Below are positions 1 through 58,037 of a stretch of DNA of 58,037 nt, one piece after another. Under the pieces are notes generated by a model. The model did not search any database, had not been told where the DNA came from, and saw only the letters and a program-made list of their open reading frames with translations. A program made the translations under genes and the position numbers. The stretch lies in IMG/VR virus record IMGVR_UViG_3300025941_000030, positions 1 through 58,037 of that record, one strand, 5' to 3'. Positions within the stretch are counted from its first letter, which is position 1, and every line of letters starts with the position of its first letter. This DNA is from a virus.

Positions 1-139
1 GTGATGCTGTCGTTGAGGGGGCGGGAGATCATGCGACGGCGGTGTCCTTGGTCTCGTTGCGTTTGGACATGTCCATGCCCTGGAGAGCGGCGCGTTTGAG
101 TGCGGGGGTGATTTTGAGGAAAGGCACTTTATGTTGCTT
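1..139. repeat. Left copy of the terminal overlap of a circular assembly
   Basis: These bases match 57899-58037 at every position except 8, 9 and 13, so the last 126 bases are identical. The copy contains the 3' end of the 669-aa ejection protein gene and the first codons of the gene that starts at 57930. In the other copy the two genes join with an ATGA overlap, so the ends most likely close into a circle of about 57898 bp. A true direct terminal repeat of the virion DNA cannot be excluded. Confidence 0.85.
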
Positions 140-2038
140 CGGTTGTACTTTAGTATCTGCGTCCTTTGCCCACGCTTCCGCTTCTGCCCGTGTTGCAAAT
201 GTACTCCGACCTGTAGGGTGCTCACCATCAAACCGATCTACAGCCCACGTTTCGTTGTCTTGCCATCTTTCGTCCGCCGGTACACGAGAGACTTCGTGGG
301 ACACACGCGGCCCTTCAGCTATCTCCCCCTCCTCCACCCGCGCCCCGTACTTTTTCAAAAACCTATTCAGCTCCCCCTTCGGGCTACTGAGTTTGTCGTA
401 GCGTTTGGCGAGGTCGGGCGTCATCTTCAATGGTTCTTTGGCTAGGTCAATGTCCAATGGCTTCCGTACGTTTTCTAGGTGGCGCGTTCGTACGCCGAAG
501 TGATCAGCGAGCACGTCATCGAACTCGCCACTGCGCATGGTTTGTGCAGTCCGCGCAATCTCGCCAATGTCATAGCGCTCAGCGTGCTTGTGTGCGTAGT
601 CTTCCCAATCCTTGATCATTTCCTCGCGGGTCAGCGGTGTCGTTTCAGCGCGCGGACCAAGCAACCGTTCCAGCTCCCTGCCCTCGTTTTCTGATAACTC
701 GTGCCACGTACCATTTGCTTGCGCCATCCACTCACCGCCAGAGTTACGCGCGACACGTGTGTACGTACGCAACGGCTGATTATACCTCTCCGCCTGCATC
801 TCCCCGCTCGTCCACCCCACCTGATCAATCCCCTTCTCCGCTGCCTCCCTGATCGCCCGCTTCAACCCGAGCATCTGCCAGTTACCCTGTGCCCACTTGG
901 GCATCTTGGAGAACTCACCTTTGCCTGGGGGCTGTATCTCCTCCAAGAACAACATGGGCTTGCCCGCGCTGTCTACGCGCTCGTTGTAGCGGAGGCGGAC
1001 GATGGGGTTGGGGATGTCGGAGTAGGGGGCGTGGCCATCTTTCCAGTTTTTGCCTATGTTGCTAGTACGAGCGGTGTGCTGTATAGCTTCTTGTGCGTCT
1101 CGCGCGCCTAACTCAGTTTGCACAAGATTACCAAACTCGTCAAACACAGACCACCCGTGTGGATGTTGTGCGGCAGTCCAATTTGTTGTATTAACGCCGT
1201 TGTCTGGCGCCGTCACGAACAGCTCGCGGTACGTACCGGGCTTGTGGCCGGGGGTGTTGTACTGCGGGTGTTGTGTGGGGTCAAATTTAGTTTGCTGACC
1301 TACCTGTGCGCTACCTGTAAGCTGCACCTCTTGTTGGTACGCGGCCCGCGCACTTGCGTTGTCCCCGTACCCGTGTGCTTGTGCCCACTCGCCAAACGAT
1401 TGCGCGGGCTTGAACTCGCCCAGCCTTGTCTCCCTTAACTGTACCGCCTGTTGCTGCACCCAATCCCTTAAATCACTTTTCGTAGTCCCTTTCTTACCTG
1501 CGAACTTCTCATCGAACCCCATCCATGTGAGCTGGTCACTCGCGCCAGGATACTTGCGCATGTGCGCCTTGGCCTGTTCGATACTCAGCCGCTCCTGTGG
1601 CAACGTCTCAACTGCCTCGACCGCGTTGGAGCGCCAGCGTGGGCCAACATCAACCGCACCCTCGGCAGCCTGTGCCGCTGGCCCAACCGCCCCCCTCTCC
1701 CCCAACCCAACCGCTGCCTGCCCCACGCGCCCAACAGCCGGCGCGATCATGCTCGGCCCGAGCGTCTGCCACGCCGTCGCGCCCGCTCGTGCGATCGGTG
1801 ATTGCAACTGCTCAGCCGGTTGAATCCCGAACTGCTGCTGGGTGTACTGCTGTAAGCTGGCCGGCCCCGGCGCCATCGGTTGCTGTGGCGAGCCGGTCAA
1901 CCAGTTCATCCCGGCCTGCGGATAGTTCATCAGCGCGTGCATGCCGAGCGCAGCCGTGTCGGCCATGCCCGCGACACCTTCAGCTGTGCGCCCGGCTGTC
2001 TCACCGAACAGGCGCTGTATCTGTTCCTTGCCCATCAC
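29..2038 (-). CDS. Large ejection/internal virion protein with polyvalent-protein-like domains (669 aa)
   Basis: The N-terminal 130 residues are Ala/Gly/Pro-rich. Residues of about 130-215 and 255-425 then resemble the large polyvalent-protein-associated domains found in phage and conjugative polyproteins. Examples are the stretches YNERVDSAGKPMLFLEEIQ and GWTSGEMQAERYN, which match the usual 'R.n.R.d..G...lfieEiQ' and 'W.tg..qaeRY' pattern. Such proteins are thought to travel with injected DNA. The start is GTG 2038 or ATG 2035. The last codons reach the left window edge, where TGA overlaps the ATG of the next late gene (57930 in the other terminal copy). Ejection is inferred from the position between tail and fibre genes. 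Confidence 0.75.
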   Translation of the reverse strand: MMGKEQIQRLFGETAGRTAEGVAGMADTAALGMHALMNYPQAGMNWLTGSPQQPMAPGPASLQQYTQQQFGIQPAEQLQSPIARAGATAWQTLGPSMIAPAVGRVGQAAVGLGERGAVGPAAQAAEGAVDVGPRWRSNAVEAVETLPQERLSIEQAKAHMRKYPGASDQLTWMGFDEKFAGKKGTTKSDLRDWVQQQAVQLRETRLGEFKPAQSFGEWAQAHGYGDNASARAAYQQEVQLTGSAQVGQQTKFDPTQHPQYNTPGHKPGTYRELFVTAPDNGVNTTNWTAAQHPHGWSVFDEFGNLVQTELGARDAQEAIQHTARTSNIGKNWKDGHAPYSDIPNPIVRLRYNERVDSAGKPMLFLEEIQPPGKGEFSKMPKWAQGNWQMLGLKRAIREAAEKGIDQVGWTSGEMQAERYNQPLRTYTRVARNSGGEWMAQANGTWHELSENEGRELERLLGPRAETTPLTREEMIKDWEDYAHKHAERYDIGEIARTAQTMRSGEFDDVLADHFGVRTRHLENVRKPLDIDLAKEPLKMTPDLAKRYDKLSSPKGELNRFLKKYGARVEEGEIAEGPRVSHEVSRVPADERWQDNETWAVDRFDGEHPTGRSTFATRAEAEAWAKDADTKVQPKQHKVPFLKITPALKRAALQGMDMSKRNETKDTAVA

Positions 2039-2127
2039 ATACCTATTTGGTAGAGTGCGCGAAGTGACAGGGGAGCATCAACTCCCCCATCACATCTAGT
2101 CACGAAGCCGAACGGAGGTCGGCAAAC

Positions 2128-2697
2128 ATGCCTATAGACGCTGCTAGCGTACCTAACGTCACACCGCGAGTCGCTATCAACTTTTGGGGACACGTGAAGC
2201 CTGTCGAGACCGGTTGTTGGGAATGGCAAGGATACCGCCGCAAGAATGGCTACGGGTTCTTTCGTCTCGGTATACCGCATACAAAGCGCCGTAAGATCCT
2301 CGCCCATCGTTGGTCGTTTTATTTGGCTACTGGACATTGGCCACACGCACCGTTGTACGTATTGCATTCATGCGCGAATCCTTCGTGTGTGAACCCCGTA
2401 CATCTACGCGCTGGTACTCATCTCGAAAACATGCGCGACAAAATTAAAGATGGCCATACTATGGTCGGTGACAAAAACCCAAGTCGTCTGTACCCCGAAC
2501 GCTACCCACGAGGGGAGCAACACCATTCCGCCAAACTAACGCGAGCTTCTGTACTCGAAGCAAAACATCTGTATGCAACAGGACAGTACAGGCTCGTAGA
2601 TTTAGCCGCTGCCTATAATGTGTCCATAGCCACATTACACGCTGCCGTACGCGGTAAAACATGGCGGTCACTCAGTACCGACCTCGGTCATGTCTAA
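2128..2697 (+). CDS. Free-standing HNH homing endonuclease (189 aa)
   Basis: The N-terminal half has the HNH_3 pattern of phage homing enzymes: GCWEWQGYRRKNGYG, then AHRWSFYLATGHWP, then VLHSCANPSCVNPVHL, with the final His/Asn pair as metal and catalytic residues. The C-terminal 55 residues (KLTRASVLEAKHLYATG to RGKTWRSL) look like the small DNA-binding helix-turn-helix that often follows such nucleases. GGAGGT precedes ATG 2128 by 9 bases. It lies on the plus strand inside the minus-strand late block and its 3' end overlaps the end of the stabilisation gene antisense. It is more AT-rich than its neighbours, which suggests mobile entry. Confidence 0.88.
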   Translation: MPIDAASVPNVTPRVAINFWGHVKPVETGCWEWQGYRRKNGYGFFRLGIPHTKRRKILAHRWSFYLATGHWPHAPLYVLHSCANPSCVNPVHLRAGTHLENMRDKIKDGHTMVGDKNPSRLYPERYPRGEQHHSAKLTRASVLEAKHLYATGQYRLVDLAAAYNVSIATLHAAVRGKTWRSLSTDLGHV

Positions 2698-4212
2698 CGA
2701 CCATGACGTAATTTCGGTTAACGCACTAAAACTCATGCGCCACTGATGTGAACGTGCAGTCACAATAAAATTGAAACAGCCGTCTCTCTTAGTCAACCAC
2801 GCTTGTTGGCCAAGGAATGGTAACCGAAAGGGGTTGGTATCTGGTATAGGAAAGCCAAAAATTCGGCGACGATACGTTTGGATATGCCCCGCATTATCTG
2901 CCGGCCACTGCTCAAAGATGGGCCTGAGCCGGCTGATTTGGAAATACGAGAATCCATCTCCTATTTCCCCGCTCAACAACGTCCCACCCACGCTCGGCCC
3001 ATTACGCAGCATGAGCCCGTTGCCCCCGTTGAACACGCCGGGCACTTCGTTGAACGGGCCGCCGAATAGGTCGTTCGCGTAGGTGATGTCGGGAATGTCG
3101 CTGTAGCGGTCGAACAGCTCGCCGAACGTCCGGTACGTCAGGCTGTTATCAATCACCGAGTTCGGCTGCACCACGTCCTGTACATTAAATGGTACACCGT
3201 CACTCGTGCGCGGCCTCGCCTTCGTCCACTTGCCCGTGCGCATGTTCCACATGAGCATCTGGTCGAGCGCGCCGGGCGGGTCAGCCTCGAGCGAGCTGAA
3301 GTACCAGATCGCCAAGCTGTTCGGCGCATCCCACCCACCGAGCGTGCGGTCGAGGTAAGCCGGGTTCACGTGCGAGAAGAACCACCCCTTCACCTGGTTC
3401 GGTATCCGCTGCAACGTACTGCCGTCGAACATGTAGAAATCATCGTTGGCCAGGAACAGGTGCACATCGGCGGCGTTGATGACCATCTCGTTCGTCAGCG
3501 TGCCCACGTTCTCGCTGATCGCCGTGAACTGCCAGAAGAACGGTGGACCGGTGAACTGGCCGAAGTACATGCTGTTGGTCTTGTACGCGACTACGCCACC
3601 CCTGATCCGGTGGAACGCAGTGATCGGTCCCTGCGTCGCTTGCAAGCGCGCGGTCACCGTCTCAGTCGCAATCGCTGCTGGCGTGCCCACGGTCCAGATC
3701 GCATCGCTGATGCCGCTGAAATAATACTGATCCGACCGGGGCAGGATCAGGAACACGCCAGGGTTTGCGGTCTCCACGATGCTGCTGATCGGCGGGTCCG
3801 CGTAGGACGGGTTGGGCTTGTGCGTGGCGAGCGGCACAAACGGCAACTCGTTACTACTCACCTGCGGCGGATCGCTCCCGTTCACCGCTAGCACATCCAC
3901 ACCAAACGTGGTGAACCGCCACCGCGAGCCGGTGTTGAACGTCTGCCCGCTGTCGAACGGAATCCAGCTCGTGCCCATCAGTTTGTACAGGTGGTCCTGT
4001 GTGCCGGCCACGGTGAACTGGTCGCCGGAGGGCATGGTGGCGGTGTAGCTGCCCAGGCTGGGGAGGGGCAACGAGGCGACGGGGACGAACGAGGGTACGG
4101 TACGCAGGCCGGCCACAGTTCCTACAAAGCCGTCCATGTCTTTGATCATGCCCGGCGTGCGGTCGTCCGCGTCAGGGCAGAAGTCAAGTAGCTGAATCGG
4201 GCGCGCGTACAT
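2668..4212 (-). CDS. Tail stabilisation/tubular protein, P22 gp10-like (514 aa)
   Basis: The protein is beta-rich and resembles the packaged-DNA stabilisation or tail-tube proteins that sit below the head-tail adaptor in podoviruses. The N-terminal RPIQLLDFCPDADDRTPG region with a strictly repeated pattern of short strands, the DDFYMFDG turn, and the LAIWYFSS/MLMWNMRTGKW segment fit a beta-propeller-like fold. It follows the adaptor gene directly (ATG 4212 next to stop 4216), the usual order in P22- and T7-like phages. The last 30 bases overlap the convergent HNH gene. Length is close to that of P22 gp10 (about 470 aa). Confidence 0.75.
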   Translation of the reverse strand: MYARPIQLLDFCPDADDRTPGMIKDMDGFVGTVAGLRTVPSFVPVASLPLPSLGSYTATMPSGDQFTVAGTQDHLYKLMGTSWIPFDSGQTFNTGSRWRFTTFGVDVLAVNGSDPPQVSSNELPFVPLATHKPNPSYADPPISSIVETANPGVFLILPRSDQYYFSGISDAIWTVGTPAAIATETVTARLQATQGPITAFHRIRGGVVAYKTNSMYFGQFTGPPFFWQFTAISENVGTLTNEMVINAADVHLFLANDDFYMFDGSTLQRIPNQVKGWFFSHVNPAYLDRTLGGWDAPNSLAIWYFSSLEADPPGALDQMLMWNMRTGKWTKARPRTSDGVPFNVQDVVQPNSVIDNSLTYRTFGELFDRYSDIPDITYANDLFGGPFNEVPGVFNGGNGLMLRNGPSVGGTLLSGEIGDGFSYFQISRLRPIFEQWPADNAGHIQTYRRRIFGFPIPDTNPFRLPFLGQQAWLTKRDGCFNFIVTARSHQWRMSFSALTEITSWSLDMTEVGTE

Positions 4213-4215
4213 GGC

Positions 4216-4833
4216 TTACCACCACGCACGGATCAATCGCATGGTCGCTCGTTCCTGGGTCTCGCGCATGAGGCTCAGCCTGTGCTGCTCGGCGGCGATC
4301 AAGCACCGCTGTGCGCTCGCGTCGTCCTTAATCCGCACGGCGTACAGCTGGGCCTCAGTAGCAAAGCGTATCAGGTCACTCGCCTGGGTTGTCCAGAAGT
4401 TGCTCGTGTCACTGTCGGCGGGGATGGGTATCTTCCCGTTGCCAGTGATCTCGACATCGTAGTCCTGGTCCGGCGTCTGGTAGATGCGGAACTTGGAATC
4501 GAAGATCGCGTAGCAAGAGGGCACCGAGCGCACAGACGGGATGTCCACGTCCATGTGCAGGATGCGCTCGAACGTGACCTCGGGCATCCACTGCCACACG
4601 TTCGCGTAATCCAAACGCATGTAGTCAATGTTGACCAGATCGTCGGGCAGCGGGTAGGTGTTGGTGCCGGCTGTGAGGGTTACGATTTCTTGTGTAGGCG
4701 ATTTGTAGAAGAAGTCCCGTTGATACTTGCGGATCAAACTTTGGGTGTAGTCGATGATTTCGTCAGTCAGGTCTTCGCGGTTGACATCCGTCGCTATGAC
4801 CTGAACCAAGTCTCCGTATGTCGTGACTGCCAT
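4216..4833 (-). CDS. Head-tail adaptor, P22 gp4/tail tubular A-like (205 aa)
   Basis: The protein starts MAVTTYGDLVQVIATDVNRED and has the mostly helical N-terminal region followed by a short beta domain (GTNTYPLPDDLVNIDYMRL, FRIYQTPDQDYDVEI) and C-terminal helices. This is typical of the ring of adaptor subunits under the portal. It is followed at once by the stabilisation protein gene. Function is inferred from this pattern and from gene order; the family is divergent at sequence level. Confidence 0.72.
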   Translation of the reverse strand: MAVTTYGDLVQVIATDVNREDLTDEIIDYTQSLIRKYQRDFFYKSPTQEIVTLTAGTNTYPLPDDLVNIDYMRLDYANVWQWMPEVTFERILHMDVDIPSVRSVPSCYAIFDSKFRIYQTPDQDYDVEITGNGKIPIPADSDTSNFWTTQASDLIRFATEAQLYAVRIKDDASAQRCLIAAEQHRLSLMRETQERATMRLIRAWW

Positions 4834-4839
4834 TGGTCA

Positions 4840-5055
4840 TCAGCACTCGGCAGATTCGGCCCGCCCTGCCATCTCCGGCTCCAGCTCCTCACACAACTCG
4901 CGTATGGTCTTGACCACGCACACCACCGGTTCCCGTTTTCCTACGCGCGCCCGCTTTCTCGTGCGCCGTTGCCGCTGCAACGCGGCGAGCATGCGCCAAG
5001 GACTGGGGGCAGGCACGATTGACCTGCCCCGTTTCCTTGAACTGACATGGGCCAC
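4840..5055 (-). CDS. Possible small basic protein (71 aa)
   Basis: An open frame from GTG 5055 fills the gap between the secreted protein gene (stop 5060) and the adaptor gene. The N-terminal 40 residues are Arg-rich (AALQRQRRTRKRARVGKRE) and the C-terminal part could form an acidic helix (TIRELCEELEPEMAGRAE). No Shine-Dalgarno site is visible and no family is recognised. It may be a chance frame in GC-rich DNA; the tight fit between neighbours is its main support. Confidence 0.35.
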   Translation of the reverse strand: MAHVSSRKRGRSIVPAPSPWRMLAALQRQRRTRKRARVGKREPVVCVVKTIRELCEELEPEMAGRAESAEC

Positions 5056-5059
5056 GCGC

Positions 5060-5398
5060 TTAGGTTGGCGTCCGTGTGGGTGATTGGGTCGGCGTACGAG
5101 TGCGCGTCGGCGTAGATGTCGGCGTACTCGTAGGCGTAGTCGTGGGCGTGTGCGCGCCCCACGTGACCATCGGCACCTGGTACCGCGTCCCGGTACCGCA
5201 CTGGTACACCAGGTCACCCTGGATCACACTCAGTGTACACTTGTCTGCCGTCGGCCCGAAAATGGTCGTCGCACATTGCGTGCTCTGGTACGACGTGGCC
5301 TGTTGAAAATCGGAGCTGACCGGCGCGCAGTCCGGCAGCGCGTATGCCTGGCCGCTGGCCAGGGCCAGCGCCACTGCAATGAGCAGTGCTCGCAGCAT
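5060..5398 (-). CDS. Small secreted Cys-rich protein with Thr-Pro tail (112 aa)
   Basis: A signal peptide (MLRALLIAVALALASGQAYA) is followed by a Cys-containing domain of about 65 residues. The C-terminal tail is made of Thr-Pro repeats ([18 protein letters not shown]). AGGAGG stands 5 bases before ATG 5398; ATG 5401 is also possible. The Thr-Pro linker ends at the stop codon with no following domain, unlike the related proteins at 8038-8649 and 17305-28 kb, so this may be a truncated relative. Export from the host is inferred from the signal peptide. Position within the head/tail genes is unusual for a secreted protein. Confidence 0.7.
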   Translation of the reverse strand: MLRALLIAVALALASGQAYALPDCAPVSSDFQQATSYQSTQCATTIFGPTADKCTLSVIQGDLVYQCGTGTRYQVPMVTWGAHTPTTTPTSTPTSTPTRTRTPTQSPTRTPT

Positions 5399-5407
5399 CA
5401 TAGCCTC

Positions 5408-5497
5408 CTAATGCATGCCCTTCGGCGTCTTGCCCTTGACGGCCTTCTTGATGTCTTTCTTCACTGCCTTCTTCGCCAGCTTTTTGAGTCTTGCCAT
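5408..5497 (-). CDS. Lys-rich micro-protein (29 aa)
   Basis: ATG 5497 is preceded by AAGGAGA at 8 bases. The 30-codon frame encodes an almost purely basic amphipathic peptide (MARLKKLAKKAVKKDIKKA and a short tail ending GMH), ending 9 bases before the next gene. Eleven of 29 residues are Lys. It sits among small head genes, so a DNA-condensing or virion role is possible, but no family is recognised. Confidence 0.65.
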   Translation of the reverse strand: MARLKKLAKKAVKKDIKKAVKGKTPKGMH

Positions 5498-5510
5498 TGG
5501 TTCGGTCTCC

Positions 5511-5852
5511 TTATCTGTTTGGTGTCTTGGTTCGCGCAGCGGGCACGGGCTTGGGCGCAGGCGTGGCCGTGCGGAATGGATCATTCTCCATGTCCCGCTT
5601 CACCGGCTTCGGCGCGTCCCAGTTGCTGCCTCGCCCCATCGGCGACCCGTCATTGTACTTCGCCTTCTCGCAAATTTGCTTCTGTATCGTGTAACACGTG
5701 TCACTCATGCGCTGCGCGAGCAGCTCCTGATACGCCCGTTCAAGTACACGATCAGCCTCCGCAGTACTGGACGGATACTCGTACCTGTCCGCCCCGTGCT
5801 GCGGGCTGCTTGTCGGCCAGCCCCGGTCAGGCGATTGTTCGTCGCCAGCCAT
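5511..5852 (-). CDS. Hypothetical small late protein (113 aa)
   Basis: The protein is hydrophilic and Pro-rich at both ends, with one likely helix (STAEADRVLERAYQELLAQR) in the middle and two cysteines in the following segment. No family is recognised. It is co-directional with the head genes and lies between two other short late genes, so a minor virion or assembly role is plausible. Confidence 0.6.
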   Translation of the reverse strand: MAGDEQSPDRGWPTSSPQHGADRYEYPSSTAEADRVLERAYQELLAQRMSDTCYTIQKQICEKAKYNDGSPMGRGSNWDAPKPVKRDMENDPFRTATPAPKPVPAARTKTPNR

Positions 5853-5857
5853 CGGGC

Positions 5858-6058
5858 TTACTTGCCTCGTCCTCGACCAGCGGTCACCAGCTCGTCGCCG
5901 AGAGTTTCCTCTCGCCCAACTTGCTCAGTGTAGCCTTCAGGGGCATCTTGAATCGCGCCCGTGTGCGACTGCACCTTGATGAACCCGTCATTGCCAGGGC
6001 CAAGACCGGTCGGCATCTCACCGCCCGGCCACCCCTTTTGTCCTTTCTTCATGGCCAT
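5858..6058 (-). CDS. Hypothetical small late protein (66 aa)
   Basis: AAAAGGAGG precedes ATG 6058 by 6-7 bases. The Gly- and Lys-rich sequence (KKGQKGWPGGEMPTG) has no recognisable domain and looks partly disordered. It lies directly downstream of the putative head decoration protein and upstream of another short gene. Confidence 0.6.
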   Translation of the reverse strand: MAMKKGQKGWPGGEMPTGLGPGNDGFIKVQSHTGAIQDAPEGYTEQVGREETLGDELVTAGRGRGK

Positions 6059-6076
6059 TGTTGTTCCTCCTTTTCC

Positions 6077-6538
6077 TTAGAACGCCGGGGCCAGCATGTT
6101 GTACCGGACCCAGCCACGCACGGTGCCGGTCACAGCCCCACCGCTCCCGGTCGTCACGGTGAGCACCAGCTCGCTATCGGACACGGTGTAGTTGAACGGT
6201 ACTGCGCCGGCCACGCCGTCGCTGTACACACTGTTGAGCCCGGTCCCGACCCCGTCGCTTGCACAGAAGCGGTCTGGATCAGCAGCTACCGTGGTACCGT
6301 TCCCGTTATCCTGGCCCGTATCTCCCAGCTCGCCCGCAGTCGCGGACAGGCTTTCCAGGTCCAGGTACCAGTCGAGCACCTGAGCCCCGAGCGGGATTTT
6401 CGCCAGCCGCAGCACGTCGGCTGCGTTCAGGGTTACGGCAGTGAGCGTGACCAAGAAGCTCGCGGTCACATCGCTCGGTTCGCCAGAGCCCGTCAAAGGC
6501 GGGTTGGCGTCGAAACCAGCAGTCTCATAGGTCGCCAT
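6077..6538 (-). CDS. Putative head decoration or minor capsid protein (153 aa)
   Basis: A mostly beta-strand protein immediately downstream of the major capsid gene (AGGGAGG Shine-Dalgarno before ATG 6538). Motifs such as LRLAKIPLGAQVLDWYLDLE and a C-terminal TGTVRGWVRYN strand are typical of small capsid-associated proteins that follow N4-gp56-type capsid genes. Assignment rests on this pattern and position; no catalytic motif is present. Confidence 0.6.
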   Translation of the reverse strand: MATYETAGFDANPPLTGSGEPSDVTASFLVTLTAVTLNAADVLRLAKIPLGAQVLDWYLDLESLSATAGELGDTGQDNGNGTTVAADPDRFCASDGVGTGLNSVYSDGVAGAVPFNYTVSDSELVLTVTTGSGGAVTGTVRGWVRYNMLAPAF

Positions 6539-6552
6539 TGTTCATTCCCTCC

Positions 6553-7743
6553 TTACGCGTTGGGCTCGTAACTCGACACCGTGATGGTGGCGTAGTCGGC
6601 GCTGTTGAAGCGGGTCTTCTTCATGCCGAGAATCATACCCGCAGTGATACGGAGTTGGTTGCCGCCGTCGAGTAGTTCCTCGAACCAGCGCATCTTCATG
6701 TCGATCCCGTAGGCTCGACCGAAGGCCAAGCACGCAGACTGCGCGCCGCAGAACACGCCGCGAGCCACGTTGGTCGCGGTGCCGACCGTGGCACTCAGGC
6801 TGTTGTATCGAATCTCGCCTGTCGCGGTCAGCTCGACGCTCGGGTCGCTGTACGGAACGCGGTTGTCCTCGTGGATGACCACGTTGTTGTACATGCCAAT
6901 GGCCCCGGTGAAGATCGGGTTGCCGCTGATCTGGCCTCCCTTGAGCGCGGCCAACTGGATGTCGCCCCACTGGCCTTGGCTGAAGTTCTTGCGCAGGCTC
7001 TTGATCTGGAGCGGGTGCAGGAACATCACCCCGAACACTTCCATGCCCTTCAACCGGATCGGCTTGATCGGCATGGCCAGCGTGTGGGCGATGGCGACGA
7101 TGTTGTCGATCAGATCGACCGTGAACACGTCACCGGTTTGCAGCGGGTTCGCCGTGCTGCCGTTGTTCGCGTATGAACTGTTCCCGTTCACCTCACAGCT
7201 TCGCCCGTTGGCGAACATGACGTGGTCAACATCGGGGAGCAGGGGGCTGTTCATGCCGGTGTACTTGGTCGAGTACGGCGTGGCCTGCACGAACGTGCCG
7301 GTCGTGTTGCCGGTCAGCTGGTTCAGCAGCGAAACGTCCAACCGCTCTGCCCACCAGTCGGCCAGACGCATCTTGGCCTGGTCGCGCATGCTGAACGGCA
7401 CGCGCTGTTGGCTCATCGCACCATACGGCAGGACCGCGTTACGGAGCTGGTTGATCACCAGCTGATCCTGGTACGTCTTGAGCGATTCCTCCTGGCCGGC
7501 CAGCGTATTGTCGCCGATCACGCCCGGTGCCTGGAGCTTGGCGATCAGGTCGTACTTGACCGTGTCACCCTCGGTTCGCATGGTCTCGTCCATGATCTGG
7601 ACGATGTTGTCCGGCGATTCGCGCGAAGGCGCGATCATGGCAAGTTTGTAACAGGCGGTGCTTTGAATGGTCTGAGCAAACAGACGGTGCGAGTACAGCT
7701 TCACCGTTGCCGCATCATTTACCCCATAGCTCCAATCAGCCAC
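6553..7743 (-). CDS. Major capsid protein, N4-gp56 family (396 aa)
   Basis: Sequence features of the N4-gp56-type HK97-fold capsid proteins are clear. The N-terminal ADWSYGVNDAATVKLYSHRL is followed by a KYDLIAKLQAPGVIGDNTLAGQEE region where the E-loop of the fold is expected. Then come MRDQAKMRLADWWAERLD, the central VFGVMFLHPLQIKSLRKN segment and a C-terminal beta domain (NQLRITAGMILGMKKTRF). Length is usual for the family. The start is GTG 7743 behind AAGGAGG. A 294-bp gap upstream carries a possible promoter (8029-8000), consistent with extra transcription of this abundant product. Confidence 0.88.
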   Translation of the reverse strand: MADWSYGVNDAATVKLYSHRLFAQTIQSTACYKLAMIAPSRESPDNIVQIMDETMRTEGDTVKYDLIAKLQAPGVIGDNTLAGQEESLKTYQDQLVINQLRNAVLPYGAMSQQRVPFSMRDQAKMRLADWWAERLDVSLLNQLTGNTTGTFVQATPYSTKYTGMNSPLLPDVDHVMFANGRSCEVNGNSSYANNGSTANPLQTGDVFTVDLIDNIVAIAHTLAMPIKPIRLKGMEVFGVMFLHPLQIKSLRKNFSQGQWGDIQLAALKGGQISGNPIFTGAIGMYNNVVIHEDNRVPYSDPSVELTATGEIRYNSLSATVGTATNVARGVFCGAQSACLAFGRAYGIDMKMRWFEELLDGGNQLRITAGMILGMKKTRFNSADYATITVSSYEPNA

Positions 7744-8037
7744 AGGTCTACCTCCTTGTCCTGGCCTCGATCACAAGAGCGAGGCTCAATGTGAGAGTCC
7801 TTACTTGCCACCGAAGGACCGGAGGTGAGGGGATGGCGTTTAGCGTCTGCTATCTTCGACGGGCAGTTGGTTTACGTGTTGCCGAAGGCTGTCTGCCAAA
7901 GCCCAACAGGTGACCAGGGTAACGTGACGGATGACAGGTACAGGGGGGACAGTGCGTATCTGCCATCCGGCACGGAACACGAAGGAACACCCGAGCAGGG
8001 GTATATCAGGAATAGAACGGCGTTGTCAAGTGCGATT
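7744..8037 (-). other. Leader region of the major capsid gene
   Basis: This 294-base stretch holds no convincing gene. Read on the minus strand it contains a sigma70-like promoter near its start and two short hairpins close to the capsid gene: GTCCTT/AAGGAC, and GCCTCG/CGAGGC with a 10-base loop. The capsid Shine-Dalgarno AAGGAGG follows. A long structured leader could stabilise the capsid message. Confidence 0.5.
8000..8029 (-). promoter_or_regulatory. Candidate sigma70-like promoter of the capsid gene
   Basis: On the minus strand TTGACA (8029-8024, a perfect -35) is followed after 18 bases by TATACC (8005-8000). It stands just upstream of the long capsid leader and inside the small gap after the secreted protein gene at 8649-8038. 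Confidence 0.5.
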
Positions 8038-8649
8038 TTACGGCGTCTCATACCAGCCCACCGCGACGTTACCGTCACCGGAGAATGTGAGGCTGGTCAT
8101 GCACGGACCGTAACGGTCGTAGTTGATCGCCACCGTGGTCGTGGTCGCGGCGATCACGTTGCCGGCAGCGTCGGTCGCGGTCACCTCGGTTGACCCATCT
8201 GTGCTGTTCATCACGAGCGCGGACAGCCGGTATGGATGATGTCCCACCTTATAACTGAGCACCGTCCCCGCGCCCGGCTGCGTGGTCCAGTTCACATACG
8301 GGATCGCACCCCCGGCCACGGTCAAGCCACCACAGATAGGTGTCGGCCCAAGAGTGTGTGTAGGTGTTTGCGTGACAGTCGGTGTGCGAGTCGGAGTACT
8401 CGTACGCGTCGGTGTTTGCGTGACTGTCGGCGTCCCGGTCGGCGTTGCCGTAGCTGTACTCGTCGCCGTCCGCGTAGGCGTAAACGTCGGCGACGAAGTT
8501 GCCGTCATTGTCGGCGTACGCGTCGGTGTAAACGTAGCCGTGAATGACGGTGTGTTTGTCGGCGTATCTGTTGGTGTGTCTGTCTGTGCCCACCCCGCCC
8601 GCACACCCACGCACAAGAGTAGCCCTACCAGTATGATCCAACGCTTCAT
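8038..8649 (-). CDS. Secreted Thr-Pro-linker protein with RYGPC C-terminal domain (203 aa)
   Basis: The start is ATG 8649 (AGGAGG 8 bases upstream), giving a signal peptide [21 protein letters not shown]. Residues of about 23-100 are Thr-Pro repeats with alternating Thr/Arg/Ala spacing. The C-terminal domain (about 100 aa) contains [21 protein letters not shown] and RYGPC. The same domain ends the 730-aa protein at 19497-17305, so the two are paralogous. The gene lies between scaffold and capsid genes, where a signal-peptide protein is not expected. Role unknown; a cell-surface or released adhesin is a guess. Confidence 0.75.
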
Positions 8650-8680
8650 GCCACATGCCTCCTGTGCGTGCGCGCGTGCG

Positions 8681-9718
8681 TCACGCAGAAATTTGCTCCT
8701 GCCAGCCTGGACTTTCCTTATCAAGCTTTTCCATCTCGGCCTCGCTCATGCCCATGACATCTTCACGGGTGATAGTCGGGCGGCTCGACGCGGAGCCAGG
8801 AATGTTACCAATTGACCCGGCTGCCGCCGCGCTCTTGGCCTTGCTCGCGGCCACCCGTTGTTCGGGTGTCTGTGCGGCCTGGGCCGGAGCCACAGCCGGT
8901 GCCACCTGCGCGCTCGGCGCTACCCACCCGTCAGCCTTCGCTACCTCGTACGCGAGCTGCGGTACGGTCTTGCCCTGCTGCATGGCCGAGCGGATCAATA
9001 AGCCGGCCCGTTCTTGGAGCATGCCCTGGATGTACTGGTCAGGAATGCCTGCCGCCTTCAGCCGCGCCGTCTCGCGCGCTTCGAGATGCTTGACCGCGTC
9101 GTCATAATCCGGTGTCGCCTTACGGAAGTCGTCGATCTGAGACCGCACGGTCATTTGCTGTTGCATGAGCGCCATCTGTTGCTGAGTGATCTGCGCATCA
9201 TGGCGCGCCGCTTCCGCGACCACACGTGCGTACTCGGTCGGGTCGTACTGCTGAAGCTGTTGAATCTCGGCTTGCGTGTACGGGCGATCGACGCCGGGTA
9301 CACCTTGCGGCGTCTGCCCTTGCTGCCCGCCCAACGCTTGCTGTGCAGCCAGCGTCTGCTGCTGGTGCTCAGCCAAACGCCGTTCTAGTTCTTGCACACG
9401 CGCCGCTTCGCGGTCCCGTGCCTCCTCTATCTCGTGCAACTGACTCCAGCTCGGGCGGCGCTTGCCTTTCTTGGGCGCCCCTTCAGCCTGTGACGCTTCT
9501 ACCCCACCCTCACCCTCCGATACGTCACCCTCCTCCTCGGCAGGACCGCCCGCGTCATCGGTGGCCGGTTCTGGAGCGGCAGGCTCCGGCTCGGGCGCGG
9601 GCGGTGTGACCACAGGTGCATTCGGTGGGGGGTCGGTAGGGCCTGCGGTTGGTGGGAGTAGTTCGGGCTCGGTACCGATGAGCGGGTCAAAGTCCAATGG
9701 GTTCGTGCTGTCTGCCAT
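8681..9718 (-). CDS. Capsid scaffolding protein (345 aa)
   Basis: It sits between portal and capsid genes with AAAGGAGG before ATG 9718. Composition is typical of scaffolds: a Pro/Glu-rich disordered N-terminus and a central helical, Gln-rich coiled-coil region (about 95-180, including [20 protein letters not shown]). A helical segment follows ([20 protein letters not shown]). The acidic/basic C-terminal end ([19 protein letters not shown]) is the part that would contact the capsid protein. No protease is fused to it. Confidence 0.8.
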
Positions 9719-9730
9719 GAGTGTCCTCCT

Positions 9731-10990
9731 TTATTCCCAATCGACGCCGTGCTTGACGCCTTTTTCGATTTTCTTTTCCAGTTCCTCAAACGCGTGTTTG
9801 TCTACCTCGAAGCCTTCGGCTTGGATGGTCTCGGCCACCTCACACGCCTGCTCGCACGCTTCTTTCAACGTGTCTCCCACCCCCACCGCCGCACCTATAA
9901 TGTCCATACCCAGCGCGACCACATAATCTGTGCCGTCAACAATGGCATGGCCATGTAGCTTTATCAAATGACGATACTCCTCGGGGAACCTGATCGGTAC
10001 AAAGTCGGATTCGGCTTGTGCGGCACGTAGTACCAGCTCGGCGCAGTAGGCGTGTTTGGGCTCGGGTGTGACCAGCTCGCCGCCCGCGCCACCATAGAAT
10101 ATCTCGGGCCAGTTGGAGAAGGTCTCAAGTACACACTCGCTTGGCGGGCTAGGAAAGCGAAGGCTAGGGTCGATCAAATACCCTACACCTTCCTCGGTCA
10201 CTCGCACCTCGGTACTGAACATGCTTCGGCAACCAAGTTCGCCCAGTACCGGCGCCAGATCGGCATTAGTGTCTCGTAGCACTTGCGGCAGTCGGTCATA
10301 TGGGACAACTCGCCCGACGTAAGCGACGTCTTTTTGCTCGTAACCGTACACACAAGGTGAGAGGAATTGCCCGTCAACGCATACTCCATCGAACCCAACT
10401 TCAACCCCATCTATGTGTCCCTCCACTACGAACTTGAGCTTGTCGCGCATTGGCCCAAGCTGGTGGTCAGTCTTGTGCAACCATGATTGGCTGAGCCAAG
10501 TGTTTTGGTGGTGGTAGGATTCAAAATCGCCCCGCCATTCTGAGACCTTGACATACTGGTTGTCATGTTTTGGATTAGCCAAGTGCTCATGTAACGCGTC
10601 CATGCCGTCCACAACCCATGTGTCCGGCAACTGCATACCTTTCGTGTGCATCAAGCGCTTGAGCCCGACACGGTCCTGTTCGATTACTTCGGCTTCTGCC
10701 GAGCCCCACACGCGGTACCCCTTCGTACGCAGCCACGCTTGCAGATCGCCGGCACCGATGTCGGGGAACACGATCAAGTCAGCGTCGTCGATTACGTCCC
10801 AGAAGTCTTTGACGCGCGTGACACCTGGCAGACCGCTGCCCCACAGCGCTTTGCGCGATACCGGAAAACTGTCAGCGTTGTACGGGCTGTAATAATAGAC
10901 TGTACCAAACGCTTCGGCGAGCTTCGCTGCTGCGTACGGGTACAAGCCCGAATCATAGCAAAGGGCCGTCATGTGCGAGAAGTCAGTCAC
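9731..10990 (-). CDS. ATP-grasp family protein, PurD-like (419 aa)
   Basis: The architecture matches ATP-grasp carboxylate-amine ligases. There is an N-terminal Rossmann-like part with DADLIVFPDIGAGD. The nucleotide-binding lid region includes EAEVIEQDRVGLKRLMHTKG and YVKVSEWRGDFESY. The catalytic core has KFVVEGHIDGVEVGFDGV and, near residue 275, YLIDPSLRFPSPPSE, in the place of the usual metal-binding 'E.NpR' loop. A C-terminal helix is Lys/Glu-rich. ATP-grasp enzymes join a carboxylate to an amine or thiol through an acyl-phosphate; the substrate here is unknown. It overlaps the preceding small gene by 4 bases and lies between portal and scaffold genes, suggesting a virion-linked job. A glycinamide ribotide synthetase role is less likely without other purine genes. 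Confidence 0.75.
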   Translation of the reverse strand: MTDFSHMTALCYDSGLYPYAAAKLAEAFGTVYYYSPYNADSFPVSRKALWGSGLPGVTRVKDFWDVIDDADLIVFPDIGAGDLQAWLRTKGYRVWGSAEAEVIEQDRVGLKRLMHTKGMQLPDTWVVDGMDALHEHLANPKHDNQYVKVSEWRGDFESYHHQNTWLSQSWLHKTDHQLGPMRDKLKFVVEGHIDGVEVGFDGVCVDGQFLSPCVYGYEQKDVAYVGRVVPYDRLPQVLRDTNADLAPVLGELGCRSMFSTEVRVTEEGVGYLIDPSLRFPSPPSECVLETFSNWPEIFYGGAGGELVTPEPKHAYCAELVLRAAQAESDFVPIRFPEEYRHLIKLHGHAIVDGTDYVVALGMDIIGAAVGVGDTLKEACEQACEVAETIQAEGFEVDKHAFEELEKKIEKGVKHGVDWE

Positions 10991-11172
10991 GCAAGCGGAT
11001 TCCCGTTGATCTTAAATGGTACCTGATGCACGAGCCGGTCGCGCTCCGTAGCGATGCGCTGCTCAAGCACGCACAGGAGCAAGTTCAACTGGCCTAAGTC
11101 CCACTCGCTGTGGTTATCGACCAGGACGCCGTGCAGCTCAGCCAAACGCTCGTTTGTTTCAACCTTGTTCAT
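10987..11172 (-). CDS. Hypothetical small helical protein (61 aa)
   Basis: A short, mainly helical protein (WDLGQLNLLLCVLEQRIATE) whose start overlaps the end of the portal gene and whose stop overlaps the ATP-grasp gene start (ATGA). Translational coupling with both is likely. No family recognised. Confidence 0.6.
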   Translation of the reverse strand: MNKVETNERLAELHGVLVDNHSEWDLGQLNLLLCVLEQRIATERDRLVHQVPFKINGNPLA

Positions 11173-13324
11173 TCGTGCCCCCTCCCTGCTTCATAGCCTG
11201 CCCGAACAGGTTACCTGCCAAGTCAACCATACCCGCCATCTTGTCACCACGCCAACGGGTCATCTCCCCTTGTTGTTTCATCACCTCGTTCTTCTGGGCC
11301 GCGTCCATCTCGGCCTTTTTGATGATCGCTTCCAGCAACATCTTGCTCTTGCTCGCCTGCATGTCATCGGCCAGCTTCTGCGCCTTCGCCAGCTTCTCAG
11401 CCGCCTGCGCCTTGGTCAGCTGCGTTTGTGCCTGCACCTGCTCGAACGAGATAGGTTTCCCACGCCCGCCCATGCTCAAGCCCTTCTGCGCGAGCTGCTG
11501 TTGCATCTCGGCCTGCCGCGCCATTGCTTGCTTGATCGAGAACTTCAGGCTGGCCGGGAGTGGGAAGAAGTCGATCATTTCGGGTAGGAAGTTGTTCGTC
11601 CTGATCAGCGTGGGTGCAAGGCGCTCGATCGTGGCCATATACTGCTCGCGCACGTTCGGGTCGCGTGTGCCTTCGTCCATGACCACATCGTATTCGAGGA
11701 AGAACGGTTGACGGATCAGCTTGACCGCCTCCGCGTCGAACGGGCCACCCACGCGCACGATCCGGTCATCGGCGATGAACTGCAAGAAATCAAATATTGT
11801 TTTAGCCTCGTTCTCCCGGTACCGGCGCAGGTTGTCGAACTCGTGCGCGAGCAGCAGCGTACTCGCTGACTGGCGCTGGCGCATGGTCAGCGCGGGCTGA
11901 TCGCCCCCACCCATGCCCATACTCACCTCGGGTGAGATGCCGGTCACGTCCCGCATCATCTGGTTGCACACCTGGAACATTTCGATCGAGGCGGGCGGGA
12001 TGGACGGCTGTTCCTTGTCCTTGACCAACTGCAAGCCACCCCGCTTGAGCAGCGTGATCGAGCCGGGCCGCGCGTAGGCTTGCTCGGCCTCTTGCGGATT
12101 GACAAACGCGTCTTCCTCGGCCAGCAACCCACCCTTCGCCTGACGACTGATAATCTCCATGACCTGATTCGCGTACTTGGTCATGTACTTCTGCGGGTCC
12201 ATGAGCAGGCGCATGAAGCCGTAGTGGATGCAGTCTTCTTCGTCACGTTGGCCGGTCACGCAGTTGAAAGTGAAGCGCTTACCGGGCAGGTCGAACGGCC
12301 CCGCTACCACAGTCTGGCCGATGATCACGATGCGCTGGTACTGGCGCATGAACATCTTGTCGTGGTCGATCTCCGCGCCACCGAACAACTTCTTGTACCG
12401 GCGTTGGTACTCGGCGAACGTGGCCTCGTCTAGCCAGTCGTCCTTGCCGCTGAGTGGGTCAACAAAGTATACCCCAACGACCTCGTCGTACCATTGGAAC
12501 TCGACCACGCGCACGTTGCCAGCTGCGATCGTGGGCCACTCGACGCCGCTCGTGATCGGTATGGCTTCCTTCTCGCTGATCAACACGCTCTCCTGCGGGC
12601 GCGACGAGCTGCTGCTCACGCCCACGTTCGCCAAGATCACGGCCCGGTGCTTGTCGCCCCATCGCTTCAGTGCCTCCGTCTTACTGATCTGCCGCTCGCG
12701 CCCGACCCACCGCGCGTCTTCGGTCACACATGGGCTCGTGCTACGGACATCCCACAACATCTCCAGCCCATCCGTCCGCTTCACATTGATGTTCCCGCTC
12801 GCGTCCATGCTGCGGTCGAACTGTGTGTCGGTCCAGCCCATACCGCGACGAAGCATGTCGTCGAAGGCCATGCTGCGCTCGCTGTCACCGTTGCAGTTCT
12901 GCAACACCCACTCGTACGCCTTGGTGACCAAATCACCCGCACGCGCCTGCATCTCGTCGTGCACTTGCCGGGGCAGAAAATGGATGTCCAGCTTGCTCTG
13001 CCGTTCAATGCCCCCGATGTACCGCAACCACTTCTGCGCCGCGTTGAACACACTCGTCGGGCGCATCTCGGCTTCGAGCAGCTCCAGGTCCGCCTTGCTA
13101 AAATGCTTACCTGCCGCGAACCGATCTGCCTCCATCGCCTGCTTGCGCCACTTGCCCACGGTCGTGCGGCATTTTTCGATCTGCTCAAGCGCCCACCGTG
13201 CGAGCGGGTCGCCGGGCAAGTCTGTGCCTGCCGTGGTCGGCTTGTGCTCGTCAGGTCGCCGGTCACCCGGCGTGCCCCAGCTCGTGTCTTTCCAGCCGTC
13301 GCCGGCACTCGCGTCAGTTGGCAT
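11159..13324 (-). CDS. Portal protein, P22-like (721 aa)
   Basis: The length and sequence fit the P22-type portal family. There is an N-terminal helical stem (LARWALEQIEKCRTTVGKWR), a wing region with the FNAAQKWLRYIGGIERQS stretch, and DMLRRGMGWTDTQFDRSMD. MMRDVTGISPEVSMGMGG and the long helix LTMRQRQSASTLLLAHEFDN form the core. The C-terminal 130 residues are Gln/Lys/Ala-rich helices that would form the barrel. ATG 13324 shares its A with the stop of the upstream gene (TGATG), so this start is preferred over TTG 13327. The portal forms the dodecameric DNA channel at one capsid vertex. Confidence 0.88.
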   Translation of the reverse strand: MPTDASAGDGWKDTSWGTPGDRRPDEHKPTTAGTDLPGDPLARWALEQIEKCRTTVGKWRKQAMEADRFAAGKHFSKADLELLEAEMRPTSVFNAAQKWLRYIGGIERQSKLDIHFLPRQVHDEMQARAGDLVTKAYEWVLQNCNGDSERSMAFDDMLRRGMGWTDTQFDRSMDASGNINVKRTDGLEMLWDVRSTSPCVTEDARWVGRERQISKTEALKRWGDKHRAVILANVGVSSSSSRPQESVLISEKEAIPITSGVEWPTIAAGNVRVVEFQWYDEVVGVYFVDPLSGKDDWLDEATFAEYQRRYKKLFGGAEIDHDKMFMRQYQRIVIIGQTVVAGPFDLPGKRFTFNCVTGQRDEEDCIHYGFMRLLMDPQKYMTKYANQVMEIISRQAKGGLLAEEDAFVNPQEAEQAYARPGSITLLKRGGLQLVKDKEQPSIPPASIEMFQVCNQMMRDVTGISPEVSMGMGGGDQPALTMRQRQSASTLLLAHEFDNLRRYRENEAKTIFDFLQFIADDRIVRVGGPFDAEAVKLIRQPFFLEYDVVMDEGTRDPNVREQYMATIERLAPTLIRTNNFLPEMIDFFPLPASLKFSIKQAMARQAEMQQQLAQKGLSMGGRGKPISFEQVQAQTQLTKAQAAEKLAKAQKLADDMQASKSKMLLEAIIKKAEMDAAQKNEVMKQQGEMTRWRGDKMAGMVDLAGNLFGQAMKQGGGTNEQG

Positions 13325-13635
13325 CAATGACCCCTCAGTGGGTGCAAGTCAGCGGGCTTCACGCCCAGCACATGCCCGATCAACAGCCCACTCGGACTGA
13401 ACCACGCCATGTCAATCGTCCCGTCCGGTCGAAACGCGTTCGGCATGAACCAGTCGCCCTCGTGCGTGTGCGGGATCGCGCCCGCCCGCAGCCCCCACAT
13501 GGTACCGGGCGAGAACTTGGCGAACAGTTCTTGGATGCTGTCCGGTAGCCCGGCAAACCACCCAGCCATCTCCAAGTAATCACCGACCGTCAACTCAAGT
13601 ACGCCGTCGTCAATCGTGTCTAGGCTGACATCCAT
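13324..13635 (-). CDS. Hypothetical protein between terminase and portal (103 aa)
   Basis: ATG 13635 lies inside the end of the terminase gene (16-base overlap) and the stop overlaps the portal start. The acidic N-terminus (MDVSLDTIDDGVLELTVGDY) is followed by an aromatic-rich segment (GDWFMPNAFRPDGTIDMAWF). Similar short genes occur between terminase and portal in other podoviruses. No known domain; a packaging or portal accessory role is inferred from position only. Confidence 0.6.
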   Translation of the reverse strand: MDVSLDTIDDGVLELTVGDYLEMAGWFAGLPDSIQELFAKFSPGTMWGLRAGAIPHTHEGDWFMPNAFRPDGTIDMAWFSPSGLLIGHVLGVKPADLHPLRGH

Positions 13636-16247
13636 GAAGCACCTGGGGGTCTGGGGCGCGGCGGCGCGCTCTCGCGCACGGGCGCCGGGAACACTACACG
13701 CATGGCCGGGTCGCACATTCTACTCATCGCGTCGATCACGTCGTCGTACTTGCACGCAGGATACTTTTGCCACTCCTCGTTTACAAACCGTTTGATTGCC
13801 TCGACCACCTCAGCGTCACGCCCGCGCGTCTCGGGGTTGGGTAGCCAAATGCGGCCCGCGTTGGCGATGGGCATCAGCGTACGGATGCGGTCGGGCTTGG
13901 ACAGGTTGTGCCACTCCCCACTCCGGCCCAGCTCGATTATCTGGAACCGATAATTCTCCCGCTCCATTCGGTCCTTCAATGTAACAACGTCCGCTTGGAG
14001 ACCGTACTCCTCGTAGCCCACAGAAATTGGCCTCCACTTTCGGTGCATACGGAAGATATGATCAGCTCGTTCGGTGGGATCAAGGCGTGCGCGGACACAG
14101 TCGAGCCAATAGTAATTTCCGTCTCCAGCGGTTCCGAACACGAGTATGACCGTGAAGTCGGCTTTCTTGGTCTTACGCAGCGCCGGGTCACAGACCATGT
14201 AGACATTGAGGTCGCGCGCATTGGTCTCCTCGTAGTAGTTGAGGGGCGTGTTGGCGAACCAGTAGCCGCCAGCGATGGTTGGTTCTTGTTGGTAGCTAGC
14301 CTCCCACACTGACAGGTCGGCGTTCTTGATCGGCTCCAGCTCGGCTACCGGCCACCGCTCGGGCCAGAGCGGATCGCCTTCATGGCGCCAGCCTTCTTCC
14401 TCGGTAGCAATCGCGCGTAGGCGGATCACATCCCACAGCCCGCGCTTGTCACTCGGCTTGCTCTGCCCATCTGTGTACGGCCTATTCTGCTGCACGTCCC
14501 ACCCACCATCCTCACTCACCCGCCACCCGATCAAGTCATCCGGCGTCCACCGCGTACTGGCAATGATGATCGCCGCACTCGGTTCGAGACGCACCCGCAC
14601 CACCCCGTTGTACATCTCCCGCTTCTGCGACATGATCGTGTCGCTGGCCATTTCCTGCCGTGACTTGTGCGGATCGTCTATACAGTTGTGGACGAAGATT
14701 CCGTCAGCGATGAAGCAATGATCTTCTGCCACTTGGATGTCATAGACTCGCGCGAAGCCGCATTCTTCGACTTGTGAAATTTCATGTGACACGGTTGACA
14801 GAGGACCGCAATGTTCTCGATCGTATCGTTCCTCTTGTTCTCGTCCATGTGATGCCCGATCAAGTTGTGCGTTGTACTGCACTCGAAGCAGGCGCGGTAT
14901 CGGTCCCGTAGCTGCGGCGATAGCCGCTTCTTGAAACGCCGCAGGTAGTACGTCAGGTATTTGCCAGTACGGTAATTGGGATTGTTCCTCCCAGCCATCA
15001 ACGTCGCGTGCGCTTGCTCCTTGCAGACCATCGAACAAAACTGAGTCTTGTAACTCGTTGGCCGAAACTCCCGGTTGCACGTAGCACAAAGGATCGGGCG
15101 CAACGAACGCAGGCCACCCGTTGTCTGCGCCCATTCGGAGTAACACGTTTGATTGCAAAACATGCGCTTCCCCTTGCCTCGGGCGAGTCTCGTACCACAC
15201 TGTTTGCACACCGGGCGCCGGCTCTCGAAGTACACCCGCGTCCATTCCTTGCTGCACGTCGGCGAACAGAACTTGCTCTTGCGCTTGTTGAGACGCTTCT
15301 CTTTTGGCTCGTACGCCTTGTGGCATTGTTTGCACACCATATACGCGGTCCCCTTTTCGCAGAGTACCAGCTTCTCTCCAGCCGGTCGGGGTTAGTATAT
15401 GATGATCGTGAGTCACTGTCAATGAGTGCGTACCATAACCAATACGGATCACCCGGCGCACGCCGTTGTGCATCACGCGTTCAACACGTTGCCACGCCCA
15501 CGGAGTCGCAACTTCGTCTGCAACCGTAACGTGTTCGATTGGTACTTGGCCGCGTCGCGTCGTTACGAGAGAACCTTGCGCGACGCAGAGCAAATGTGCG
15601 CCTCGCCCATTCACACCGGTATCAAAACCGCCGGCATAAAACTTACCGCCGCTCACCGTCTGAAACTCGTCCTGCGCCCGGCTGAACTTGGTCAAGGACG
15701 CTGACGGGAACAACGCTTGGTACAGGTCACTTTTCATTATCTCACGGATCGTTCGACCCGATGTACGAGATAAGGCTTTACCGTAGCCAAGCAGAATGAC
15801 TGAGTGTTCTGGGTTGTGCCCAAAGTAGAACGGCAGAAAGGTCTCGACACAAAATTGAGTTTTGCTATGCCGAAACGGCATCGAAATTATCTGCCGCCGA
15901 CAAGCTGGATTACAAAGAGCAATGCCTTCCAGCCTCGGCGCAAGGATGGCTTGTTGGAAATGCGTGTACCCCCAATCAGGGTGCACGGCCAACGCAAACG
16001 CCCCGTAGTTCGTGCGCAGATCGTCCAGCCCAACATCGTCCAGCGCCGGCCCCCGTTCGACCAGTTTCTTGCCGTTCAGGAACGACCGGTCAGGCACATC
16101 GATACCAGCCTTGGCCAAGTGCTGCCGGATCAACTGGCCGCTCGTGTTGTACCACACGGCGATCTTTTTCACCGAACCGGACACCTTGTAGCACTCGGCT
16201 ATGCGCTGCGTGTCCAACTCATCGAACGGTGCGCGAGATTTTTTCAT
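13620..16247 (-). CDS. terL: Terminase large subunit precursor interrupted by an intein (875 aa)
   Basis: The exteins form a normal terminase of 574 residues. The N-terminal helix-turn-helix-like region is followed by a Walker A-like loop MPFRHSKT at 123-130. Walker B (AHLL-CIDDP) is split by the intein. Then come an IIASTRWTPDD motor motif and a C-terminal RNase H-like nuclease (YMVCDPALRKTKKADFTVIL, DAVIDAMSRM-type end KYDDVIDAM). The intein is residues 221-521: it starts at Cys221 and ends His520-Asn521, followed by Cys522 as the first residue of the C-extein. Removal restores GAHLLCIDDPHKSR, a clean Walker B. The enzyme cuts concatemeric DNA and pumps it through the portal, so splicing should be required for function. 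Confidence 0.9.
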   Translation of the reverse strand: MKKSRAPFDELDTQRIAECYKVSGSVKKIAVWYNTSGQLIRQHLAKAGIDVPDRSFLNGKKLVERGPALDDVGLDDLRTNYGAFALAVHPDWGYTHFQQAILAPRLEGIALCNPACRRQIISMPFRHSKTQFCVETFLPFYFGHNPEHSVILLGYGKALSRTSGRTIREIMKSDLYQALFPSASLTKFSRAQDEFQTVSGGKFYAGGFDTGVNGRGAHLLCVAQGSLVTTRRGQVPIEHVTVADEVATPWAWQRVERVMHNGVRRVIRIGYGTHSLTVTHDHHILTPTGWREAGTLRKGDRVYGVQTMPQGVRAKREASQQAQEQVLFADVQQGMDAGVLREPAPGVQTVWYETRPRQGEAHVLQSNVLLRMGADNGWPAFVAPDPLCYVQPGVSANELQDSVLFDGLQGASARDVDGWEEQSQLPYWQIPDVLPAAFQEAAIAAATGPIPRLLRVQYNAQLDRASHGREQEERYDREHCGPLSTVSHEISQVEECGFARVYDIQVAEDHCFIADGIFVHNCIDDPHKSRQEMASDTIMSQKREMYNGVVRVRLEPSAAIIIASTRWTPDDLIGWRVSEDGGWDVQQNRPYTDGQSKPSDKRGLWDVIRLRAIATEEEGWRHEGDPLWPERWPVAELEPIKNADLSVWEASYQQEPTIAGGYWFANTPLNYYEETNARDLNVYMVCDPALRKTKKADFTVILVFGTAGDGNYYWLDCVRARLDPTERADHIFRMHRKWRPISVGYEEYGLQADVVTLKDRMERENYRFQIIELGRSGEWHNLSKPDRIRTLMPIANAGRIWLPNPETRGRDAEVVEAIKRFVNEEWQKYPACKYDDVIDAMSRMCDPAMRVVFPAPVRESAPPRPRPPGASWMSA
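14678..15340 (-). CDS. HNH endonuclease nested out of frame in the intein (220 aa)
   Basis: Same strand as the terminase but shifted by one base. It has three treble-clef-like zinc modules: CKQC...CSPTC, CKQC...CNQTC and CATC...CSMVC. They are followed by an HNH nuclease core with CFEC, IGHHMDENKRNDTIENI, then LCQPCHMKFHK. Spacing of the His-His, Asn and Cys/His residues is canonical. AAGGGG stands 9 bases before ATG 15340, so it can be translated on its own. The stop lies 7 bases past the intein's last codon. It is probably the homing enzyme of this intein. Both frames stay open for 660 bases. Confidence 0.85.
   Translation of the reverse strand: MVCKQCHKAYEPKEKRLNKRKSKFCSPTCSKEWTRVYFESRRPVCKQCGTRLARGKGKRMFCNQTCYSEWAQTTGGLRSLRPILCATCNREFRPTSYKTQFCSMVCKEQAHATLMAGRNNPNYRTGKYLTYYLRRFKKRLSPQLRDRYRACFECSTTHNLIGHHMDENKRNDTIENIAVLCQPCHMKFHKSKNAASRESMTSKWQKIIASSLTESSSTTV
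14685..15587 (-). mobile_element. Intein within the terminase Walker B motif (301 aa)
   Basis: Splicing blocks are recognisable. Block A is CVAQGSLVTTRRGQVPIEHV at the N-terminus (Cys1). Block B is GTHSLTVTHDHHILTPTGW at intein residues 52-70, with the Thr and His of the TxxH motif. Blocks F and G are RVYDIQVAEDHCFIADGIF followed by VHN, then Cys+1. The stretch between about intein residues 83 and 265 shows no endonuclease motif in this frame. Instead the DNA there encodes a zinc-finger/HNH protein in another frame (15340-14678). Intein sites in the ATPase core of terminases are common targets. Confidence 0.9.
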
Positions 16248-16612
16248 TTCTCCCCTCGCGTCGTCCAGGGCTCGGCCTCGTCAGAGTGGATGAACTTGAG
16301 CGCGTCATCGAAGCTGCCCTCAAATCTAAATCCCCTGTCATCGACATAGACATCAGCAGGAATTTTTTTGTCTGTCACATCCATCTGCGGGAACTCGTTC
16401 TCGCTCAACCACTGTCGAATTGCGGCAGGGCCACCCTTCTCACCGGCACGCGCCGAGAACACAAACACTTCGTAACCATCTTCGAGCAGGTTCGTGATGA
16501 AGCGCTGCGCGCCGGGCACTGGGTCACCAGTCGGCGCAAGACCGTCCCACGTGGTATAATCGTGCAAAACGCCGTCAAGATCGACGGCTATGCGGCGCTT
16601 CTTCTCTGCCAT
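16244..16612 (-). CDS. HAD-family phosphatase (122 aa)
   Basis: The N-terminal IAVDLDGVLHDY carries the HAD motif I (Asp11 nucleophile, Asp13 acid/base). FVFSARAGEKGG fits motif II (Ser), Lys is found in VTDKKIPADVYVDDR, and that DD pair fits motif IV. Such short phage HAD proteins act on nucleotides or polynucleotide ends; the substrate is not known here. ATG 16612 overlaps the stop of the upstream gene (ATGA) and the stop overlaps the terminase start. The upstream-extended frame is rejected because it lies over the neighbouring gene. Confidence 0.78.
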   Translation of the reverse strand: MAEKKRRIAVDLDGVLHDYTTWDGLAPTGDPVPGAQRFITNLLEDGYEVFVFSARAGEKGGPAAIRQWLSENEFPQMDVTDKKIPADVYVDDRGFRFEGSFDDALKFIHSDEAEPWTTRGEK

Positions 16613-17007
16613 CAAGCGGCCTTGGACACCTGCCCCAGCAACACGCGCGCTTCGTGGCACGGACACTTGCATGCGCGCGGCCCAAAGTGCGGCGCCCGCT
16701 CGCACACATGGCACCACTCGTTGATCACACCCCCGCCCGCACGCAGCGGGCTGAGCGCTTCGACCAGCCGGCGAACCATGTCCAGGTTATCTTGCACCGG
16801 GACCGGGTCAACCTGCTCGGCCCGATAGAGCAGCTGGCCCTGCGTCGCGTAGTACACGTGGCCGGGCATGTTCTCGATCGCACACTGCTCGCAAGCGGGT
16901 GCCCGCAGACGGTTGTCCTTCACATCGGTCTCGGTCGTGTGACCTTTCTCGCATCGCCACCGCGCCTTGTCCGGCACGAGCCGTTCGACTTTATCGTTCT
17001 TGGGCAT
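16612..17007 (-). CDS. Zinc-binding hypothetical protein (131 aa)
   Basis: Two Cys clusters suggest zinc sites: WRCEKGH...ACEQC in the first third and EWCHVCERAPHFGPRACKC with PCHEAR at the end. GGAGAACGGGA precedes ATG 17007. The small late gene is translationally linked to the HAD phosphatase downstream. No family recognised with confidence. Confidence 0.6.
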   Translation of the reverse strand: MPKNDKVERLVPDKARWRCEKGHTTETDVKDNRLRAPACEQCAIENMPGHVYYATQGQLLYRAEQVDPVPVQDNLDMVRRLVEALSPLRAGGGVINEWCHVCERAPHFGPRACKCPCHEARVLLGQVSKAA

Positions 17008-17305
17008 TCCCGTTCTCCTTTACGTGGATTGGTTCGACTGTGATGGTCGTGCCCGCGATGGCAGACTGGCCGCGCCGGACCATCGCGTCGCGCAGGCGGG
17101 CTTGGTGTTCGAGTTGGAGCAGCTGGGCTTGCGCGCCTTTCACGTCACCAGCATTCTTGGCGTACAACGAAACGATCTGGCGCAGCTCCCTGTAACAGTC
17201 CAACGCCCCTTCCTCGTCACCCTTGCGCTTGTGCACATCGGCTAGGTCGTACAGCGCGTCGGCCAACCGCTGCGTCTCGCGCCCGAGTTTGTATTCCTTT
17301 GCCAT
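16991..17305 (-). CDS. Hypothetical coiled-coil protein upstream of terminase (104 aa)
   Basis: Highly helical with TPR-like periodicity (RLADALYDLADVHKRKGDEE, then GALDCYRELRQIVSLYAK). ATG 17305 shares its A with the stop of the preceding secreted-protein gene (TGATG). Small helical proteins before the large terminase are often the small subunit, but here no DNA-binding motif is clear, so that role is only a possibility. Confidence 0.55.
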   Translation of the reverse strand: MAKEYKLGRETQRLADALYDLADVHKRKGDEEGALDCYRELRQIVSLYAKNAGDVKGAQAQLLQLEHQARLRDAMVRRGQSAIAGTTITVEPIHVKENGNAQER

Positions 17306-19497
17306 CAGTACCACCCTACGCTAGCGCGACCGTTCGCGTCAAGGAAAAGAGCGCCCACACATGGGCCATAACGGTTACCGTCGAACGCGACGGACGTAGT
17401 TGTGGCCGCGATCACGTTGCCCGCGCCGTCCGTGAGCTGGGTGAGTACACCGGACTTGCTGGTCAGCGTGTACGCGGCGAGTGTGTAACCGACCGGCCCG
17501 GCTTGTAATATCGCCCCCGCAACCGACTTGACGGTCCACTTGACGTAGGGGATTGACTGGCCGGCAGGCGGGGCGTGGGAGCAGAAGGGGGTAGGGCCGG
17601 GCGTGTTGGTCGGCACCGGTACTGTTGGGGTTGGCGTAGCCGTCGCTGCGGTCGGCGTCGGTGTCGGGCTTGGGCCACTGGCAGTCGGCGTTGTAGTTGG
17701 GCCGTCTGAACAAGTCCCCTGAGATGTCTCGGGGTCGCACACGTTCGTTGTGCTTCCAACGCCGAGGCAACAACCGGGAAATAGCCCGTTGATGAAGTCG
17801 CAAGCGTCTTGGTTCGGCGGATTCAAAAAGCCGCCAGTCGTAGCGTTGTCCAAGCACGTTATGTTTGAGTCGGGACCGCCAATGGGATCGCAAGCGGGGG
17901 AACCGCCGCCGATGAGGCAACCAAGCACTCCTGGTGTTGGGGTTTCAGTCGGCGTTGCAGTAGATGTCGGCGTCCAGGTCGGACAGTTTGGTTGAGAGTC
18001 GAAGCACCACCCCGTATTGCCACTGCTATCCGTACTGTGCGTTCCTGCTACGCACGGACCCGCCCCCGTACAACCGGCGTTGTGCAGGTCCAGGTAGTCG
18101 GCAACGATTTGTTGTGCCGTATCGAAAGTGAGCACACCAGACTCAGGGCAACCGAAGTTGTTTACGCTCGCGCCCACTGTCACTAGATGTCCACTCGTCC
18201 CCGACATCGTGACCAAGTTAGTGTGGATGGTGTTGTCGTCCCGGCATGAAAGCACCGTGTCGGGGTCAATGGTCAGTTGTTGTTCGACGATTACGTCGTC
18301 ATCGACCTGCAAGTCTGGCGGCGGCTCGCAGCCGAAGAATGACGGGCTATCCAGGTGCGTAATGTGCATGTTGTAGACGTCGAGCGGCGTTGCGCTGTCC
18401 AGCTCGCAGAAGTCGTTTTCAAAGCGCGACATGGTGATAGTTGCGGTGCCCGGCACCCAATTCACCAGGGCGCGTAGGTTGTCGCGTATGGTGATGTTGG
18501 CCGTGTCGAAATCGCACGTGCCGGGATCGCCACCGTCGATCACGTAGATGTTGTTGATTGTTACGGTGTGGTTGCCGAAGTCGAAGCTCCCGCCGTCGAA
18601 GGTCAGGCGATTCTCAGCGGATTTGGGCAAGCCAAATGAAGTCCAATCGTCAGCCAACGAGTAAGTGCCCGTGACGTGGAAGCCGACTGGCTGCCCCGCC
18701 GTCGTCACGGTGCCCGTGCCGCTCAACGTAAACGCAACGCTATCCGCGCCCACCGGATTGACCTGTAGATCGGGCGAGGCAATGAGAATCAAATCACCAG
18801 CAACCTCAGTGACCGGCGCCATCGTGAACAGCGCGGAACCTCCAGTAGCGCCACGCCAATCCATGTTTTTACAGGCAATGGACGACTCGCCCGAGGCATC
18901 GACAATCGAGTTGGGCGTGAAGCAGCAATTTTTCGTGGCGTCCGGGACGCCGTTCGACCAGTTTCCAGATGTCCCCCAGCTACCGGCCACCCCATCAATC
19001 CATACCGTGTCGCACGCGGGGTTTGGTGTAGGCGTCGGCCACTGACCGCCGCAACCACCAAAACAAGTTGCACCGCTCTCAAAAGCAAAACTCACCGGTA
19101 GCGGATCGCAGTTGTGGGCAAGGTTCGCTTCCGTGCATTGATCCCAGGCTTGTTGGCTCGCGCACGTATCGTAACTGCACCCCATTCCGCAGCACAGTAC
19201 GCAACAGCCGTCCGCAGGTGTTGGCGTTGCTGTTGGCGGAACTGGAGTATTTGTTGGCGTCCTGGTGGGCGTCCGTGTCGGCGTACTCGTCGGCGTGAAA
19301 CTCACACACACCCCATCAAGCACGTAACTCCCACACTGCGCGTTTGGTGTAATCGACCCGAGGCACGTGCCGCCCAGGTCATCGAGAAAGTCTGAACAGA
19401 CCAGCCCCAAGGAAGAACAGCAATCGCCCGCACCGATGGTTTGGGCACGCGCCGGGAGCGCGAACAGGAGTAGCAACAACAAAACTAACCTACCCAT
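17305..19497 (-). CDS. Large secreted beta-rich protein with Thr-Pro linkers (730 aa)
   Basis: Signal peptide MGRLVLLLLLLFALPARA, a Cys-rich N-terminal part, a Thr-Pro linker near residues 67-95, a second Cys cluster (GCCVLCCGMGCSYDTC), then a long Thr/Asp/Asn-rich stretch of repeated short beta strands. The latter runs about 160-495 (for example TFDGGSFDFGNHTVTINNIY) and suggests a right-handed beta-helix. A linker, a Cys-rich segment and another linker follow. The last 95 residues are the IPYVKWT / [12 protein letters not shown] / RYGPC domain shared with the protein at 8649-8038. Beta-helices in phages often bind or cut glycans. The signal peptide argues that it is exported rather than built into the virion in the cytoplasm. 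Confidence 0.75.
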   Translation of the reverse strand: MGRLVLLLLLLFALPARAQTIGAGDCCSSLGLVCSDFLDDLGGTCLGSITPNAQCGSYVLDGVCVSFTPTSTPTRTPTRTPTNTPVPPTATPTPADGCCVLCCGMGCSYDTCASQQAWDQCTEANLAHNCDPLPVSFAFESGATCFGGCGGQWPTPTPNPACDTVWIDGVAGSWGTSGNWSNGVPDATKNCCFTPNSIVDASGESSIACKNMDWRGATGGSALFTMAPVTEVAGDLILIASPDLQVNPVGADSVAFTLSGTGTVTTAGQPVGFHVTGTYSLADDWTSFGLPKSAENRLTFDGGSFDFGNHTVTINNIYVIDGGDPGTCDFDTANITIRDNLRALVNWVPGTATITMSRFENDFCELDSATPLDVYNMHITHLDSPSFFGCEPPPDLQVDDDVIVEQQLTIDPDTVLSCRDDNTIHTNLVTMSGTSGHLVTVGASVNNFGCPESGVLTFDTAQQIVADYLDLHNAGCTGAGPCVAGTHSTDSSGNTGWCFDSQPNCPTWTPTSTATPTETPTPGVLGCLIGGGSPACDPIGGPDSNITCLDNATTGGFLNPPNQDACDFINGLFPGCCLGVGSTTNVCDPETSQGTCSDGPTTTPTASGPSPTPTPTAATATPTPTVPVPTNTPGPTPFCSHAPPAGQSIPYVKWTVKSVAGAILQAGPVGYTLAAYTLTSKSGVLTQLTDGAGNVIAATTTSVAFDGNRYGPCVGALFLDANGRASVGWY

Positions 19498-19915
19498 GCT
19501 TCACACCCAACCACGTGAGGAAAGCTGTAACAGCCGCCGTGGCAACAACCTTGACCAAATCCCACAGGCCGCGCCGGTCAGTTTTCTTGAGTTCATTTCG
19601 CGTAGTGCAATCACGGTCATGCTGTGTCTGCCACTGCCTATTGACGCCGACCTGCTCGCGTACCTCATCAAGCCGGCTGTCGATGAATTGCAGATGTTTC
19701 TCAATTCGGCCAAGCGCCTCCCGAAACTCTGCGCTTTCAACGCGCAACTCCGCAACCGGCTTGAGAACTTGCCGTAGTTCTTCAATCGCAACAGCAAAAC
19801 CGCCAAGCCTCTCTCCAAGGTCAAACTGCTGTTGCAGCGCATGTTGTTGCTCGACAAGTTGGCGGTACAACTGCGCGATAAGCTGATCGGCTTCACTTTT
19901 TTCCACATCCCCCAC
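19490..19915 (-). CDS. Coiled-coil protein with C-terminal membrane helix (141 aa)
   Basis: About 100 residues of Gln/Glu/Leu-rich coiled coil (LYRQLVEQQHALQQQFDLGE) are followed by one transmembrane segment near the C-terminus (LVKVVATAAVTAFLTWLGV). The start GTG 19915 lies behind GGAGG. The topology resembles small phage holin-accessory proteins and that of the 118-aa neighbour at 20425-20069. A place in the lysis region supports a membrane role. Confidence 0.65.
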   Translation of the reverse strand: MGDVEKSEADQLIAQLYRQLVEQQHALQQQFDLGERLGGFAVAIEELRQVLKPVAELRVESAEFREALGRIEKHLQFIDSRLDEVREQVGVNRQWQTQHDRDCTTRNELKKTDRRGLWDLVKVVATAAVTAFLTWLGVKHG

Positions 19916-20072
19916 CCTCCAAGTGCTCTGAGAATCGGTGCATTTCGTCGGTGAGTTTTAGGAGTGCAAGCAGCGTCAGGTCGTTAGCTGCCATGATGTT
20001 GTGGGTCCATGTCGATACGATCTGAATTGATTGCTTGAATTGGTGAGCCAACTCGGGGAGCGTGGTAGTCAT
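19893..20072 (-). CDS. Small hypothetical helical protein (59 aa)
   Basis: ATG 20072 overlaps the stop of the upstream gene (ATGA), and the frame ends inside the start of the 141-aa gene. The peptide is helical (MTTTLPELAHQFKQSIQIVS, NDLTLLALLKLTDEMHRF) and ends GGGCGKK. No family recognised; tight coupling to two membrane coiled-coil genes suggests a shared function. Confidence 0.65.
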   Translation of the reverse strand: MTTTLPELAHQFKQSIQIVSTWTHNIMAANDLTLLALLKLTDEMHRFSEHLEGGGCGKK

Positions 20073-20425
20073 TTGCCCATCAACCGTAGTGCGATGTTTA
20101 CGAGGACAAACAAAGCCCCAATGGCGGATGTCCAGACAAGCGAGCGTGTTTCAAGCGCGGTCAGCTTTGCGTTTACCGCATCATGCCACGGACGGTTGAC
20201 GTCATCACGGACGAACACGTTGCGGTCGGTTTCCACGCTTCGGCGTAGTTGGTTCAACTCATCTAAGCGCCGATCAAGTTCTTTGTGGTTTCGTGCCTCG
20301 CTACGTTCAATAGCTTCTTTGGCGAGCACGATGGCCTGGTCCATCGCGTCGAGGCGAGATTCCAGAACGGCCCACTTCTCCCGTACAAGGACTTCAAAGT
20401 GCTCTTTGAGAGTGACGTCGCTCAT
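20069..20425 (-). CDS. Coiled-coil protein with C-terminal membrane helix (118 aa)
   Basis: An N-terminal coiled coil (VLESRLDAMDQAIVLAKEAI, HKELDRRLDELNQLRRSVE) is followed by a C-terminal transmembrane helix (SLVWTSAIGALFVLVNIALR). Overlaps on both sides (ATGA) place it in a chain of lysis-region genes. It looks like a distant copy of the 141-aa protein downstream. A holin or antiholin role is possible but a single membrane segment cannot show it. Confidence 0.65.
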   Translation of the reverse strand: MSDVTLKEHFEVLVREKWAVLESRLDAMDQAIVLAKEAIERSEARNHKELDRRLDELNQLRRSVETDRNVFVRDDVNRPWHDAVNAKLTALETRSLVWTSAIGALFVLVNIALRLMGK

Positions 20426-20685
20426 CGCGCTCGTTTCGGTAGTTGTTCAGTTGATGTCACCGTGCACGGGCCAAGCGGCCTGTTCTCAGCCTCGAACACC
20501 GCCACGAGATTCCCCTTCACATCGTACCCGCCGTAGTAGGAGTGCAACCACCGCTCGCCTTCACCAACAGCCGCCCCGGTCACTTGACGACACTCGGCCC
20601 AGGGTGCGGGCAGGGCAGGGGTCGGTGTTACGGCGCGGGCCGTGCCGGCCATGAGCAGCACCAGCACGGCCAAGGGGGATCGCAT
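20422..20685 (-). CDS. Small secreted protein (87 aa)
   Basis: Signal peptide MRSPLAVLVLLMAGTARA followed by a short VTPTPALPAP linker and a 60-residue domain. Its end (KGNLVAVFEAENRPLGPC) resembles the GNVIAATTT...RYGPC core of the secreted proteins at 8038 and 17305, so it may be a minimal relative. ATGA overlap with the coiled-coil gene downstream. Confidence 0.65.
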   Translation of the reverse strand: MRSPLAVLVLLMAGTARAVTPTPALPAPWAECRQVTGAAVGEGERWLHSYYGGYDVKGNLVAVFEAENRPLGPCTVTSTEQLPKRAR

Positions 20686-20689
20686 GGCG

Positions 20690-21034
20690 TTAGGACAACA
20701 CCAGCTTTTGTTTCACGGCGTCGGCGTCGATGGTTTCGATCTTGTCAGCGCCAGCGTTCAGGCTGATGCACGCGCCGGTCACACTGAAAGTACCCGCGTC
20801 GAGATACTGCACCGTGATTGCGAGCCAGTCGGGGTTGATATGCACAGCAACAGGACCAAGGAAAAGACGCGCCACCGGGGCAAGTCCATCACCGGAACCG
20901 ATCTGCTCCCACACGAACCCGTTGGGGCCTTTGACGGTCCACTTCACGTCGTTCGGGGGCACCGCGAGCGCGGTGACTGCTGTGCTGTCGCGTACCTGCG
21001 ACAGCTTGTACATTTTCGCTTGTCCTTGCTTCAT
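20690..21034 (-). CDS. Hypothetical beta-rich protein (114 aa)
   Basis: ATG 21034 is preceded by AAGGAG at 9 bases; a longer frame would overlap the upstream gene. The sequence is predicted mostly strand (DVKWTVKGPNGFVWEQIGS, WLAITVQYLDAGTFSVTG). No signal peptide and no known family. It separates the holin-like genes from the small secreted protein. Confidence 0.6.
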   Translation of the reverse strand: MKQGQAKMYKLSQVRDSTAVTALAVPPNDVKWTVKGPNGFVWEQIGSGDGLAPVARLFLGPVAVHINPDWLAITVQYLDAGTFSVTGACISLNAGADKIETIDADAVKQKLVLS

Positions 21035-21065
21035 CTGCCTTCTCTCCTTCTGGCGTCGCGCGCCG

Positions 21066-21272
21066 TTAACCGTTTCGGTAGCCGCCGACACGGATGCTTG
21101 GGACTGGTCCGACGAACAAGAACACGAGCCAGAGCACCACGGCGACCACCACTAGCACGTTGATGATCCGTAGAATCTTACCGTCCAACATGATCGACGG
21201 TGCCACGTAGTTGAGGACACCAAGCAGCACGCCGATCACTACAAGAATGAGTACGAGTTGGATCAAGTCCAT
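21066..21272 (-). CDS. Two-helix membrane protein, holin candidate (68 aa)
   Basis: Two transmembrane segments (LIQLVLILVVIGVLLGVLNY and IINVLVVVAVVLWLVFLFVG) are separated by a short charged turn. This is the layout of the small Thivi_2564-like membrane proteins often annotated in phage lysis regions. The neighbouring M15 endolysin would need a holin to reach the wall, and this is one of two good candidates. Confidence 0.65.
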   Translation of the reverse strand: MDLIQLVLILVVIGVLLGVLNYVAPSIMLDGKILRIINVLVVVAVVLWLVFLFVGPVPSIRVGGYRNG

Positions 21273-21273
21273 A

Positions 21274-21555
21274 TCAACCTCCTATCGAAGTTGCGTCTTC
21301 CACCTTGGTTGTCGTTGCCACGCTCGCCACGCTGGTTGAGGTCGTCGCAGCGGACTTCACGAACGCGCGGGAGATGGTGTAGGCGGCGCTTGCAATCGCG
21401 CCAACGATCACACCCCAAGGGGGCGGGATGATGCCGGCGATTTGACCGCCGATAGTTGCGATGGTGGTGAGCAGGGTCAGCCAAAATTCTGAGCTGAATA
21501 CCCCCGGCTTCACGTCGCCGCTGCTACTTGCAGGTACTACGGGAATCTCAGGCAT
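21274..21555 (-). CDS. Membrane protein, holin candidate (93 aa)
   Basis: ATG 21555 has GAAGGAGG upstream at 8 bases. After a soluble N-terminus one long or two short membrane helices follow (FWLTLLTTIATIGGQIAGII, WGVIVGAIASAAYTISRAFV), and the C-terminus is Thr/Ser-rich. The form is that of class II holins or of small membrane-anchored lysis regulators. It lies next to the spanin-like gene. Confidence 0.62.
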   Translation of the reverse strand: MPEIPVVPASSSGDVKPGVFSSEFWLTLLTTIATIGGQIAGIIPPPWGVIVGAIASAAYTISRAFVKSAATTSTSVASVATTTKVEDATSIGG

Positions 21556-21568
21556 TTCTTTTCCTCCT

Positions 21569-21793
21569 TCACTTCGCGCTCTGTTTCTGGTCAATGCACA
21601 TGCGGGTTTGTGGGTCCAGGCATGAGTATACATCATTCAGCATGTTTGCGCGTGCACGCCATTGCGGGTCGGTGTCAGCGGTCGTCTCGGGTTTCACGAG
21701 TTCGATTCGCCAGGTGCAGCCAGACAGTAAGACGAGCATAACGACAAGGAAAAACCAAATGACAACGACCTTTGCCAAGGACTCGAGGATCAT
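21569..21793 (-). CDS. Small lipoprotein, spanin-like (74 aa)
   Basis: ATG 21793 overlaps the endolysin stop (ATGA). The N-terminus has a hydrophobic segment ending in the lipobox LLSGC (Cys26), and the mature part is only about 50 residues. A tiny lipoprotein next to endolysin and holin genes fits an outer-membrane spanin subunit, which would imply a Gram-negative host. No matching inner-membrane subunit is evident, although the coiled-coil membrane proteins nearby might serve. Confidence 0.55.
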   Translation of the reverse strand: MILESLAKVVVIWFFLVVMLVLLSGCTWRIELVKPETTADTDPQWRARANMLNDVYSCLDPQTRMCIDQKQSAK

Positions 21794-22146
21794 GCTCGCC
21801 CCTGCCAACCAAAGCTGAAATGGTTTCCGTCAGCTCGCTTGAACCGCCCGCCCCACTTGCACACGTACGCGTCCGTTGACCACGACTCCCATAGCTCACC
21901 AAGCGGCGCGTAGTCTTCGCTCGCAGTCAGGTAGTTGCCTTCAGGGTCGTCGAGCAGAAGGTCCACAGCAAGGCGGTCAGGGTGTACACTAGATGCGCTA
22001 CCGCGCCCGTCCTTGGCATACAGTTCAACGGTCTCGGGCGGGCGCCACGCTTCGCCGAACCGCGCCGAGTAGCCAAGCAGGTTTGCGTGGATGATCAGGT
22101 CAGCGACCAGCCGACAGAAGCTACGTTGGGCTTGGATGAGGGTCAT
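21790..22146 (-). CDS. Endolysin, M15-type L-alanyl-D-glutamate/D-Ala peptidase (118 aa)
   Basis: The zinc peptidase motif of the M15 (VanY/T5-lysin) family is visible: Ser53-x-His55 with the conserved Asp62 (SVHPDRLAVDL) and the second half DGNHFS with His109. ERF-like GEAWRPPETVELY precedes it, as usual. Length matches T5-type endolysins (about 130 aa). ATG 22146 overlaps the stop of the upstream secreted protein. It should cleave peptide cross-links in peptidoglycan at the end of infection. No signal peptide, so a holin is needed. Confidence 0.85.
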   Translation of the reverse strand: MTLIQAQRSFCRLVADLIIHANLLGYSARFGEAWRPPETVELYAKDGRGSASSVHPDRLAVDLLLDDPEGNYLTASEDYAPLGELWESWSTDAYVCKWGGRFKRADGNHFSFGWQGRA

Positions 22147-22823
22147 GGGACTTGCCGGCACACGTCGCACTGCCAGTGGGTAGTTGACGGGGTTGGGGTC
22201 GGTCCCGGTTCGCACACGCCCGTTTGCTGGTTGCACACCGCACCGCCTTTACAGGTCGGGCATAGTTCCCACACCGGAAGCGGGTCGGTCCATAGGCTTG
22301 CAAGCCCGTTGTCGCAGTGCGCGTCGCCAGCACGAAAACCGCCGACCGTAATCACGGACTGCGACCCGTCACTCGGCAGCTTGGCGACGTGCGCGTTGAA
22401 GGCCATCTTGCACACAGCGGGTGTTGAACCGGGTAGCTCCAGCGGCGGCGTGGCGGTGAAGGTGATTTCGTTCCCACTCCCGTTGCTGTGCCATGTGATG
22501 CCGGGGCACGTGCTCGTGATTGTCGAGTCGCCGTCGTAGACAACTAGCGCTTCAGCCGGCACGCACGGCAACCCTTGCGTGAGGCAGTTCAAGTCCCAGC
22601 GCACACGGTCAACGATGCCCTTCGAGCCGCCCGTTATACCATCCGCGCCGAAACTGAAGTTGGGTCGGATTACATCTCCCGTGTTCAGGAAGCGCATCGT
22701 GTTCAGTTGGAACTCGGCAACGCCCGTGAACGCGAACAGGTTGCACGAGTTCACCGCGCCCGCTTCAGCTACGCGAACTGACAAGGATAGCAAAAGGGCA
22801 ACTACCAACCACACCGTCTTCAT
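22143..22823 (-). CDS. Secreted cohesin-like protein (226 aa)
   Basis: ATG 22823 has GAGAGGAG upstream. Signal peptide MKTVWLVVALLLSLSVRVAEA is followed by one beta domain of about 160 residues with paired cysteines (CNLFAFTG, RVRWDLNCLTQGLPC, PAVCKMAFNAHVAKLPSDG). That resembles the cohesin-like modules of the protein at 27967. A short Cys-rich tail (LCPTCKGGAVCNQQTGVCEPG) and a Thr-Pro stub come next. Placed directly before the endolysin and coupled to it (ATGA). Confidence 0.65.
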   Translation of the reverse strand: MKTVWLVVALLLSLSVRVAEAGAVNSCNLFAFTGVAEFQLNTMRFLNTGDVIRPNFSFGADGITGGSKGIVDRVRWDLNCLTQGLPCVPAEALVVYDGDSTITSTCPGITWHSNGSGNEITFTATPPLELPGSTPAVCKMAFNAHVAKLPSDGSQSVITVGGFRAGDAHCDNGLASLWTDPLPVWELCPTCKGGAVCNQQTGVCEPGPTPTPSTTHWQCDVCRQVP

Positions 22824-22831
22824 AACTCCTC

Positions 22832-23188
22832 TCACCAACCGTACGCCATTTTACGGCGCGATCCTACGCGATTTAGCCGCACCTTTCTTACACTGTTGCG
22901 GGTTGGTTTACAAATGGAAAGCTGCATCAGGCGACCCTTGTGGAGCAGGCTATCGCGGATCGCCTCGGGGCACGCGCCTAGGATGGTACACACATCTGAG
23001 AACGGGATGGGCGCTTCGGCACCGCGCAGCCACAACTCGGCATACGCGTAGACGGGCGAGCCGGGCGGGTAGGTGCGGATGTCACGCACGGCGCCGGCTA
23101 GCAGTTCAAGGCACAGGCGCTGTTCGGGGGTCTGGGCGCCGGCAGCGGCGCGCTCGGGCATGATCCAACGGTCTTCGGCGACGTACAT
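22832..23188 (-). CDS. Hypothetical late protein (118 aa)
   Basis: AAGGAG stands 7 bases before ATG 23188; the in-frame ATG 23209 overlaps the upstream stop but has no such site. The sequence is helical (QRLCLELLAGAVRDIRTY) with a winged-helix-like middle (FSDVCTILGACPEAIRDSLL) and a very basic C-terminus (RNSVRKVRLNRVGSRRK), which could bind nucleic acid. It is the only gene without a signal peptide within the secreted-protein run. Confidence 0.58.
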   Translation of the reverse strand: MYVAEDRWIMPERAAAGAQTPEQRLCLELLAGAVRDIRTYPPGSPVYAYAELWLRGAEAPIPFSDVCTILGACPEAIRDSLLHKGRLMQLSICKPTRNSVRKVRLNRVGSRRKMAYGW

Positions 23189-23205
23189 GCATAGCTCCTT
23201 CGTGG

Positions 23206-23940
23206 TCATGGGGTTGGGGTGCGGGTGCGGGTAGGCGTAGCAGTGCCAGAGGTGTTCAGTGCCAGGTTGTTGATGTCAACCGGGGAGGTGAGTGGGATCG
23301 AAGCGACCCAGGCGTTGCCGTTCTCGACGGTGATCAGGGTCTGGGTGTCGGCGACGGCGGTACAGTCGTCGGGCAGTACACCGTTCGCGTCGGTCATGTA
23401 GGTGTGCACGCTCGCGCGCACGACGCAGTTGCCGGGCGGCGCTTGGGACTGGAGCAGTTGAAAGGTCACGCGCCGGTCGGCAGCTGGGCCACCGGTTGAG
23501 TTGTACACGGTGCCGGTCACTTGGATGGGTAGGCAGCCAAAGGTGGGCGTGATGGTGATAGTCGGCGTGCGTGTGAGGGATGGGGTAGGTGTGATCGTCG
23601 CCGTGCGCGTGACCGTGTTGGTGAAGGTGCGCGTGTTGGTGCGGGTGGGCGTAAATGACCGAGTAGGTGTGAATGACCGCGTCGGGCTGCGGCTGGGCGT
23701 GCGTGTGGGCGTTTGAGTTGGCGTACGAGATGGGACAGTGGGGGTCTCGGTAGGTGTGTCCGTGCGTGTGCGCGTTTGGGTAACCGTGTTGGTCGAAGTA
23801 CGTGTGGGAGTGACGGTGGGGGTACTCGTACGCGTGCGAGTATACGTGGGCGTTTCAGTGGGTGTATCGGTCGGCGTGTCGGTGATTGCCCGTGCAACAG
23901 AGGCGAGCAACATGACCGCCGTACAAACGAGTACCCTCAT
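23206..23940 (-). CDS. Secreted Thr-Pro-repeat protein with CxPxxxTGxVY domain (244 aa)
   Basis: Signal peptide [18 protein letters not shown], about 115 residues of Thr-Pro repeats, then a domain starting CLPIQVTGTVYNSTGGPAA with a core VRASVHTYMTDANGVLPDDC. The same domain closes the 637-aa protein encoded next to it, so the two arose by duplication. It resembles transthyretin/carboxypeptidase-regulatory-like beta sandwiches. The DNA of the linker is strongly G/T-rich on the plus strand and internally repetitive, so length variation between isolates is likely. The ATG overlaps the stop of the 637-aa gene. Confidence 0.72.
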   Translation of the reverse strand: MRVLVCTAVMLLASVARAITDTPTDTPTETPTYTRTRTSTPTVTPTRTSTNTVTQTRTRTDTPTETPTVPSRTPTQTPTRTPSRSPTRSFTPTRSFTPTRTNTRTFTNTVTRTATITPTPSLTRTPTITITPTFGCLPIQVTGTVYNSTGGPAADRRVTFQLLQSQAPPGNCVVRASVHTYMTDANGVLPDDCTAVADTQTLITVENGNAWVASIPLTSPVDINNLALNTSGTATPTRTRTPTP

Positions 23941-25850
23941 GGCAGCTCCGGCGTGACTTGCTGGAGCAGCACAGCGAGCGGGACGGCAGGTGCGAAGGGC
24001 ATGACTACCTGGACCGGCACGTCGCCTTCGAGCGATACGTAGATTGTCGAGCCCACGATCGCGGTCGCGTCAGTTTGCAGGTAGCCGTCGTCATCGGTCT
24101 CGACCGTCTTGTGTGAGATGTGAATGAAGCAGCCTGCTACCACTTGTTCGCGCACGGTGTCAATAGAGAAGCGGCGCGCGGCGGCAGGGCTGGCGTTGAC
24201 ATCGTACACGCGCCCGGTGATGCGGGCGGGGAAGCAGGTGGGTGTGGCGGTGGGGGTGTTGGTTACACAGACGCCGGGCGGGGTGGGGGTGATTGTGGGA
24301 GTTTCAGTTGGGGTGTCGGTGGGAGTTTCGGTCGGGGTAAGTGTAGGCGTATGTGTCGGTGTAAGCGTTGGCGTACGCGTGGGAGTTTCGGTCGGTGTGT
24401 CAGTTGGCGTCACGGTTGGGGTAATGGTAGCACTGGTCGGTGTAGGCGTGTTGGTCGCTAGCGGGGTGCCGCATACCGCTGTGGCACCAGGTACTGGATC
24501 GGTTAGCTCAAACGCAAACACGGTTGCACCGCCTGTGCTCGCGCCAGGGTTGCTCAGTTTGACGTTGTAGAAGCAGCCTTCGCCGATAGTAATAGCTGTA
24601 CTGGTGTCAGTGCAAGTTGTGGTTGCAGTACAGGCTGGGCGCGTGCCGGTGCAGGTCGGTGCTGTGGCCGTGTTACCTGCACATACTATGACCGTATACG
24701 GCGTCGGGGCAGGTAGCACTGACTGCACGTACAAGTTCTTGATTGTCGCCGCGCGCTCGGCACGTACTACATGCTGCGCGCTCGATGCACCAATGAGTGG
24801 GGCGTAGTAGTTGCCGAAACGAGTAGTAGCCGTCAGCGCAGCGTCGGATCGGCTGTTGTCCATTTGGGCCAAGCCGTTGATCGTGACCGTGGTGTTGCGA
24901 ATACCGAAGCGGAAGGCTGGGTTAGCTTCAGACGTGTTGTACCGAACAACGATAAAGTCGCCGGGGAACACGAAACAGTTAGTAGTACAGGTATCGTCAA
25001 CAGCCCGTCCAGCAGCGAGATTGGCAACTTGCAGGTCTGCGTCCAAACCAGCGGTGACATTGTGTACCGTGTATGTTTCCTGCGCCGTACTGGTTTTGGC
25101 GACACCGAGACCGCTTAGAACACCGTAGTCGGTTACGATGAATGACGCGGATATAGCGTTGCTACCTGTGTACAGGCTATTAGCTCCTGTATCACCGCCT
25201 GGCCCACCCCAACCACCGTTACTTGGTATACTGGTAGAGCTGCCACCACCCCACGTGATAACTGCATCATATGGATTGCCGCCAGCATCAGTGATTTCCG
25301 CGTTCGCGTCAAAAGCCGGCGCAGTCGAACCGGCTTGTGTCGATAGACTTTTCAGATCAATGGTATCGTTCGCAGCAAATGAAAGTGTGTCAGCACCGTT
25401 GGTATCGGAACAACTTGAGCCGGTTGCTGAGATGGTGCAGGTAAGCGAAGTGTCCACATCATTCTTACGTACCGTGAACACCTGCCCACCTACCGTAATG
25501 TTCGCGTGTGTATGCACGGATAAATTTCGCATCTTGCCGGCTTGCGGAAAGACAACGTGGCTATCTGACTCCGACGTACCGCCGCCGCCGTGGTAGTAGT
25601 TCGGTGTCGGGTCAGCTTCCATGCCCGACGCATACCAGTACATGACCGCGTGCTCGGGGCCGGGCGTCCAGTTGGTCGGTGTGGGCCGGGGCGTCCAGGG
25701 CGTAGTAGTGGGCGTGGGTGTAGATGTGGGAGTGCTTGTGGGCGTGCGCGTGTTGGTGGGCGTGCGCGTGTTGGTTACTGTGGGCGTGGCGCTCTGCCCC
25801 CACACGGCCCCAGCCCAGCACAGGCACAGTATTACGAGGGCAGCACGCAT
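23937..25850 (-). CDS. Large secreted protein with Thr-Pro linkers (637 aa)
   Basis: Signal peptide [18 protein letters not shown], a Thr-Pro linker, a 400-residue central part and a second Thr-Pro linker. The C-terminal domain is [20 protein letters not shown], paralogous to that of the 244-aa protein downstream. The central part appears to hold two related beta domains, since [16 protein letters not shown] and [19 protein letters not shown] both follow strand-rich stretches. Composition is Thr/Ala/Asn-rich with paired Cys, typical of extracellular proteins. Function unknown; binding to surface material is a guess. Confidence 0.7.
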
Positions 25851-27967
25851 GAGCTACCTGCTGGGCACTGCCCCGGCGTGTCGATGTAACATGGTTGCGG
25901 TGTGAGTGTGGGCGTCGCGGTTGGGCCGGTTGGGCTGGGCGTCTGAGTGACTGTGGCGACCGGGCAGCCGTGCATGAAGTTGTTGACTACGACCGCGATG
26001 TCGTCGGTGATGCTTACGCTACCGGAACCGGTGCAGTCGCAGCAAGACTCGTAGGGCAACTCGCCGAGAGCGATGTCGATACAGAGCTGCACATCGTCGC
26101 TGGTGACCACGTTGGGTGCTGCGCATGCGCCGCAGCAGAGCGGGATGGCTAGCGTGGGCGTGTAGGTGAAGGCCGGGTTGCCAGTGGCGGTTACGGTTGG
26201 TGTACGCGTGACCGTTGGTGTCGGGGTGATGGATGGTGTGGGCGTGGTCGTGCGCGTGAATGTCGGTGTACCGACTACCGGTGTCCCGGTCGTTGTCGGT
26301 GCGGCCAACACACTGATGGACCCGTTCGTCGAGGTGACCGGCAAGCTGCGCCCGGCGCTGTCGCTCGCCTGATGCGTGGTGCTGGGCAGGGAGTAGACAC
26401 CAAGGCCGGCGAGTGGGTTGATGGAGAAGGTACAGGTAAAGACTGCGCCGTTGGCGTAGGCGGTAGGACGGGCGAGCACGGCAGCGAGTCGGCCACACAC
26501 GTCGGGTGAAACGCAGTCGCCGTCGCTTGTGCAGACGGTACCGGTTTGAATTACGCAGGTGCGCACAAGCGAGGATACGGTTGAGGCTTGGTTGACCGTG
26601 CAGTCGAGCGTGGGGTCTAGGGAGAACGCGGACGAGTTAAAGTTGAATGCTTCGGCGATGGCGGTCACGCAGGGGTTGGTGGCAATCAGGGTCACGGCGA
26701 CCGAGGCAGTGCCGCCGAGTGGGCCGGAGCCGGCGCCTACGGCGAGCGTGACGGCTGCGCATGGAGTGGGCGTACGTGTCACGGTGGGCGTGGGCGTGAA
26801 AGTGGCAGGCAGCCCGCCGCAGCCGAATGAGAAGTTGTTGAGCGCGGTCTGTACGTCGGCCACGCTTACGGAGCCAGCACCTGTGCAGTCACACGCCGTA
26901 CAGGCTGTGTACGCGACCGAGCCGAGGAAGATGGACTCGCAAGTTTGCACGTTGCCGATTGTCACTGCACCGTCGCCGTCACAGTCGCCGCAGCAAGTGA
27001 CCGGGGTGCGGGTAGGCGCGGGCACAGTTGGCGTGGGCGCGGTTGTGTTGGTTGAGACAGGCGTGAAGGTGCGAGTGGGTGTGCGGGTGATCGTTGGCGT
27101 GTGGGTGCGGGTCACCGTCAGCGTGGGGGTGTTGGTCGGCGTTCGGGTCGCAGTTTGTGTCGGTGTACCCGTACGCGTGGGCGTCGCGCTGGGCACAGGG
27201 GTCATTGGTGTATTGGTTACGGAAGGTGTGGGCGACGGGGTGTTGGTTACTGAAGGTGTGCGGGTGATAGATGGAGTGAACGTGTTCACACGTGTGGGTG
27301 AGAAAGTGGGTGTGACAGGTTGGACGTTGATGAGCCCGTTGATGTAGGAAGTGGACAACGCGTTGCCGTCCACATCAGTTGCGCCGAAGTCGGTAGCCGG
27401 GCGGCCCTGGGTGCTGATCGTGACCGCGTACGGGCCGCTCGCGCTGGCGCTCACGGTCCAGGTACAGGTCCACAGTGCACCGTCTGGGATCGTGCTGGAG
27501 CTGAAGCCGAACGCGGCGACAGTTTTGTTCGTGCAGGTTTGGCCGCTCGGGCAGTCGGAGTCGGATGTACAGTTGCAGTTGATACAGTAGTCAGTCGCGT
27601 TGCACGCGGCGCCGAACATGCACGAGCCACTGGTTGGGTAGCAGCACGCGGCGGTGCCGGTGGTTGAGTCACAGGACGAGGAGATGGTCAGGGTCTTGCC
27701 TGCGTTGGACGGGCCGGAGGCGATCGTGCAGCCGGTGAAGGTTAGGGCGGTCGCATCGTAGGTGAAGTAATCGGCCACAGCGACCACGCAACCGTTCGAG
27801 TTGGACAGGCTCGTGGTCACGGTTGCCGTGCCGCCCGGCGCCGCGCTCACACTGTCCATGCCCACCACCGGGCTCGCACACGCCCCCCACGCCGCCACCC
27901 GGCCCAGGACCAGGACCGCCACCAACCCGCCTATGCCCAGGCCCACGCGCCGCACGCGTGCAGGCAT
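25832..27967 (-). CDS. Secreted protein with duplicated cohesin-like and dockerin-like modules (711 aa)
   Basis: From ATG 27967 the order is: signal peptide (1-29); cohesin-like domain (30-216, [20 protein letters not shown]); Thr-Pro linker (218-323); EF-hand/dockerin-like Cys module (325-384, with [12 protein letters not shown] and [15 protein letters not shown]). The second half repeats it: cohesin-like (402-554), linker, dockerin-like (611-668, [13 protein letters not shown]) and a final linker. Cohesins bind dockerins in cellulosome-like assemblies, so this chain could self-associate or join host proteins of the same style. The second module lacks part of its first Ca loop. It is the first late gene after the divergent control region. 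The frame extends upstream to 28141 but lacks a better start. Confidence 0.75.
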
Positions 27968-28443
27968 ACCACGAACATCCACTATTCCGCAAGGTAGAAC
28001 ATGGTTTGTGGGTCTGGCTGACATTGAGGTTGAACCACCCCCTACGACGTGGGTGTAGGTGTCAATGTCCCCCTGGGCCAAGGTATCCCCGACGGTAACA
28101 GCGAGGGTGGTCAGGGCGGGGGGACAATGCGGGTCGATCAATGCGAGGCGAGGACCATGTCAAATAAATGGCGAATCGTTACAAAGTTGACATGGATCAG
28201 GATGAGTCTAGTTCATGTCGGAAATTTGACATGGTCGATAGGGAAGGGGTACAGTATGGCATTGTAACTCTGTCGTGTAAACCGTGCAAGGTACACGGCA
28301 GGCGGACCTGGGGATCGGGCAAACGGGGCGTGGCACCTGGATCAGGCGCTTGGCACGGTGCGTGCATTGCTTTCCTGAGCAGTTGCAAGCCGATCAACGC
28401 GAGCACGCGTCGGCGAATCAGTGCAGGGAAGGAGGTGAACGAT
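27968..28443. promoter_or_regulatory. Divergent control region between late and early blocks
   Basis: No convincing gene occupies these 476 bases. The core 28155-28255 carries three copies of a TTGACATGG word: inverted at 28155-28165 (CCATGTCAAAT), direct at 28187-28195, and direct at 28224-28234 (ATTTGACATGG). The words are at once -35-like boxes and a possible operator family. An early leader of about 180 bases follows, ending in the GGAAGGAGGTGA site of the first early gene. Confidence 0.55.
28226..28255 (+). promoter_or_regulatory. Candidate early promoter
   Basis: TTGACA at 28226-28231 and TACAGT at 28250-28255 with an 18-base spacer form a plausible sigma70-like promoter reading into the early block. 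Its -35 box lies inside one of the repeated TTGACATGG words. Confidence 0.5.
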
Positions 28444-29007
28444 ATGGCCGACGATACTACTATCGGCACACAGCAAGCCAGTGTTGCGGTTGGCAGCTTG
28501 AATGCCGACCTCAGCGAGGTCGCAAGGCAAGAACAAGCCTTTGTGGCAGCGCCGATAACCACGCGGAAGCGCCGTACGGTTCGTCACTTCGAGACGATGC
28601 CGCTGGTAGCCGGGCCGCACAGCAAGGCAAGCTATGGGTATCGGGACGGTGGCGTAGTGGTGATTGAAGAACTTCAAGATCTGCCCGCCGATGTGAGCGA
28701 CCAGCGATACATGCTTCAGCGCGAGATCGAAGCGGCGGGTGCGGCGGACGGGACGGGCAAGTGGAATCGACGACGCATTCGGTCGGCTATGCGCAAGGCA
28801 CAGTACCTCGCTTCGCGCATGGCGGATCATAGTGTGCCAGATGAGCGCATGTTACCGGCATCAGGCACACGGCGTTCGTTCAGTGTCGCGCCGGTATCGA
28901 TCCACGCCACACACAAGGCGAACGCTGGCATATCAAACGGCGGCACGCCCCACAGCGCAGCAGCGAGTGAGCTGCGTAAGGTGTTTGAACGGGATACCAA
29001 GGTGTGA
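28444..29007 (+). CDS. First early protein, unknown function (187 aa)
   Basis: ATG 28444 is set by GGAAGGAGGTGA 5 bases upstream; the longer frame is unsupported. The N-terminus is acidic and the middle basic (ITTRKRRTVRHFE), followed by a short beta segment (ASYGYRDGGVVVIEELQDLP) and a basic helix (GKWNRRRIRSAMRKAQYLAS). No family recognised. As the first gene behind the early promoter, host takeover or regulation is possible. A strong terminator-like hairpin lies 10 bases after the stop. Confidence 0.7.
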   Translation: MADDTTIGTQQASVAVGSLNADLSEVARQEQAFVAAPITTRKRRTVRHFETMPLVAGPHSKASYGYRDGGVVVIEELQDLPADVSDQRYMLQREIEAAGAADGTGKWNRRRIRSAMRKAQYLASRMADHSVPDERMLPASGTRRSFSVAPVSIHATHKANAGISNGGTPHSAAASELRKVFERDTKV

Positions 29008-29362
29008 CAAGGGATTACCCTACAGCGATGTAGGGTTTTCCCTATATACGTCAAACTTTTGACGCATTTCCTTGCATTTCTGCCACATACGGCGGTAGCA
29101 TGTAGGGTAAACCCTATATTAAAACCGAACATATCTCGCAGAAATGCGAGAGTGCTAAGGGAAGGTTCGTGTGCTGGTCAGGGTGCCGTTGAACGCCGTA
29201 GCAATTCGCCGGCAGGCGATACGGTGGGCCGGAATATGGTGGTGCAAGCCAGACCTACGAGCATACAGGTTAGCTACCCGTCCCTGATAGCGTAGAGCGT
29301 CAATTTGCACCGCGACGATGCCCCGACGAACACACGAACGCGCGTTACATGGAGCACAAGCA
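29008..29362. promoter_or_regulatory. Structured early intergenic region
   Basis: A 355-base gap without a convincing gene. After the hairpin described above it has: CGTCAA/TTGACG (29050-29061 region); a second dyad TAGGGT-AA-ACCCTA at about 29103-29116; and a perfect TCTCGCA-GAAA-TGCGAGA stem with a GNRA loop (29134-29151). Two 19-base segments ATGTAGGGTnnnnCCTATAT (29028 and 29100) repeat directly. This looks like a regulatory leader or operator region. Confidence 0.5.
29011..29040 (+). terminator. Terminator-like hairpin after the first early gene
   Basis: ACCCTACA (29017-29024), loop GCGA, TGTAGGGT (29029-29036), followed by TTT. The stem extends through GGGA/TCCC with a two-base internal mismatch. 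It may end or attenuate the early transcript, and it overlaps one of the TAGGG...CCCTA dyads. Confidence 0.6.
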
Positions 29363-29515
29363 ATGCGAAAGATCAGTTACCACGTCACGTGCTGCGCGTG
29401 CGGTACAAAGCGTACAGACACGGTAAACGAGAACAGGTACATCATTCCGACGTGCCGTGAATGCGGCTCGGATGCTGTGGCAATCGTTCACGAATACTTG
29501 AACGAGAGGGGGTGA
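29363..29515 (+). CDS. Small zinc-ribbon protein (50 aa)
   Basis: MRKISYHVTCCACGTKRTDT followed by PTCRECGSDAVAI gives two CxxC knuckles 23 residues apart, a minimal zinc ribbon. GGAG precedes ATG 29363. Its stop lies inside the Shine-Dalgarno of the next gene. Function unknown; it is one of several zinc-ribbon proteins leading into the ubiquitin-like cassette. Confidence 0.65.
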   Translation: MRKISYHVTCCACGTKRTDTVNENRYIIPTCRECGSDAVAIVHEYLNERG

Positions 29516-29520
29516 ACGCA

Positions 29521-29748
29521 TTGGGCAAAAACGCGAAGGCGCCCACACGCCTGGAGCGCAACGTGCAGCGCATGTTCCGCCGGCTGGAAGCAGCCGATTA
29601 CAACGGGCGCCTGTACATGCACAAGGGACAGGCGGTGGGGAGCGCACATACGAATCTGGGCCACGCGCTGATGCAAGCGGTTGTGAATCAGCCGAGCCGG
29701 GTCACGGCGAGTGGGGTGGTGGTCATTAACAAGCGGGCGAACAGATAG
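29521..29748 (+). CDS. Small basic early protein, TTG start (75 aa)
   Basis: GAGGGGGTGA stands 5 bases before TTG 29521, and the frame has no later ATG that would keep the conserved-looking basic N-terminus (GKNAKAPTRLERNVQRMFRR). The rest is a single helix followed by strands (VTASGVVVINKRANR). No family recognised. DNA or RNA binding is possible from composition. Confidence 0.65.
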   Translation: MGKNAKAPTRLERNVQRMFRRLEAADYNGRLYMHKGQAVGSAHTNLGHALMQAVVNQPSRVTASGVVVINKRANR

Positions 29749-29806
29749 CGAAAGCGGTATACCACGCGCACGCGCCTGGACGCACGCACGAGAGGGGGTG
29801 AGCTAG

Positions 29807-30136
29807 CTGGAAAAGATGATTCGAGACGGTAAGGTCGCTGTACTATACAGCCCAAGTTTTGGGTCTGGTTGGACCACGGGGCACTACACGGAAGACCCGC
29901 ACGTAACCGACGTGCTTTTGTTCCACCCGCGTATCGTGCAAGCGGTACTTGACGACAAGCTGGACGAAGTCCCTAGCATCGTTGCTGATCTGTTGCCGGG
30001 CGAAAACATGTACATGGGCGGTGCCGATGACTTGGCAGTCGCTTGGTTGCCCATCGGTACCGAGTTCGTTGTGTGCGAGTACGACGGGAACGAGAGCATA
30101 CAGGTGAAGGATAAGACGCATTGGATCACAGCTTAG
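29807..30136 (+). CDS. Conserved-type phage hypothetical protein, CTG start (109 aa)
   Basis: GAGGGGGTGA is 5 bases before CTG 29807, the same spacing as in the neighbouring TTG-start genes; ATG 29816 is the alternative but is too far from the site. The sequence (GKVAVLYSPSFGSGWTTGHY, LLFHPRIVQAVLDDK, EFVVCEYDGNESI) matches a pattern I recall from many phage and bacterial hypothetical proteins of unknown function. Confidence 0.75.
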   Translation: MEKMIRDGKVAVLYSPSFGSGWTTGHYTEDPHVTDVLLFHPRIVQAVLDDKLDEVPSIVADLLPGENMYMGGADDLAVAWLPIGTEFVVCEYDGNESIQVKDKTHWITA

Positions 30137-30204
30137 CAGGTAGACGGTCGAGTGCACCTATGTGTGCTCGGTCGCGTACTTACTGGTGAAAGGGGGTGGA
30201 GCGG

Positions 30205-30399
30205 TTGATCGAAATCAGCGAAGCCGAGTTTGTTGAGCTGGCGAACGGCAACATGGGTGTTTGCCTAGCTTGTGGCGAGTACCAAGACGGCTGCGAACCG
30301 GACGCGCACAGCTATGAGTGTGAGTCTTGCGGGAAGCGGCGAGTGTATGGGCTGGAAGAAGCCCTGGTCATGGGCGCGGTTTGCTTCACGGACGACTGA
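30205..30399 (+). CDS. Small zinc-ribbon protein, TTG start (64 aa)
   Basis: AAGGGGGTGG lies 5 bases before TTG 30205. Two Cys pairs, CLACGEYQDGCEPDAHSYEC and ESCGKRRVYGLEEALVMG, form a zinc ribbon followed by a helix, a layout common among phage zinc-ribbon proteins ending '.vyG.eE.l'. It precedes the ubiquitin-like cassette. Confidence 0.7.
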   Translation: MIEISEAEFVELANGNMGVCLACGEYQDGCEPDAHSYECESCGKRRVYGLEEALVMGAVCFTDD

Positions 30400-30438
30400 C
30401 CCCGACCGGGGCGGGGCGTATGGAAGGAGGTGAGACAG

Positions 30439-30711
30439 TTGGACGAATACCCACACGGTAAATGCGAGTGCAAGGGCAGTACGTGCTGCAACGGGCAAGG
30501 GCCGGCCGCGTATGAGGCTGTCCGCGATGGTCGGCACATGTTGCTTTGCACGCGCTGCAACATGGCTGGTGACGAGCTGACAGTGTTGGTGCAGCCCAAC
30601 GAGCCGGCTGGCCTGTACGTTCAGTTTGACAGCCTGGGCGCACTAGTCTTGGCGCTGCGAATCGCCGAGCAGACTGCACAAGCAACGCCGGAAGACGTCA
30701 CGGTACACTGA
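30439..30711 (+). CDS. Small Cys-rich protein, TTG start (90 aa)
   Basis: GGAAGGAGGTGA is 5 bases upstream of TTG 30439. The N-terminal half has a possible zinc site (KCECKGSTCCNGQG...CTRC) and the C-terminal half a strand-helix unit (GLYVQFDSLGALVLALRIAE). Unknown family. Directly upstream of the beta-grasp modifier gene, separated by a GC-rich dyad. Confidence 0.6.
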   Translation: MDEYPHGKCECKGSTCCNGQGPAAYEAVRDGRHMLLCTRCNMAGDELTVLVQPNEPAGLYVQFDSLGALVLALRIAEQTAQATPEDVTVH

Positions 30712-30729
30712 ACGCGAAGGGGTACAGGT

Positions 30730-30757
30730 AAGGGCGCACGCACGTGCGTGTGCCTTT
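30730..30757 (+). other. Perfect GC-rich dyad before the modifier gene
   Basis: A 14-base-pair dyad centred at 30743/30744 (arms begin AAGGGCGCACGCAC) allows two G-T pairs. It is followed by only three T residues, so it is a weak terminator candidate or an operator. A second small stem CGTACC/GGTACG follows at about 30761-30779. Confidence 0.45.
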
Positions 30758-30811
30758 ACTCGTACCGCTCCACGGTACGACCTAATCCAACATGGAAAGG
30801 AGGTGAAAACT

Positions 30812-31069
30812 ATGGCACCGTTCAACATGAACGACTTGTCTTCCCACAGCGCTGGCGTGCTTCGCATCAACGGCGAAGTGGTCAACGTGCCCGAGGGGGC
30901 CAACGTTATCGATCTGCTGCGTACAGAGACGCGGCGGCGTGGCATCACGACCTTTTCCGCTTTCGTGAACGGGGACGAGCTGAATGACTTGAGCGAGATC
31001 AGCGACTCCTTGTGCGAAGGGAAGGTGGTCGAGGTGCGGACGTACGCGAAGCCGGGCGCGAGCCTGTAA
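30812..31069 (+). CDS. Ubiquitin-like (ThiS/MoaD-type) beta-grasp modifier (85 aa)
   Basis: AAGGAGGTGA precedes ATG 30812. The order of elements is that of a beta-grasp: strand VLRINGEVVNVPEGANV, helix IDLLRTETRRRG, strand FSAFVNGDEL, and the final LCEGKVVEVRTYAKPG strand ahead of a short tail. Pattern 'iNGe...vpeGa.v.dLL...g...fVNG.e' is typical of ThiS-like proteins. The end is Tyr-Ala-Lys-Pro-Gly82-Ala-Ser-Leu, so a free C-terminal Gly would need removal of three residues, a job the JAMM protease gene downstream could do. It opens a four-gene conjugation cassette. Confidence 0.75.
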   Translation: MAPFNMNDLSSHSAGVLRINGEVVNVPEGANVIDLLRTETRRRGITTFSAFVNGDELNDLSEISDSLCEGKVVEVRTYAKPGASL

Positions 31070-31300
31070 GCTTCGCGTGCGGTCCCCACGAAGGGACGCC
31101 TAGCGCACGGGGCTGGCGAGCGCGGGATTGAAAGCGAAGGGGGTAGCCGGGAGTACGTTCCAGTGCTCTGCGGCTACCCACGAGCCTCCAGCGATGCGAC
31201 AGGGGCATGTTTTGACCCACGCACGGCCACAACGTTGGCCGGCGAGTGTGAACACATGCACAGTTTTTGGGCACCACGCCCACGAGAGGAGGTGATCGTA
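31070..31300 (+). other. Structured spacer between modifier and E2-like genes
   Basis: A 231-base gap with two strong hairpins. The first is CGTGCGGTCCC (31076-31086) pairing with GGGAC (31093-31097) and CGCACG (31104-31109) around a 6-base bulge. The second is GGGTAGCCG (31141-31149) with CGGCTACCC (31171-31179), extended inside by GAGTAC/GTGCTC and a six-base loop. No U-tract follows either, so stabilisation or differential expression of the modifier message is more likely than termination. Confidence 0.5.
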
Positions 31301-31936
31301 TTGGACATGCAAGAAGTCATGTACCCCGAGCTGGTCAGGCTCAATCAGGCGCTCGAACAGGGCCGTAACACGCACATCATCTGCGCCGAACGCCTGACCG
31401 CCGCGCGCCAGGGCATGGTACCCATCGCGTCCATTCCCACCGTGCCGGTCATCTTCGACCGGGCCGACCGTTATTTCAAACACCTGCTCATTGCCCAACT
31501 CACACTCAACAAGCTGGAGCAGTGGGTCGAACCGGAACGCGCAGCGGGGCCGACCGTGGCGTTCACGGTCAACCCAGCCTACGTGCCCCCGCCAATCGTC
31601 ATGGGCATCTTGTGGGGTAAGCCGTACGTCAACCTGTACCCGCTGCCCGGCATCACGCCCGACAACTGGGGCCACCTCTACCCACGCTTCCACTACTCCG
31701 GCACCAACATCTGCATCGGCGAGCAGTTCAAGATCGGCGAGCAGACGGACCCACAAGCCGAGCTGCCGAAGCTGGTCGAGCTGCTGAGCTGGGTCAACTT
31801 GACCAACAGTTACATCCCGCTCAGCGGGGCAGCCGCTCTCGGGGGCGTCTGGCCCCATTGGGCAGGCGCCTTGACCAAGGCGTTGAAAGGGCAGAAGCAA
31901 GGTGTGCTCGTGCCGATCAAGCGTTTGTCAGTGTAA
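31301..31936 (+). CDS. E2-like ubiquitin-conjugating protein (211 aa)
   Basis: AGGAGGTGA is 5 bases before TTG 31301. After an N-terminal helical region, residues of about 85-170 follow the order of E2 folds: VNPAYVPPPIVMGILWGKPY, the NLYPLPGITPD strand/turn, and RFHYSGTNICIGEQF. The last matches the E2 active-site pattern 'HpN..SGt.CL' and points to Cys138 as the thioester residue. A helix (LPKLVELLSWVNLTNSYIPL) follows as in E2s. Prokaryotic E2-like proteins of PRTRC, Bil and CBASS cassettes have comparable size. Neighbours: modifier upstream, E1-like and JAMM genes downstream. Confidence 0.7.
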   Translation: MDMQEVMYPELVRLNQALEQGRNTHIICAERLTAARQGMVPIASIPTVPVIFDRADRYFKHLLIAQLTLNKLEQWVEPERAAGPTVAFTVNPAYVPPPIVMGILWGKPYVNLYPLPGITPDNWGHLYPRFHYSGTNICIGEQFKIGEQTDPQAELPKLVELLSWVNLTNSYIPLSGAAALGGVWPHWAGALTKALKGQKQGVLVPIKRLSV

Positions 31937-31970
31937 CGACACGTCACAACGAGAAAGGAGGTGAGAACAC

Positions 31971-32864
31971 ATGAGCGATAACCGAAACCTGAAAGTCGCC
32001 ATCTGCGGTGTAGGTGGCGTAGGGAGCTGGGCAGCGGAAACGCTGGCCAAGGCAGCGCGCGGACAGGAGGGGTTGATCAGCAAGATTGGCCTCTTTGACC
32101 CAGACGTACTCGAACAGAAAAATCTCGCGCGCATGCCGACCGTGTCACCCGACTGGGTCGGGCATCCGAAAGTGGATCTGATCAGGAGGTTGATCCAGGG
32201 TACCGTGGCGAACGTCGAACGGCGCCAGATCAAGGTCGACGCCAGCAACATCGACATGATCCTCTTCGACTACGACATCGTCATCTGTTGCTCCGACGAT
32301 GTGGAGAACCAACGGCTGGTCAAGCTCTGGTGCGACCGAAACCGCAGCAAAGTCTACCAGCGCGCCGGCTACGACGGCGACAACATCAACGTCTGCCGCG
32401 CCTTGCCAATGACCTTCGATGTGGAGGAGGAAAAGGCGGACGCGGGGTATCACGGGCAGCCGGAAGTGTACCAGGCCATGTTGGCAGGCTGCTTGGCCGT
32501 GTACTCGGTACTCAAGAATACGGTCACGGTAATGGGTGAGGTGAAGAAGATCGGGTGCTTGGATGCCACGCATGTGCCCGAGAGTGTGCGAGAGGCGATC
32601 GTGGCGAGCGTGCCGAGGCAGATCGTGAGCGCCGAGGCGGAGGACTGGGAAGAGATAGCGAGCAATCACGGCTGGCACGACAGCGACAACTGCAACCACG
32701 ACGAATGTTATCCCAGCTTCTCAGAGCAAGTCAGCAACAACCCAGGCAACGCGTACGATACCCTGCGCGGCTACCACGACCGCTCCCACGTCGCGCGCTC
32801 GCGCACGGACGACGACTGCCCGTACTGCCAGCTGGCAACCGTAGCCGCAGCCGAAGACGAGTAA
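31971..32864 (+). CDS. E1-like ThiF-family adenylating enzyme (297 aa)
   Basis: GAAAGGAGGTGA precedes ATG 31971. The N-terminal Rossmann motif VAICGVGGVGSW (GxGGxG at 13-18), LFDPDVLEQKNLARM (41-55), a Lys in GHPKVDLIRRL and ICCSDDVENQRLV (105-117) form the adenylation site of E1/ThiF/MoeB proteins. A candidate catalytic Cys is 196 (KKIGCLDATHVPES). The C-terminal quarter has Cys/His pairs (DNCNHDEC, DDCPYC) that may bind zinc. It should activate the C-terminus of the beta-grasp protein with ATP and hand it to the E2-like protein. Confidence 0.88.
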   Translation: MSDNRNLKVAICGVGGVGSWAAETLAKAARGQEGLISKIGLFDPDVLEQKNLARMPTVSPDWVGHPKVDLIRRLIQGTVANVERRQIKVDASNIDMILFDYDIVICCSDDVENQRLVKLWCDRNRSKVYQRAGYDGDNINVCRALPMTFDVEEEKADAGYHGQPEVYQAMLAGCLAVYSVLKNTVTVMGEVKKIGCLDATHVPESVREAIVASVPRQIVSAEAEDWEEIASNHGWHDSDNCNHDECYPSFSEQVSNNPGNAYDTLRGYHDRSHVARSRTDDDCPYCQLATVAAAEDE

Positions 32865-32897
32865 CCCCACGCAGCAAACGAAAGGAGCCCCACGCCT

Positions 32898-33878
32898 ATG
32901 CCCCACTTCAAATTTGACGACGTCAAGGTGTGCCACAAGTGCGACCACCTGGACGCGCAAGCCAAGCCTAAGCTCACCTGGCCCCCCGATCTGTGGGACG
33001 CCTGGCGCACGATCACGCGCGTGAACATGGACCTGGAAGTCCTGGCCCTCTTTCGCGTGGACAAGGACAACCTGGTCACGGAGCTGGAAGTACCTGAACA
33101 GGAGGTCGAACAGGCTGCGTGTAAAGTGCTCAAGCAAGACGGCCACTGGGACGGCATGATCCACTCGCACCATAACATGGGCGCGTTCATGTCGGGCGAC
33201 GACAAGGCCACGCTCATGCCGAACTATCGGTTTAGCATGGTCACGAACCACAAAGGCGAAGTGCTCACGTTCGAGAAGATCGACCTGCCGTGTGGGGGGA
33301 TTGGGTTCAAGGAGGTCGAGACACTGGTCCAGCTGCGACCCGAGGCAGCTGAGCTGGTCGCGCTGGTCAAGGAGCGGGCACGCAGGCCAGTACCCAAGCA
33401 GACGAGCGTGGTCTACGGGGGCTACGCGGGGAACTACGGCACCCACTGGACGCCTGCCGGAGCACAAGCCCCAAAAGCCAACGGCGCCAACGGAAACGGA
33501 AACGGCGCCGGCAAGAGCGAAAGCAAAGGCGAACAACAAAGCATCGGGTTTCGCGGGGGCAATAGTGCGCGCCGTGATGACTCGGGCAAAGCGTTGGTGG
33601 TAAGGGGTGACGATGGCGTGTACCGCTCGACCGACCCCACCGACGACTACGACCCTTACTCAGCTTATGAGACCGACCCGCGCTTTGACCAGCTGCCCAA
33701 AGGCGAAGCGTGGGGCTGCGAGGAATGCCACATCCACTGGGACAGCTGGAAAGCCGCCCCGTACGACTGCTGGTTCTGTCACAAGCGCATCCAAGTCGTC
33801 ACCATCGACGACGGCGAGACGTGGTACGACGCGCAGGAACTGGGCCGGCTCATCTGCGAAGACGTGAGCGTGGGCTAG
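32898..33878 (+). CDS. JAB/JAMM isopeptidase-like protein with zinc ribbon (326 aa)
   Basis: AAAGGAG precedes ATG 32898. The MPN core has Glu47 (LEVLALFRV) and a full JAMM motif: His89-Ser-His91, seven residues, Ser99, two residues, Asp102 (HSHHNMGAFMSGDD). The sequence ends with a Gly/Asn-rich linker (about 190-235) and a C-terminal zinc ribbon (CEECHIHW...CWFCHKR). JAMM proteases trim ubiquitin-like precursors and remove conjugated modifiers. The first part also holds CHKC at 12-15. It completes a modifier/E2/E1/protease set. Confidence 0.88.
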   Translation: MPHFKFDDVKVCHKCDHLDAQAKPKLTWPPDLWDAWRTITRVNMDLEVLALFRVDKDNLVTELEVPEQEVEQAACKVLKQDGHWDGMIHSHHNMGAFMSGDDKATLMPNYRFSMVTNHKGEVLTFEKIDLPCGGIGFKEVETLVQLRPEAAELVALVKERARRPVPKQTSVVYGGYAGNYGTHWTPAGAQAPKANGANGNGNGAGKSESKGEQQSIGFRGGNSARRDDSGKALVVRGDDGVYRSTDPTDDYDPYSAYETDPRFDQLPKGEAWGCEECHIHWDSWKAAPYDCWFCHKRIQVVTIDDGETWYDAQELGRLICEDVSVG

Positions 33879-33884
33879 CTGGTC

Positions 33885-34007
33885 ATGCTCACATTCGACC
33901 CCACCACCATCCCAACCACCCTCACCCACGCCTTCGCCCTCGCCTGTTGCCTGCTCGCAGGCGTGGGCCTGGCCGCGATCGTGTGGGATTGGTTGGTTGA
34001 CCCTTAG
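33885..34007 (+). CDS. Small membrane peptide (40 aa)
   Basis: The frame from ATG 33885, 6 bases after the JAMM gene stop, encodes a single membrane helix (THAFALACCLLAGVGLAAIV) with a short acidic end (WDWLVDP). No clear Shine-Dalgarno site; translational coupling is possible. No family recognised. Confidence 0.5.
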   Translation: MLTFDPTTIPTTLTHAFALACCLLAGVGLAAIVWDWLVDP

Positions 34008-34023
34008 AACGAGGACACTGACT

Positions 34024-34173
34024 ATGACCGTCGGCGAACTGATCCACTGGCTCACAGACTTCCACGAAGACACTCGCGTGTCCAAGTGGGAGATTGAAAT
34101 CCCCTGCCCCACTCCTGAAGACCCGTACAACACACACATGATCATCGGTGAGGAGGGGGAGAGTGGTCATTAG
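34024..34173 (+). CDS. Small acidic phage protein (49 aa)
   Basis: ATG 34024 behind GAGGA. MTVGELIHWLTDFHEDTRVS is a pattern I recall from many short phage proteins ('MTVgEL...L..fd.d..V'), followed by strand WEIEIPCPTPED and an acidic end. Function unknown. It is the last gene before a 411-base regulatory gap. Confidence 0.65.
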   Translation: MTVGELIHWLTDFHEDTRVSKWEIEIPCPTPEDPYNTHMIIGEEGESGH

Positions 34174-34584
34174 GGCGTTTGCCTTGACATCGAACTTCTT
34201 CCCCTTTAAAAAACATGCAAAACGACCAGTGAAATCAGGGGGTAAATCAACCTGTTCCCCCACTTTTCCCGTGGTCTAAAGGGGGTAAGCCCTTGAACAC
34301 ACGCGTGAATCTCAAACTTGTTCCCGTTCCCGCGTTCCCTGACACCTGCAAAAATGGTATCTATTTATATATATAGGACGGGTCACATGGACGCCCCCGG
34401 GTGGGGCCGGGAAAAAGTTGCGGGAAGAAGTTCGAGATTCCCTTGCGCGTTCAAATACTTATACCTGTTTTTGGGTGGCGGGAACGATCTGAAAGAGTTC
34501 GAGATTCTCTTGCAATAACAATGGCTTACAACTCACGCTCGACTTGGGAAAAAGCCGGGCAAAATAGGGAAGAAAGGAACAACG
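34174..34584 (+). promoter_or_regulatory. AT-rich, repeat-bearing intergenic region (possible origin or promoter region)
   Basis: This 411-base gap is much richer in A/T than its surroundings, with TATTTATATATATAG near 34365. It carries a promoter at its start and a direct repeat AGTTCGAGATTCyCTTGC (34429-34446 and 34496-34513). GTTCCC words and GGGGG/CCCCC-type short inverted repeats are also present. I see no convincing gene in it. Melting-prone DNA with repeats before the replication block is compatible with an origin. Confidence 0.45.
34184..34212 (+). promoter_or_regulatory. Candidate promoter of the middle gene block
   Basis: TTGACA (34184-34189), a 17-base spacer and TAAAAA (34207-34212) form a good sigma70-like promoter about 370 bases before the next gene. 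It is followed by the repeat region described separately. Confidence 0.55.
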
Positions 34585-34806
34585 ATGAGTATATCAGCCG
34601 AGTATATCGGCACCCTCAACCACGCCCTCTCCGCCCTCCGTGACTTCGCCGACTGCATCGACAGCACGGGCGGTGTGTTCGATGATGGTCTGTCTATCTG
34701 CCCAACCGCCGACCCTGAGTGGACCGACCTCGGCGCGGCGTATGTGAAAGCGTGCGCGGCCCTTGGACGGCGCCCGGTGTGGGGAGCCCAGAGGAGGAAG
34801 GCATGA
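34585..34806 (+). CDS. Hypothetical small protein (73 aa)
   Basis: AAGAAAGGA precedes ATG 34585. A helical N-terminus (EYIGTLNHALSALRDFADCI) and acidic middle suggest a small folded protein; no family recognised. First gene of a run of about 15 short coupled genes leading to the replication block. Its stop overlaps the next start (ATGA). Confidence 0.65.
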   Translation: MSISAEYIGTLNHALSALRDFADCIDSTGGVFDDGLSICPTADPEWTDLGAAYVKACAALGRRPVWGAQRRKA

Positions 34807-35075
34807 CGGCACATTGGTTCTTCCAAGCGTACGGCAGTGTGACATCTGGTGAAGGTTGTGGGCACAAGCATAAGACATACGCAGCAGCCGAACGATGCCT
34901 GTGGGACGAAGCGAAGTACATCGGTGACATCGAGTCACTTGGAATTTGGGAAGTACACATGCACAGTTTTGACGACGTCTACGAATACACCGCGCGACGC
35001 GTGACCGTGTGTGCCACGATCCTACGTAACCCTTGTCAGCGGTTGTATGGGCACAAAGGAGCGCACATCATATGA
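34803..35075 (+). CDS. Hypothetical small protein (90 aa)
   Basis: ATG 34803 overlaps the stop of the previous gene and has GAGGAAGG upstream. Aromatic- and Cys-containing strand-rich sequence (AHWFFQAYGSVTSGEGCGHK, LGIWEVHMHSFDDVYEY), with a possible metal site from Cys/His residues (CGHKHK and CQRLYGHKGAH). Coupled to the next gene by ATGA. Confidence 0.62.
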   Translation: MTAHWFFQAYGSVTSGEGCGHKHKTYAAAERCLWDEAKYIGDIESLGIWEVHMHSFDDVYEYTARRVTVCATILRNPCQRLYGHKGAHII

Positions 35076-35284
35076 AAACACCTGGCGGGATGCTGCGGAC
35101 TTTTTACTTCCACGTCGAAGGGTCAAAGCGTAGCCTGACCATCTTGCCGGGAATCACAGCAGCTTATTGGTGGCCGCGCTTGAACCGATACGCACGCTCA
35201 TGGTGGTTCTTCTGGAACGGCTTCAAGATCATTTACCAGTGGGGGCGTGACACCGAGGTACCGCTCGACGACGATGATTATTGA
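35072..35284 (+). CDS. Hypothetical Trp-rich protein (70 aa)
   Basis: Coupled by ATGA to the previous gene. The middle part is rich in Trp and Arg (AAYWWPRLNRYARSWWFFWN) and the end acidic (VPLDDDDY). The amphipathic aromatic stretch could touch a membrane. No family recognised. Confidence 0.6.
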   Translation: MKTPGGMLRTFYFHVEGSKRSLTILPGITAAYWWPRLNRYARSWWFFWNGFKIIYQWGRDTEVPLDDDDY

Positions 35285-35335
35285 CACCTACACATCCCCT
35301 ATGATACGCCCCACACCTACAAGAAAGGAACCTAC

Positions 35336-35605
35336 ATGCAAGGATTCATCTGCGACAACTGCACCGCCCCGGTCCAACCGACCGTAGTCATCGTGCGTAG
35401 CGTGCGCTACGAGAACCTCAAACGTACCAAGCTCCTGAACAGCCGGCGTATGGGCCACTACTGCCCGGCCTGCGCTGACGAGCTGTCAGCTGCCGAGCTG
35501 CCCCTACCCGCTCGCATACATCAACCAGCCTCGGCTGACCCCGACCCTGACCCCCGAAAGGAACCCGCCCATGTCAAACGCCCGCGCAAGCAGGCTGCCG
35601 CCTGA
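35336..35605 (+). CDS. Zinc-finger-like small protein (89 aa)
   Basis: AGAAAGGAA precedes ATG 35336. Two CxxC pairs (CDNC near residue 6 and CPAC near 43) make a zinc-ribbon-like unit; the C-terminus is Pro-rich, ending in basic residues (KRPRKQAAA). The end overlaps the start of the next gene by 35 bases. Confidence 0.6.
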   Translation: MQGFICDNCTAPVQPTVVIVRSVRYENLKRTKLLNSRRMGHYCPACADELSAAELPLPARIHQPASADPDPDPRKEPAHVKRPRKQAAA

Positions 35606-35753
35606 CAACGTACACGTAGCCTACGGCACGCCGTTCACACAGACCGACCTCGGGGATGACACGGTCAAGTGTGAGACATGCGGCGCGTACGTAGATGTGG
35701 GCGCCGAGCTGCGCGCCCATGCGCGAGAACACAGCGCTGATACCAAACCGTAA
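35571..35753 (+). CDS. C2H2-like zinc-finger small protein (60 aa)
   Basis: AAAGGAA precedes ATG 35571. The C-terminal half KCETCGAYVDVGAELRAHAR followed by EH fits a C2H2 finger (Cys-x2-Cys, helix, His-x4-His). Overlaps the preceding gene. Confidence 0.62.
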   Translation: MSNARASRLPPDNVHVAYGTPFTQTDLGDDTVKCETCGAYVDVGAELRAHAREHSADTKP

Positions 35754-35792
35754 CGCGCGTGCACGCGCGTGAATGACGAAAGGACACCCATC

Positions 35793-36053
35793 ATGGGAGC
35801 ACCAACGAAGTGCCCCGAGTGCGGGAAGCAGTTCAACCGCCCGCAATCATGTGGCCGACACCGGTTGGCCATGCACGGGGTCAAGGGTAAGTCGTACAGC
35901 GCGAGCAAGTACAAGCCACGTACGGCAGTAGCAGCAACACCAACACCCGCTACGCCTGCCCACGACATGCTCTCCTTCTGCCCCTCCTGCGGCCTCAACC
36001 TCTCCGTGCTCCGCAAAGTAACCAGCACTCTCATGCGCAGACAAGGAACCTAA
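35793..36053 (+). CDS. Protein with classical C2H2 finger (86 aa)
   Basis: GAAAGGA precedes ATG 35793. KCPECGKQFNRPQSCGRHRL followed by AMH is a near-canonical C2H2 finger (Cys-x2-Cys-x12-His-x4-His). A second CxxC pair sits near the C-terminus (SFCPSCGLNL). The linker between is Thr/Pro/Ala-rich. Possibly a DNA-binding regulator. Confidence 0.68.
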   Translation: MGAPTKCPECGKQFNRPQSCGRHRLAMHGVKGKSYSASKYKPRTAVAATPTPATPAHDMLSFCPSCGLNLSVLRKVTSTLMRRQGT

Positions 36054-36056
36054 CCC

Positions 36057-36329
36057 ATGCCCAACCCACGAACGAACCCCCGACGTGTAGACTTCCTACA
36101 CAACATCGCCGACCTCGACGCGCTCGTCCTCGCCGAGCTTGGTTTCAGCACACGCTTCATCGAACGCGAGACGCGCCTATCTGCCCACCAAATCACCTAC
36201 CGCTTGCACAAGGTCAATGTGAAGCGCGCGGACTACCGCAACGGCGAATCAGAAACGGCCCAGAACATCCTATCCAATTTCCGCCGCGCAGCCACCCGTA
36301 CCATGCGCGTGCGCGTTACACGGCCATGA
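36057..36329 (+). CDS. Small helix-turn-helix protein (90 aa)
   Basis: The middle of the protein (DALVLAELGFSTRFIERETR followed by LSAHQITYRLHKVNVKR) reads as a helix-turn-helix with a basic recognition helix, a pattern common in short phage DNA-binding proteins. Arg-rich C-terminus. Stop overlaps the next start (ATGA). Probable transcription factor. Confidence 0.68.
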   Translation: MPNPRTNPRRVDFLHNIADLDALVLAELGFSTRFIERETRLSAHQITYRLHKVNVKRADYRNGESETAQNILSNFRRAATRTMRVRVTRP

Positions 36330-36445
36330 ACAACGACGACTACACCCTGCTCCTCCTCATCGCCGGCCCACCCATCGTCGCGTTCCTGCTCGCTGTCCTG
36401 CTCGAACGGCAGGGTCAACAAGACCAACACAGGAGGGACAAATGA
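36326..36445 (+). CDS. Small membrane peptide (39 aa)
   Basis: ATGA overlaps on both ends. Sequence is one membrane helix (TLLLLIAGPPIVAFLLAVLL) flanked by an acidic N-terminus and a Gln/Arg-rich C-terminus, consistent with a single-pass inner-membrane peptide. No family recognised. Confidence 0.65.
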   Translation: MNNDDYTLLLLIAGPPIVAFLLAVLLERQGQQDQHRRDK

Positions 36446-36705
36446 TCGTGTCCGCGAACGGTAGGCAGTACAAGGTGTACTGGCGCTACGTCGGCCAGAC
36501 GACCGAGTGCCATGTCAGTGAGCACCAGTACAGCGAAGAACCGTCCACGTACGCCGCCACCGTCACTCGTTACGTGCTCGACCATGACAGCCGGAACAAG
36601 GCACGGCGGTTCAGTTTGGCCAAGCTCCTACGCGAGCACTTCCCCCACAAGCCCGACCGCGAATCGTTCTGGCGCGCGTACCGGGCGCAGCTGGGGCATT
36701 GGTGA
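36442..36705 (+). CDS. Hypothetical small protein (87 aa)
   Basis: GGAGGGA precedes ATG 36442 and the start overlaps the membrane peptide stop. The N-terminal beta region (NGRQYKVYWRYVGQTTECHV) is followed by basic helices (DSRNKARRFSLAKLLREHFP). Unknown family. Confidence 0.62.
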   Translation: MIVSANGRQYKVYWRYVGQTTECHVSEHQYSEEPSTYAATVTRYVLDHDSRNKARRFSLAKLLREHFPHKPDRESFWRAYRAQLGHW

Positions 36706-36708
36706 GCC

Positions 36709-36870
36709 ATGCCCCCCCCCCACCGAAACGAAACGCCGAGGCTCATTAAAAAGTGGGAGTCGATTCTTCGAGAAGCTACTCGCGCCGATGCCATGATAGG
36801 CTACACGTTGGTCAAGCAGTTGAAGTCCTACAGGCGTGCCTTGCGCCGTTCGTTGCGGGAGAAGCCATGA
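36709..36870 (+). CDS. Small basic helical protein (53 aa)
   Basis: ATG 36709 starts 4 bases after the previous stop and the stop overlaps the next start (ATGA). Sequence is strongly basic and helical (RLIKKWESILREATRADAMI, VKQLKSYRRALRRSLREK). It contains a run of nine to ten C residues in its first codons, a site prone to length errors, so the start could shift. Confidence 0.55.
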   Translation: MPPPHRNETPRLIKKWESILREATRADAMIGYTLVKQLKSYRRALRRSLREKP

Positions 36871-37007
36871 CCCCCAACAAACCCGAACCGCGACCCGAGA
36901 TGATTACAATTATCGCGTTACTAATTTTCATCATGCTCGGCATTTTCGGTCTGCACAATCAACTGACCCAAGTCTCCGAGGAGGTCCGCCAACATGGCTG
37001 CAAGTGA
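36867..37007 (+). CDS. Small membrane protein (46 aa)
   Basis: ATG 36867 overlaps the preceding stop. After a Pro-rich hydrophilic start comes one membrane helix (MITIIALLIFIMLGIFGLHN) and a short helical tail. Its end overlaps the next gene by 14 bases. No family recognised. Confidence 0.62.
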   Translation: MTPNKPEPRPEMITIIALLIFIMLGIFGLHNQLTQVSEEVRQHGCK

Positions 37008-37683
37008 CAAACCCGAACCGCCGAGCGAGGCGGACCTTACCGAATGGGCAGCTAATCGAGGCATCGCCAAACTCAACGGCGGTCCATTCGATGCGAGCAA
37101 TGTCCTTGCGGGACACTATCTAGAAGCGCTCTTGCCCGGGCTACGTACCCTCCGCACCGCCCTCGCGGCGATGAGGGAGGAGAGGGATGCGCTGTTGCAA
37201 CGACCCGGCATTCAGGATGCTCTCGTTGCTCGTGTTCGGGAGTTGGAAGCCGAACGCGACGTCCTCCAACGCCAAGTAGACTGCCGCCACGGCCACCTAT
37301 GCGCTATCGGTACGGTCCTGCATCACGACAACCTGCGGCTGCGGGATGAGCGCATGTTGAAGGACGAGCACGAGGCGTTGCAGCGGCGGTGTGAAATGCT
37401 GGTGGAGGACGCGGATAAACACAGGAACTGCATCAGCGAAATGCGCGCCGACTTCGACAAGACGCGGAACCAGTTGCTCGACGAACGCGACCAACTCCGC
37501 GACCAACTCACCACGTTGACGACGTGGAATGATCCGGCGACGGTGCCGGAAGGGCCGTTGCTATGGAAAGTTAACTGGGTCGAAGGTGACGAACCGAGCT
37601 ACTACTACACCGACCATACGGTAATGGACGCAATAGCGTTTAGGCAAGGCACCGTCATCGGCTGGAGGAGGATCGAGCCATGA
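36994..37683 (+). CDS. Coiled-coil hypothetical protein (229 aa)
   Basis: GAGGAGGT precedes ATG 36994. Long coiled-coil regions (LRTALAAMREERDALLQR, LDERDQLRDQLTTLTTWND) surround a His/Cys segment (CRHGHLCAIG). The C-terminal 50 residues are strand-like (LLWKVNWVEGDEPSYYYTDH). It is coupled by ATGA to another coiled-coil gene. Similar proteins are frequent in phage early blocks and lack assigned function. Confidence 0.62.
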   Translation: MAASDKPEPPSEADLTEWAANRGIAKLNGGPFDASNVLAGHYLEALLPGLRTLRTALAAMREERDALLQRPGIQDALVARVRELEAERDVLQRQVDCRHGHLCAIGTVLHHDNLRLRDERMLKDEHEALQRRCEMLVEDADKHRNCISEMRADFDKTRNQLLDERDQLRDQLTTLTTWNDPATVPEGPLLWKVNWVEGDEPSYYYTDHTVMDAIAFRQGTVIGWRRIEP

Positions 37684-38381
37684 GCGAATGTACCTGTACG
37701 CAGCGGGACTGTGGTAGTCGGATGCACAGCGACTTCAACGAGTCGTGTCCTGTATCGCAAGACAGGTTGCGCCACGAAGCGGTTGCATCGCTGCGAACGC
37801 AACTTGTTGCGCTGCGCGAGGAGCGAGACACGGCTTGGCGTGAAGCACGAAAATGCGCGGATGAAATAGACTCCCTCCGAACCCGCGCCGAGAAGGCAGA
37901 GGGGGAGTTGCAAAGGCGAAGTTTCGCTTACGGCAATGCGGGTATCGACAATCCTGACATGTCACCGGAGTTGGTAGCCATCATTGCCGAACGCGACACC
38001 ACCCTCGCCCAACTCGCAGAGGCTCGGGGTGAGTTGGAGATGCTATACGGCGAGCGGCCATTTCAAATTACACCAACGAAACTAGACGAAGAAATGGAGC
38101 GACGATTCGCGGAGCAACATCACTATAAACCTGCAAGGATTCATCTCAAGTGCGCCATTCAAGCCGAAGCTCTCAAGGCCGAAAACGAGCGGCTGAGCGG
38201 GATGGTGGTGGCGTTGCGGGGCTGGATCAGACGTCACCAGTTCCACGACAAGGCAGGCGTGGATGAAGACTGCGCTATGTGTAAGGTACTCAAGGACACC
38301 GCCGCTGTCGCCACCGCCCACGACGCTCGTGTACGGGCTGAGGCGTTCGAGGAGTGTGCAAAGTTGGCACAATCGTACTGA
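37680..38381 (+). CDS. Coiled-coil hypothetical protein with Cys-rich start (233 aa)
   Basis: The start MSECTCTQRDCGSRMHSDFN has a small Cys cluster. Two coiled-coil runs (LRTQLVALREERDTAWREAR, LAQLAEARGELEMLYG) and a conserved-looking helical tail (ARVRAEAFEECAKLAQSY, a common ending 'R..AleeaA..') follow. Related in style to the upstream 229-aa protein. Confidence 0.62.
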   Translation: MSECTCTQRDCGSRMHSDFNESCPVSQDRLRHEAVASLRTQLVALREERDTAWREARKCADEIDSLRTRAEKAEGELQRRSFAYGNAGIDNPDMSPELVAIIAERDTTLAQLAEARGELEMLYGERPFQITPTKLDEEMERRFAEQHHYKPARIHLKCAIQAEALKAENERLSGMVVALRGWIRRHQFHDKAGVDEDCAMCKVLKDTAAVATAHDARVRAEAFEECAKLAQSY

Positions 38382-38391
38382 GGTGACGGGA

Positions 38392-38664
38392 ATGAACGCG
38401 CTCGAAATGCACCTAGCCCGTGACAAGGCCCTGTGCGCACGGATCGACGAGTTGGAAGCCCAACTTGCCAGCGTCAAGAAGCACGACGCCCAAGCCGCCG
38501 CCACCCAACACGACGAGGCGTTGCGAAGGGAGGAGCGGGAGCGGTGCATTGCCGTGATAAAGAACCAACGTAACGAATGTGATGAAGGCGACGGTGAAGG
38601 ATACGAGCAAGGAAATATTGCCGCGCTCGACCGCGCCATCGCCGCACTGGAGAAGCTGAAATGA
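38392..38664 (+). CDS. Coiled-coil hypothetical protein (90 aa)
   Basis: GAGGTGACGGG precedes ATG 38392. Short coiled coil (ARIDELEAQLASVKKHDAQA) plus the 'EERERCIAVIKNQRNECDEG' helix that recurs in many phage proteins. Couples by ATGA to the next gene. Confidence 0.6.
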   Translation: MNALEMHLARDKALCARIDELEAQLASVKKHDAQAAATQHDEALRREERERCIAVIKNQRNECDEGDGEGYEQGNIAALDRAIAALEKLK

Positions 38665-38885
38665 GCATGAGCAAGAAAGACTTCATTGCCTTGGCCGACA
38701 CACTACGCACACTACAACCATCGCCGTTTAGTGGCGACAGTGTTGGAAACGCGTATCAGTTTGATTGCTACGTAAACGCGCTCGCCGACTTCTGCGCCGC
38801 CCAGAACCCGCGCTTCAACCGCGCGCGTTGGCTAGGGTACATCAACGGCACCTGTGGACCAAACGGAGGAACACCCAAAACATGA
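38661..38885 (+). CDS. Small phage protein of a recurrent type (74 aa)
   Basis: MSMSKKDFIALADTLRTLQP followed by FDCYVNALADFCAAQNPRFN is a pattern shared by many short phage proteins of unknown role ('F.alAd.l......lad.c...NprFd..rW..Yi'). The stop overlaps the helicase start. Confidence 0.68.
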   Translation: MSMSKKDFIALADTLRTLQPSPFSGDSVGNAYQFDCYVNALADFCAAQNPRFNRARWLGYINGTCGPNGGTPKT

Positions 38886-40345
38886 CCCCATCCAAATATC
38901 AGCTCGACATCTACGAAGCCGCAGCGCGTGGCGACAAGCCGATCGCGGTCAAGGCAGTAGCAGGAGCGGGCAAGAGCCACGTCATCAAAGAAGTTGTCCG
39001 TGCTGCCTCCGGCCCCCGCCTCATCACCGCCTTCAACAAGCACATCGCCGACCACCTCAAGGGCCAATTCACCGACCGCGACGTCCGCGTCAGTACCATC
39101 CACAGCATGGGCTACGGCGCCCTGGCCGAAGCCTGTTCAACCAAGCTCAAGCTCGACGACGAGAAAGGGTACAAGCTGATCCGAGCGTACCTGAACGACT
39201 ACCCCTCCACCTGGGCCAACGCCGGCTTCGACTCAGCCTACGACTGCGTACCCGCGCTCCGTGAACTGTACGAGTTCGCGCGCCTGAGCCTGGTCAGCCC
39301 GCACGCACAGGACATGTTCATTGAAGCAGCCAGCGCGTACGACCTGACCTGCACGCCGGCCCTGGTTGAAGCGCTGCCCACCCTGCTCAAGCGCAACGCG
39401 AAGCTGGCCGAAGATGATGGACAGATCGATTTCACTGACATGATCCACCTGCCCTGCCGCTGGGACTTACAAGTCACCAAGTACCCGCTCGTGTTCGTGG
39501 ACGAGGTACAGGACTTGAACCCATGCCAGCTCGCGCTTGTGCTCAAGGCGCGGGCGAAGGGTGCAGGTGGGATGTTCGTCGGCGACCCAGCCCAGTCGAT
39601 CATGCAGTTCGCCTACGCCGGCCTTGACTCCTTTAACGAAGCCCGCATCGCAGTCGACGCGCAGGTGCTGCCCCTGTCCATCTGTTACAGGTGCCCGACT
39701 AGCCACATCAAGCTCGCGCAGGAGCTGGTGCCAGAGATTGAGGCGAGGGAGGATGCACCGGAAGGGTCAGTATACGGCGGCACCTCGCGCGCCATGTCCG
39801 CGTTACTCAAGGACCAGCTGTTCGACTCGACCATGATCCTCTGCCGCAACACCGCCCCACTCATCGCCACCTGCCTGTCCCTGATCCGCGCCGGCATCCC
39901 TGCCCATGTGAAGGGCCGCGACATTGGACGCGACCTGGTCACGACTATCCGCGCCGCGAGCAAGGGCAACATCGCCGCACTCGACGATGACCTGACCACC
40001 TGGCAACACGACCAGGAAGAACGGCTACGTGCGACCCAGGCGCCCAAGGGCAAGTACGCCGCATTACAGGACCGTGTCGATGGGGCACTCGCTGCGGCAG
40101 CCGGTGTACGCGCGGCCTCCGTGCCCGACCTGCTCGCCCAGATTCAAACGCTGTTTGCGGACGGGGCGAACGGAGTCACCTTGAGTACAGTGCACCGAGC
40201 AAAGGGGCTGGAGGCTGATCGCGTGTTTATCATCCGACCTGACTTGCTCACGCGCGATACGCAGAGCGAGGCGAATGTGGAGTACGTAGCAAAAACGAGA
40301 AGCCGTTCTATTCTTGGCTTCGTCGAAGACGCCGAAAATCTGTGA
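38882..40345 (+). CDS. SF1 DNA helicase, UvrD/Rep/PcrA-like (487 aa)
   Basis: Walker A AVAGAGKSH (26-33), motif Ia FNKHIADHL, motif Ic TIHSMGY, Walker B VFVDEVQDL (204-212), motif III GDPAQSIMQFAYAG, motif IV-like CRNTAPL, and motif V TVHRAKGLEADRVF near residue 440 are all present in order. It is shorter than UvrD (about 720 aa) because domains 1B and 2B are reduced, as in many phage SF1B enzymes. ATG 38882 overlaps the preceding stop. The protein should unwind DNA 3' to 5' during replication or recombination. It leads the replication block. Confidence 0.88.
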   Translation: MTPSKYQLDIYEAAARGDKPIAVKAVAGAGKSHVIKEVVRAASGPRLITAFNKHIADHLKGQFTDRDVRVSTIHSMGYGALAEACSTKLKLDDEKGYKLIRAYLNDYPSTWANAGFDSAYDCVPALRELYEFARLSLVSPHAQDMFIEAASAYDLTCTPALVEALPTLLKRNAKLAEDDGQIDFTDMIHLPCRWDLQVTKYPLVFVDEVQDLNPCQLALVLKARAKGAGGMFVGDPAQSIMQFAYAGLDSFNEARIAVDAQVLPLSICYRCPTSHIKLAQELVPEIEAREDAPEGSVYGGTSRAMSALLKDQLFDSTMILCRNTAPLIATCLSLIRAGIPAHVKGRDIGRDLVTTIRAASKGNIAALDDDLTTWQHDQEERLRATQAPKGKYAALQDRVDGALAAAAGVRAASVPDLLAQIQTLFADGANGVTLSTVHRAKGLEADRVFIIRPDLLTRDTQSEANVEYVAKTRSRSILGFVEDAENL

Positions 40346-40352
40346 ACGCCGC

Positions 40353-40381
40353 TTGACACCCCTGTCACGACGGTGTACATA
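40353..40381 (+). promoter_or_regulatory. Promoter-like element with dyad before the RHH gene
   Basis: TTGACA (40353-40358), a 17-base spacer and TACATA (40376-40381). A dyad GTGTA-CA-TACAC at about 40374-40385 overlaps the -10 box, a natural operator for the ribbon-helix-helix protein encoded just downstream. Predicted transcription would start within a few bases of ATG 40391. Confidence 0.45.
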
Positions 40382-40390
40382 CACGTCTCC

Positions 40391-40591
40391 ATGACCCGCC
40401 TACGCCTCGACCGCGTCATCCAAATGCGCGTGACCCACAAGCAGCTCACCCACCTGCGCGCCGCCGCCAAATGCGTAGGCTTACCCCTCACCACCTGGCT
40501 CCGTGTCACAGCTACCATGACGGCGTCGGAGGTTCTGTTGAACAAGAAGGACACCCATGAACGGAACGACACCCGACAGGCTCGCACATGA
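40391..40591 (+). CDS. Ribbon-helix-helix-like regulator (66 aa)
   Basis: ATG 40391 (two in-frame residues earlier exist but lie in the promoter). The beta strand LDRVIQMRVTHKQLTHL and the helices AAAKCVGLPLTTWLRVTATM follow the RHH/Arc-MetJ pattern, including the 'A...g.....Wlr' second helix. No Shine-Dalgarno site is seen, and the putative transcript start is nearly at the ATG, so translation may be leaderless. The end overlaps the nuclease gene. Possibly autoregulatory. Confidence 0.58.
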   Translation: MTRLRLDRVIQMRVTHKQLTHLRAAAKCVGLPLTTWLRVTATMTASEVLLNKKDTHERNDTRQART

Positions 40592-41606
40592 TAATGTGCG
40601 CCTGATCCTCGAAACCTACATCGACAAACACAACCCCGAGACCAGCTACCCCTGGTTCACGGACCCGAAGATGGTGGAGGTGGGGGTAGCGGCAGACCTT
40701 TATGACGCGCCGAAGAACGAGTGTTTATGTGGCCACACGCATAAGTCGCACAGAGACGATGTGTTTGGCGAACATAATGAAGGCTCGTGTACTTTTTGCC
40801 AATGTGACGCGTACCAGAACAAGGTCGTCCACGTCGGCGTCCTCGACATCCTCGGCACCTCCCGCTCCACCAACGACCTATGCCCCGTCGACCACAAGAC
40901 TACCGGCCAGCTCAACGCGCGCTTCGTCCACCAGTACGAAATGGACAGCCAGCTGTCTGGTTACATGTGGCAAGCGTCCCAACTCATGCGCAAGCCCTGC
41001 CACGTCGCGTTTATCAACGCGATCGAGCTAGGCGTCATCCCCTCGTCCAACCGCAAGTGCCCTGCCCACGGCGTCGAGTACGCCGAGTGCGGACCCGAGC
41101 ACGTGAAGTTCCAGGTCATCGGCCCGATCGAACGCACTGATCGGCAGATCGAGGAATGGCGTGAGGGCGCGATTGTGCTCGCGCTCAAGTACCGCCGCCT
41201 GCTCACGCACACGCACAAGTCCATTCACAAGGTCCGCATGGAGGGCACGTTCAACGGCGGCTGTGCCTACTGTGAGTTCCGCGAGTGGTGTATTGGAGAC
41301 CGGCAGCCGAAGCAGGTGGAGAAGATGTTCATACAGCGTGTGTGGGCACCGTGGGAGCGCGTGCCGAACGTGGTCAAGAAGCCGGACCCGCGCGTGCTTT
41401 ACGTGGACAACAGCACGCTCAAGGCAGTCGCGTCGTGCAGCACACAGGCGCTCATGCGGTACGGGCTCGGCTGGTCCAGTGCCGAGCAAAGTGGGCCGCT
41501 CAACGCCGGCACCGCCGTGCACGCCGGGCTCGAGCGCTGGTTCAAGGGTGGCACCACATCACAAGCACTCGACGCATTTGACAAAGCATTTGTGGAGGAC
41601 GAATGA
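40557..41606 (+). CDS. PD-(D/E)XK nuclease, RecB/Cas4-like, apparently circularly permuted (349 aa)
   Basis: AAGGAC precedes ATG 40557. The catalytic core is near the N-terminus: Glu41 (MVEVGV), Asp97 (GVLDILG), Asp112-His-Lys114 (PVDHKTT) and Gln132-x3-Tyr136 (QLSGY). A zinc-like insert C56xCGHx4H with C78, C81 and C83 lies between the first two. GGCAYCEFREWC ends the core. Residues 280-349 (VDNSTLKAVASCSTQALMR, LNAGTAVHAGLERWF, His322) look like the segment that normally stands at the very start of RecB-type nucleases. Its natural continuation is the 'rLahdNvrlIl..yi' found at the N-terminus here. Genes for an SF1 helicase and a Sak4-like ATPase flank it. Confidence 0.8.
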   Translation: MNGTTPDRLAHDNVRLILETYIDKHNPETSYPWFTDPKMVEVGVAADLYDAPKNECLCGHTHKSHRDDVFGEHNEGSCTFCQCDAYQNKVVHVGVLDILGTSRSTNDLCPVDHKTTGQLNARFVHQYEMDSQLSGYMWQASQLMRKPCHVAFINAIELGVIPSSNRKCPAHGVEYAECGPEHVKFQVIGPIERTDRQIEEWREGAIVLALKYRRLLTHTHKSIHKVRMEGTFNGGCAYCEFREWCIGDRQPKQVEKMFIQRVWAPWERVPNVVKKPDPRVLYVDNSTLKAVASCSTQALMRYGLGWSSAEQSGPLNAGTAVHAGLERWFKGGTTSQALDAFDKAFVEDE

Positions 41607-42445
41607 AACGCCCCGAGATACACGCAGTAGTCTACGGATTCCCTGGCAGTTACAAAAGTACCTTTGCTTCTACCTTCCCCACCCCCATCTACGTCTGCAA
41701 CTTTGACGGTCGCTCCAAAGCCGGCCCGTTCCTGCGCATGGGTGACAAGGTAGTCAACGGCGAATCGGATAAGCTCGGCGTCCCCTTACAGCGCGTGTAC
41801 GACGGCAAGACCCTCGTCGCCGAGATTCACCACTACCAAGACCCTGACCCCGAGAAGCCCGATGCGTTCGATCTGTTCAGGCAGGAGCAGCAGGAGTTCA
41901 ACCCGTCTAAGTGGGGCACGTGGGTGCTCGACAGTGTGACCGCCGCCGAGCTAGCCGCGCGCCTCGAACAACAGTTCAACATCAACCCCAACGTCCGCGA
42001 CGGCAGGCAATGGTTCGCAGGTGCCACCGACCAGCTCGAACGCCAGCTCGTCCGGCGCGCGACCAGCTACGAGTGCAACGTCGTGGTCATCTGCCACATC
42101 ACCGAGGAGTTTGTGGATGTGCCGGCGAGCAAGGAAGGTCCGGCCAAGCGCGTGGACAAGCGCGTGGAGTTCGGTGAGCGCGTGTCGTCAGATGGGGAGA
42201 CTGTGCGACAGCAACTGGTCCGGTCCATCTCCGCACCAGGGCGCCTGTCCAAACGCCACACCCTGATCAGCCAGTACGGCGAGTGCTACCGCGCGTACAC
42301 GCTGTTCAAGGACGGCAAGCGTAGCTGGTGGTTGCAGACTGAGGCTGATGAGGAATGGATTGCGAACACGCAGATACCGGCCCCTGATCCTTGCCTACCT
42401 GACTACGACAAGTTGTGGGCACGCGCCGACAAGACCACAAGATAA
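41603..42445 (+). CDS. RecA-like AAA ATPase, Sak4-type (280 aa)
   Basis: ATG 41603 overlaps the nuclease stop. Walker A GFPGSYKST (12-20), Walker B-like TWVLDSVTAAEL and a conserved VVVICHITEEF strand that corresponds to the sensor region of RecA cores. Such short RecA relatives (Sak4 family) in phages act with ssDNA-binding proteins in strand annealing and recombination. A ssDNA-binding-like protein is encoded 820 bases downstream. Confidence 0.78.
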   Translation: MKRPEIHAVVYGFPGSYKSTFASTFPTPIYVCNFDGRSKAGPFLRMGDKVVNGESDKLGVPLQRVYDGKTLVAEIHHYQDPDPEKPDAFDLFRQEQQEFNPSKWGTWVLDSVTAAELAARLEQQFNINPNVRDGRQWFAGATDQLERQLVRRATSYECNVVVICHITEEFVDVPASKEGPAKRVDKRVEFGERVSSDGETVRQQLVRSISAPGRLSKRHTLISQYGECYRAYTLFKDGKRSWWLQTEADEEWIANTQIPAPDPCLPDYDKLWARADKTTR

Positions 42446-42491
42446 AGCACCTTGACTGACCGGGCCAGCTCGGCCTAAGAAGGTCATTCAC

Positions 42492-42755
42492 ATGCGCCGG
42501 TACAGATGGGTCGAAGAGTTACTTGCTAGTGGGCACAAGATCACGATCCTACCAGGAGGACGAACGTACATGGGCGAACACCCGGCAATACAAAAAGTAC
42601 GCGAAGCATTGGTTGAAACCAAGCTCGACGCGGCGGCTATCCTGCGCGAGCTGATTCTTTCGTGTGGTATGGAAGCCGACGACTTGGGTTCCAGTGCATT
42701 CATCCCATACGAAGCAGCGCTCAAGATAGTCATCGCTGCACGAACACCATTTTGA
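42492..42755 (+). CDS. Hypothetical protein (87 aa)
   Basis: GAAGGTC lies before ATG 42492. N-terminal WVEELLASGHKITILPGGRT and a helical region (IQKVREALVETKLDAAAIL) show no recognisable family. Situated between the Sak4-like gene and a small basic gene. Confidence 0.58.
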   Translation: MRRYRWVEELLASGHKITILPGGRTYMGEHPAIQKVREALVETKLDAAAILRELILSCGMEADDLGSSAFIPYEAALKIVIAARTPF

Positions 42756-42769
42756 AAGGAGGTGACCAA

Positions 42770-42985
42770 GTGAAGACCGTATCCATCACCGACACACTCG
42801 CCACCGTGGCCGACAAGGCCGCGCTCGGCGAAGCCGTGCTCGCACTCGTACGCGACACGGGCTTGCTCAAGGTTCGCAAGCGGCGCGCACGCGCAGCCGT
42901 GGACAGCGCGCCGAAGCGCAAGCGTAACCGCGCACGCACGTTCAATGGACGTGGCGAGGCCAACGCACTGTCCGCCGACGAGTAA
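42770..42985 (+). CDS. Small basic protein, GTG start (71 aa)
   Basis: GAAAGGAGGTGA stands 4 bases before GTG 42770. An N-terminal helix (TLATVADKAALGEAVLALVR) is followed by a very basic tail (KVRKRRARAAVDSAPKRKRN), consistent with nucleic-acid binding. It lies just before the tRNA-like gene. Confidence 0.62.
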   Translation: MKTVSITDTLATVADKAALGEAVLALVRDTGLLKVRKRRARAAVDSAPKRKRNRARTFNGRGEANALSADE

Positions 42986-42996
42986 CACGAACCATG

Positions 42997-43063
42997 TGTG
43001 CAGTAGCTCAGTTGGTAGAGCGCGATAGCGTCGAGGTCGTGGGTTCGAGCCCCACCTGCACAC
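42997..43063 (+). tRNA. tRNA-like gene with abnormal anticodon arm
   Basis: The acceptor stem TGTGCAG/CTGCACA (7 bp), D-arm GCTC-AGTTGGTA-GAGC and T-arm GTGGG-TTCGAGC-CCCAC are perfect. Between the D-arm and the T-arm only 17 bases (GCGATAGCGTCGAGGTC) are present. If AGGTC is the variable loop, the anticodon arm has 12 bases in place of 18 and can form only CGA/TCG. Using a full anticodon stem instead leaves no variable loop and puts GTC (Asp) at the anticodon position with C at position 33. No CCA is encoded. It is either a decayed tRNA or a tRNA mimic. Confidence 0.6.
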
Positions 43064-43265
43064 GCTACCACCCAGGCCAGACCCGGCCCGTCACCGGGTT
43101 CAAAGAACTGAGGCTGACCGGTGACGCCGGAAACTACCAAGTTGCGGGTATCCCGCACGGTTGTTGTGACTCCTTGGCTCAGGCCCCACCACCCGCACCC
43201 TACTGTGCGTGACCAACCGCAGCTGCCGAGTAGGCCGTAGCTGCACACACGAAAGGAACACGAGT
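43064..43265 (+). ncRNA. Structured region after the tRNA-like gene
   Basis: A 202-base gap without a gene. ACCCGG (43081-43086) can pair with CCGGGT (43094-43099), or CGTCACCGG (43089-43097) with CCGGTGACG (43118-43126). The two pairings exclude each other. TGCGGG-TAT-CCCGCA (43143-43157) and GCAGCT/AGCTGC near 43217-43242 add further stems before the ssDNA-binding-like gene. A switching leader is possible; no known riboswitch consensus was recognised. Confidence 0.4.
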
Positions 43266-43859
43266 ATGGCGAAGAAAGGCCCGGCTGGCTTCAGCTGGAA
43301 GGAAACCATTCCCGAGTCGAACCTCTACGATGCCGGGTACTACAACATGGACCTGGAGACCGTCGAGGTCGACCACACCAAGAGCGGGCTCAAGCAGTAC
43401 CGCGCCACATGCCGCATCACCGAGCCCAAGGACGTTCGCGGGCAGATGTACTTTGCCCGGTTCGTGGTCGGCAACGAAGATGACCCCGATGCGGGCGACC
43501 CGAACACCTGGAAGGGCTTCGGCGCTCAGCGCTTGCGCAGCTTCTTGGCCGCTGTCGGCGCCAAGGACGGTCACCCCGATGACATCTGGCCCGACCTCGA
43601 AGGCGAGTCCGTGTGCGCTCAGCTCGGCAAGCGAACGGACAACAAGAAGGGCAGCCCGTATGAGGGCCAGGAACAGCAGACTGACAAGTGGTTCAAGGTC
43701 GGTGACCGTGAGCCGGGCCTGATCGGTCAGGCGAGCACCGGTTCGAGCCGGCGCAAGCACGAGCCGGACGAGGACGAGGAACCCGCACCAGCACGCGGGC
43801 GCAAGCCGGCTGACGACGATGAAGATGAGGACGAAGCTCCTCGTCGGGCGCGTCGGTAG
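43266..43859 (+). CDS. Putative ssDNA-binding protein (197 aa)
   Basis: GAAAGGAACACGAGT precedes ATG 43266. A beta-rich N-terminal domain of about 140 residues (AGFSWKETIPESNLYDAGYY, KQYRATCRITEPKDVRGQMY) resembles the DUF669-like or OB-fold phage ssDNA-binding proteins. A low-complexity tail follows, rich in Asp/Glu (EPDEDEEPAPARGRKPADDD) and ending RRARR. The acidic tail would recruit partners such as the polymerase, though the basic final residues are unusual. Context between recombinase and polymerase genes agrees. Confidence 0.62.
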   Translation: MAKKGPAGFSWKETIPESNLYDAGYYNMDLETVEVDHTKSGLKQYRATCRITEPKDVRGQMYFARFVVGNEDDPDAGDPNTWKGFGAQRLRSFLAAVGAKDGHPDDIWPDLEGESVCAQLGKRTDNKKGSPYEGQEQQTDKWFKVGDREPGLIGQASTGSSRRKHEPDEDEEPAPARGRKPADDDEDEDEAPRRARR

Positions 43860-43871
43860 GTAATCAACCCC

Positions 43872-43950
43872 TTTCACGCCCCACGGTTCGAGCAAGCAGC
43901 TTTCCCCTTCGCTCTGCTTGCTTTGCCCCAGCCCGCCGTGGGGCGTGAAA
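43872..43950 (+). other. Long double hairpin after the ssDNA-binding-like gene
   Basis: A perfect 15-base inverted repeat TTTCACGCCCCACGG (43872-43886) / CCGTGGGGCGTGAAA (43936-43950) encloses a second perfect stem AGCAAGCAG (43891-43899) / CTGCTTGCT (43914-43922). No U-run follows. This very stable RNA would protect the 3' end of the upstream message, or it could be a DNA cruciform or protein site. Confidence 0.6.
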
Positions 43951-43975
43951 TAACCCACACAACAGGAGAATACCC

Positions 43976-44173
43976 ATGCCACTTTTTGAAGTAGCCATCA
44001 TCGAAACACCGACCAAGACCCAGGTGGACGCGGGTGAGGGCGAGCGACTTGTCCTTCCGCCGACCGCTATCGTCGCAGCCAACACACAAGCCGCGATTGC
44101 AAAGGCCGCGCGTGATGCCGGCGCCAACTTCGACGCGTCCCGCGCACAGGTACTTGTGCGCCCTTTCGTATAA
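43976..44173 (+). CDS. Small conserved-type phage protein (65 aa)
   Basis: AACAGGAGA precedes ATG 43976. MPLFEVAIIETPTKTQVDAG and LVLPPTAIVAANTQAAIAKA match a short phage protein type I recall from many genomes ('alfEVaIie.Pt..e...g..e.lv..p..vvA.....A'), function unknown. Confidence 0.7.
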   Translation: MPLFEVAIIETPTKTQVDAGEGERLVLPPTAIVAANTQAAIAKAARDAGANFDASRAQVLVRPFV

Positions 44174-44303
44174 GCCCAGTTGAACAGCGGTTCGGTATCG
44201 ACCCAGCAACTGGGCGTGACGTCAGTTTAGGCGCGCTCTTTAAACCAGAGTGGTTGAACAACGCGTCAATTGTATACCAAATGGGCATTAGCCCTAAGTA
44301 CAA
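44174..44303 (+). other. Intergenic spacer with hairpins
   Basis: GCCCAGTT (44174-44181) pairs perfectly with AACTGGGC (44208-44215) just after the stop codon. A small GGGC-ATTA-GCCC stem lies before the UDG/exonuclease gene. No U-run follows the first stem and no gene is apparent. Confidence 0.45.
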
Positions 44304-45383
44304 ATGACCCGCCGCGTGCCCTCCTACGGGCCACTTGATGCGAAGATCGTGATTATCGGCGAAGCGCCGGGGCGCCAGGAATGCCTCGTCGGGCGCCCAT
44401 TCATCGGCCCGTCCGGTCATCTGCTCGACAAGTGGCTGGACGGGGCCGGCCTACGGCGGCGGGACATCCGCACGATGAACGTCTTCGAGTACATGGCTCC
44501 AGGCTCGAACATAACCAAGGCCGACAAAGCCGAGGTCGAAGTATGGGCCGACAGCCTGCACACGCGCTTGCGTGAATTACAAGACCCGATCGTCCTCGTC
44601 CCTATGGGCAACATCGCCCTGCGCGCGGTGATGCGTAAGCCGTTGTGGAGTAACAAGTCACCTAAGATTGGGGACTGGCGTGGGTCGATACTGCGCTACG
44701 ACTTCAACACCATACTGCCCGACCCTGAACGCTGGTGTAAGGTCATCCCGACCTACCACCCTGCTGCCAGCTTCCGTGACAGCTCGCTTGGTAAACTGTG
44801 CCGAGCAGACTGGCACCGGATCGCGGGCGATAGCCAGTTCCGTGCGAGGCGATTACCGAAGTACATCCACCTTGTACCGCCTATCCACGACGACGACGTG
44901 ACCCGATACATTAACGAAGCATTAGACCCGTGTACGGTCATGGCGATCGACATTGAGACTAACCCATCCACGCGTGAGATACTGTGTGTGGGCTTCAGCT
45001 TTGACCCAGGCGAATCGCTCACGCTTCCGTGGCCCCAGTACCGTAAGATCATCCGTGTCCTATGTGAGTCGCCGTGTGTAAAGGTCGGCCAGAACTTCCT
45101 CTACGATCGCTACTGGCTACTCGTGCTCGGGGACATCGAAGTGCGTGGGGAGATACACGATCTGCTGTCCATGCACCATACGATCGACTCGACTTTGCCC
45201 CACGATCTAGCCACGATGGCAAGCCTCGACACGCGGCAGCCGTTTTGGAAACGTTCGCACAAGGATGAAGATTCTGACACTGCTGACAAGGAACCGTTTG
45301 AACGGTTGTGCATCTATAATGGGGTGGACTGTTGCGTGTCGAGGCAGCTGTTCGACGTGTATATGGAAAGGCTGCGAGCATGA
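44304..45383 (+). CDS. Uracil-DNA glycosylase / 3'-5' exonuclease fusion (359 aa)
   Basis: Residues 1-180 are a family 4/5-like UDG: GEAPGRQE (19-26), RPFIGPSGHLLDKWL, and TYHPAASFRD (His152) in the catalytic loop. Residues 205-359 are a DnaQ-like exonuclease: AIDIETN (Asp216, Glu218), GQNFLYD (Asp268), Asp286 and IYNGVD (Tyr338, Asp342), a DEDDy set. The family 4 Fe-S cysteines are not obvious, so the cluster may be lost. The exonuclease domain is missing from the polymerase gene that follows after one short gene, so together they would make a split polymerase A. The UDG could remove uracil near the fork. Confidence 0.82.
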   Translation: MTRRVPSYGPLDAKIVIIGEAPGRQECLVGRPFIGPSGHLLDKWLDGAGLRRRDIRTMNVFEYMAPGSNITKADKAEVEVWADSLHTRLRELQDPIVLVPMGNIALRAVMRKPLWSNKSPKIGDWRGSILRYDFNTILPDPERWCKVIPTYHPAASFRDSSLGKLCRADWHRIAGDSQFRARRLPKYIHLVPPIHDDDVTRYINEALDPCTVMAIDIETNPSTREILCVGFSFDPGESLTLPWPQYRKIIRVLCESPCVKVGQNFLYDRYWLLVLGDIEVRGEIHDLLSMHHTIDSTLPHDLATMASLDTRQPFWKRSHKDEDSDTADKEPFERLCIYNGVDCCVSRQLFDVYMERLRA

Positions 45384-45703
45384 TCCCCAACGACCAGTGG
45401 GGCCGTGAGCTTTGGCTCGCTGTCGCCATGCGTGCGCTCGATATGAAAGGCGACGAGTTGCAGCAGATATACATCGCAGACTGCCAACAAGCGCGTGATG
45501 GGCACTTTGCTAACGCGCGTGAGTACAAAGAGTTGTACGCGAACCTATGCGCCGAGCACGAGAGCTTCAAGGCGTACTATGCAGGCCATAAAGACCTTGT
45601 CGAAGCGTGCGACTGTTTGCATAGATGGCGTAGCGAATTGCTCAACAGCATAGAGAAGATCACCGACGAACTTTGGAAGTTGAAGCAGGACGCAGACGGA
45701 TGA
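45380..45703 (+). CDS. Hypothetical protein between exonuclease and polymerase (107 aa)
   Basis: ATGA overlaps at both ends tie it to the exonuclease and polymerase genes. Helical throughout (LWLAVAMRALDMKGDELQQI, LHRWRSELLNSIEKITDEL). It may bridge the two enzyme parts, but that is only inferred from the arrangement; no family recognised. Confidence 0.6.
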   Translation: MIPNDQWGRELWLAVAMRALDMKGDELQQIYIADCQQARDGHFANAREYKELYANLCAEHESFKAYYAGHKDLVEACDCLHRWRSELLNSIEKITDELWKLKQDADG

Positions 45704-47316
45704 GCAAGCTCGATCTGTATCTTAACCATTACGCTGCCCTCTCCGATCCTATGCTCGCCATGATGGATCACGGCATCCGTGTAGACCGCGCCAAGGCAGC
45801 AGAGAAACTTGCTGCTCTATCCGTCCGTTGCCGGGCTATCCAAGCCGAGCTAGCCGAACTGATCGGCGCGAACGATTGCGTGTGTGGACACAAGCGTGAG
45901 CAGCATGAGCAACTAGTCACCCCGTTTCTAAAGAAGGACGGGACAGTAGCGAAGCGGAAACCGAAGGTTACATGGCCGTGCGGTGAGAGCCATGTCAAAT
46001 GTATGTACGGGCGCATGTGCGTGGACTTCACCCCTCGCGTCCGTGCCCTGACCGGCTCAACCGACCTCTCCTCACAACGCATCGTTGACTACTGCTACAA
46101 CCACCTCGGCTTGCCTGCCCAGCGCCAGCGCGGCGAGGAATCCCTAACTGGCAACGAGGTCGCCCTGCGCAAGCTGCTGCTCAAGGCCCAGCACCAGGCA
46201 GAACACCCCATGCGCCGCCCCACGGAGAAGACTGCGCTGTGGAAGCGCGAGCCTGAGCTGGCCGTGCGTGTGCTCACACTGATCCTCGAACACCGTGAGA
46301 AGGCGAAGCTGGCCACGTACCTGGACCCGAGCAAAGTGGACCGCGATGGGCGCATGCGGTGTATGTATAAGGTCACGACTGAAAATGGCCGGCTCGCGTC
46401 CAAGTCCAACCCATTCGGTACCGGGATGAACTTGCAGAACATTCCGCGCGGGGATATGCGGGAGATATTTGTACCGGACGAGGGGTGCGTTTTTCTGGAG
46501 TTGGACTTCAGTGCTATCGAGGACCGCATCGTCAAGGTGCTCACCCAAGACCCCGAACTAATCCGTGAAGCACGCTTGCGCCCCGATATCTTTGACACCC
46601 ACGCCGTCGCAGCCAAACGAGCGTTTGCCCAGCTCCTCAACGTCCACCCTGACAACGTGGACGTAAAGGTCGAAGTCACGCCCGGCAACACGCGCAGGCA
46701 GATATTCAAACCCTTCAACCACGGCGGGAACTACGGTGCCTCGCCCGTGCGCGTGCAAGAGATGATGCTCAAGGACGGCATCCTGCTCCCGCTCGCACTG
46801 TGTACCAAGCTGCTCGACGCCGCTATCACTGCGCCCAAGCGCGCGTACCAACGCGAGACGCGCAAGCGTATCATGCGCGACCGGAAGCTGACTAACAGCT
46901 GGGGCCGGGAGTTGTCGTTTGAAGGGGAGCGACTGGACGACGCCACCTACCGGCGTGGCTACGCCTTCCGTGCAGCGAGTGAGAACGCGGATAACCTGAA
47001 CCAGCTCGGCCTGGTACCCGCGTATAAGTACATAATCAAACACCGTCTCAAAACGCGCATCAACTGCCAGGTCCACGACAGTTTACTGTTGTCTTGCCCG
47101 CCCGACGAAGTGTATGATGTCGCGCGGTTCGTGATCAAGAGCATGGAGACCCCGCGTGTGTATGAAGGTGTGGAGCTGGCCGTGCCCGTTGAGTTGAAAA
47201 TGGGCACGAGCTGGAAGTGTGAACGTGAGTGGAAGACCCTGCCCAGCCGCGCAGAGTTTGAGCGGGCCGCGTATGACCTCCTGAAAGGAAAACCCAATGC
47301 CGAGCGAGCTGCCTGA
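45700..47316 (+). CDS. polA: DNA polymerase A without exonuclease domain (538 aa)
   Basis: Polymerase motifs are present in order: TENGRLASKSNP...NLQNIPRG (227-251), motif A LELDFSAIEDR (Asp269), motif B RQIFKPFNHGGNYGAS (333-348) and motif C QVHDSLLL (His459, Asp460). The N-terminus (1-110) holds no exonuclease but a Cys/His cluster (Cys60-x-CysGly-His64-x4-His69, Cys94, Cys101, Cys107), akin to the insert in the RecB-like nuclease. Proofreading is supplied by the UDG/exonuclease gene upstream. Length fits polymerase-only family A forms. It should replicate the phage DNA. Confidence 0.9.
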   Translation: MSKLDLYLNHYAALSDPMLAMMDHGIRVDRAKAAEKLAALSVRCRAIQAELAELIGANDCVCGHKREQHEQLVTPFLKKDGTVAKRKPKVTWPCGESHVKCMYGRMCVDFTPRVRALTGSTDLSSQRIVDYCYNHLGLPAQRQRGEESLTGNEVALRKLLLKAQHQAEHPMRRPTEKTALWKREPELAVRVLTLILEHREKAKLATYLDPSKVDRDGRMRCMYKVTTENGRLASKSNPFGTGMNLQNIPRGDMREIFVPDEGCVFLELDFSAIEDRIVKVLTQDPELIREARLRPDIFDTHAVAAKRAFAQLLNVHPDNVDVKVEVTPGNTRRQIFKPFNHGGNYGASPVRVQEMMLKDGILLPLALCTKLLDAAITAPKRAYQRETRKRIMRDRKLTNSWGRELSFEGERLDDATYRRGYAFRAASENADNLNQLGLVPAYKYIIKHRLKTRINCQVHDSLLLSCPPDEVYDVARFVIKSMETPRVYEGVELAVPVELKMGTSWKCEREWKTLPSRAEFERAAYDLLKGKPNAERAA

Positions 47317-47518
47317 GTTCGACGCCTTCATCGCTGCCCTTCGCCCGCGCCTATACGTCGGCGCGCAAACCTACGGTGACGCCTCATTCGAGCGTGCGTT
47401 GCCGGAGACCGCAGACGAGATCATGCAAGAGTTGCTAGACGTTGCAGGCTGGGCTTGGATTGCTTGGGTCCGGCTCAAGCGTGTACGTGACCGGATCAAC
47501 GAGTTGGAGGGGGAGTGA
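47297..47518 (+). CDS. Hypothetical small protein (73 aa)
   Basis: GAAAGGAAA precedes ATG 47297, within the end of the polymerase gene. A pattern typical of small phage proteins: AALRPRLYVGAQTYGDASFE then EIMQELLDVAGWAWIAWVRL (a 'Ei.qEl.DvagWa.i.w.Rl' helix). It resembles the dATP/dGTP-pyrophosphohydrolase-like helix of MazG-related proteins only superficially. Stop overlaps the next start (TGATG). Confidence 0.68.
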   Translation: MPSELPEFDAFIAALRPRLYVGAQTYGDASFERALPETADEIMQELLDVAGWAWIAWVRLKRVRDRINELEGE

Positions 47519-47667
47519 TGGCAGATTTTCATGACCACGTGTGTAGTAAGTGCTGGACCGTCTGCGCGTGCGTAGGTTGGTCCTGCACCATACGCGACCA
47601 CGAATTCCTGTGCACCCAATGTCGCCGAGAGGAAGACGCCCGTGAGTCAGCACAACGGCAACGGTAA
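47518..47667 (+). CDS. Small zinc-finger protein (49 aa)
   Basis: ATG 47518 shares its A with the preceding stop. Cys-rich: VCSKCWTVCACVGWSC and LCTQCRREE give CxxC pairs and extra cysteines, so one or two zinc sites are possible. The end overlaps the next gene by 26 bases in another frame. Confidence 0.62.
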   Translation: MADFHDHVCSKCWTVCACVGWSCTIRDHEFLCTQCRREEDARESAQRQR

Positions 47668-48841
47668 GGCTGACGCTGACTTCCTGTCACTATTCCTAAG
47701 CGCCGCAGGCAAGTCGGAAATCCCGAAACCTTTTCTCGAATGGGCCGGTGTGTCCCTCGTCGCCGCCACCCTCAACGACCACGTCTGGTACGAGAAGTTC
47801 CCGGGCAAGAAGCTCTACCCCCAACTGTACGTATTCCTGCTCGGCCCCTCGGGCCTTGGCAAAGGCGAAGCGATCGACTTCGCCCTTCAATTCATCGACG
47901 AGGACGCCCCGCTGATCAACATCTGGGACGGCAAGGTGTCGGGTGAAGGGTTCGTAGATGACCTCGCCACGATCAGTACGGACGTCAGCCATGAAGGACG
48001 ACCAACCGCCCTATTGACCATGCCCGAGCTAGCTCAAGCAATCGGTAAGGGCCAACAAGCCGACGCGTTTGTGAAGCGAATGACTGGCTGGTACCCGCCC
48101 CCACGACGCCGTTACAAGGAACGCACACGTACGACCGGGGCAAACATCGACATGCCCAGCCCACTGGTCAACTGGCTCGTAGGCACGACCGTCGAGTGGA
48201 TGGTAGACAGCATTACCAAGGACGCGATCGAGTCAGGGTTCTTTGCCCGCGTCTTCGCCATCAACTGCCCCTACAACCTGAACAACCGCGTGCCGGACCC
48301 GACAGTTGAGGAGCAATACCCGGCCCTATGCAAAGCAATCCGCACCCAGCTCCGTGACATCGCTGACCTGACCGGCTCGTTCCGCCTCACCAAACAAGCC
48401 CGTGCGATCAGGCACAAGTGGTACCTGAGCCGCCCAGCACCGGAGGACACGCGCTTGTTGCCCAGCTGGCGCCGACAGGACGACCTGATCCTCAAACTGT
48501 GCATGGTGTTCAGCGCCATGAGCGGGCGTGGGGACATGCGGATCACATCACACGAGATTACCCGCGCGCAGCAATACGTGCTCCGTGCGCATCACTCACT
48601 CCCACGCCTGCTATCTGTGGCCGGCCAAACACCCATGACCAACGGCCTGAACACCGTGGCCAGCTTCATCAAGATCGCCGGGCGCATCCCGCACAGCCCT
48701 CTGCTCAAGAAGCTCGCGCACCGAGGCATTCACGCGCAGGAAGCAAGCCTGCACTTGCTCGCGCTCATGCAGCAGCGGGACATTGAGTGCGAGCGGTTGA
48801 AAGGCGGGGCGCGGGTGTATACGTGGGCAGGGGCGAACTAG
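47642..48841 (+). CDS. DUF3987-like primase/helicase-type ATPase (399 aa)
   Basis: GAGAGGAAG precedes GTG 47642. The Walker A motif GPSGLGKGE (68-76) follows the usual DUF3987 opening (FLEWAGVSLVAATLNDHVWY). Walker B-like ALLTMPELAQAI and the RVFAINCPYNL strand come next. C-terminal helices (THEITRAQQYVLR-type) resemble the winged-helix end of the family. Members accompany phage replication proteins and are thought to be helicase/primase-associated. It is the last plus-strand gene; its stop codon overlaps the convergent tail fibre gene. Confidence 0.78.
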   Translation: MSQHNGNGKADADFLSLFLSAAGKSEIPKPFLEWAGVSLVAATLNDHVWYEKFPGKKLYPQLYVFLLGPSGLGKGEAIDFALQFIDEDAPLINIWDGKVSGEGFVDDLATISTDVSHEGRPTALLTMPELAQAIGKGQQADAFVKRMTGWYPPPRRRYKERTRTTGANIDMPSPLVNWLVGTTVEWMVDSITKDAIESGFFARVFAINCPYNLNNRVPDPTVEEQYPALCKAIRTQLRDIADLTGSFRLTKQARAIRHKWYLSRPAPEDTRLLPSWRRQDDLILKLCMVFSAMSGRGDMRITSHEITRAQQYVLRAHHSLPRLLSVAGQTPMTNGLNTVASFIKIAGRIPHSPLLKKLAHRGIHAQEASLHLLALMQQRDIECERLKGGARVYTWAGAN

Positions 48842-50034
48842 AACCCCACAATTATCGCACGCACAATGTAACCGATCGGCCCGCCACCTGACACGTTGTT
48901 GATCGAGTCGAACGTGATGTCGGCGAAGCCGCCACCGCCGCTGTAGCCGATGCTGGTCACGGCCACCTGGCCCAGACCAGATGCAGCTGCCACGTATGGG
49001 ATGGCTACAAACACCGTGTTCGGAAACTCGATCGGGAACGCTGTGGTCTGCGAGTCCGTGCCCCCGCTCCCGGTAATGGTCCCCGAGACCTCGACCCATT
49101 GGACGATCAACTCGCCGGCCAGCGTTTGAATCTTGGCGTAGCCGGGCAGCGCGAGCGTAGCAGCGAGACCAGGGTAGGCTGGCGGACTGTATGTGACTGG
49201 TGCCCAGCCGGACACACCGAACTGTAAGAAGTCCCCGTTGCTCGGCGCCCCAGGCGACGCGCCCCATTGCCCGGCAAGCAACTGCAAGATATTCCCATCC
49301 GTCGCCGACGCCAGGTCCAACACCGTCCCCTGCAACTTGGCAATCGTCGGGCTCGGGTACGTACCGGTCAAGTCCCCGCCTGCCGCCCCGCTCGGCGTAA
49401 TCTCCCCCGTCGTATTCCCCGTCCCGCCCTGTGTGATCGGCACCACAAACGCTACGTCGCTCGGGTCCGGCCCGGTCGATACCTGCTCCAACTGCAACGT
49501 GTCCGCGTTCAGTGGCTCGCCCGTACCGATCGCGCTACCCAGCGCCGAGAACTCCACGTACGCCAGCTGCGGTGTGATCACCGCATCCTGCACCCCGACC
49601 AGCGTCTTCGTACCCCCATCCGTCGTCGTGTCCACCAACACAACCGTACTCGCGGCACGCGGGCTGCCGTCGTTGTAGGTCACGCGCACGCGCATGCCGT
49701 TACGTATGAGGTTACCCCAATCGCCGTTGGTGTTCTTCAGGGTGAACTGGTGTGTGGCCGCGTACACGGGTGGATCAGGGTCAGGTACCTGTACCTGTCC
49801 AGCTCCAGTCACATACTGCGTGCCCAGATAGTTGATCCACACCGGGTCGAGCGTATTGTTCTTGAACTCACTCACGATGCGGCGCAGGTCGGGGGCGAGG
49901 CCAGTCACAGCCGCGCTCACCCGAATCCGATCGTCATCCTGGGGCTTGTTCAGGTCCGTGGTGTCGGCGTCGTTTTGGAATGACGGGGTGCCGACCGGGT
50001 AGCCGAACAGTTTATTAGGCACTACGTTAGACAT
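48838..50034 (-). CDS. Tail fibre or receptor-binding protein (398 aa)
   Basis: GGAGACACGC precedes ATG 50034. The N-terminal 200 residues are virion-attached type beta/coil. ITQGGTGNTTGEITPSGAAG followed by DLTGTYPSPTIAKLQG is a hallmark collar of phage fibres. The C-terminal 110 residues (GELIVQWVEVSGTITGSGG, FPIEFPNTVFVAIPYV) match gp53-like C-terminal fibre domains that bind receptors. It is the last late gene, and its stop lies on the stop of the DUF3987-like gene on the other strand. Confidence 0.8.
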   Translation of the reverse strand: MSNVVPNKLFGYPVGTPSFQNDADTTDLNKPQDDDRIRVSAAVTGLAPDLRRIVSEFKNNTLDPVWINYLGTQYVTGAGQVQVPDPDPPVYAATHQFTLKNTNGDWGNLIRNGMRVRVTYNDGSPRAASTVVLVDTTTDGGTKTLVGVQDAVITPQLAYVEFSALGSAIGTGEPLNADTLQLEQVSTGPDPSDVAFVVPITQGGTGNTTGEITPSGAAGGDLTGTYPSPTIAKLQGTVLDLASATDGNILQLLAGQWGASPGAPSNGDFLQFGVSGWAPVTYSPPAYPGLAATLALPGYAKIQTLAGELIVQWVEVSGTITGSGGTDSQTTAFPIEFPNTVFVAIPYVAAASGLGQVAVTSIGYSGGGGFADITFDSINNVSGGGPIGYIVRAIIVGF

Positions 50035-50047
50035 GCGTGTCTCCTAG

Positions 50048-53000
50048 TTATGGTACCGGTGCGTCCGTCGTTGTCGGCTGCGCCTGCGTCTGCTTCCCGC
50101 GCTCGCGCACATCATTCAGGAACCCAGCGATCTGGCCCTGGAGCTGAGGCAACTGTTCGCGCGGCACAGTTTGTATCCAGTTCCCTGCCACAAGGCGCTT
50201 GCTGATCACCCCCGCCGCCACCTTCTTCTGCTCCTCGTTGCTCACACTATACAAGCCCAACAGCTCAGGCAATGTCAGCCGGCCCTGTTCCAACTTGCGT
50301 CGGTAATCCTGCATCGCGCCCACGCGCACCGCCGCCTTCAACTCGTTCGGGCTCAACTTCGCGGCTTGGGCCAGGTCGATCGGCCTGCCCTCACCCACCG
50401 CTGCCTGGATCGCCCGCTTATCCGCGCGCCGTTCGACTACCTGCCTCGGCGGCGGTACATCACCACGTCGTTGCGCCATGATCGCGTCGAGCTGGCGTTC
50501 GGCGGGCGTGAGTGTGAGGGCGCGTGGCGCGGTCGAGAAGCCGCCCAGGTTCAGGGCGATCAACTTTGCGGTCGTCTGGTCGAGCCCTTGTTCCTGGCCC
50601 GGCTGTGCAACGGCGCGCTGGTAGTTCTCGTAACTGAACGGGGTCAACAGCGTGCGCGCGGTTTGCATGGCGATGTCTTTCATTTGTGTGTACCACGGAT
50701 CGTTCGGGTCGCGCAGCTGGGTCTTGCCTTTGCCTGACACGAACGCTTCGTTGCGCGCGATGTTGACCACAGCCTCTGCAAGCGGACTCAACTTCGCCGT
50801 TGCGTAGTCCATGATCGCCTTCGAGTTACCTTGCCCGACAGCTTCGCCGAGCCCTTGCCAGACATGGAACATGTCCTTCTGATATGTGGGTAACCAGCTC
50901 CTTTGCGGTTGGCCTTTCGCGTCATAGCCGTGAATGAATCCGCCGAATGCGTGGGCTTTTAAGTCTTCTGCTGTGTCAATCTTCGGCTTACCGAGCGTGA
51001 ACAGGAACTCAGCAAGTAACGAGTAGCCGATTGCTAACACCGGTAACGTGAGCACCGATGCCGCGCGGTTGGTCAACCCCTTCCCGCTCACAACATCCGC
51101 AATCCCCCCACCTAATTGCCGGAAAGTACCAATCGCCCATCCCGGCGCCTGGAACATAGCCTGCACTGCCTGCTTGTACTTGTTGTCCCAGAACAGTTTG
51201 TTGTAGTTCAACTGCCCAAACACGTTATCAATCTCGTTACCGATCTTGTACGCGGCCTGTGCCTTGGCAAAACTACTCGCGTTCGGCCCGAGCCGATCCA
51301 TCGCATCTTGGAATCGCCGCGCGAACGCACCCATCTTGACCTTGGGGATCAGGTTCTCGAACATCAACTTGGCAAAGTATTCTGGTATCGCCGACGCACC
51401 ATGCCAAACTGTACCGACCGGGCTGTGATTTCGCAGCGCTTCGCCGAACGCGGTTGCGTGGTTGTTCACGAACTCTTGATACGAGTGCGGGTCACCGCCT
51501 GAATCAAGGAACGCATTGACAGCCTGCCGCAGTTCTGGGTCAGCGTTCGTACCATTCAAATACTCGGTAAACATGCGCTGGCCCATTTGCCAGTCCTTGA
51601 CCATACCATAACCGGGCACCACACCTGGCAAATGTTTCAGCGCGCCTTTGAAATTCCTGCGTACAGCGTTTTCCAACACCTGCGTCGCGTGGTCCCACGC
51701 GTTGTTGAATGCTGTCGTATTCAAGTGGAACGCGGACAGGCCAAGGCGCCACGAGGTCGCGTCGTTGTTCACTTTGCGGATGAATTCATATGGCGTGATC
51801 GGTGTCCCTTCCGGTGTGAGCAGTGCAGAGCTACCTGGCACAGCTGCTCCTTGCGCCTGCACACTTCGCCGCCACCCCGGTGAAAAGTGTCGGTCCATCA
51901 ACCGCGCGATGTCTTCGTGTACAAACCACTCACCTGTATATGGCGAGCCCTTGCGCAGCGTTTCCAGTTCATCGAACGTCTTACCCGTATTTGGCCACAC
52001 ACTTGCCTTAGCGGCTGCTGGCCCAGTATCGTATTCCGGTTTCGATATCGCCTCCCCTTCCTTCGGCAGCAGCTTCAACATGCGATCGTTCACACGCCGG
52101 TACCCTGGCGACGGACGCATGCCCCATTCAATCCCGCCTGTCCGCTTCAACTCCCCTAGCATTTCAATCTCATGGCGTAACCGAGCCATCTGCGTACCGC
52201 GAATCAGCGCAACTTCAAGTGGGTTCGTGTACATAGGCTCGAACCCTTCGGCCCGTGCCGCCGTGTAAGTGTCAAACGTCCTGTGTTGAACCGGCGCCAT
52301 TGAACCAGTCATACGTTTTTGTACGTACGCTGGGATTACTGTCGCCGTCTCGCCGCGAGCGTTCTTCCAAATATGCGGCATGTGGTTGACGTAGAACTCG
52401 CCTAGCAAGTCGAGCCCATGTTTGCGTCCGGTTTCATGTAGCAGCCGCCCCTCACGCCCAACCAACATCTGCGCCGCGTCTTGGATCGCTTGCAGCTCCG
52501 GTGTCTCCTGCCGTGCAATACGAGTGAGTGGTTCGCCTTCCTTACCAAAAATGAAGTTGCTCTCAGCCGCCTGTGCGCGGTCCATGAATGTGTCGTACTC
52601 GTACGGGGTCAGCGTCGCTGTGCGCCGGCCCACATCATTCACAGCCTTTTGCATCCGCTGCACATCTTGCGACACACCGCTCATGTACTTGGTCAAGGCC
52701 ATCGCACCTTCTTCAGCACGTGGACCCATGCTCGTGGGTGATACCGCTTCGCGTAAGCGATCCTTGAAATACTTTGCGGCTGCGACGGTTTGCTTGACGC
52801 CCGGTATGCGCGGGATAAGGTTTTCAGCTGCCCCGCCTACTGTACCAAGCCCCGCGCCAATGAGCGTGTTTGTTGCTAGATCGCCCGCACTTGGCTGCCG
52901 CCCTTCTGTCGCACCGGTCAACTCAGTACCAAACGCACTGAGACCTGCACCACCCAATGCCCGCTTCAGTATAGTACGCGGTAACGTCGCCGCAGCTTTG

Positions 53001-53449
53001 CCCATCGGTATCATGGACAAACCACCGGCAACGGCAGCACGACCAAGGCTTGGCTTTGTGCCTTCCAAATGTTCGGCAACATTCTCGCCCAACGCACCAC
53101 CGGCACCCGCACCAAGGGTTGCACCGAACGGCCCGATTACAGGTGTAGCTGCTGCGCCGAGCGCACCGCCAGCAATAGGCCCGAGCACGCGCGCGGCGGT
53201 AGCAAGGTAGGGATGCCCGCCGTTATCCGGTTCTTGCTGTGTCGGCAACTCGCCCTTGAAAGCGATCTTCGGCAACTGCTCAGGTACCACGCCAGGTGTA
53301 GGCGTCGCAACAGGTGCAGCCGACTGTTGCCCCATCAAATGTTGCGTCGCTTCCTCAGCAGCCTTGGTTATTTGGTCCTGCGACCAGCCATCCGGCACGT
53401 CGAGTGGATACGTCTTGCCGTCCGGTAATGTGAGCGGGTAGCGCGGCAT
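50048..53449 (-). CDS. Very large ejection/internal virion protein (1133 aa)
   Basis: ATG 53449 shares its A with the stop of the preceding gene. The N-terminus (PLTLPDGKTYPLDVPDGWSQ) is a short motif often found at the start of phage internal proteins. Two Gly/Ala-rich segments (for example GPIAGGALGAAATPVIGPFG, residues about 90-130) are likely membrane-active helices. The middle and C-terminal parts are helical and resemble polyvalent-type internal proteins (YVNHMPHIWKNARGETATV). Such giant late proteins between tail and fibre genes are ejected to form a channel across the cell envelope in podoviruses. Role inferred from size, position and composition. Confidence 0.7.
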   Translation of the reverse strand: MPRYPLTLPDGKTYPLDVPDGWSQDQITKAAEEATQHLMGQQSAAPVATPTPGVVPEQLPKIAFKGELPTQQEPDNGGHPYLATAARVLGPIAGGALGAAATPVIGPFGATLGAGAGGALGENVAEHLEGTKPSLGRAAVAGGLSMIPMGKAAATLPRTILKRALGGAGLSAFGTELTGATEGRQPSAGDLATNTLIGAGLGTVGGAAENLIPRIPGVKQTVAAAKYFKDRLREAVSPTSMGPRAEEGAMALTKYMSGVSQDVQRMQKAVNDVGRRTATLTPYEYDTFMDRAQAAESNFIFGKEGEPLTRIARQETPELQAIQDAAQMLVGREGRLLHETGRKHGLDLLGEFYVNHMPHIWKNARGETATVIPAYVQKRMTGSMAPVQHRTFDTYTAARAEGFEPMYTNPLEVALIRGTQMARLRHEIEMLGELKRTGGIEWGMRPSPGYRRVNDRMLKLLPKEGEAISKPEYDTGPAAAKASVWPNTGKTFDELETLRKGSPYTGEWFVHEDIARLMDRHFSPGWRRSVQAQGAAVPGSSALLTPEGTPITPYEFIRKVNNDATSWRLGLSAFHLNTTAFNNAWDHATQVLENAVRRNFKGALKHLPGVVPGYGMVKDWQMGQRMFTEYLNGTNADPELRQAVNAFLDSGGDPHSYQEFVNNHATAFGEALRNHSPVGTVWHGASAIPEYFAKLMFENLIPKVKMGAFARRFQDAMDRLGPNASSFAKAQAAYKIGNEIDNVFGQLNYNKLFWDNKYKQAVQAMFQAPGWAIGTFRQLGGGIADVVSGKGLTNRAASVLTLPVLAIGYSLLAEFLFTLGKPKIDTAEDLKAHAFGGFIHGYDAKGQPQRSWLPTYQKDMFHVWQGLGEAVGQGNSKAIMDYATAKLSPLAEAVVNIARNEAFVSGKGKTQLRDPNDPWYTQMKDIAMQTARTLLTPFSYENYQRAVAQPGQEQGLDQTTAKLIALNLGGFSTAPRALTLTPAERQLDAIMAQRRGDVPPPRQVVERRADKRAIQAAVGEGRPIDLAQAAKLSPNELKAAVRVGAMQDYRRKLEQGRLTLPELLGLYSVSNEEQKKVAAGVISKRLVAGNWIQTVPREQLPQLQGQIAGFLNDVRERGKQTQAQPTTTDAPVP

Positions 53450-55020
53450 CAGGGGATTGGGGTCATGCCAAGGATCGCGCCGCTTGGCAGAGTTACGGTA
53501 CCCGGCGTCGGCGTACTGGCAGGAGCTGCATCGCGCGAGCCAGTCATTTCGCTGTCTAAAAAGTCCAGGTGTGCTTTACCAGCCGGTGACCCAAGCCACT
53601 CATCCATTGTCGGTGGCTGTTTCATCAGCCGGTCTTCGACCGGGCGATTGCGTAGGTCATTTGCGTACGCTTTGCTCAAGTGACCGATCCGCAACTGTGC
53701 CATACGCTCAGGCGTCAAGCCCGACTTGCTCTTGCGCAGCTTGGCAATCTCACCCTGCACGCGCAGCCGCTGCGCCTTGCGCCGGTCAGCAGCCAGTTTC
53801 GGGTCTTCTTGCTTCGCCGCTGCCGACCGGGCCAATTCGCGCGCACCGGCCCGGTACAACGCTGCCCCATACTCAAGCTGCATCCGGTGCGGGTCACTCT
53901 TGGGCAACTTGCTCGCCTCGTCCACCATGCGCGCAGCGGTCGCCTGATCGTTAGCCGACTGCTCCTCAACATGCGCCCGCATCTTAGCCGTCTCGCGGCG
54001 CGCGATGTCTTGCGAGGTGAGTGGACCGGCGTGTGGCTCGACGCCCGCGAGCAGTTGCTGGGCCTCGGATGTGAGGCGGCGAATCTCGTCCATGTCTGCT
54101 GCGCCACCGGCAGTCTGCCGCTGCTTCAGTATCTCTACCTGTTCCATCATAGCCGCGCCCTGGCGCTTGCGGGCTTCTTCGATGGCAAGCAGTTGGGCAG
54201 ATTTCTTAGTGCCGGCAGAGGCTGCACCAGCCTGACCGCGTGCTGCTTCTCGTGCACCAATGTCAGCGGGCGTAAGCTGTGCGTTGACCGCAGGAGCACC
54301 GGCCTGCAACTGGCGTGCGCGGAACTCAAGTTGATCGGCCAGTGCTGGGTTGGTCGCGCGCACTTGTGACGCTTGCAACATGAGCGCGTCGCCTTCGTTC
54401 TTTCGCGCGATACCTTCCTCGGTCAACGCCGCCGCACGCTTTGCGCCCGCGAGCCCAACCGGGTCCGTGATACCTGGGGTTGACGCGCGCACGTTGGCCA
54501 AAGTTGCACCGGCTCGCGCGAGACCGGTCTGGGCCTCGTCCTTCGCCGCACCGGTCTCCAACTTGTGCAACTGCTCCGGCAGCATCTCACGCGGCGGCTG
54601 TGGGATCATCGACCGTGCAAAGCCTTCCGACTGCGCGTCGATCAAGTCAGCCGCTGTGTATGCTTTCTGCTTACGCGGGTCATCGTCGGGCAACGTATCG
54701 CCGAACGTGCGTAGCGAGCTGGATCGGCGCTGACGGTCAAGCGTCGCCTGTTGCTGCTGGATCATGTACTGGTACACAGGCGCATTGGCAGCTTGCTGTT
54801 CCTGCAACTGCGCCTGCCGCGCATTCACAAACCCGCCCAACGCCCCACCAATCGGTGTCAACGGGCTCGTCGGTGTCATCGGTGAGCTGAACGCGCCTGC
54901 AAGCCCGGCGAGTATGGGTAACCACGTCCCACCCGGCTGCTGCGCGTTTGGGTCGAACTGCGCGCCCTGCCCCGGTTGGGGCATTTGCACCTGCGGATTC
55001 TTGAACAACTCTCCCATCAA
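53449..55020 (-). CDS. Helical ejection/internal protein (523 aa)
   Basis: A short N-terminal hydrophobic Gly/Pro stretch (WLPILAGLAGAFSSPMTPTS) is followed by nearly 450 residues of Ala/Arg/Gln/Glu-rich helix (KRQGAAMMEQVEILKQRQTA, ARRETAKMR-type heptads). The C-terminus is Thr-Pro-rich before a final short motif. It is placed between the 164-aa and 1133-aa genes in the block of likely ejection proteins. Confidence 0.65.
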   Translation of the reverse strand: MMGELFKNPQVQMPQPGQGAQFDPNAQQPGGTWLPILAGLAGAFSSPMTPTSPLTPIGGALGGFVNARQAQLQEQQAANAPVYQYMIQQQQATLDRQRRSSSLRTFGDTLPDDDPRKQKAYTAADLIDAQSEGFARSMIPQPPREMLPEQLHKLETGAAKDEAQTGLARAGATLANVRASTPGITDPVGLAGAKRAAALTEEGIARKNEGDALMLQASQVRATNPALADQLEFRARQLQAGAPAVNAQLTPADIGAREAARGQAGAASAGTKKSAQLLAIEEARKRQGAAMMEQVEILKQRQTAGGAADMDEIRRLTSEAQQLLAGVEPHAGPLTSQDIARRETAKMRAHVEEQSANDQATAARMVDEASKLPKSDPHRMQLEYGAALYRAGARELARSAAAKQEDPKLAADRRKAQRLRVQGEIAKLRKSKSGLTPERMAQLRIGHLSKAYANDLRNRPVEDRLMKQPPTMDEWLGSPAGKAHLDFLDSEMTGSRDAAPASTPTPGTVTLPSGAILGMTPIP

Positions 55021-55021
55021 C

Positions 55022-55516
55022 CTATCCCATCAACAACGCAGCCATACCTGCCAGCTGCATCAACGAGCCCATTGTCTGCCCGAGCTGGTTCCCTCCCTGC
55101 CCACCCGCCTGCGGCGGTGGCATCCCCGGCCTCGGCTGCACCTGCGGCATCTGTCGCATGAACGGGTTACCGCCCATCGGTTGCGGCCCGCCCACGCCCA
55201 TACGCTGCGGCATCTGTTGCGGCTGTACAGGGGGAATGCCCCCGCCCCCACCCATCCCGCCAATCATCTGCCCACCTGCCCCAAGCATCTGCGCAAGCGT
55301 ACCCGCAGTCATTCCCCCGCCGCCACCACCCCCAGTTGCAGCATTCAACTGCCCCCACCCGCCACTCCCAGCCGGCCCCGTGTACGGCATACCATACAAA
55401 TCTGTGGCCGCGATCATGTTTTGATTCTGGCCGCCGAGCGCGTTCGTGCTTGCCGGCATCGGCGATGCGGTCAGCCCACCGCCCGGTGTACCTTGGCCTC
55501 CTAGTAAGCCGCCCAT
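55022..55516 (-). CDS. Gly/Met/Pro-rich late protein (164 aa)
   Basis: Low-complexity sequence rich in Gly, Met, Pro and Gln with a run of Gly (ATGGGGGGGMTAG) and a hydrophobic C-terminus (SLMQLAGMAALLMG). Similar Gly/Met-rich proteins belong to the ejection set of podoviruses. Coding is supported by the position flush against the 523-aa gene and by the lack of other good frames. Confidence 0.58.
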   Translation of the reverse strand: MGGLLGGQGTPGGGLTASPMPASTNALGGQNQNMIAATDLYGMPYTGPAGSGGWGQLNAATGGGGGGGMTAGTLAQMLGAGGQMIGGMGGGGGIPPVQPQQMPQRMGVGGPQPMGGNPFMRQMPQVQPRPGMPPPQAGGQGGNQLGQTMGSLMQLAGMAALLMG

Positions 55517-55569
55517 TACTTAAGCCCTCCTATTGCAGCCAATACCGGTATTTGATATATCGCCTCAAC

Positions 55570-56055
55570 ATGAGCCGACCATGTCGAATGGACATCCCAC
55601 AACTTACACCAAAAGCCGCTATGAAAATTTGGGACCGCGTGCGTTTTACCGAAACGTGCTGGTGGTACGAAACCAGTGACCCCAAACCGTACGCGCGTAC
55701 GACCGGTCGCGGCCAACGACAAGTTCTTGTGCACCGATGGGTATACTACCTTATGACAGGTCGTTGGACCGACAAACTTGTTTGTCATACATGCGATCAT
55801 CCTCGATGTGTAAACCCATGCCATTTGTTTGAAGGCACAACGATGGATAACAACCGCGACTGCGCGAAGAAAGGCCGTACTCGCCAACAATGGGGCGAGC
55901 GTAACAGCAAAGCTAAATTGACGTGGCGCGACGTTGAAATCATACGCGCTGAATACGCTCGTGGCGTACGCGCAAAACCTCTTGCTGCACGCTTTAAAGT
56001 TGGTTGCAACGCAATCTATCGCGTTACAAGCCGAGTAACATGGGCGCGTAAATAG
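55570..56055 (+). CDS. Free-standing HNH homing endonuclease (161 aa)
   Basis: HNH_3 pattern: WDRVRFTETCWWYET, VHRWVYYLMTGRWTDKLVCH and HPRCVNPCHLFEGT, then NNRDCAKKGRTRQQWGERNS and a C-terminal DNA-binding helix unit (DVEIIRAEYARGVRAKPLAA). Clearly homologous to the nuclease at 2128-2697 (shared CVNPxHL, NxRD and KLTxxxV...W blocks). Start ATG 55570 chosen; ATG 55588 is the alternative. It lies on the plus strand within the minus-strand late block, as does the other copy. Confidence 0.85.
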   Translation: MSRPCRMDIPQLTPKAAMKIWDRVRFTETCWWYETSDPKPYARTTGRGQRQVLVHRWVYYLMTGRWTDKLVCHTCDHPRCVNPCHLFEGTTMDNNRDCAKKGRTRQQWGERNSKAKLTWRDVEIIRAEYARGVRAKPLAARFKVGCNAIYRVTSRVTWARK

Positions 56056-56057
56056 GC

Positions 56058-56960
56058 TCATTTTAAACCGCCCCACATCCCACTCTTGATCGGCACCGTT
56101 GTGCTCGCGTTCCCTGCCGGCCCGAGCGCGTACTGCAAGCCCTGCCCCAAATTACCCAACACCGTGTACGGATACTGGAACTGCTGCATCGCGTTCTGCT
56201 GACCAGCATTGTAAACGTTCTGTTGCTGCGCCTGTTCTTGCCCACCTACGCCCAACGCTTGAGCTGCTGCCTGCATAGCCTGTTGCTCCGCACCAAACTG
56301 CTGCCCAATCGTTTGCAACTGTTGCTGTGCAGGTAAGTACGAGAGTGCAGCTTGTTGTGGTAATTCGCCGAGCGCCTGCATCCGTTGTTCTTGGGCCGTC
56401 TGATAATTACCCCCGTAAATGTTCGTGGCCAGATTATCCAACGTCTGCCCAAGCCCGTACCGCGCCTGGTCCGCTGCCGCGTTGTACCCGCTTCCCCCAT
56501 ACGCGCCTGCATGCTGTGCCTGCGCGGCCAGCTCCGGCGACGTGATCATCTGGTACTGGTTCCCGACATCCGTCGCGGCCTGGTTGAATGTCTTCTGCAA
56601 GTACGGGTTCGTACTTGGGTCGAGATACTTGCCCGCGAGCGTATCACTCGTGAACTGCTGGCCCTGTTCGATGAACGGCTGTACCTGCTCACCGACCTGG
56701 CCAACTTGCTGACCAATCTGCGCGGCCTGCCCCGGTAACCGGAGCGTGTCGCCGGTCAACCCGTACGTCGCCGCGATGGATGCTTGCTGCCCCGGCGTCA
56801 GGCCCGCAACTTGGTAGTTCATCGCCGTATTGTACGGTGCGATCTGCCCGCCCGGTAACGCCGTGTTACTGTACTGCGACGCGAGGTTCATCGCGTACGG
56901 CTCAAGCCACTTGGGCCATTGCTGTTGACTGGTTGTGGTTTGGTGTCCGGCGCCGCCCAT
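56058..56960 (-). CDS. Gln-rich late structural protein (300 aa)
   Basis: Gln/Ala/Gly-rich helices throughout (QAAQIGQQVGQVGEQVQPFI, AEQQAMQAAAQALGVGG), with one conserved-looking stretch (KYLDPSTNPYLQKTFNQAAT). Composition and neighbours mark it as another ejection or internal virion protein. The start overlaps the GNAT-like gene stop. Confidence 0.62.
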   Translation of the reverse strand: MGGAGHQTTTSQQQWPKWLEPYAMNLASQYSNTALPGGQIAPYNTAMNYQVAGLTPGQQASIAATYGLTGDTLRLPGQAAQIGQQVGQVGEQVQPFIEQGQQFTSDTLAGKYLDPSTNPYLQKTFNQAATDVGNQYQMITSPELAAQAQHAGAYGGSGYNAAADQARYGLGQTLDNLATNIYGGNYQTAQEQRMQALGELPQQAALSYLPAQQQLQTIGQQFGAEQQAMQAAAQALGVGGQEQAQQQNVYNAGQQNAMQQFQYPYTVLGNLGQGLQYALGPAGNASTTVPIKSGMWGGLK

Positions 56961-57472
56961 TATTCGGTCTCCTTGCTATACAACTCCTTACGCACTACTT
57001 CCATCGACACCACCCACCCGTGCTTGGCCAACCTACGCCCGAGCCCCGGCCTCGCGGTCAGCGCCTCAATGTGCCGCAAGCCCCGGTCCCGCGCCACTTG
57101 CGTAATATGCTCATCCATCGCCGCCACCGCGTCTGTCCGATCACCCGGTTCCTTCCACGCCATCCACACGAACAGCCCGATCGGGACATGTAGAAACGGG
57201 TCTGTGGTCATCTGCGTGACCGTGAACCCGACTGGCGTCTCGATCATACCCCCGTCAGCGAAGGCAAGCCACAGCTCGCTTTGGCCCGCGACGATCGAGG
57301 CGCGCACGTGCTCCGGTTCCCAGAACCCCCCATGCTTCTGCCGCGACTTGATCAACACCAAGCCACGGCGGATGAAGGGCCAGTGGACGGTCAAGTCAAT
57401 CGGTAACGCGGCGCGTACGAATGACTTGCGCGGCTCGTGTGTAGGGGTCACGAGTGAAAGGCTGGGTACCAT
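56960..57472 (-). CDS. GNAT-like acetyltransferase fold protein (170 aa)
   Basis: Residues 28-160 follow the pattern of phage GNAT-like proteins. These have HWPFIRRGLVLIKSR, AGQSELWLAFADGGMIETPV with GFTVTQ, then ACoA-loop-type GLRHIEALTARPGLGRRL and KHGWVVSMEVVRKEL. The classical R/Q-x-x-G-x-G/A loop is only partial (ARPGLGRRLAKHG), so catalysis is uncertain. Comparable proteins occur in the virion operons of T7- and P22-like podoviruses. Confidence 0.68.
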   Translation of the reverse strand: MVPSLSLVTPTHEPRKSFVRAALPIDLTVHWPFIRRGLVLIKSRQKHGGFWEPEHVRASIVAGQSELWLAFADGGMIETPVGFTVTQMTTDPFLHVPIGLFVWMAWKEPGDRTDAVAAMDEHITQVARDRGLRHIEALTARPGLGRRLAKHGWVVSMEVVRKELYSKETE

Positions 57473-57930
57473 AAACCTACCTGTGGGACGTATATCATAT
57501 CAACGGCTAGGTTGACTACAGGCGACACGTCTAATGCTACGTTGCCGTCAGGCGGCGCGACCGCAAAGATTTGCCAACTGTCAAGTGCGATAAGTGTGAT
57601 GCGCCCACTGAATGTAAGGGGTGCTGTAGGTGGTGTAGGATCGGGCGGTATAATGATCTTCTGTATGGTGTCTGTACCTGTGACCATGTGAATACGCGCG
57701 CTGACGTACAGCGTCGACGCGGCGGTAAGCGTCTCACCTACGCTGTCCCATTGGTTCAAGCTGCTATGCACATCGCCCAGGTCCTGCTCCAGCGCCCGCA
57801 CCATGTCCTTGTCCCACTTCTCCACCCCTTGCTTGAGCCACGCACGGAAGTCGGGGGACATGCCCAGGCTGCCAGGCACTTGTGGGGGCGATGGAAGGGT
57901 GATGCGCTCGGTGAGGGGGCGGGAGATCAT
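57448..57930 (-). CDS. Late structural protein (160 aa)
   Basis: ATG 57930 overlaps the stop of the 669-aa gene across the circular junction (ATGA). An N-terminal hydrophilic/helical part (DFRAWLKQGVEKWDKDMVRA) and a C-terminal beta domain (LTFSGRITLIALDSWQIFAV) suggest a small tail or head component. No family recognised; the stop overlaps the GNAT-like gene. Confidence 0.58.
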   Translation of the reverse strand: MISRPLTERITLPSPPQVPGSLGMSPDFRAWLKQGVEKWDKDMVRALEQDLGDVHSSLNQWDSVGETLTAASTLYVSARIHMVTGTDTIQKIIIPPDPTPPTAPLTFSGRITLIALDSWQIFAVAPPDGNVALDVSPVVNLAVDMIYVPQVGLWYPAFHS

Positions 57931-58037
57931 GCGACGGCGGTGTCCTTGGTCTCGTTGCGTTTGGACATGTCCATGCCCTGGAGAGCGGCGCGTTTGAGTG
58001 CGGGGGTGATTTTGAGGAAAGGCACTTTATGTTGCTT
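57899..58037. repeat. Right copy of the terminal overlap
   Basis: Duplicate of bases 1-139. It includes the first codons of the 160-aa gene (57930) and the last 37 codons of the 669-aa gene, which is complete only at the left end. The three mismatches at 57906, 57907 and 57911 change codons 7-8 of the 160-aa gene (Thr-Glu against Asn-Asp). Confidence 0.85.

What the first reader, a model, noticed from the sequence alone, without database searches (positions are those of the whole stretch)
30812..33878. Phage-encoded four-part ubiquitin-like conjugation cassette
Four consecutive plus-strand genes look like modifier (ThiS-like beta-grasp, 85 aa), E2-like protein with SGTNIC at Cys138, E1/ThiF adenylating enzyme with GVGGVG and DPDxLExxNLAR, and a JAMM protease with a perfect HxHx7Sx2D. 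Bacterial sets of this kind (PRTRC, Bil and CBASS Cap2/Cap3) are host or plasmid systems, several of them anti-phage. Here a lytic-type phage carries a full set in its early block. It may modify host proteins, tag virion parts, or counter a host conjugation system. The modifier ends Gly-Ala-Ser-Leu, so the JAMM enzyme may mature it.
Basis: partly seen in the sequence, partly recalled or inferred. Interest (0 to 1): 0.95.

Follow-up and report, generated by a model that had tools for sequence, protein, structure and literature searches.

The report
Phage-encoded ubiquitin-like conjugation gene set
A bacterial virus carries four neighbouring genes that look like a complete miniature ubiquitin-tagging machine (tag, activator, carrier and remover), and dozens of other phages carry the same set, mostly beside their DNA-copying genes, so phages may tag proteins of their own replication machinery.

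Summary
At 30812-33878 (+) four genes encode a beta-grasp modifier (AlphaFold pLDDT 77; conserved Gly82 followed by ASL), a 211-aa protein with an E2-like Cys138 motif, a ThiF/E1 enzyme (Pfam 1.3e-20) and a JAMM protease with all five catalytic residues. The E2 is the weak part: library profiles found nothing and AlphaFold failed (pLDDT 50). Against 34 phage E2-like proteins it was the best real window ORF, Cys138 on their active-site Cys, but only at E 0.012, with 2 of 200 shuffles higher. The implied rarity of phage carriage is wrong: 29 other distinct loci (27 from IMG/VR) hold the same modifier family, nearly all in the order modifier-E2-E1-JAMM; JAMM-E1 pairs occur in many more phages, including cultured crAss001. 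In 21 of 30 modifier loci the sliding-clamp gene lies directly upstream, after both clamp-loader genes; several others, the window included, have Sak4, exonuclease or helicase genes downstream. I favour a reversible conjugation pathway acting on replication or recombination proteins (cascade about 0.75, target about 0.35). No conjugation was shown. By the tests available it is not PRTRC, Bil or CBASS.

The parts
30812..31069 (+). Ubiquitin-like modifier (85 aa, beta-grasp, Gly82 followed by ASL)
   Evidence: AlphaFold pLDDT 77, beta-beta-alpha-beta-beta-beta; PDB fold matches headed by ThiS, SUMO, a molybdopterin-synthase subunit; homologous modifiers in 29 other loci
31301..31936 (+). Probable E2-like (UBC) protein, candidate catalytic Cys138
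   Evidence: Position between modifier and E1 as in relatives; hhalign E 0.012 in register with the E2 Cys, best of the real window ORFs tested but below 2 of 200 shuffles; E2 cores of relatives match Pfam UQ_con at best 0.0012; AlphaFold of this protein uninformative
31971..32864 (+). E1-like ThiF-fold adenylating enzyme with Cys/His-containing C-terminal extension
   Evidence: Pfam ThiF 1.3e-20; GVGGVG and DPDVLEQKNLAR; tblastn 2e-17, 37% identity to L125
32898..33878 (+). JAMM/JAB isopeptidase with Cys-rich C-terminal tail
   Evidence: Glu47, His89, His91, Ser99, Asp102 aligned with the phage JAB family; Prok-JAB 0.0077, below its cut-off
38765..48841 (+). Downstream replication-recombination block: helicase, exonuclease, Sak4-like, SSB-like, DNA polymerase (two ORFs), primase
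   Evidence: PHROG matches

Best explanation
The four genes encode a phage-borne, reversible ubiquitin-like conjugation pathway, probably used early in infection. The JAMM enzyme trims ASL to expose Gly82; the E1 adenylates Gly82 with ATP; the modifier passes to Cys138 of the E2-like protein and then to a lysine of a target; JAMM removes it again. The most likely targets are phage replication or recombination proteins. Shown: the gene set, the fold or family of modifier, E1 and JAMM, and the conserved order and replication-linked context in relatives. Inferred: E2 chemistry, maturation, conjugation and target.
For: Modifier fold and Gly conserved in 28 of 29; E1; JAMM catalytic residues; E2 position and weak in-register match, UQ_con similarity in relatives. 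Gene order is kept in 22 clamp-linked loci while identity falls to 41% for E1 and 24% for the modifier. Sliding clamp directly upstream of the modifier in 21 of 30 loci, after both clamp-loader genes; Sak4 and a DnaB-type helicase-primase downstream in L013, Sak4 in L148, exonuclease in L006 and L085; primase and uracil-DNA glycosylase beside the crAss001 pair. No rhodanese or other sulfur-metabolism family appeared among the matches in the window.
Against: The window E2 is not recognised by profile searches and was not modelled. Early phage genes cluster anyway, and the clamp linkage could be plain descent of one operon, so context is weak evidence for the target. The window itself has no detectable clamp or clamp loader and its replication genes start about 5 kb downstream. 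No biochemical data.
Confidence: 0.6

Rival explanations
1. Counter-defence: the set intercepts or reverses host conjugation systems (Bil, CBASS), or tags a host immune protein.
For: Such host systems exist (PMC10097602; PMC11354881). JAMM and E1 could act on foreign modifiers. The set lies on the strand of the replication genes, ahead of them.
Against: A complete own modifier and E2 are not needed for mere reversal; sets recur in many phages with replication neighbours.
Confidence: 0.2
2. Virion tagging or assembly: the modifier is attached to structural proteins, or acts like the lambda tail-assembly I and K proteins.
For: Lambdoid TAPI/TAPK pair a Ub-like domain with a JAB domain (PMC1779556).
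Against: The set lies in the plus-strand replication block, not by head or tail genes; TAPI/TAPK sets as described have no E1 or E2.
Confidence: 0.12
3. Sulfur carrier pathway: a ThiS-ThiF-like pair with a JAMM hydrolase supplies sulfur for a cofactor, tRNA or DNA modification, and the 211-aa protein is an unrelated sulfur acceptor.
For: The modifier's best fold match is ThiS; the E1 scores best on ThiF and MoeB models.
Against: No sulfur-metabolism gene among the matches seen in the window; relatives have an E2-like gene in this position, some with UQ_con similarity.
Confidence: 0.15

Closest known systems
PRTRC-type operon (Iyer et al. 2006, Table 1 row 6d, PMC1779556; equating 6d with PRTRC is from memory)
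   Same: Single small beta-grasp modifier with conserved C-terminal Gly, separate E2-like, E1-like and JAB genes
   Different: Window proteins miss the NCBIfam PRTRC cut-offs (ThiF 26 of 144.75 bits, the others no match); on a phage; the alpha-helical partner of 6d was not identified
Bil / BilABCD (PMC11354881)
   Same: Modifier, E2, JAB and E1 as four genes
   Different: By that review BilA has two Ub domains, BilD two adenylation domains plus a Cys domain, and BilB a CEHH motif; the window has one Ub domain, a 297-aa E1 and no such His pattern after Cys138; Bil is a host defence
CBASS Cap2/Cap3 (PMC10097602)
   Same: E1, E2 and JAB chemistry; the window E1 matches Cap2 chains weakly
   Different: Cap2 joins E2 and E1 in one protein (PADLOC E1-E2 models) and the cyclase is the conjugated partner; here the genes are separate and there is a dedicated modifier
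crAss001 gp75-gp79 region (NC_049977)
   Same: E1 (gp76) next to JAB (gp77) in a replication block, with a possible beta-grasp domain in gp79 (by eye)
   Different: Order JAB then E1, both longer; no E2 shown; annotated as thiamine biosynthesis and metalloprotease
Lambda tail assembly proteins I and K (PMC1779556)
   Same: Phage-borne Ub-like domain plus JAB
   Different: No E1 or E2; tail operon

Membership tests
Ubiquitin-like beta-grasp modifier | beta-grasp fold | tested here: met
   (Foldseek probability 1.00, best E 2.6e-3, TM about 0.5; top 50 almost all beta-grasp)
Ubiquitin-like beta-grasp modifier | conserved Gly at or near the C-terminus | tested here: met
   28 of 29 sequences
E1/ThiF superfamily | Rossmann adenylation domain, GxGGxG, DxDxxExxNLxR | tested here: met
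JAMM isopeptidase | catalytic Glu and HxHx7SxxD | tested here: met
E2/UBC superfamily | UBC fold | tested here: inconclusive
   AlphaFold pLDDT 50; no Pfam hit
E2/UBC superfamily | active-site Cys motif aligned with E2-like proteins | tested here: inconclusive
   hhalign E 0.012 in register, 2 of 200 shuffles higher; HMM of active-site segments did not find it
PRTRC system | NCBIfam PRTRC models above cut-off | tested here: not met
   relatives L010 and L125 also below
Bil | two-domain BilA, and E1 with two adenylation domains plus a Cys domain (PMC11354881) | tested here: not met
   85-aa modifier, 297-aa E1; single-domain Bil variants, if any, not tested
CBASS type II | CD-NTase gene and fused E2-E1 Cap2 | tested here: not met
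   E1 and E2 are separate genes; no CD-NTase among matches of the ORFs scanned
Conjugation pathway | covalent modifier-target conjugates | not testable with these tools
   needs biochemistry

The most novel reading that the evidence does not exclude
Phages possess their own counterpart of SUMO/ubiquitin control of the replication clamp: a modifier cassette inherited together with clamp and clamp-loader genes that reversibly tags replisome or recombination proteins, the window being a clamp-less member of the group.
Probability: 0.3. Interest if true: 0.95.

Novelty: new variant of a known kind. Interest (0 to 1): 0.8.

Why it matters
Bacterial ubiquitin-like conjugation is known mainly from host immunity and from plasmids and chromosomes. 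A recurrent phage version tied to clamp and recombination genes would be a new functional setting, offers minimal one-domain cascades for study, and makes the question of what phages tag directly testable, possibly also in cultured crAss-like phages.

Tried and rejected
Single-protein scans of IMG/VR for E1, JAB and E2 found no close relatives, so crAss homologues were used as a bridge. Window E2: no Pfam, PHROG, NCBIfam, PADLOC or PDB match; hhalign against 10 E2s failed; an active-site HMM failed; AlphaFold failed, perhaps from a noisy alignment of very distant sequences. Treating crAss gp78 as an E2 is not supported by the alignment. The modifier alignment could not be used as a scan query. 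An E1 tree was built but its display failed, so no tree is claimed. The genome scan returned mostly ordinary-looking MoeB/TcdA-type loci. Plasmid searches found nothing. Literature: nothing on full phage-encoded sets in the held open-access library; Chambers et al. (PMC11476048) and Burroughs et al. 2009 and 2012 were not held, so an earlier description cannot be excluded.

Full report
What is there. The four genes lie at the stated coordinates. The window is a 58,037-base IMG/VR virus record with head, portal, terminase and tail-type genes on the minus strand and helicase, exonuclease, Sak4-like, SSB-like, polymerase and primase genes on the plus strand. Its head protein is 29-41% identical to those of the phage records listed. 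A tyrosine-integrase model (PF00589) found nothing, so 'lytic-type' is reasonable, but a serine integrase or a missing genome end was not excluded.

Modifier. Alone it matches no Pfam family. phmmer links it to small ORFs in other phages (1.7e-6 for L005, 1.9e-5 for L096), each followed by an E2-like gene, an E1 and a JAB. A 29-row alignment gave an AlphaFold model with pLDDT 77, pTM 0.58 and beta-grasp order. Its PDB matches are headed by ThiS, SUMO, a molybdopterin-synthase subunit, TGS domains and ubiquitin (best E 2.6e-3, none below 1e-3). The C-terminal Gly is kept in 28 of 29; 16 end exactly on it and 12 carry one to five more residues, the window's ASL among them (counted).

E1 and JAMM. 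The E1 matches ThiF at 1.3e-20 and, far below their cut-offs, many ThiF, MoeB, PRTRC and E1-E2 models. The JAMM protein shows Glu47, His89, His91, Ser99 and Asp102.

E2. The 211-aa protein is the weak link. Its only Cys in such a motif is Cys138, in YPRFHYSGTNICIGE. It lies where relatives have E2-like proteins with HYH or HPN followed by C-L/W-G. Three of the 15 cores of alignment A7 match Pfam UQ_con, best 0.0012; the window protein is not one of them. Against a profile of 34 relatives the window protein scored 20.5 (E 0.012), with residues 131-171 aligned to the E2 active-site segment; it ranked third of 379 queries, below two of 200 shuffles and above every other window ORF tested. Two other comparisons were negative, and AlphaFold gave pLDDT 50. 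I call it probable, not shown.

Relatives. Scans with alignments bridged by crAss-phage sequences brought in well over 100 viral loci. Nearly all JAB loci have an E1 beside them; the scans started from conserved JAB and E1 motifs, so this is not a census. Thirty distinct modifier sequences score below 1e-6 (the window counted, as L001), nearly all in the order modifier-E2-E1-JAMM.

Context. In L138 and L131 the two genes before the clamp-like gene match clamp-loader PHROGs (6e-56 and 1.4e-23; 8.4e-63 and 1.9e-16), and the gene next to the modifier matches a DNA polymerase processivity factor in L143 (4e-7), L087 (2.7e-5) and L128 (5e-4). Profiles built from these place the clamp 35-506 bases upstream of the modifier in 21 of 30 loci. 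Among 22 clamp-carrying loci, clamp identity runs from 22 to 87% and modifier identity from 24 to 79%, so the order has outlasted much divergence, though plain descent of an operon would also give this. Carriers without such a clamp have Sak4, a DnaB-type helicase-primase or an exonuclease nearby, as the window has 5-15 kb downstream. crAss001 has primase and uracil-DNA glycosylase close to its E1-JAB pair. This is the basis of the replication-target hypothesis, which remains an inference.

Shared Trp motif. In this group an acidic-Trp motif lies at the E2 C-terminus in 20 of 28 and at the modifier N-terminus in 15 of 29, against 2 of 462 and 13 of 462 other proteins (the motif was written after seeing the sequences). 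The window proteins lack it.

Known kinds. The set resembles row 6d of Iyer et al. 2006, reported there from bacteria; the phage cases that paper describes are the lambdoid and T1-like TAPI-TAPK genes. PRTRC membership fails by model cut-offs, and the window lacks the domain make-up given for Bil and the E2-E1 fusion of CBASS Cap2. I file it as a phage-borne new variant of prokaryotic ubiquitin-like conjugation.

Noticed in passing
L005, L010, L083, L096, L131, L138 and others: Shared short acidic-Trp motif (for example DVWGS) at the E2 C-terminus, the modifier N-terminus and some JAB N-termini, far above background; possible docking peptide.
   Followed up: partly
window 44304-45383 and 45673-47316 (+): DNA polymerase split over two ORFs that match consecutive parts of phrog_17 (479-828, then 834-1246), about 290 bases apart.
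   Followed up: no
window 25832-28141 (-): 769-aa Thr/Pro-rich protein with dockerin-like CCGDCDGDG segments, next to the strand switch.
   Followed up: no
L145 and L152, 5201-6190 and 6197-6943: Two tandem E2-like genes in one cassette.
   Followed up: no
L155, 658-6006: Clamp loader, clamp and full cassette on a 6.3 kb contig titled Thermoplasmata archaeon; virus, integrated element or misbinning not resolved.
   Followed up: no
L002, 2895-5299 (crAss001 gp76 and gp77): E1-like and JAMM proteins of a cultured crAss phage are annotated as thiamine biosynthesis protein and metalloprotease domain protein.
   Followed up: partly

Follow-up and report, generated by a model that had tools for sequence, protein, structure and literature searches.

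The nuclease gene of a tailed phage described here very probably (roughly 0.92 by our own estimate) encodes a phage Cas4/AddB-like exonuclease that has undergone natural circular permutation. The source is the IMG/VR record IMGVR_UViG_3300025941_000030, positions 1 to 58,037 of which were analysed (this whole stretch of 58,037 nucleotides is referred to as the window), and terminase and capsid genes are present in this tailed-phage record. The gene, at 40557..41606 on the plus strand, encodes a 349-aa PD-(D/E)XK nuclease termed P0001, and its assignment draws on the ORF, sequence profiles and a predicted structure. A first-pass annotation of this DNA had proposed a natural permutant of a PD-(D/E)XK enzyme, and the ORF, sequence and residue numbers that it gave are all correct. 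It placed the Glu41-Asp97-D112xK114-Q132xxxY136 core first and the canonical N-terminal segment with His322 last, and these parts appear as two swapped blocks in the profile comparison, which supports the proposal.

The family HMM was built from 17 canonical-order relatives, with the window sequence left out. Its positions 83-310 of 319 match residues 6-269 of P0001 (238 bits, iE 2.9e-72) and its positions 6-72 match residues 279-345 (65.6 bits, iE 1.2e-19), compared with a best domain score of 3.2 bits in 500 shuffled sequences. The first block, located at 40572..41363 on the plus strand, is the ancestral C-terminal part and contains E41, D97, D112xK114, Q132xxxY136 and the Cys triad C236/C239/C245, while the second, located at 41391..41591 on the same strand, is the ancestral N-terminal part with C294 and the His322 motif. 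The two blocks are complementary, with neither overlap nor missing segment, and the rotated protein gives a single match (model 6-309, 317 bits). The Pfam profile PDDEXK_1 (PF12705) scores 46.8 bits on P0001, above its gathering threshold of 22, in two out-of-order stretches, the better of which aligns residues 93-245 with profile positions 125-246. When P0001 is rotated to begin with residue 275, the match becomes one colinear stretch of residues 12-320 against positions 5-246 of 247 (52.4 bits). PHROG 1218 (phage exonuclease) shows a similar match pattern with the order swapped; the canonical order of the phrog_1218 subgroup is the N-terminal segment first and then the core, and P0001, having the reverse, is a permuted member. 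The alignment with two tandem copies of a canonical homologue, suggested earlier as a check, agrees as well: two copies outscore one for all 17 relatives, for example 518 versus 410 for the relative L036, where shuffled tandem sequences reach at most 59. Both parts are homologous to one protein, swapped, complete and contained in one ORF, as in a circular permutant.

The old C-terminus and the old N-terminus meet at residues 270-278 (41364..41390, plus strand), as judged by comparison with the relatives, whose C-terminal tails stop at or beyond the PW motif preceding this junction. An imperfect 21-nt direct repeat with a spacing of 33 nt spans it (41357..41410, plus strand; RVPNVVK / RVLYVDN), which may be due to chance. 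The breakpoint of the permutation is an indel-rich loop, with differences of at least a dozen residues among the relatives. The present ends of P0001 were expected to be neighbours in the ordinary order, and the relatives do run from the equivalent of KAFVEDE into that of DRLAHDN via a loop of variable length. In L036 the corresponding two segments are only 12 nt apart, so that the parts of the window nuclease close into a circle without loss. The composition of the two parts is alike (GC3 0.80 vs 0.77), and GC and GC3 give no hint of foreign origin.

It had also been considered that residues 280-349 might be an unrelated C-terminal domain, found in homologues of the same order, or that a second nuclease, truncated by a frameshift, begins there. 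Nothing in favour of either was found: there is no such homologue, the segment 279-345 scores its 65.6 bits against the N-terminus of its own family, the record has one nuclease copy, and the stop codon overlaps an ATPase gene that is intact and complete. The chance that this explanation holds is practically negligible.

The catalytic set of P0001 is complete (H322, E41, D97, D112, K114, Q132 and Y136). Across the 17 relatives H322, E41, D97, K114 and four Cys are invariant, the position of D112 is occupied by D or E, and Q132 and Y136 are nearly invariant, varying in one or two of the 17. The Cas4-type cysteines are C294 together with C236, C239 and C245, and four conserved Cys occur in all Cas4 members (PMC5704561). 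In the canonical L036 these Fe-S-type cysteines are at opposite chain ends (C21 vs C278, C281 and C287), whereas in P0001 the same four lie within 59 residues (C236-C294). To judge from the sequences, an Fe-S cluster with Cys from both ends probably linked the old termini even before the rotation; with the old ends tied by one putative cluster, their joining by a short linker would be structurally easy and the rotation would be tolerated. In addition, a lineage-specific C168-H171-C178-H182 motif (41058..41102, plus strand), invariant in 17 of 17 relatives and itself the motif by which they were retrieved, may be a second metal site peculiar to this nuclease lineage. Residues 54-87 (40716..40817, plus strand) form an insert of the pattern CxCGHxH...CxxCxC, a putative zinc knuckle by comparison with the relatives, only one of which (L043) has a similar, shorter one in its nuclease. 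A stretch resembling this insert, CVCGHKREQH, is found in the DNA polymerase, near the start of 45673-47316.

Then, could the gene be a functionless remnant, the chance fusion of two truncated nuclease copies left by a duplication? The two halves do match the same family, and duplication followed by trimming is the usual route to circular permutants, which would suit such an origin. However, the halves fit each other with neither overlap nor missing segment, all catalytic and Fe-S-type residues are intact, and translation signals are present at both start and stop. A Shine-Dalgarno-like AAGAAGGA (40544..40551, plus strand) lies upstream of the new nuclease start codon; at the other end the moved segment contains GGAGG (41594..41598, plus strand), positioned as the Shine-Dalgarno of the ATPase gene, and the nuclease stop and the ATPase start share an ATGA overlap (41603..41606, plus strand). 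The predicted fold also appears whole, and a chance-fused remnant is considered extremely unlikely.

For P0001 as a permutant, AlphaFold2 gave a model with pLDDT 85.7 and pTM 0.83, from an input in which the relatives were entered as separate N and C fragments, with sequences unaltered and no covariation between the halves; the remaining four models scored lower, with pLDDT of 73-77. The corresponding values for the canonical L036 were 92.7 and 0.88. The P0001 helices 285-293, 295-303, 312-329 and 334-348 are equivalent to H12-20, 22-30, 36-56 and 61-79 of L036, and the other L036 helices and strands recur in the P0001 model in rotated order. How residues 280-349 pack was assessed by pTM, pLDDT and this secondary-structure order rather than by superposition, and on that basis P0001 most likely folds like its canonical relatives.

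Among solved structures, the nuclease domains of AdnA and AddB, Cas4 and ACE1 have the same core fold as the P0001 model and are the best VIA matches, but their N-terminal segment is without a sequential match in P0001, because P0001 carries this segment at the other end. For example, VIA-align of L036 with AdnA covers 789-1039 (Z 17.2, 236 residues), whereas that of P0001 covers 856-1039 only (Z 9.4, 168 residues), with the moved piece left out. For ACE1 (9iac_B), residues 3-290 of L036 correspond to 7-272 of the chain, and residues 3-247 of P0001 to 94-271. In these comparisons of predicted models, the sequential aligner drops exactly the moved segment of P0001.

The relatives were collected from viral contigs. 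L011 was reached through a two-sequence alignment that included the phage ctKR88 nuclease, and L029 through an ATPase alignment; the motif C-x2-H-x3-Y-x-E-C-G-x2-H, common to these two and the window, was found in 20 viral contigs, 19 of which are clear relatives, with 17 distinct nucleases among them. These nucleases of uncultivated phages (e.g., L036, 41% identity) share residues, the invariant C-H-C-H motif and neighbours with P0001. However, their order is canonical in 17 of 17, the equivalent of residues 280-345 preceding that of 2-270, and among the records searched the permuted nuclease was seen in one only, that of the window. The closest families are the phage Cas4-like/RecB-like exonucleases (PF12705, phrog_1218; e.g., the actinophage 'Cas4 family exonuclease'; pfam12705 group in PMC5704561), which have in common with P0001 the catalytic motifs, the four Cys and the order helicase-nuclease-RecA-like ATPase, and from which P0001 differs by the rotated motif order and the putative zinc-knuckle insert.

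Single-protein pattern searches of viral contigs yielded no relative, and distant canonical nucleases, when aligned, diverged too far to serve as a search query. None of the 30 matches from a scan of genome contigs was detectably similar to the nuclease or the ATPase at E 1e-3, no relative was found on plasmids, and a PDB sequence search gave nothing relevant. Cultured and deposited phages provided distant canonical nucleases only, and nothing related to the permuted L049 ATPase described below. A search of openly accessible papers found no description of this permutation; a 2012 superfamily survey may contain such permutants.

The nuclease belongs to a module of a UvrD-like helicase, the nuclease, a Sak4-like AAA_24 ATPase, a putative SSB, a UDG-exonuclease, a family A polymerase and a primase-like protein. 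In the window the helicase gene (38882..40345, plus strand) lies upstream of the nuclease, and the ATPase gene (41603..42445, plus strand) encodes a protein in canonical order; the order helicase-nuclease-ATPase is the same in actinophages such as Zooman and Cece. The ORF at 44304-45383, a fusion of uracil-DNA glycosylase with a 3'-5' exonuclease domain of weak score, is separate from the polymerase ORF, while in L029 the matches of these two ORFs are covered by a single one of 823 aa. Elsewhere in the window, residues ~221-523 of the large terminase (13620-16247, minus strand, 875 aa) are an intein of some 300 aa, with Intein_splicing and intein_Cterm matches, and a ThiF-family protein is encoded at 31971-32864.

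The ATPase is also permuted, in five of 15 relatives (L011:4238-5050; L029:3905-4765; L049:8740-9573; L041:1065-1913, minus strand; and L042:5085-5891, minus strand), and is canonical in the window and ten others. All five have a canonical nuclease. In the permuted ATPases the Walker A segment is near the C-terminus, behind the part normally downstream of it. For example, Pfam AAA_24 matches the L049 protein in two stretches, the better one aligning residues 54-186 with profile positions 61-193, and in L011 the old C-terminus is directly joined to the old start Met (...KGER-MPISTLLYGDFGTGK). Circularly permuted GTPases (YjeQ/YlqF) are known, whose P-loop fold is rotated in a manner analogous to that of the permuted L011, L029 and L049 ATPases; they are an unrelated family, whereas the ATPases here are Sak4-like AAA_24 proteins.

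The permuted ATPases bear on the possibility that the contig swapped the parts of a gene whose true order is ordinary. The window is a single metagenomic contig and all 17 relatives have the canonical nuclease order, as an assembly error would have it. However, such an error would require three breakpoints, the +/-60 nt around which share no word longer than 7 nt, and the region contains only short, imperfect repeats. Moreover, the product is in frame, with a Shine-Dalgarno-like start, the ATGA overlap and uniform composition, and in five contigs it is the next gene that is permuted. As these five originate from several metagenomes and have different base compositions, the ATPase permutation can hardly be explained by faulty assembly, and the nuclease permutation in the window gains credibility accordingly. 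We consider an assembly error very unlikely.

Did the permutation of the ATPase arise more than once? At least two breakpoints are used, before the strand following the GKxxPY region in L011, L041 and L042 and after it in L029 and L049. The ATPase tree needs three state changes, with one origin not rejected (AU p 0.2), and the nuclease tree pairs L011 as sister with L037, which has a canonical ATPase, with strong support (100/97). A screen of ORFs of at least 60 aa from 20 sources (19 loci and the window) found no out-of-order gene beyond the nuclease and the ATPase. It is conceivable, though we hold this only tentatively, that circular permutation is recurrent in the module, with at least one event in the nuclease and probably more than one in the ATPase, at different breakpoints and through a mutational route common to the two genes, such as their repeated tandem duplication.

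As for the circularly permuted nuclease itself, the ancestral gene would have had the ordinary order, with N-terminal helices carrying the Cys and His, the Glu-Asp-DxK-QxxxY core and a three-Cys C-terminus. The rotation would have connected the old C-terminal tail through a short linker to the old N-terminus, and opened new termini in the variable surface loop that links the fourth helix to the following one. Most likely the gene was first duplicated in tandem and then trimmed of the outer halves, in that an internal start would have been used in the first copy and the core of the second copy would have been lost; no remains of the discarded half-copies were detected. Given its family and neighbours, P0001 presumably shares the function of its canonical relatives and most likely acts as a metal-dependent exonuclease that would resect DNA, making single-stranded ends for the adjacent Sak4-like ATPase.

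It is uncommon for natural circular permutants to have close relatives in the unpermuted order, and in this one phage lineage neighbouring genes encode a nuclease and ATPases in permuted form. Such proteins are detected only partly by annotation and by sequential structure searches, as reflected by a Z of 9.4 versus 17.2 for the canonical protein with the same structure. The lineage allows direct tests of how permutants originate and of whether function is retained.
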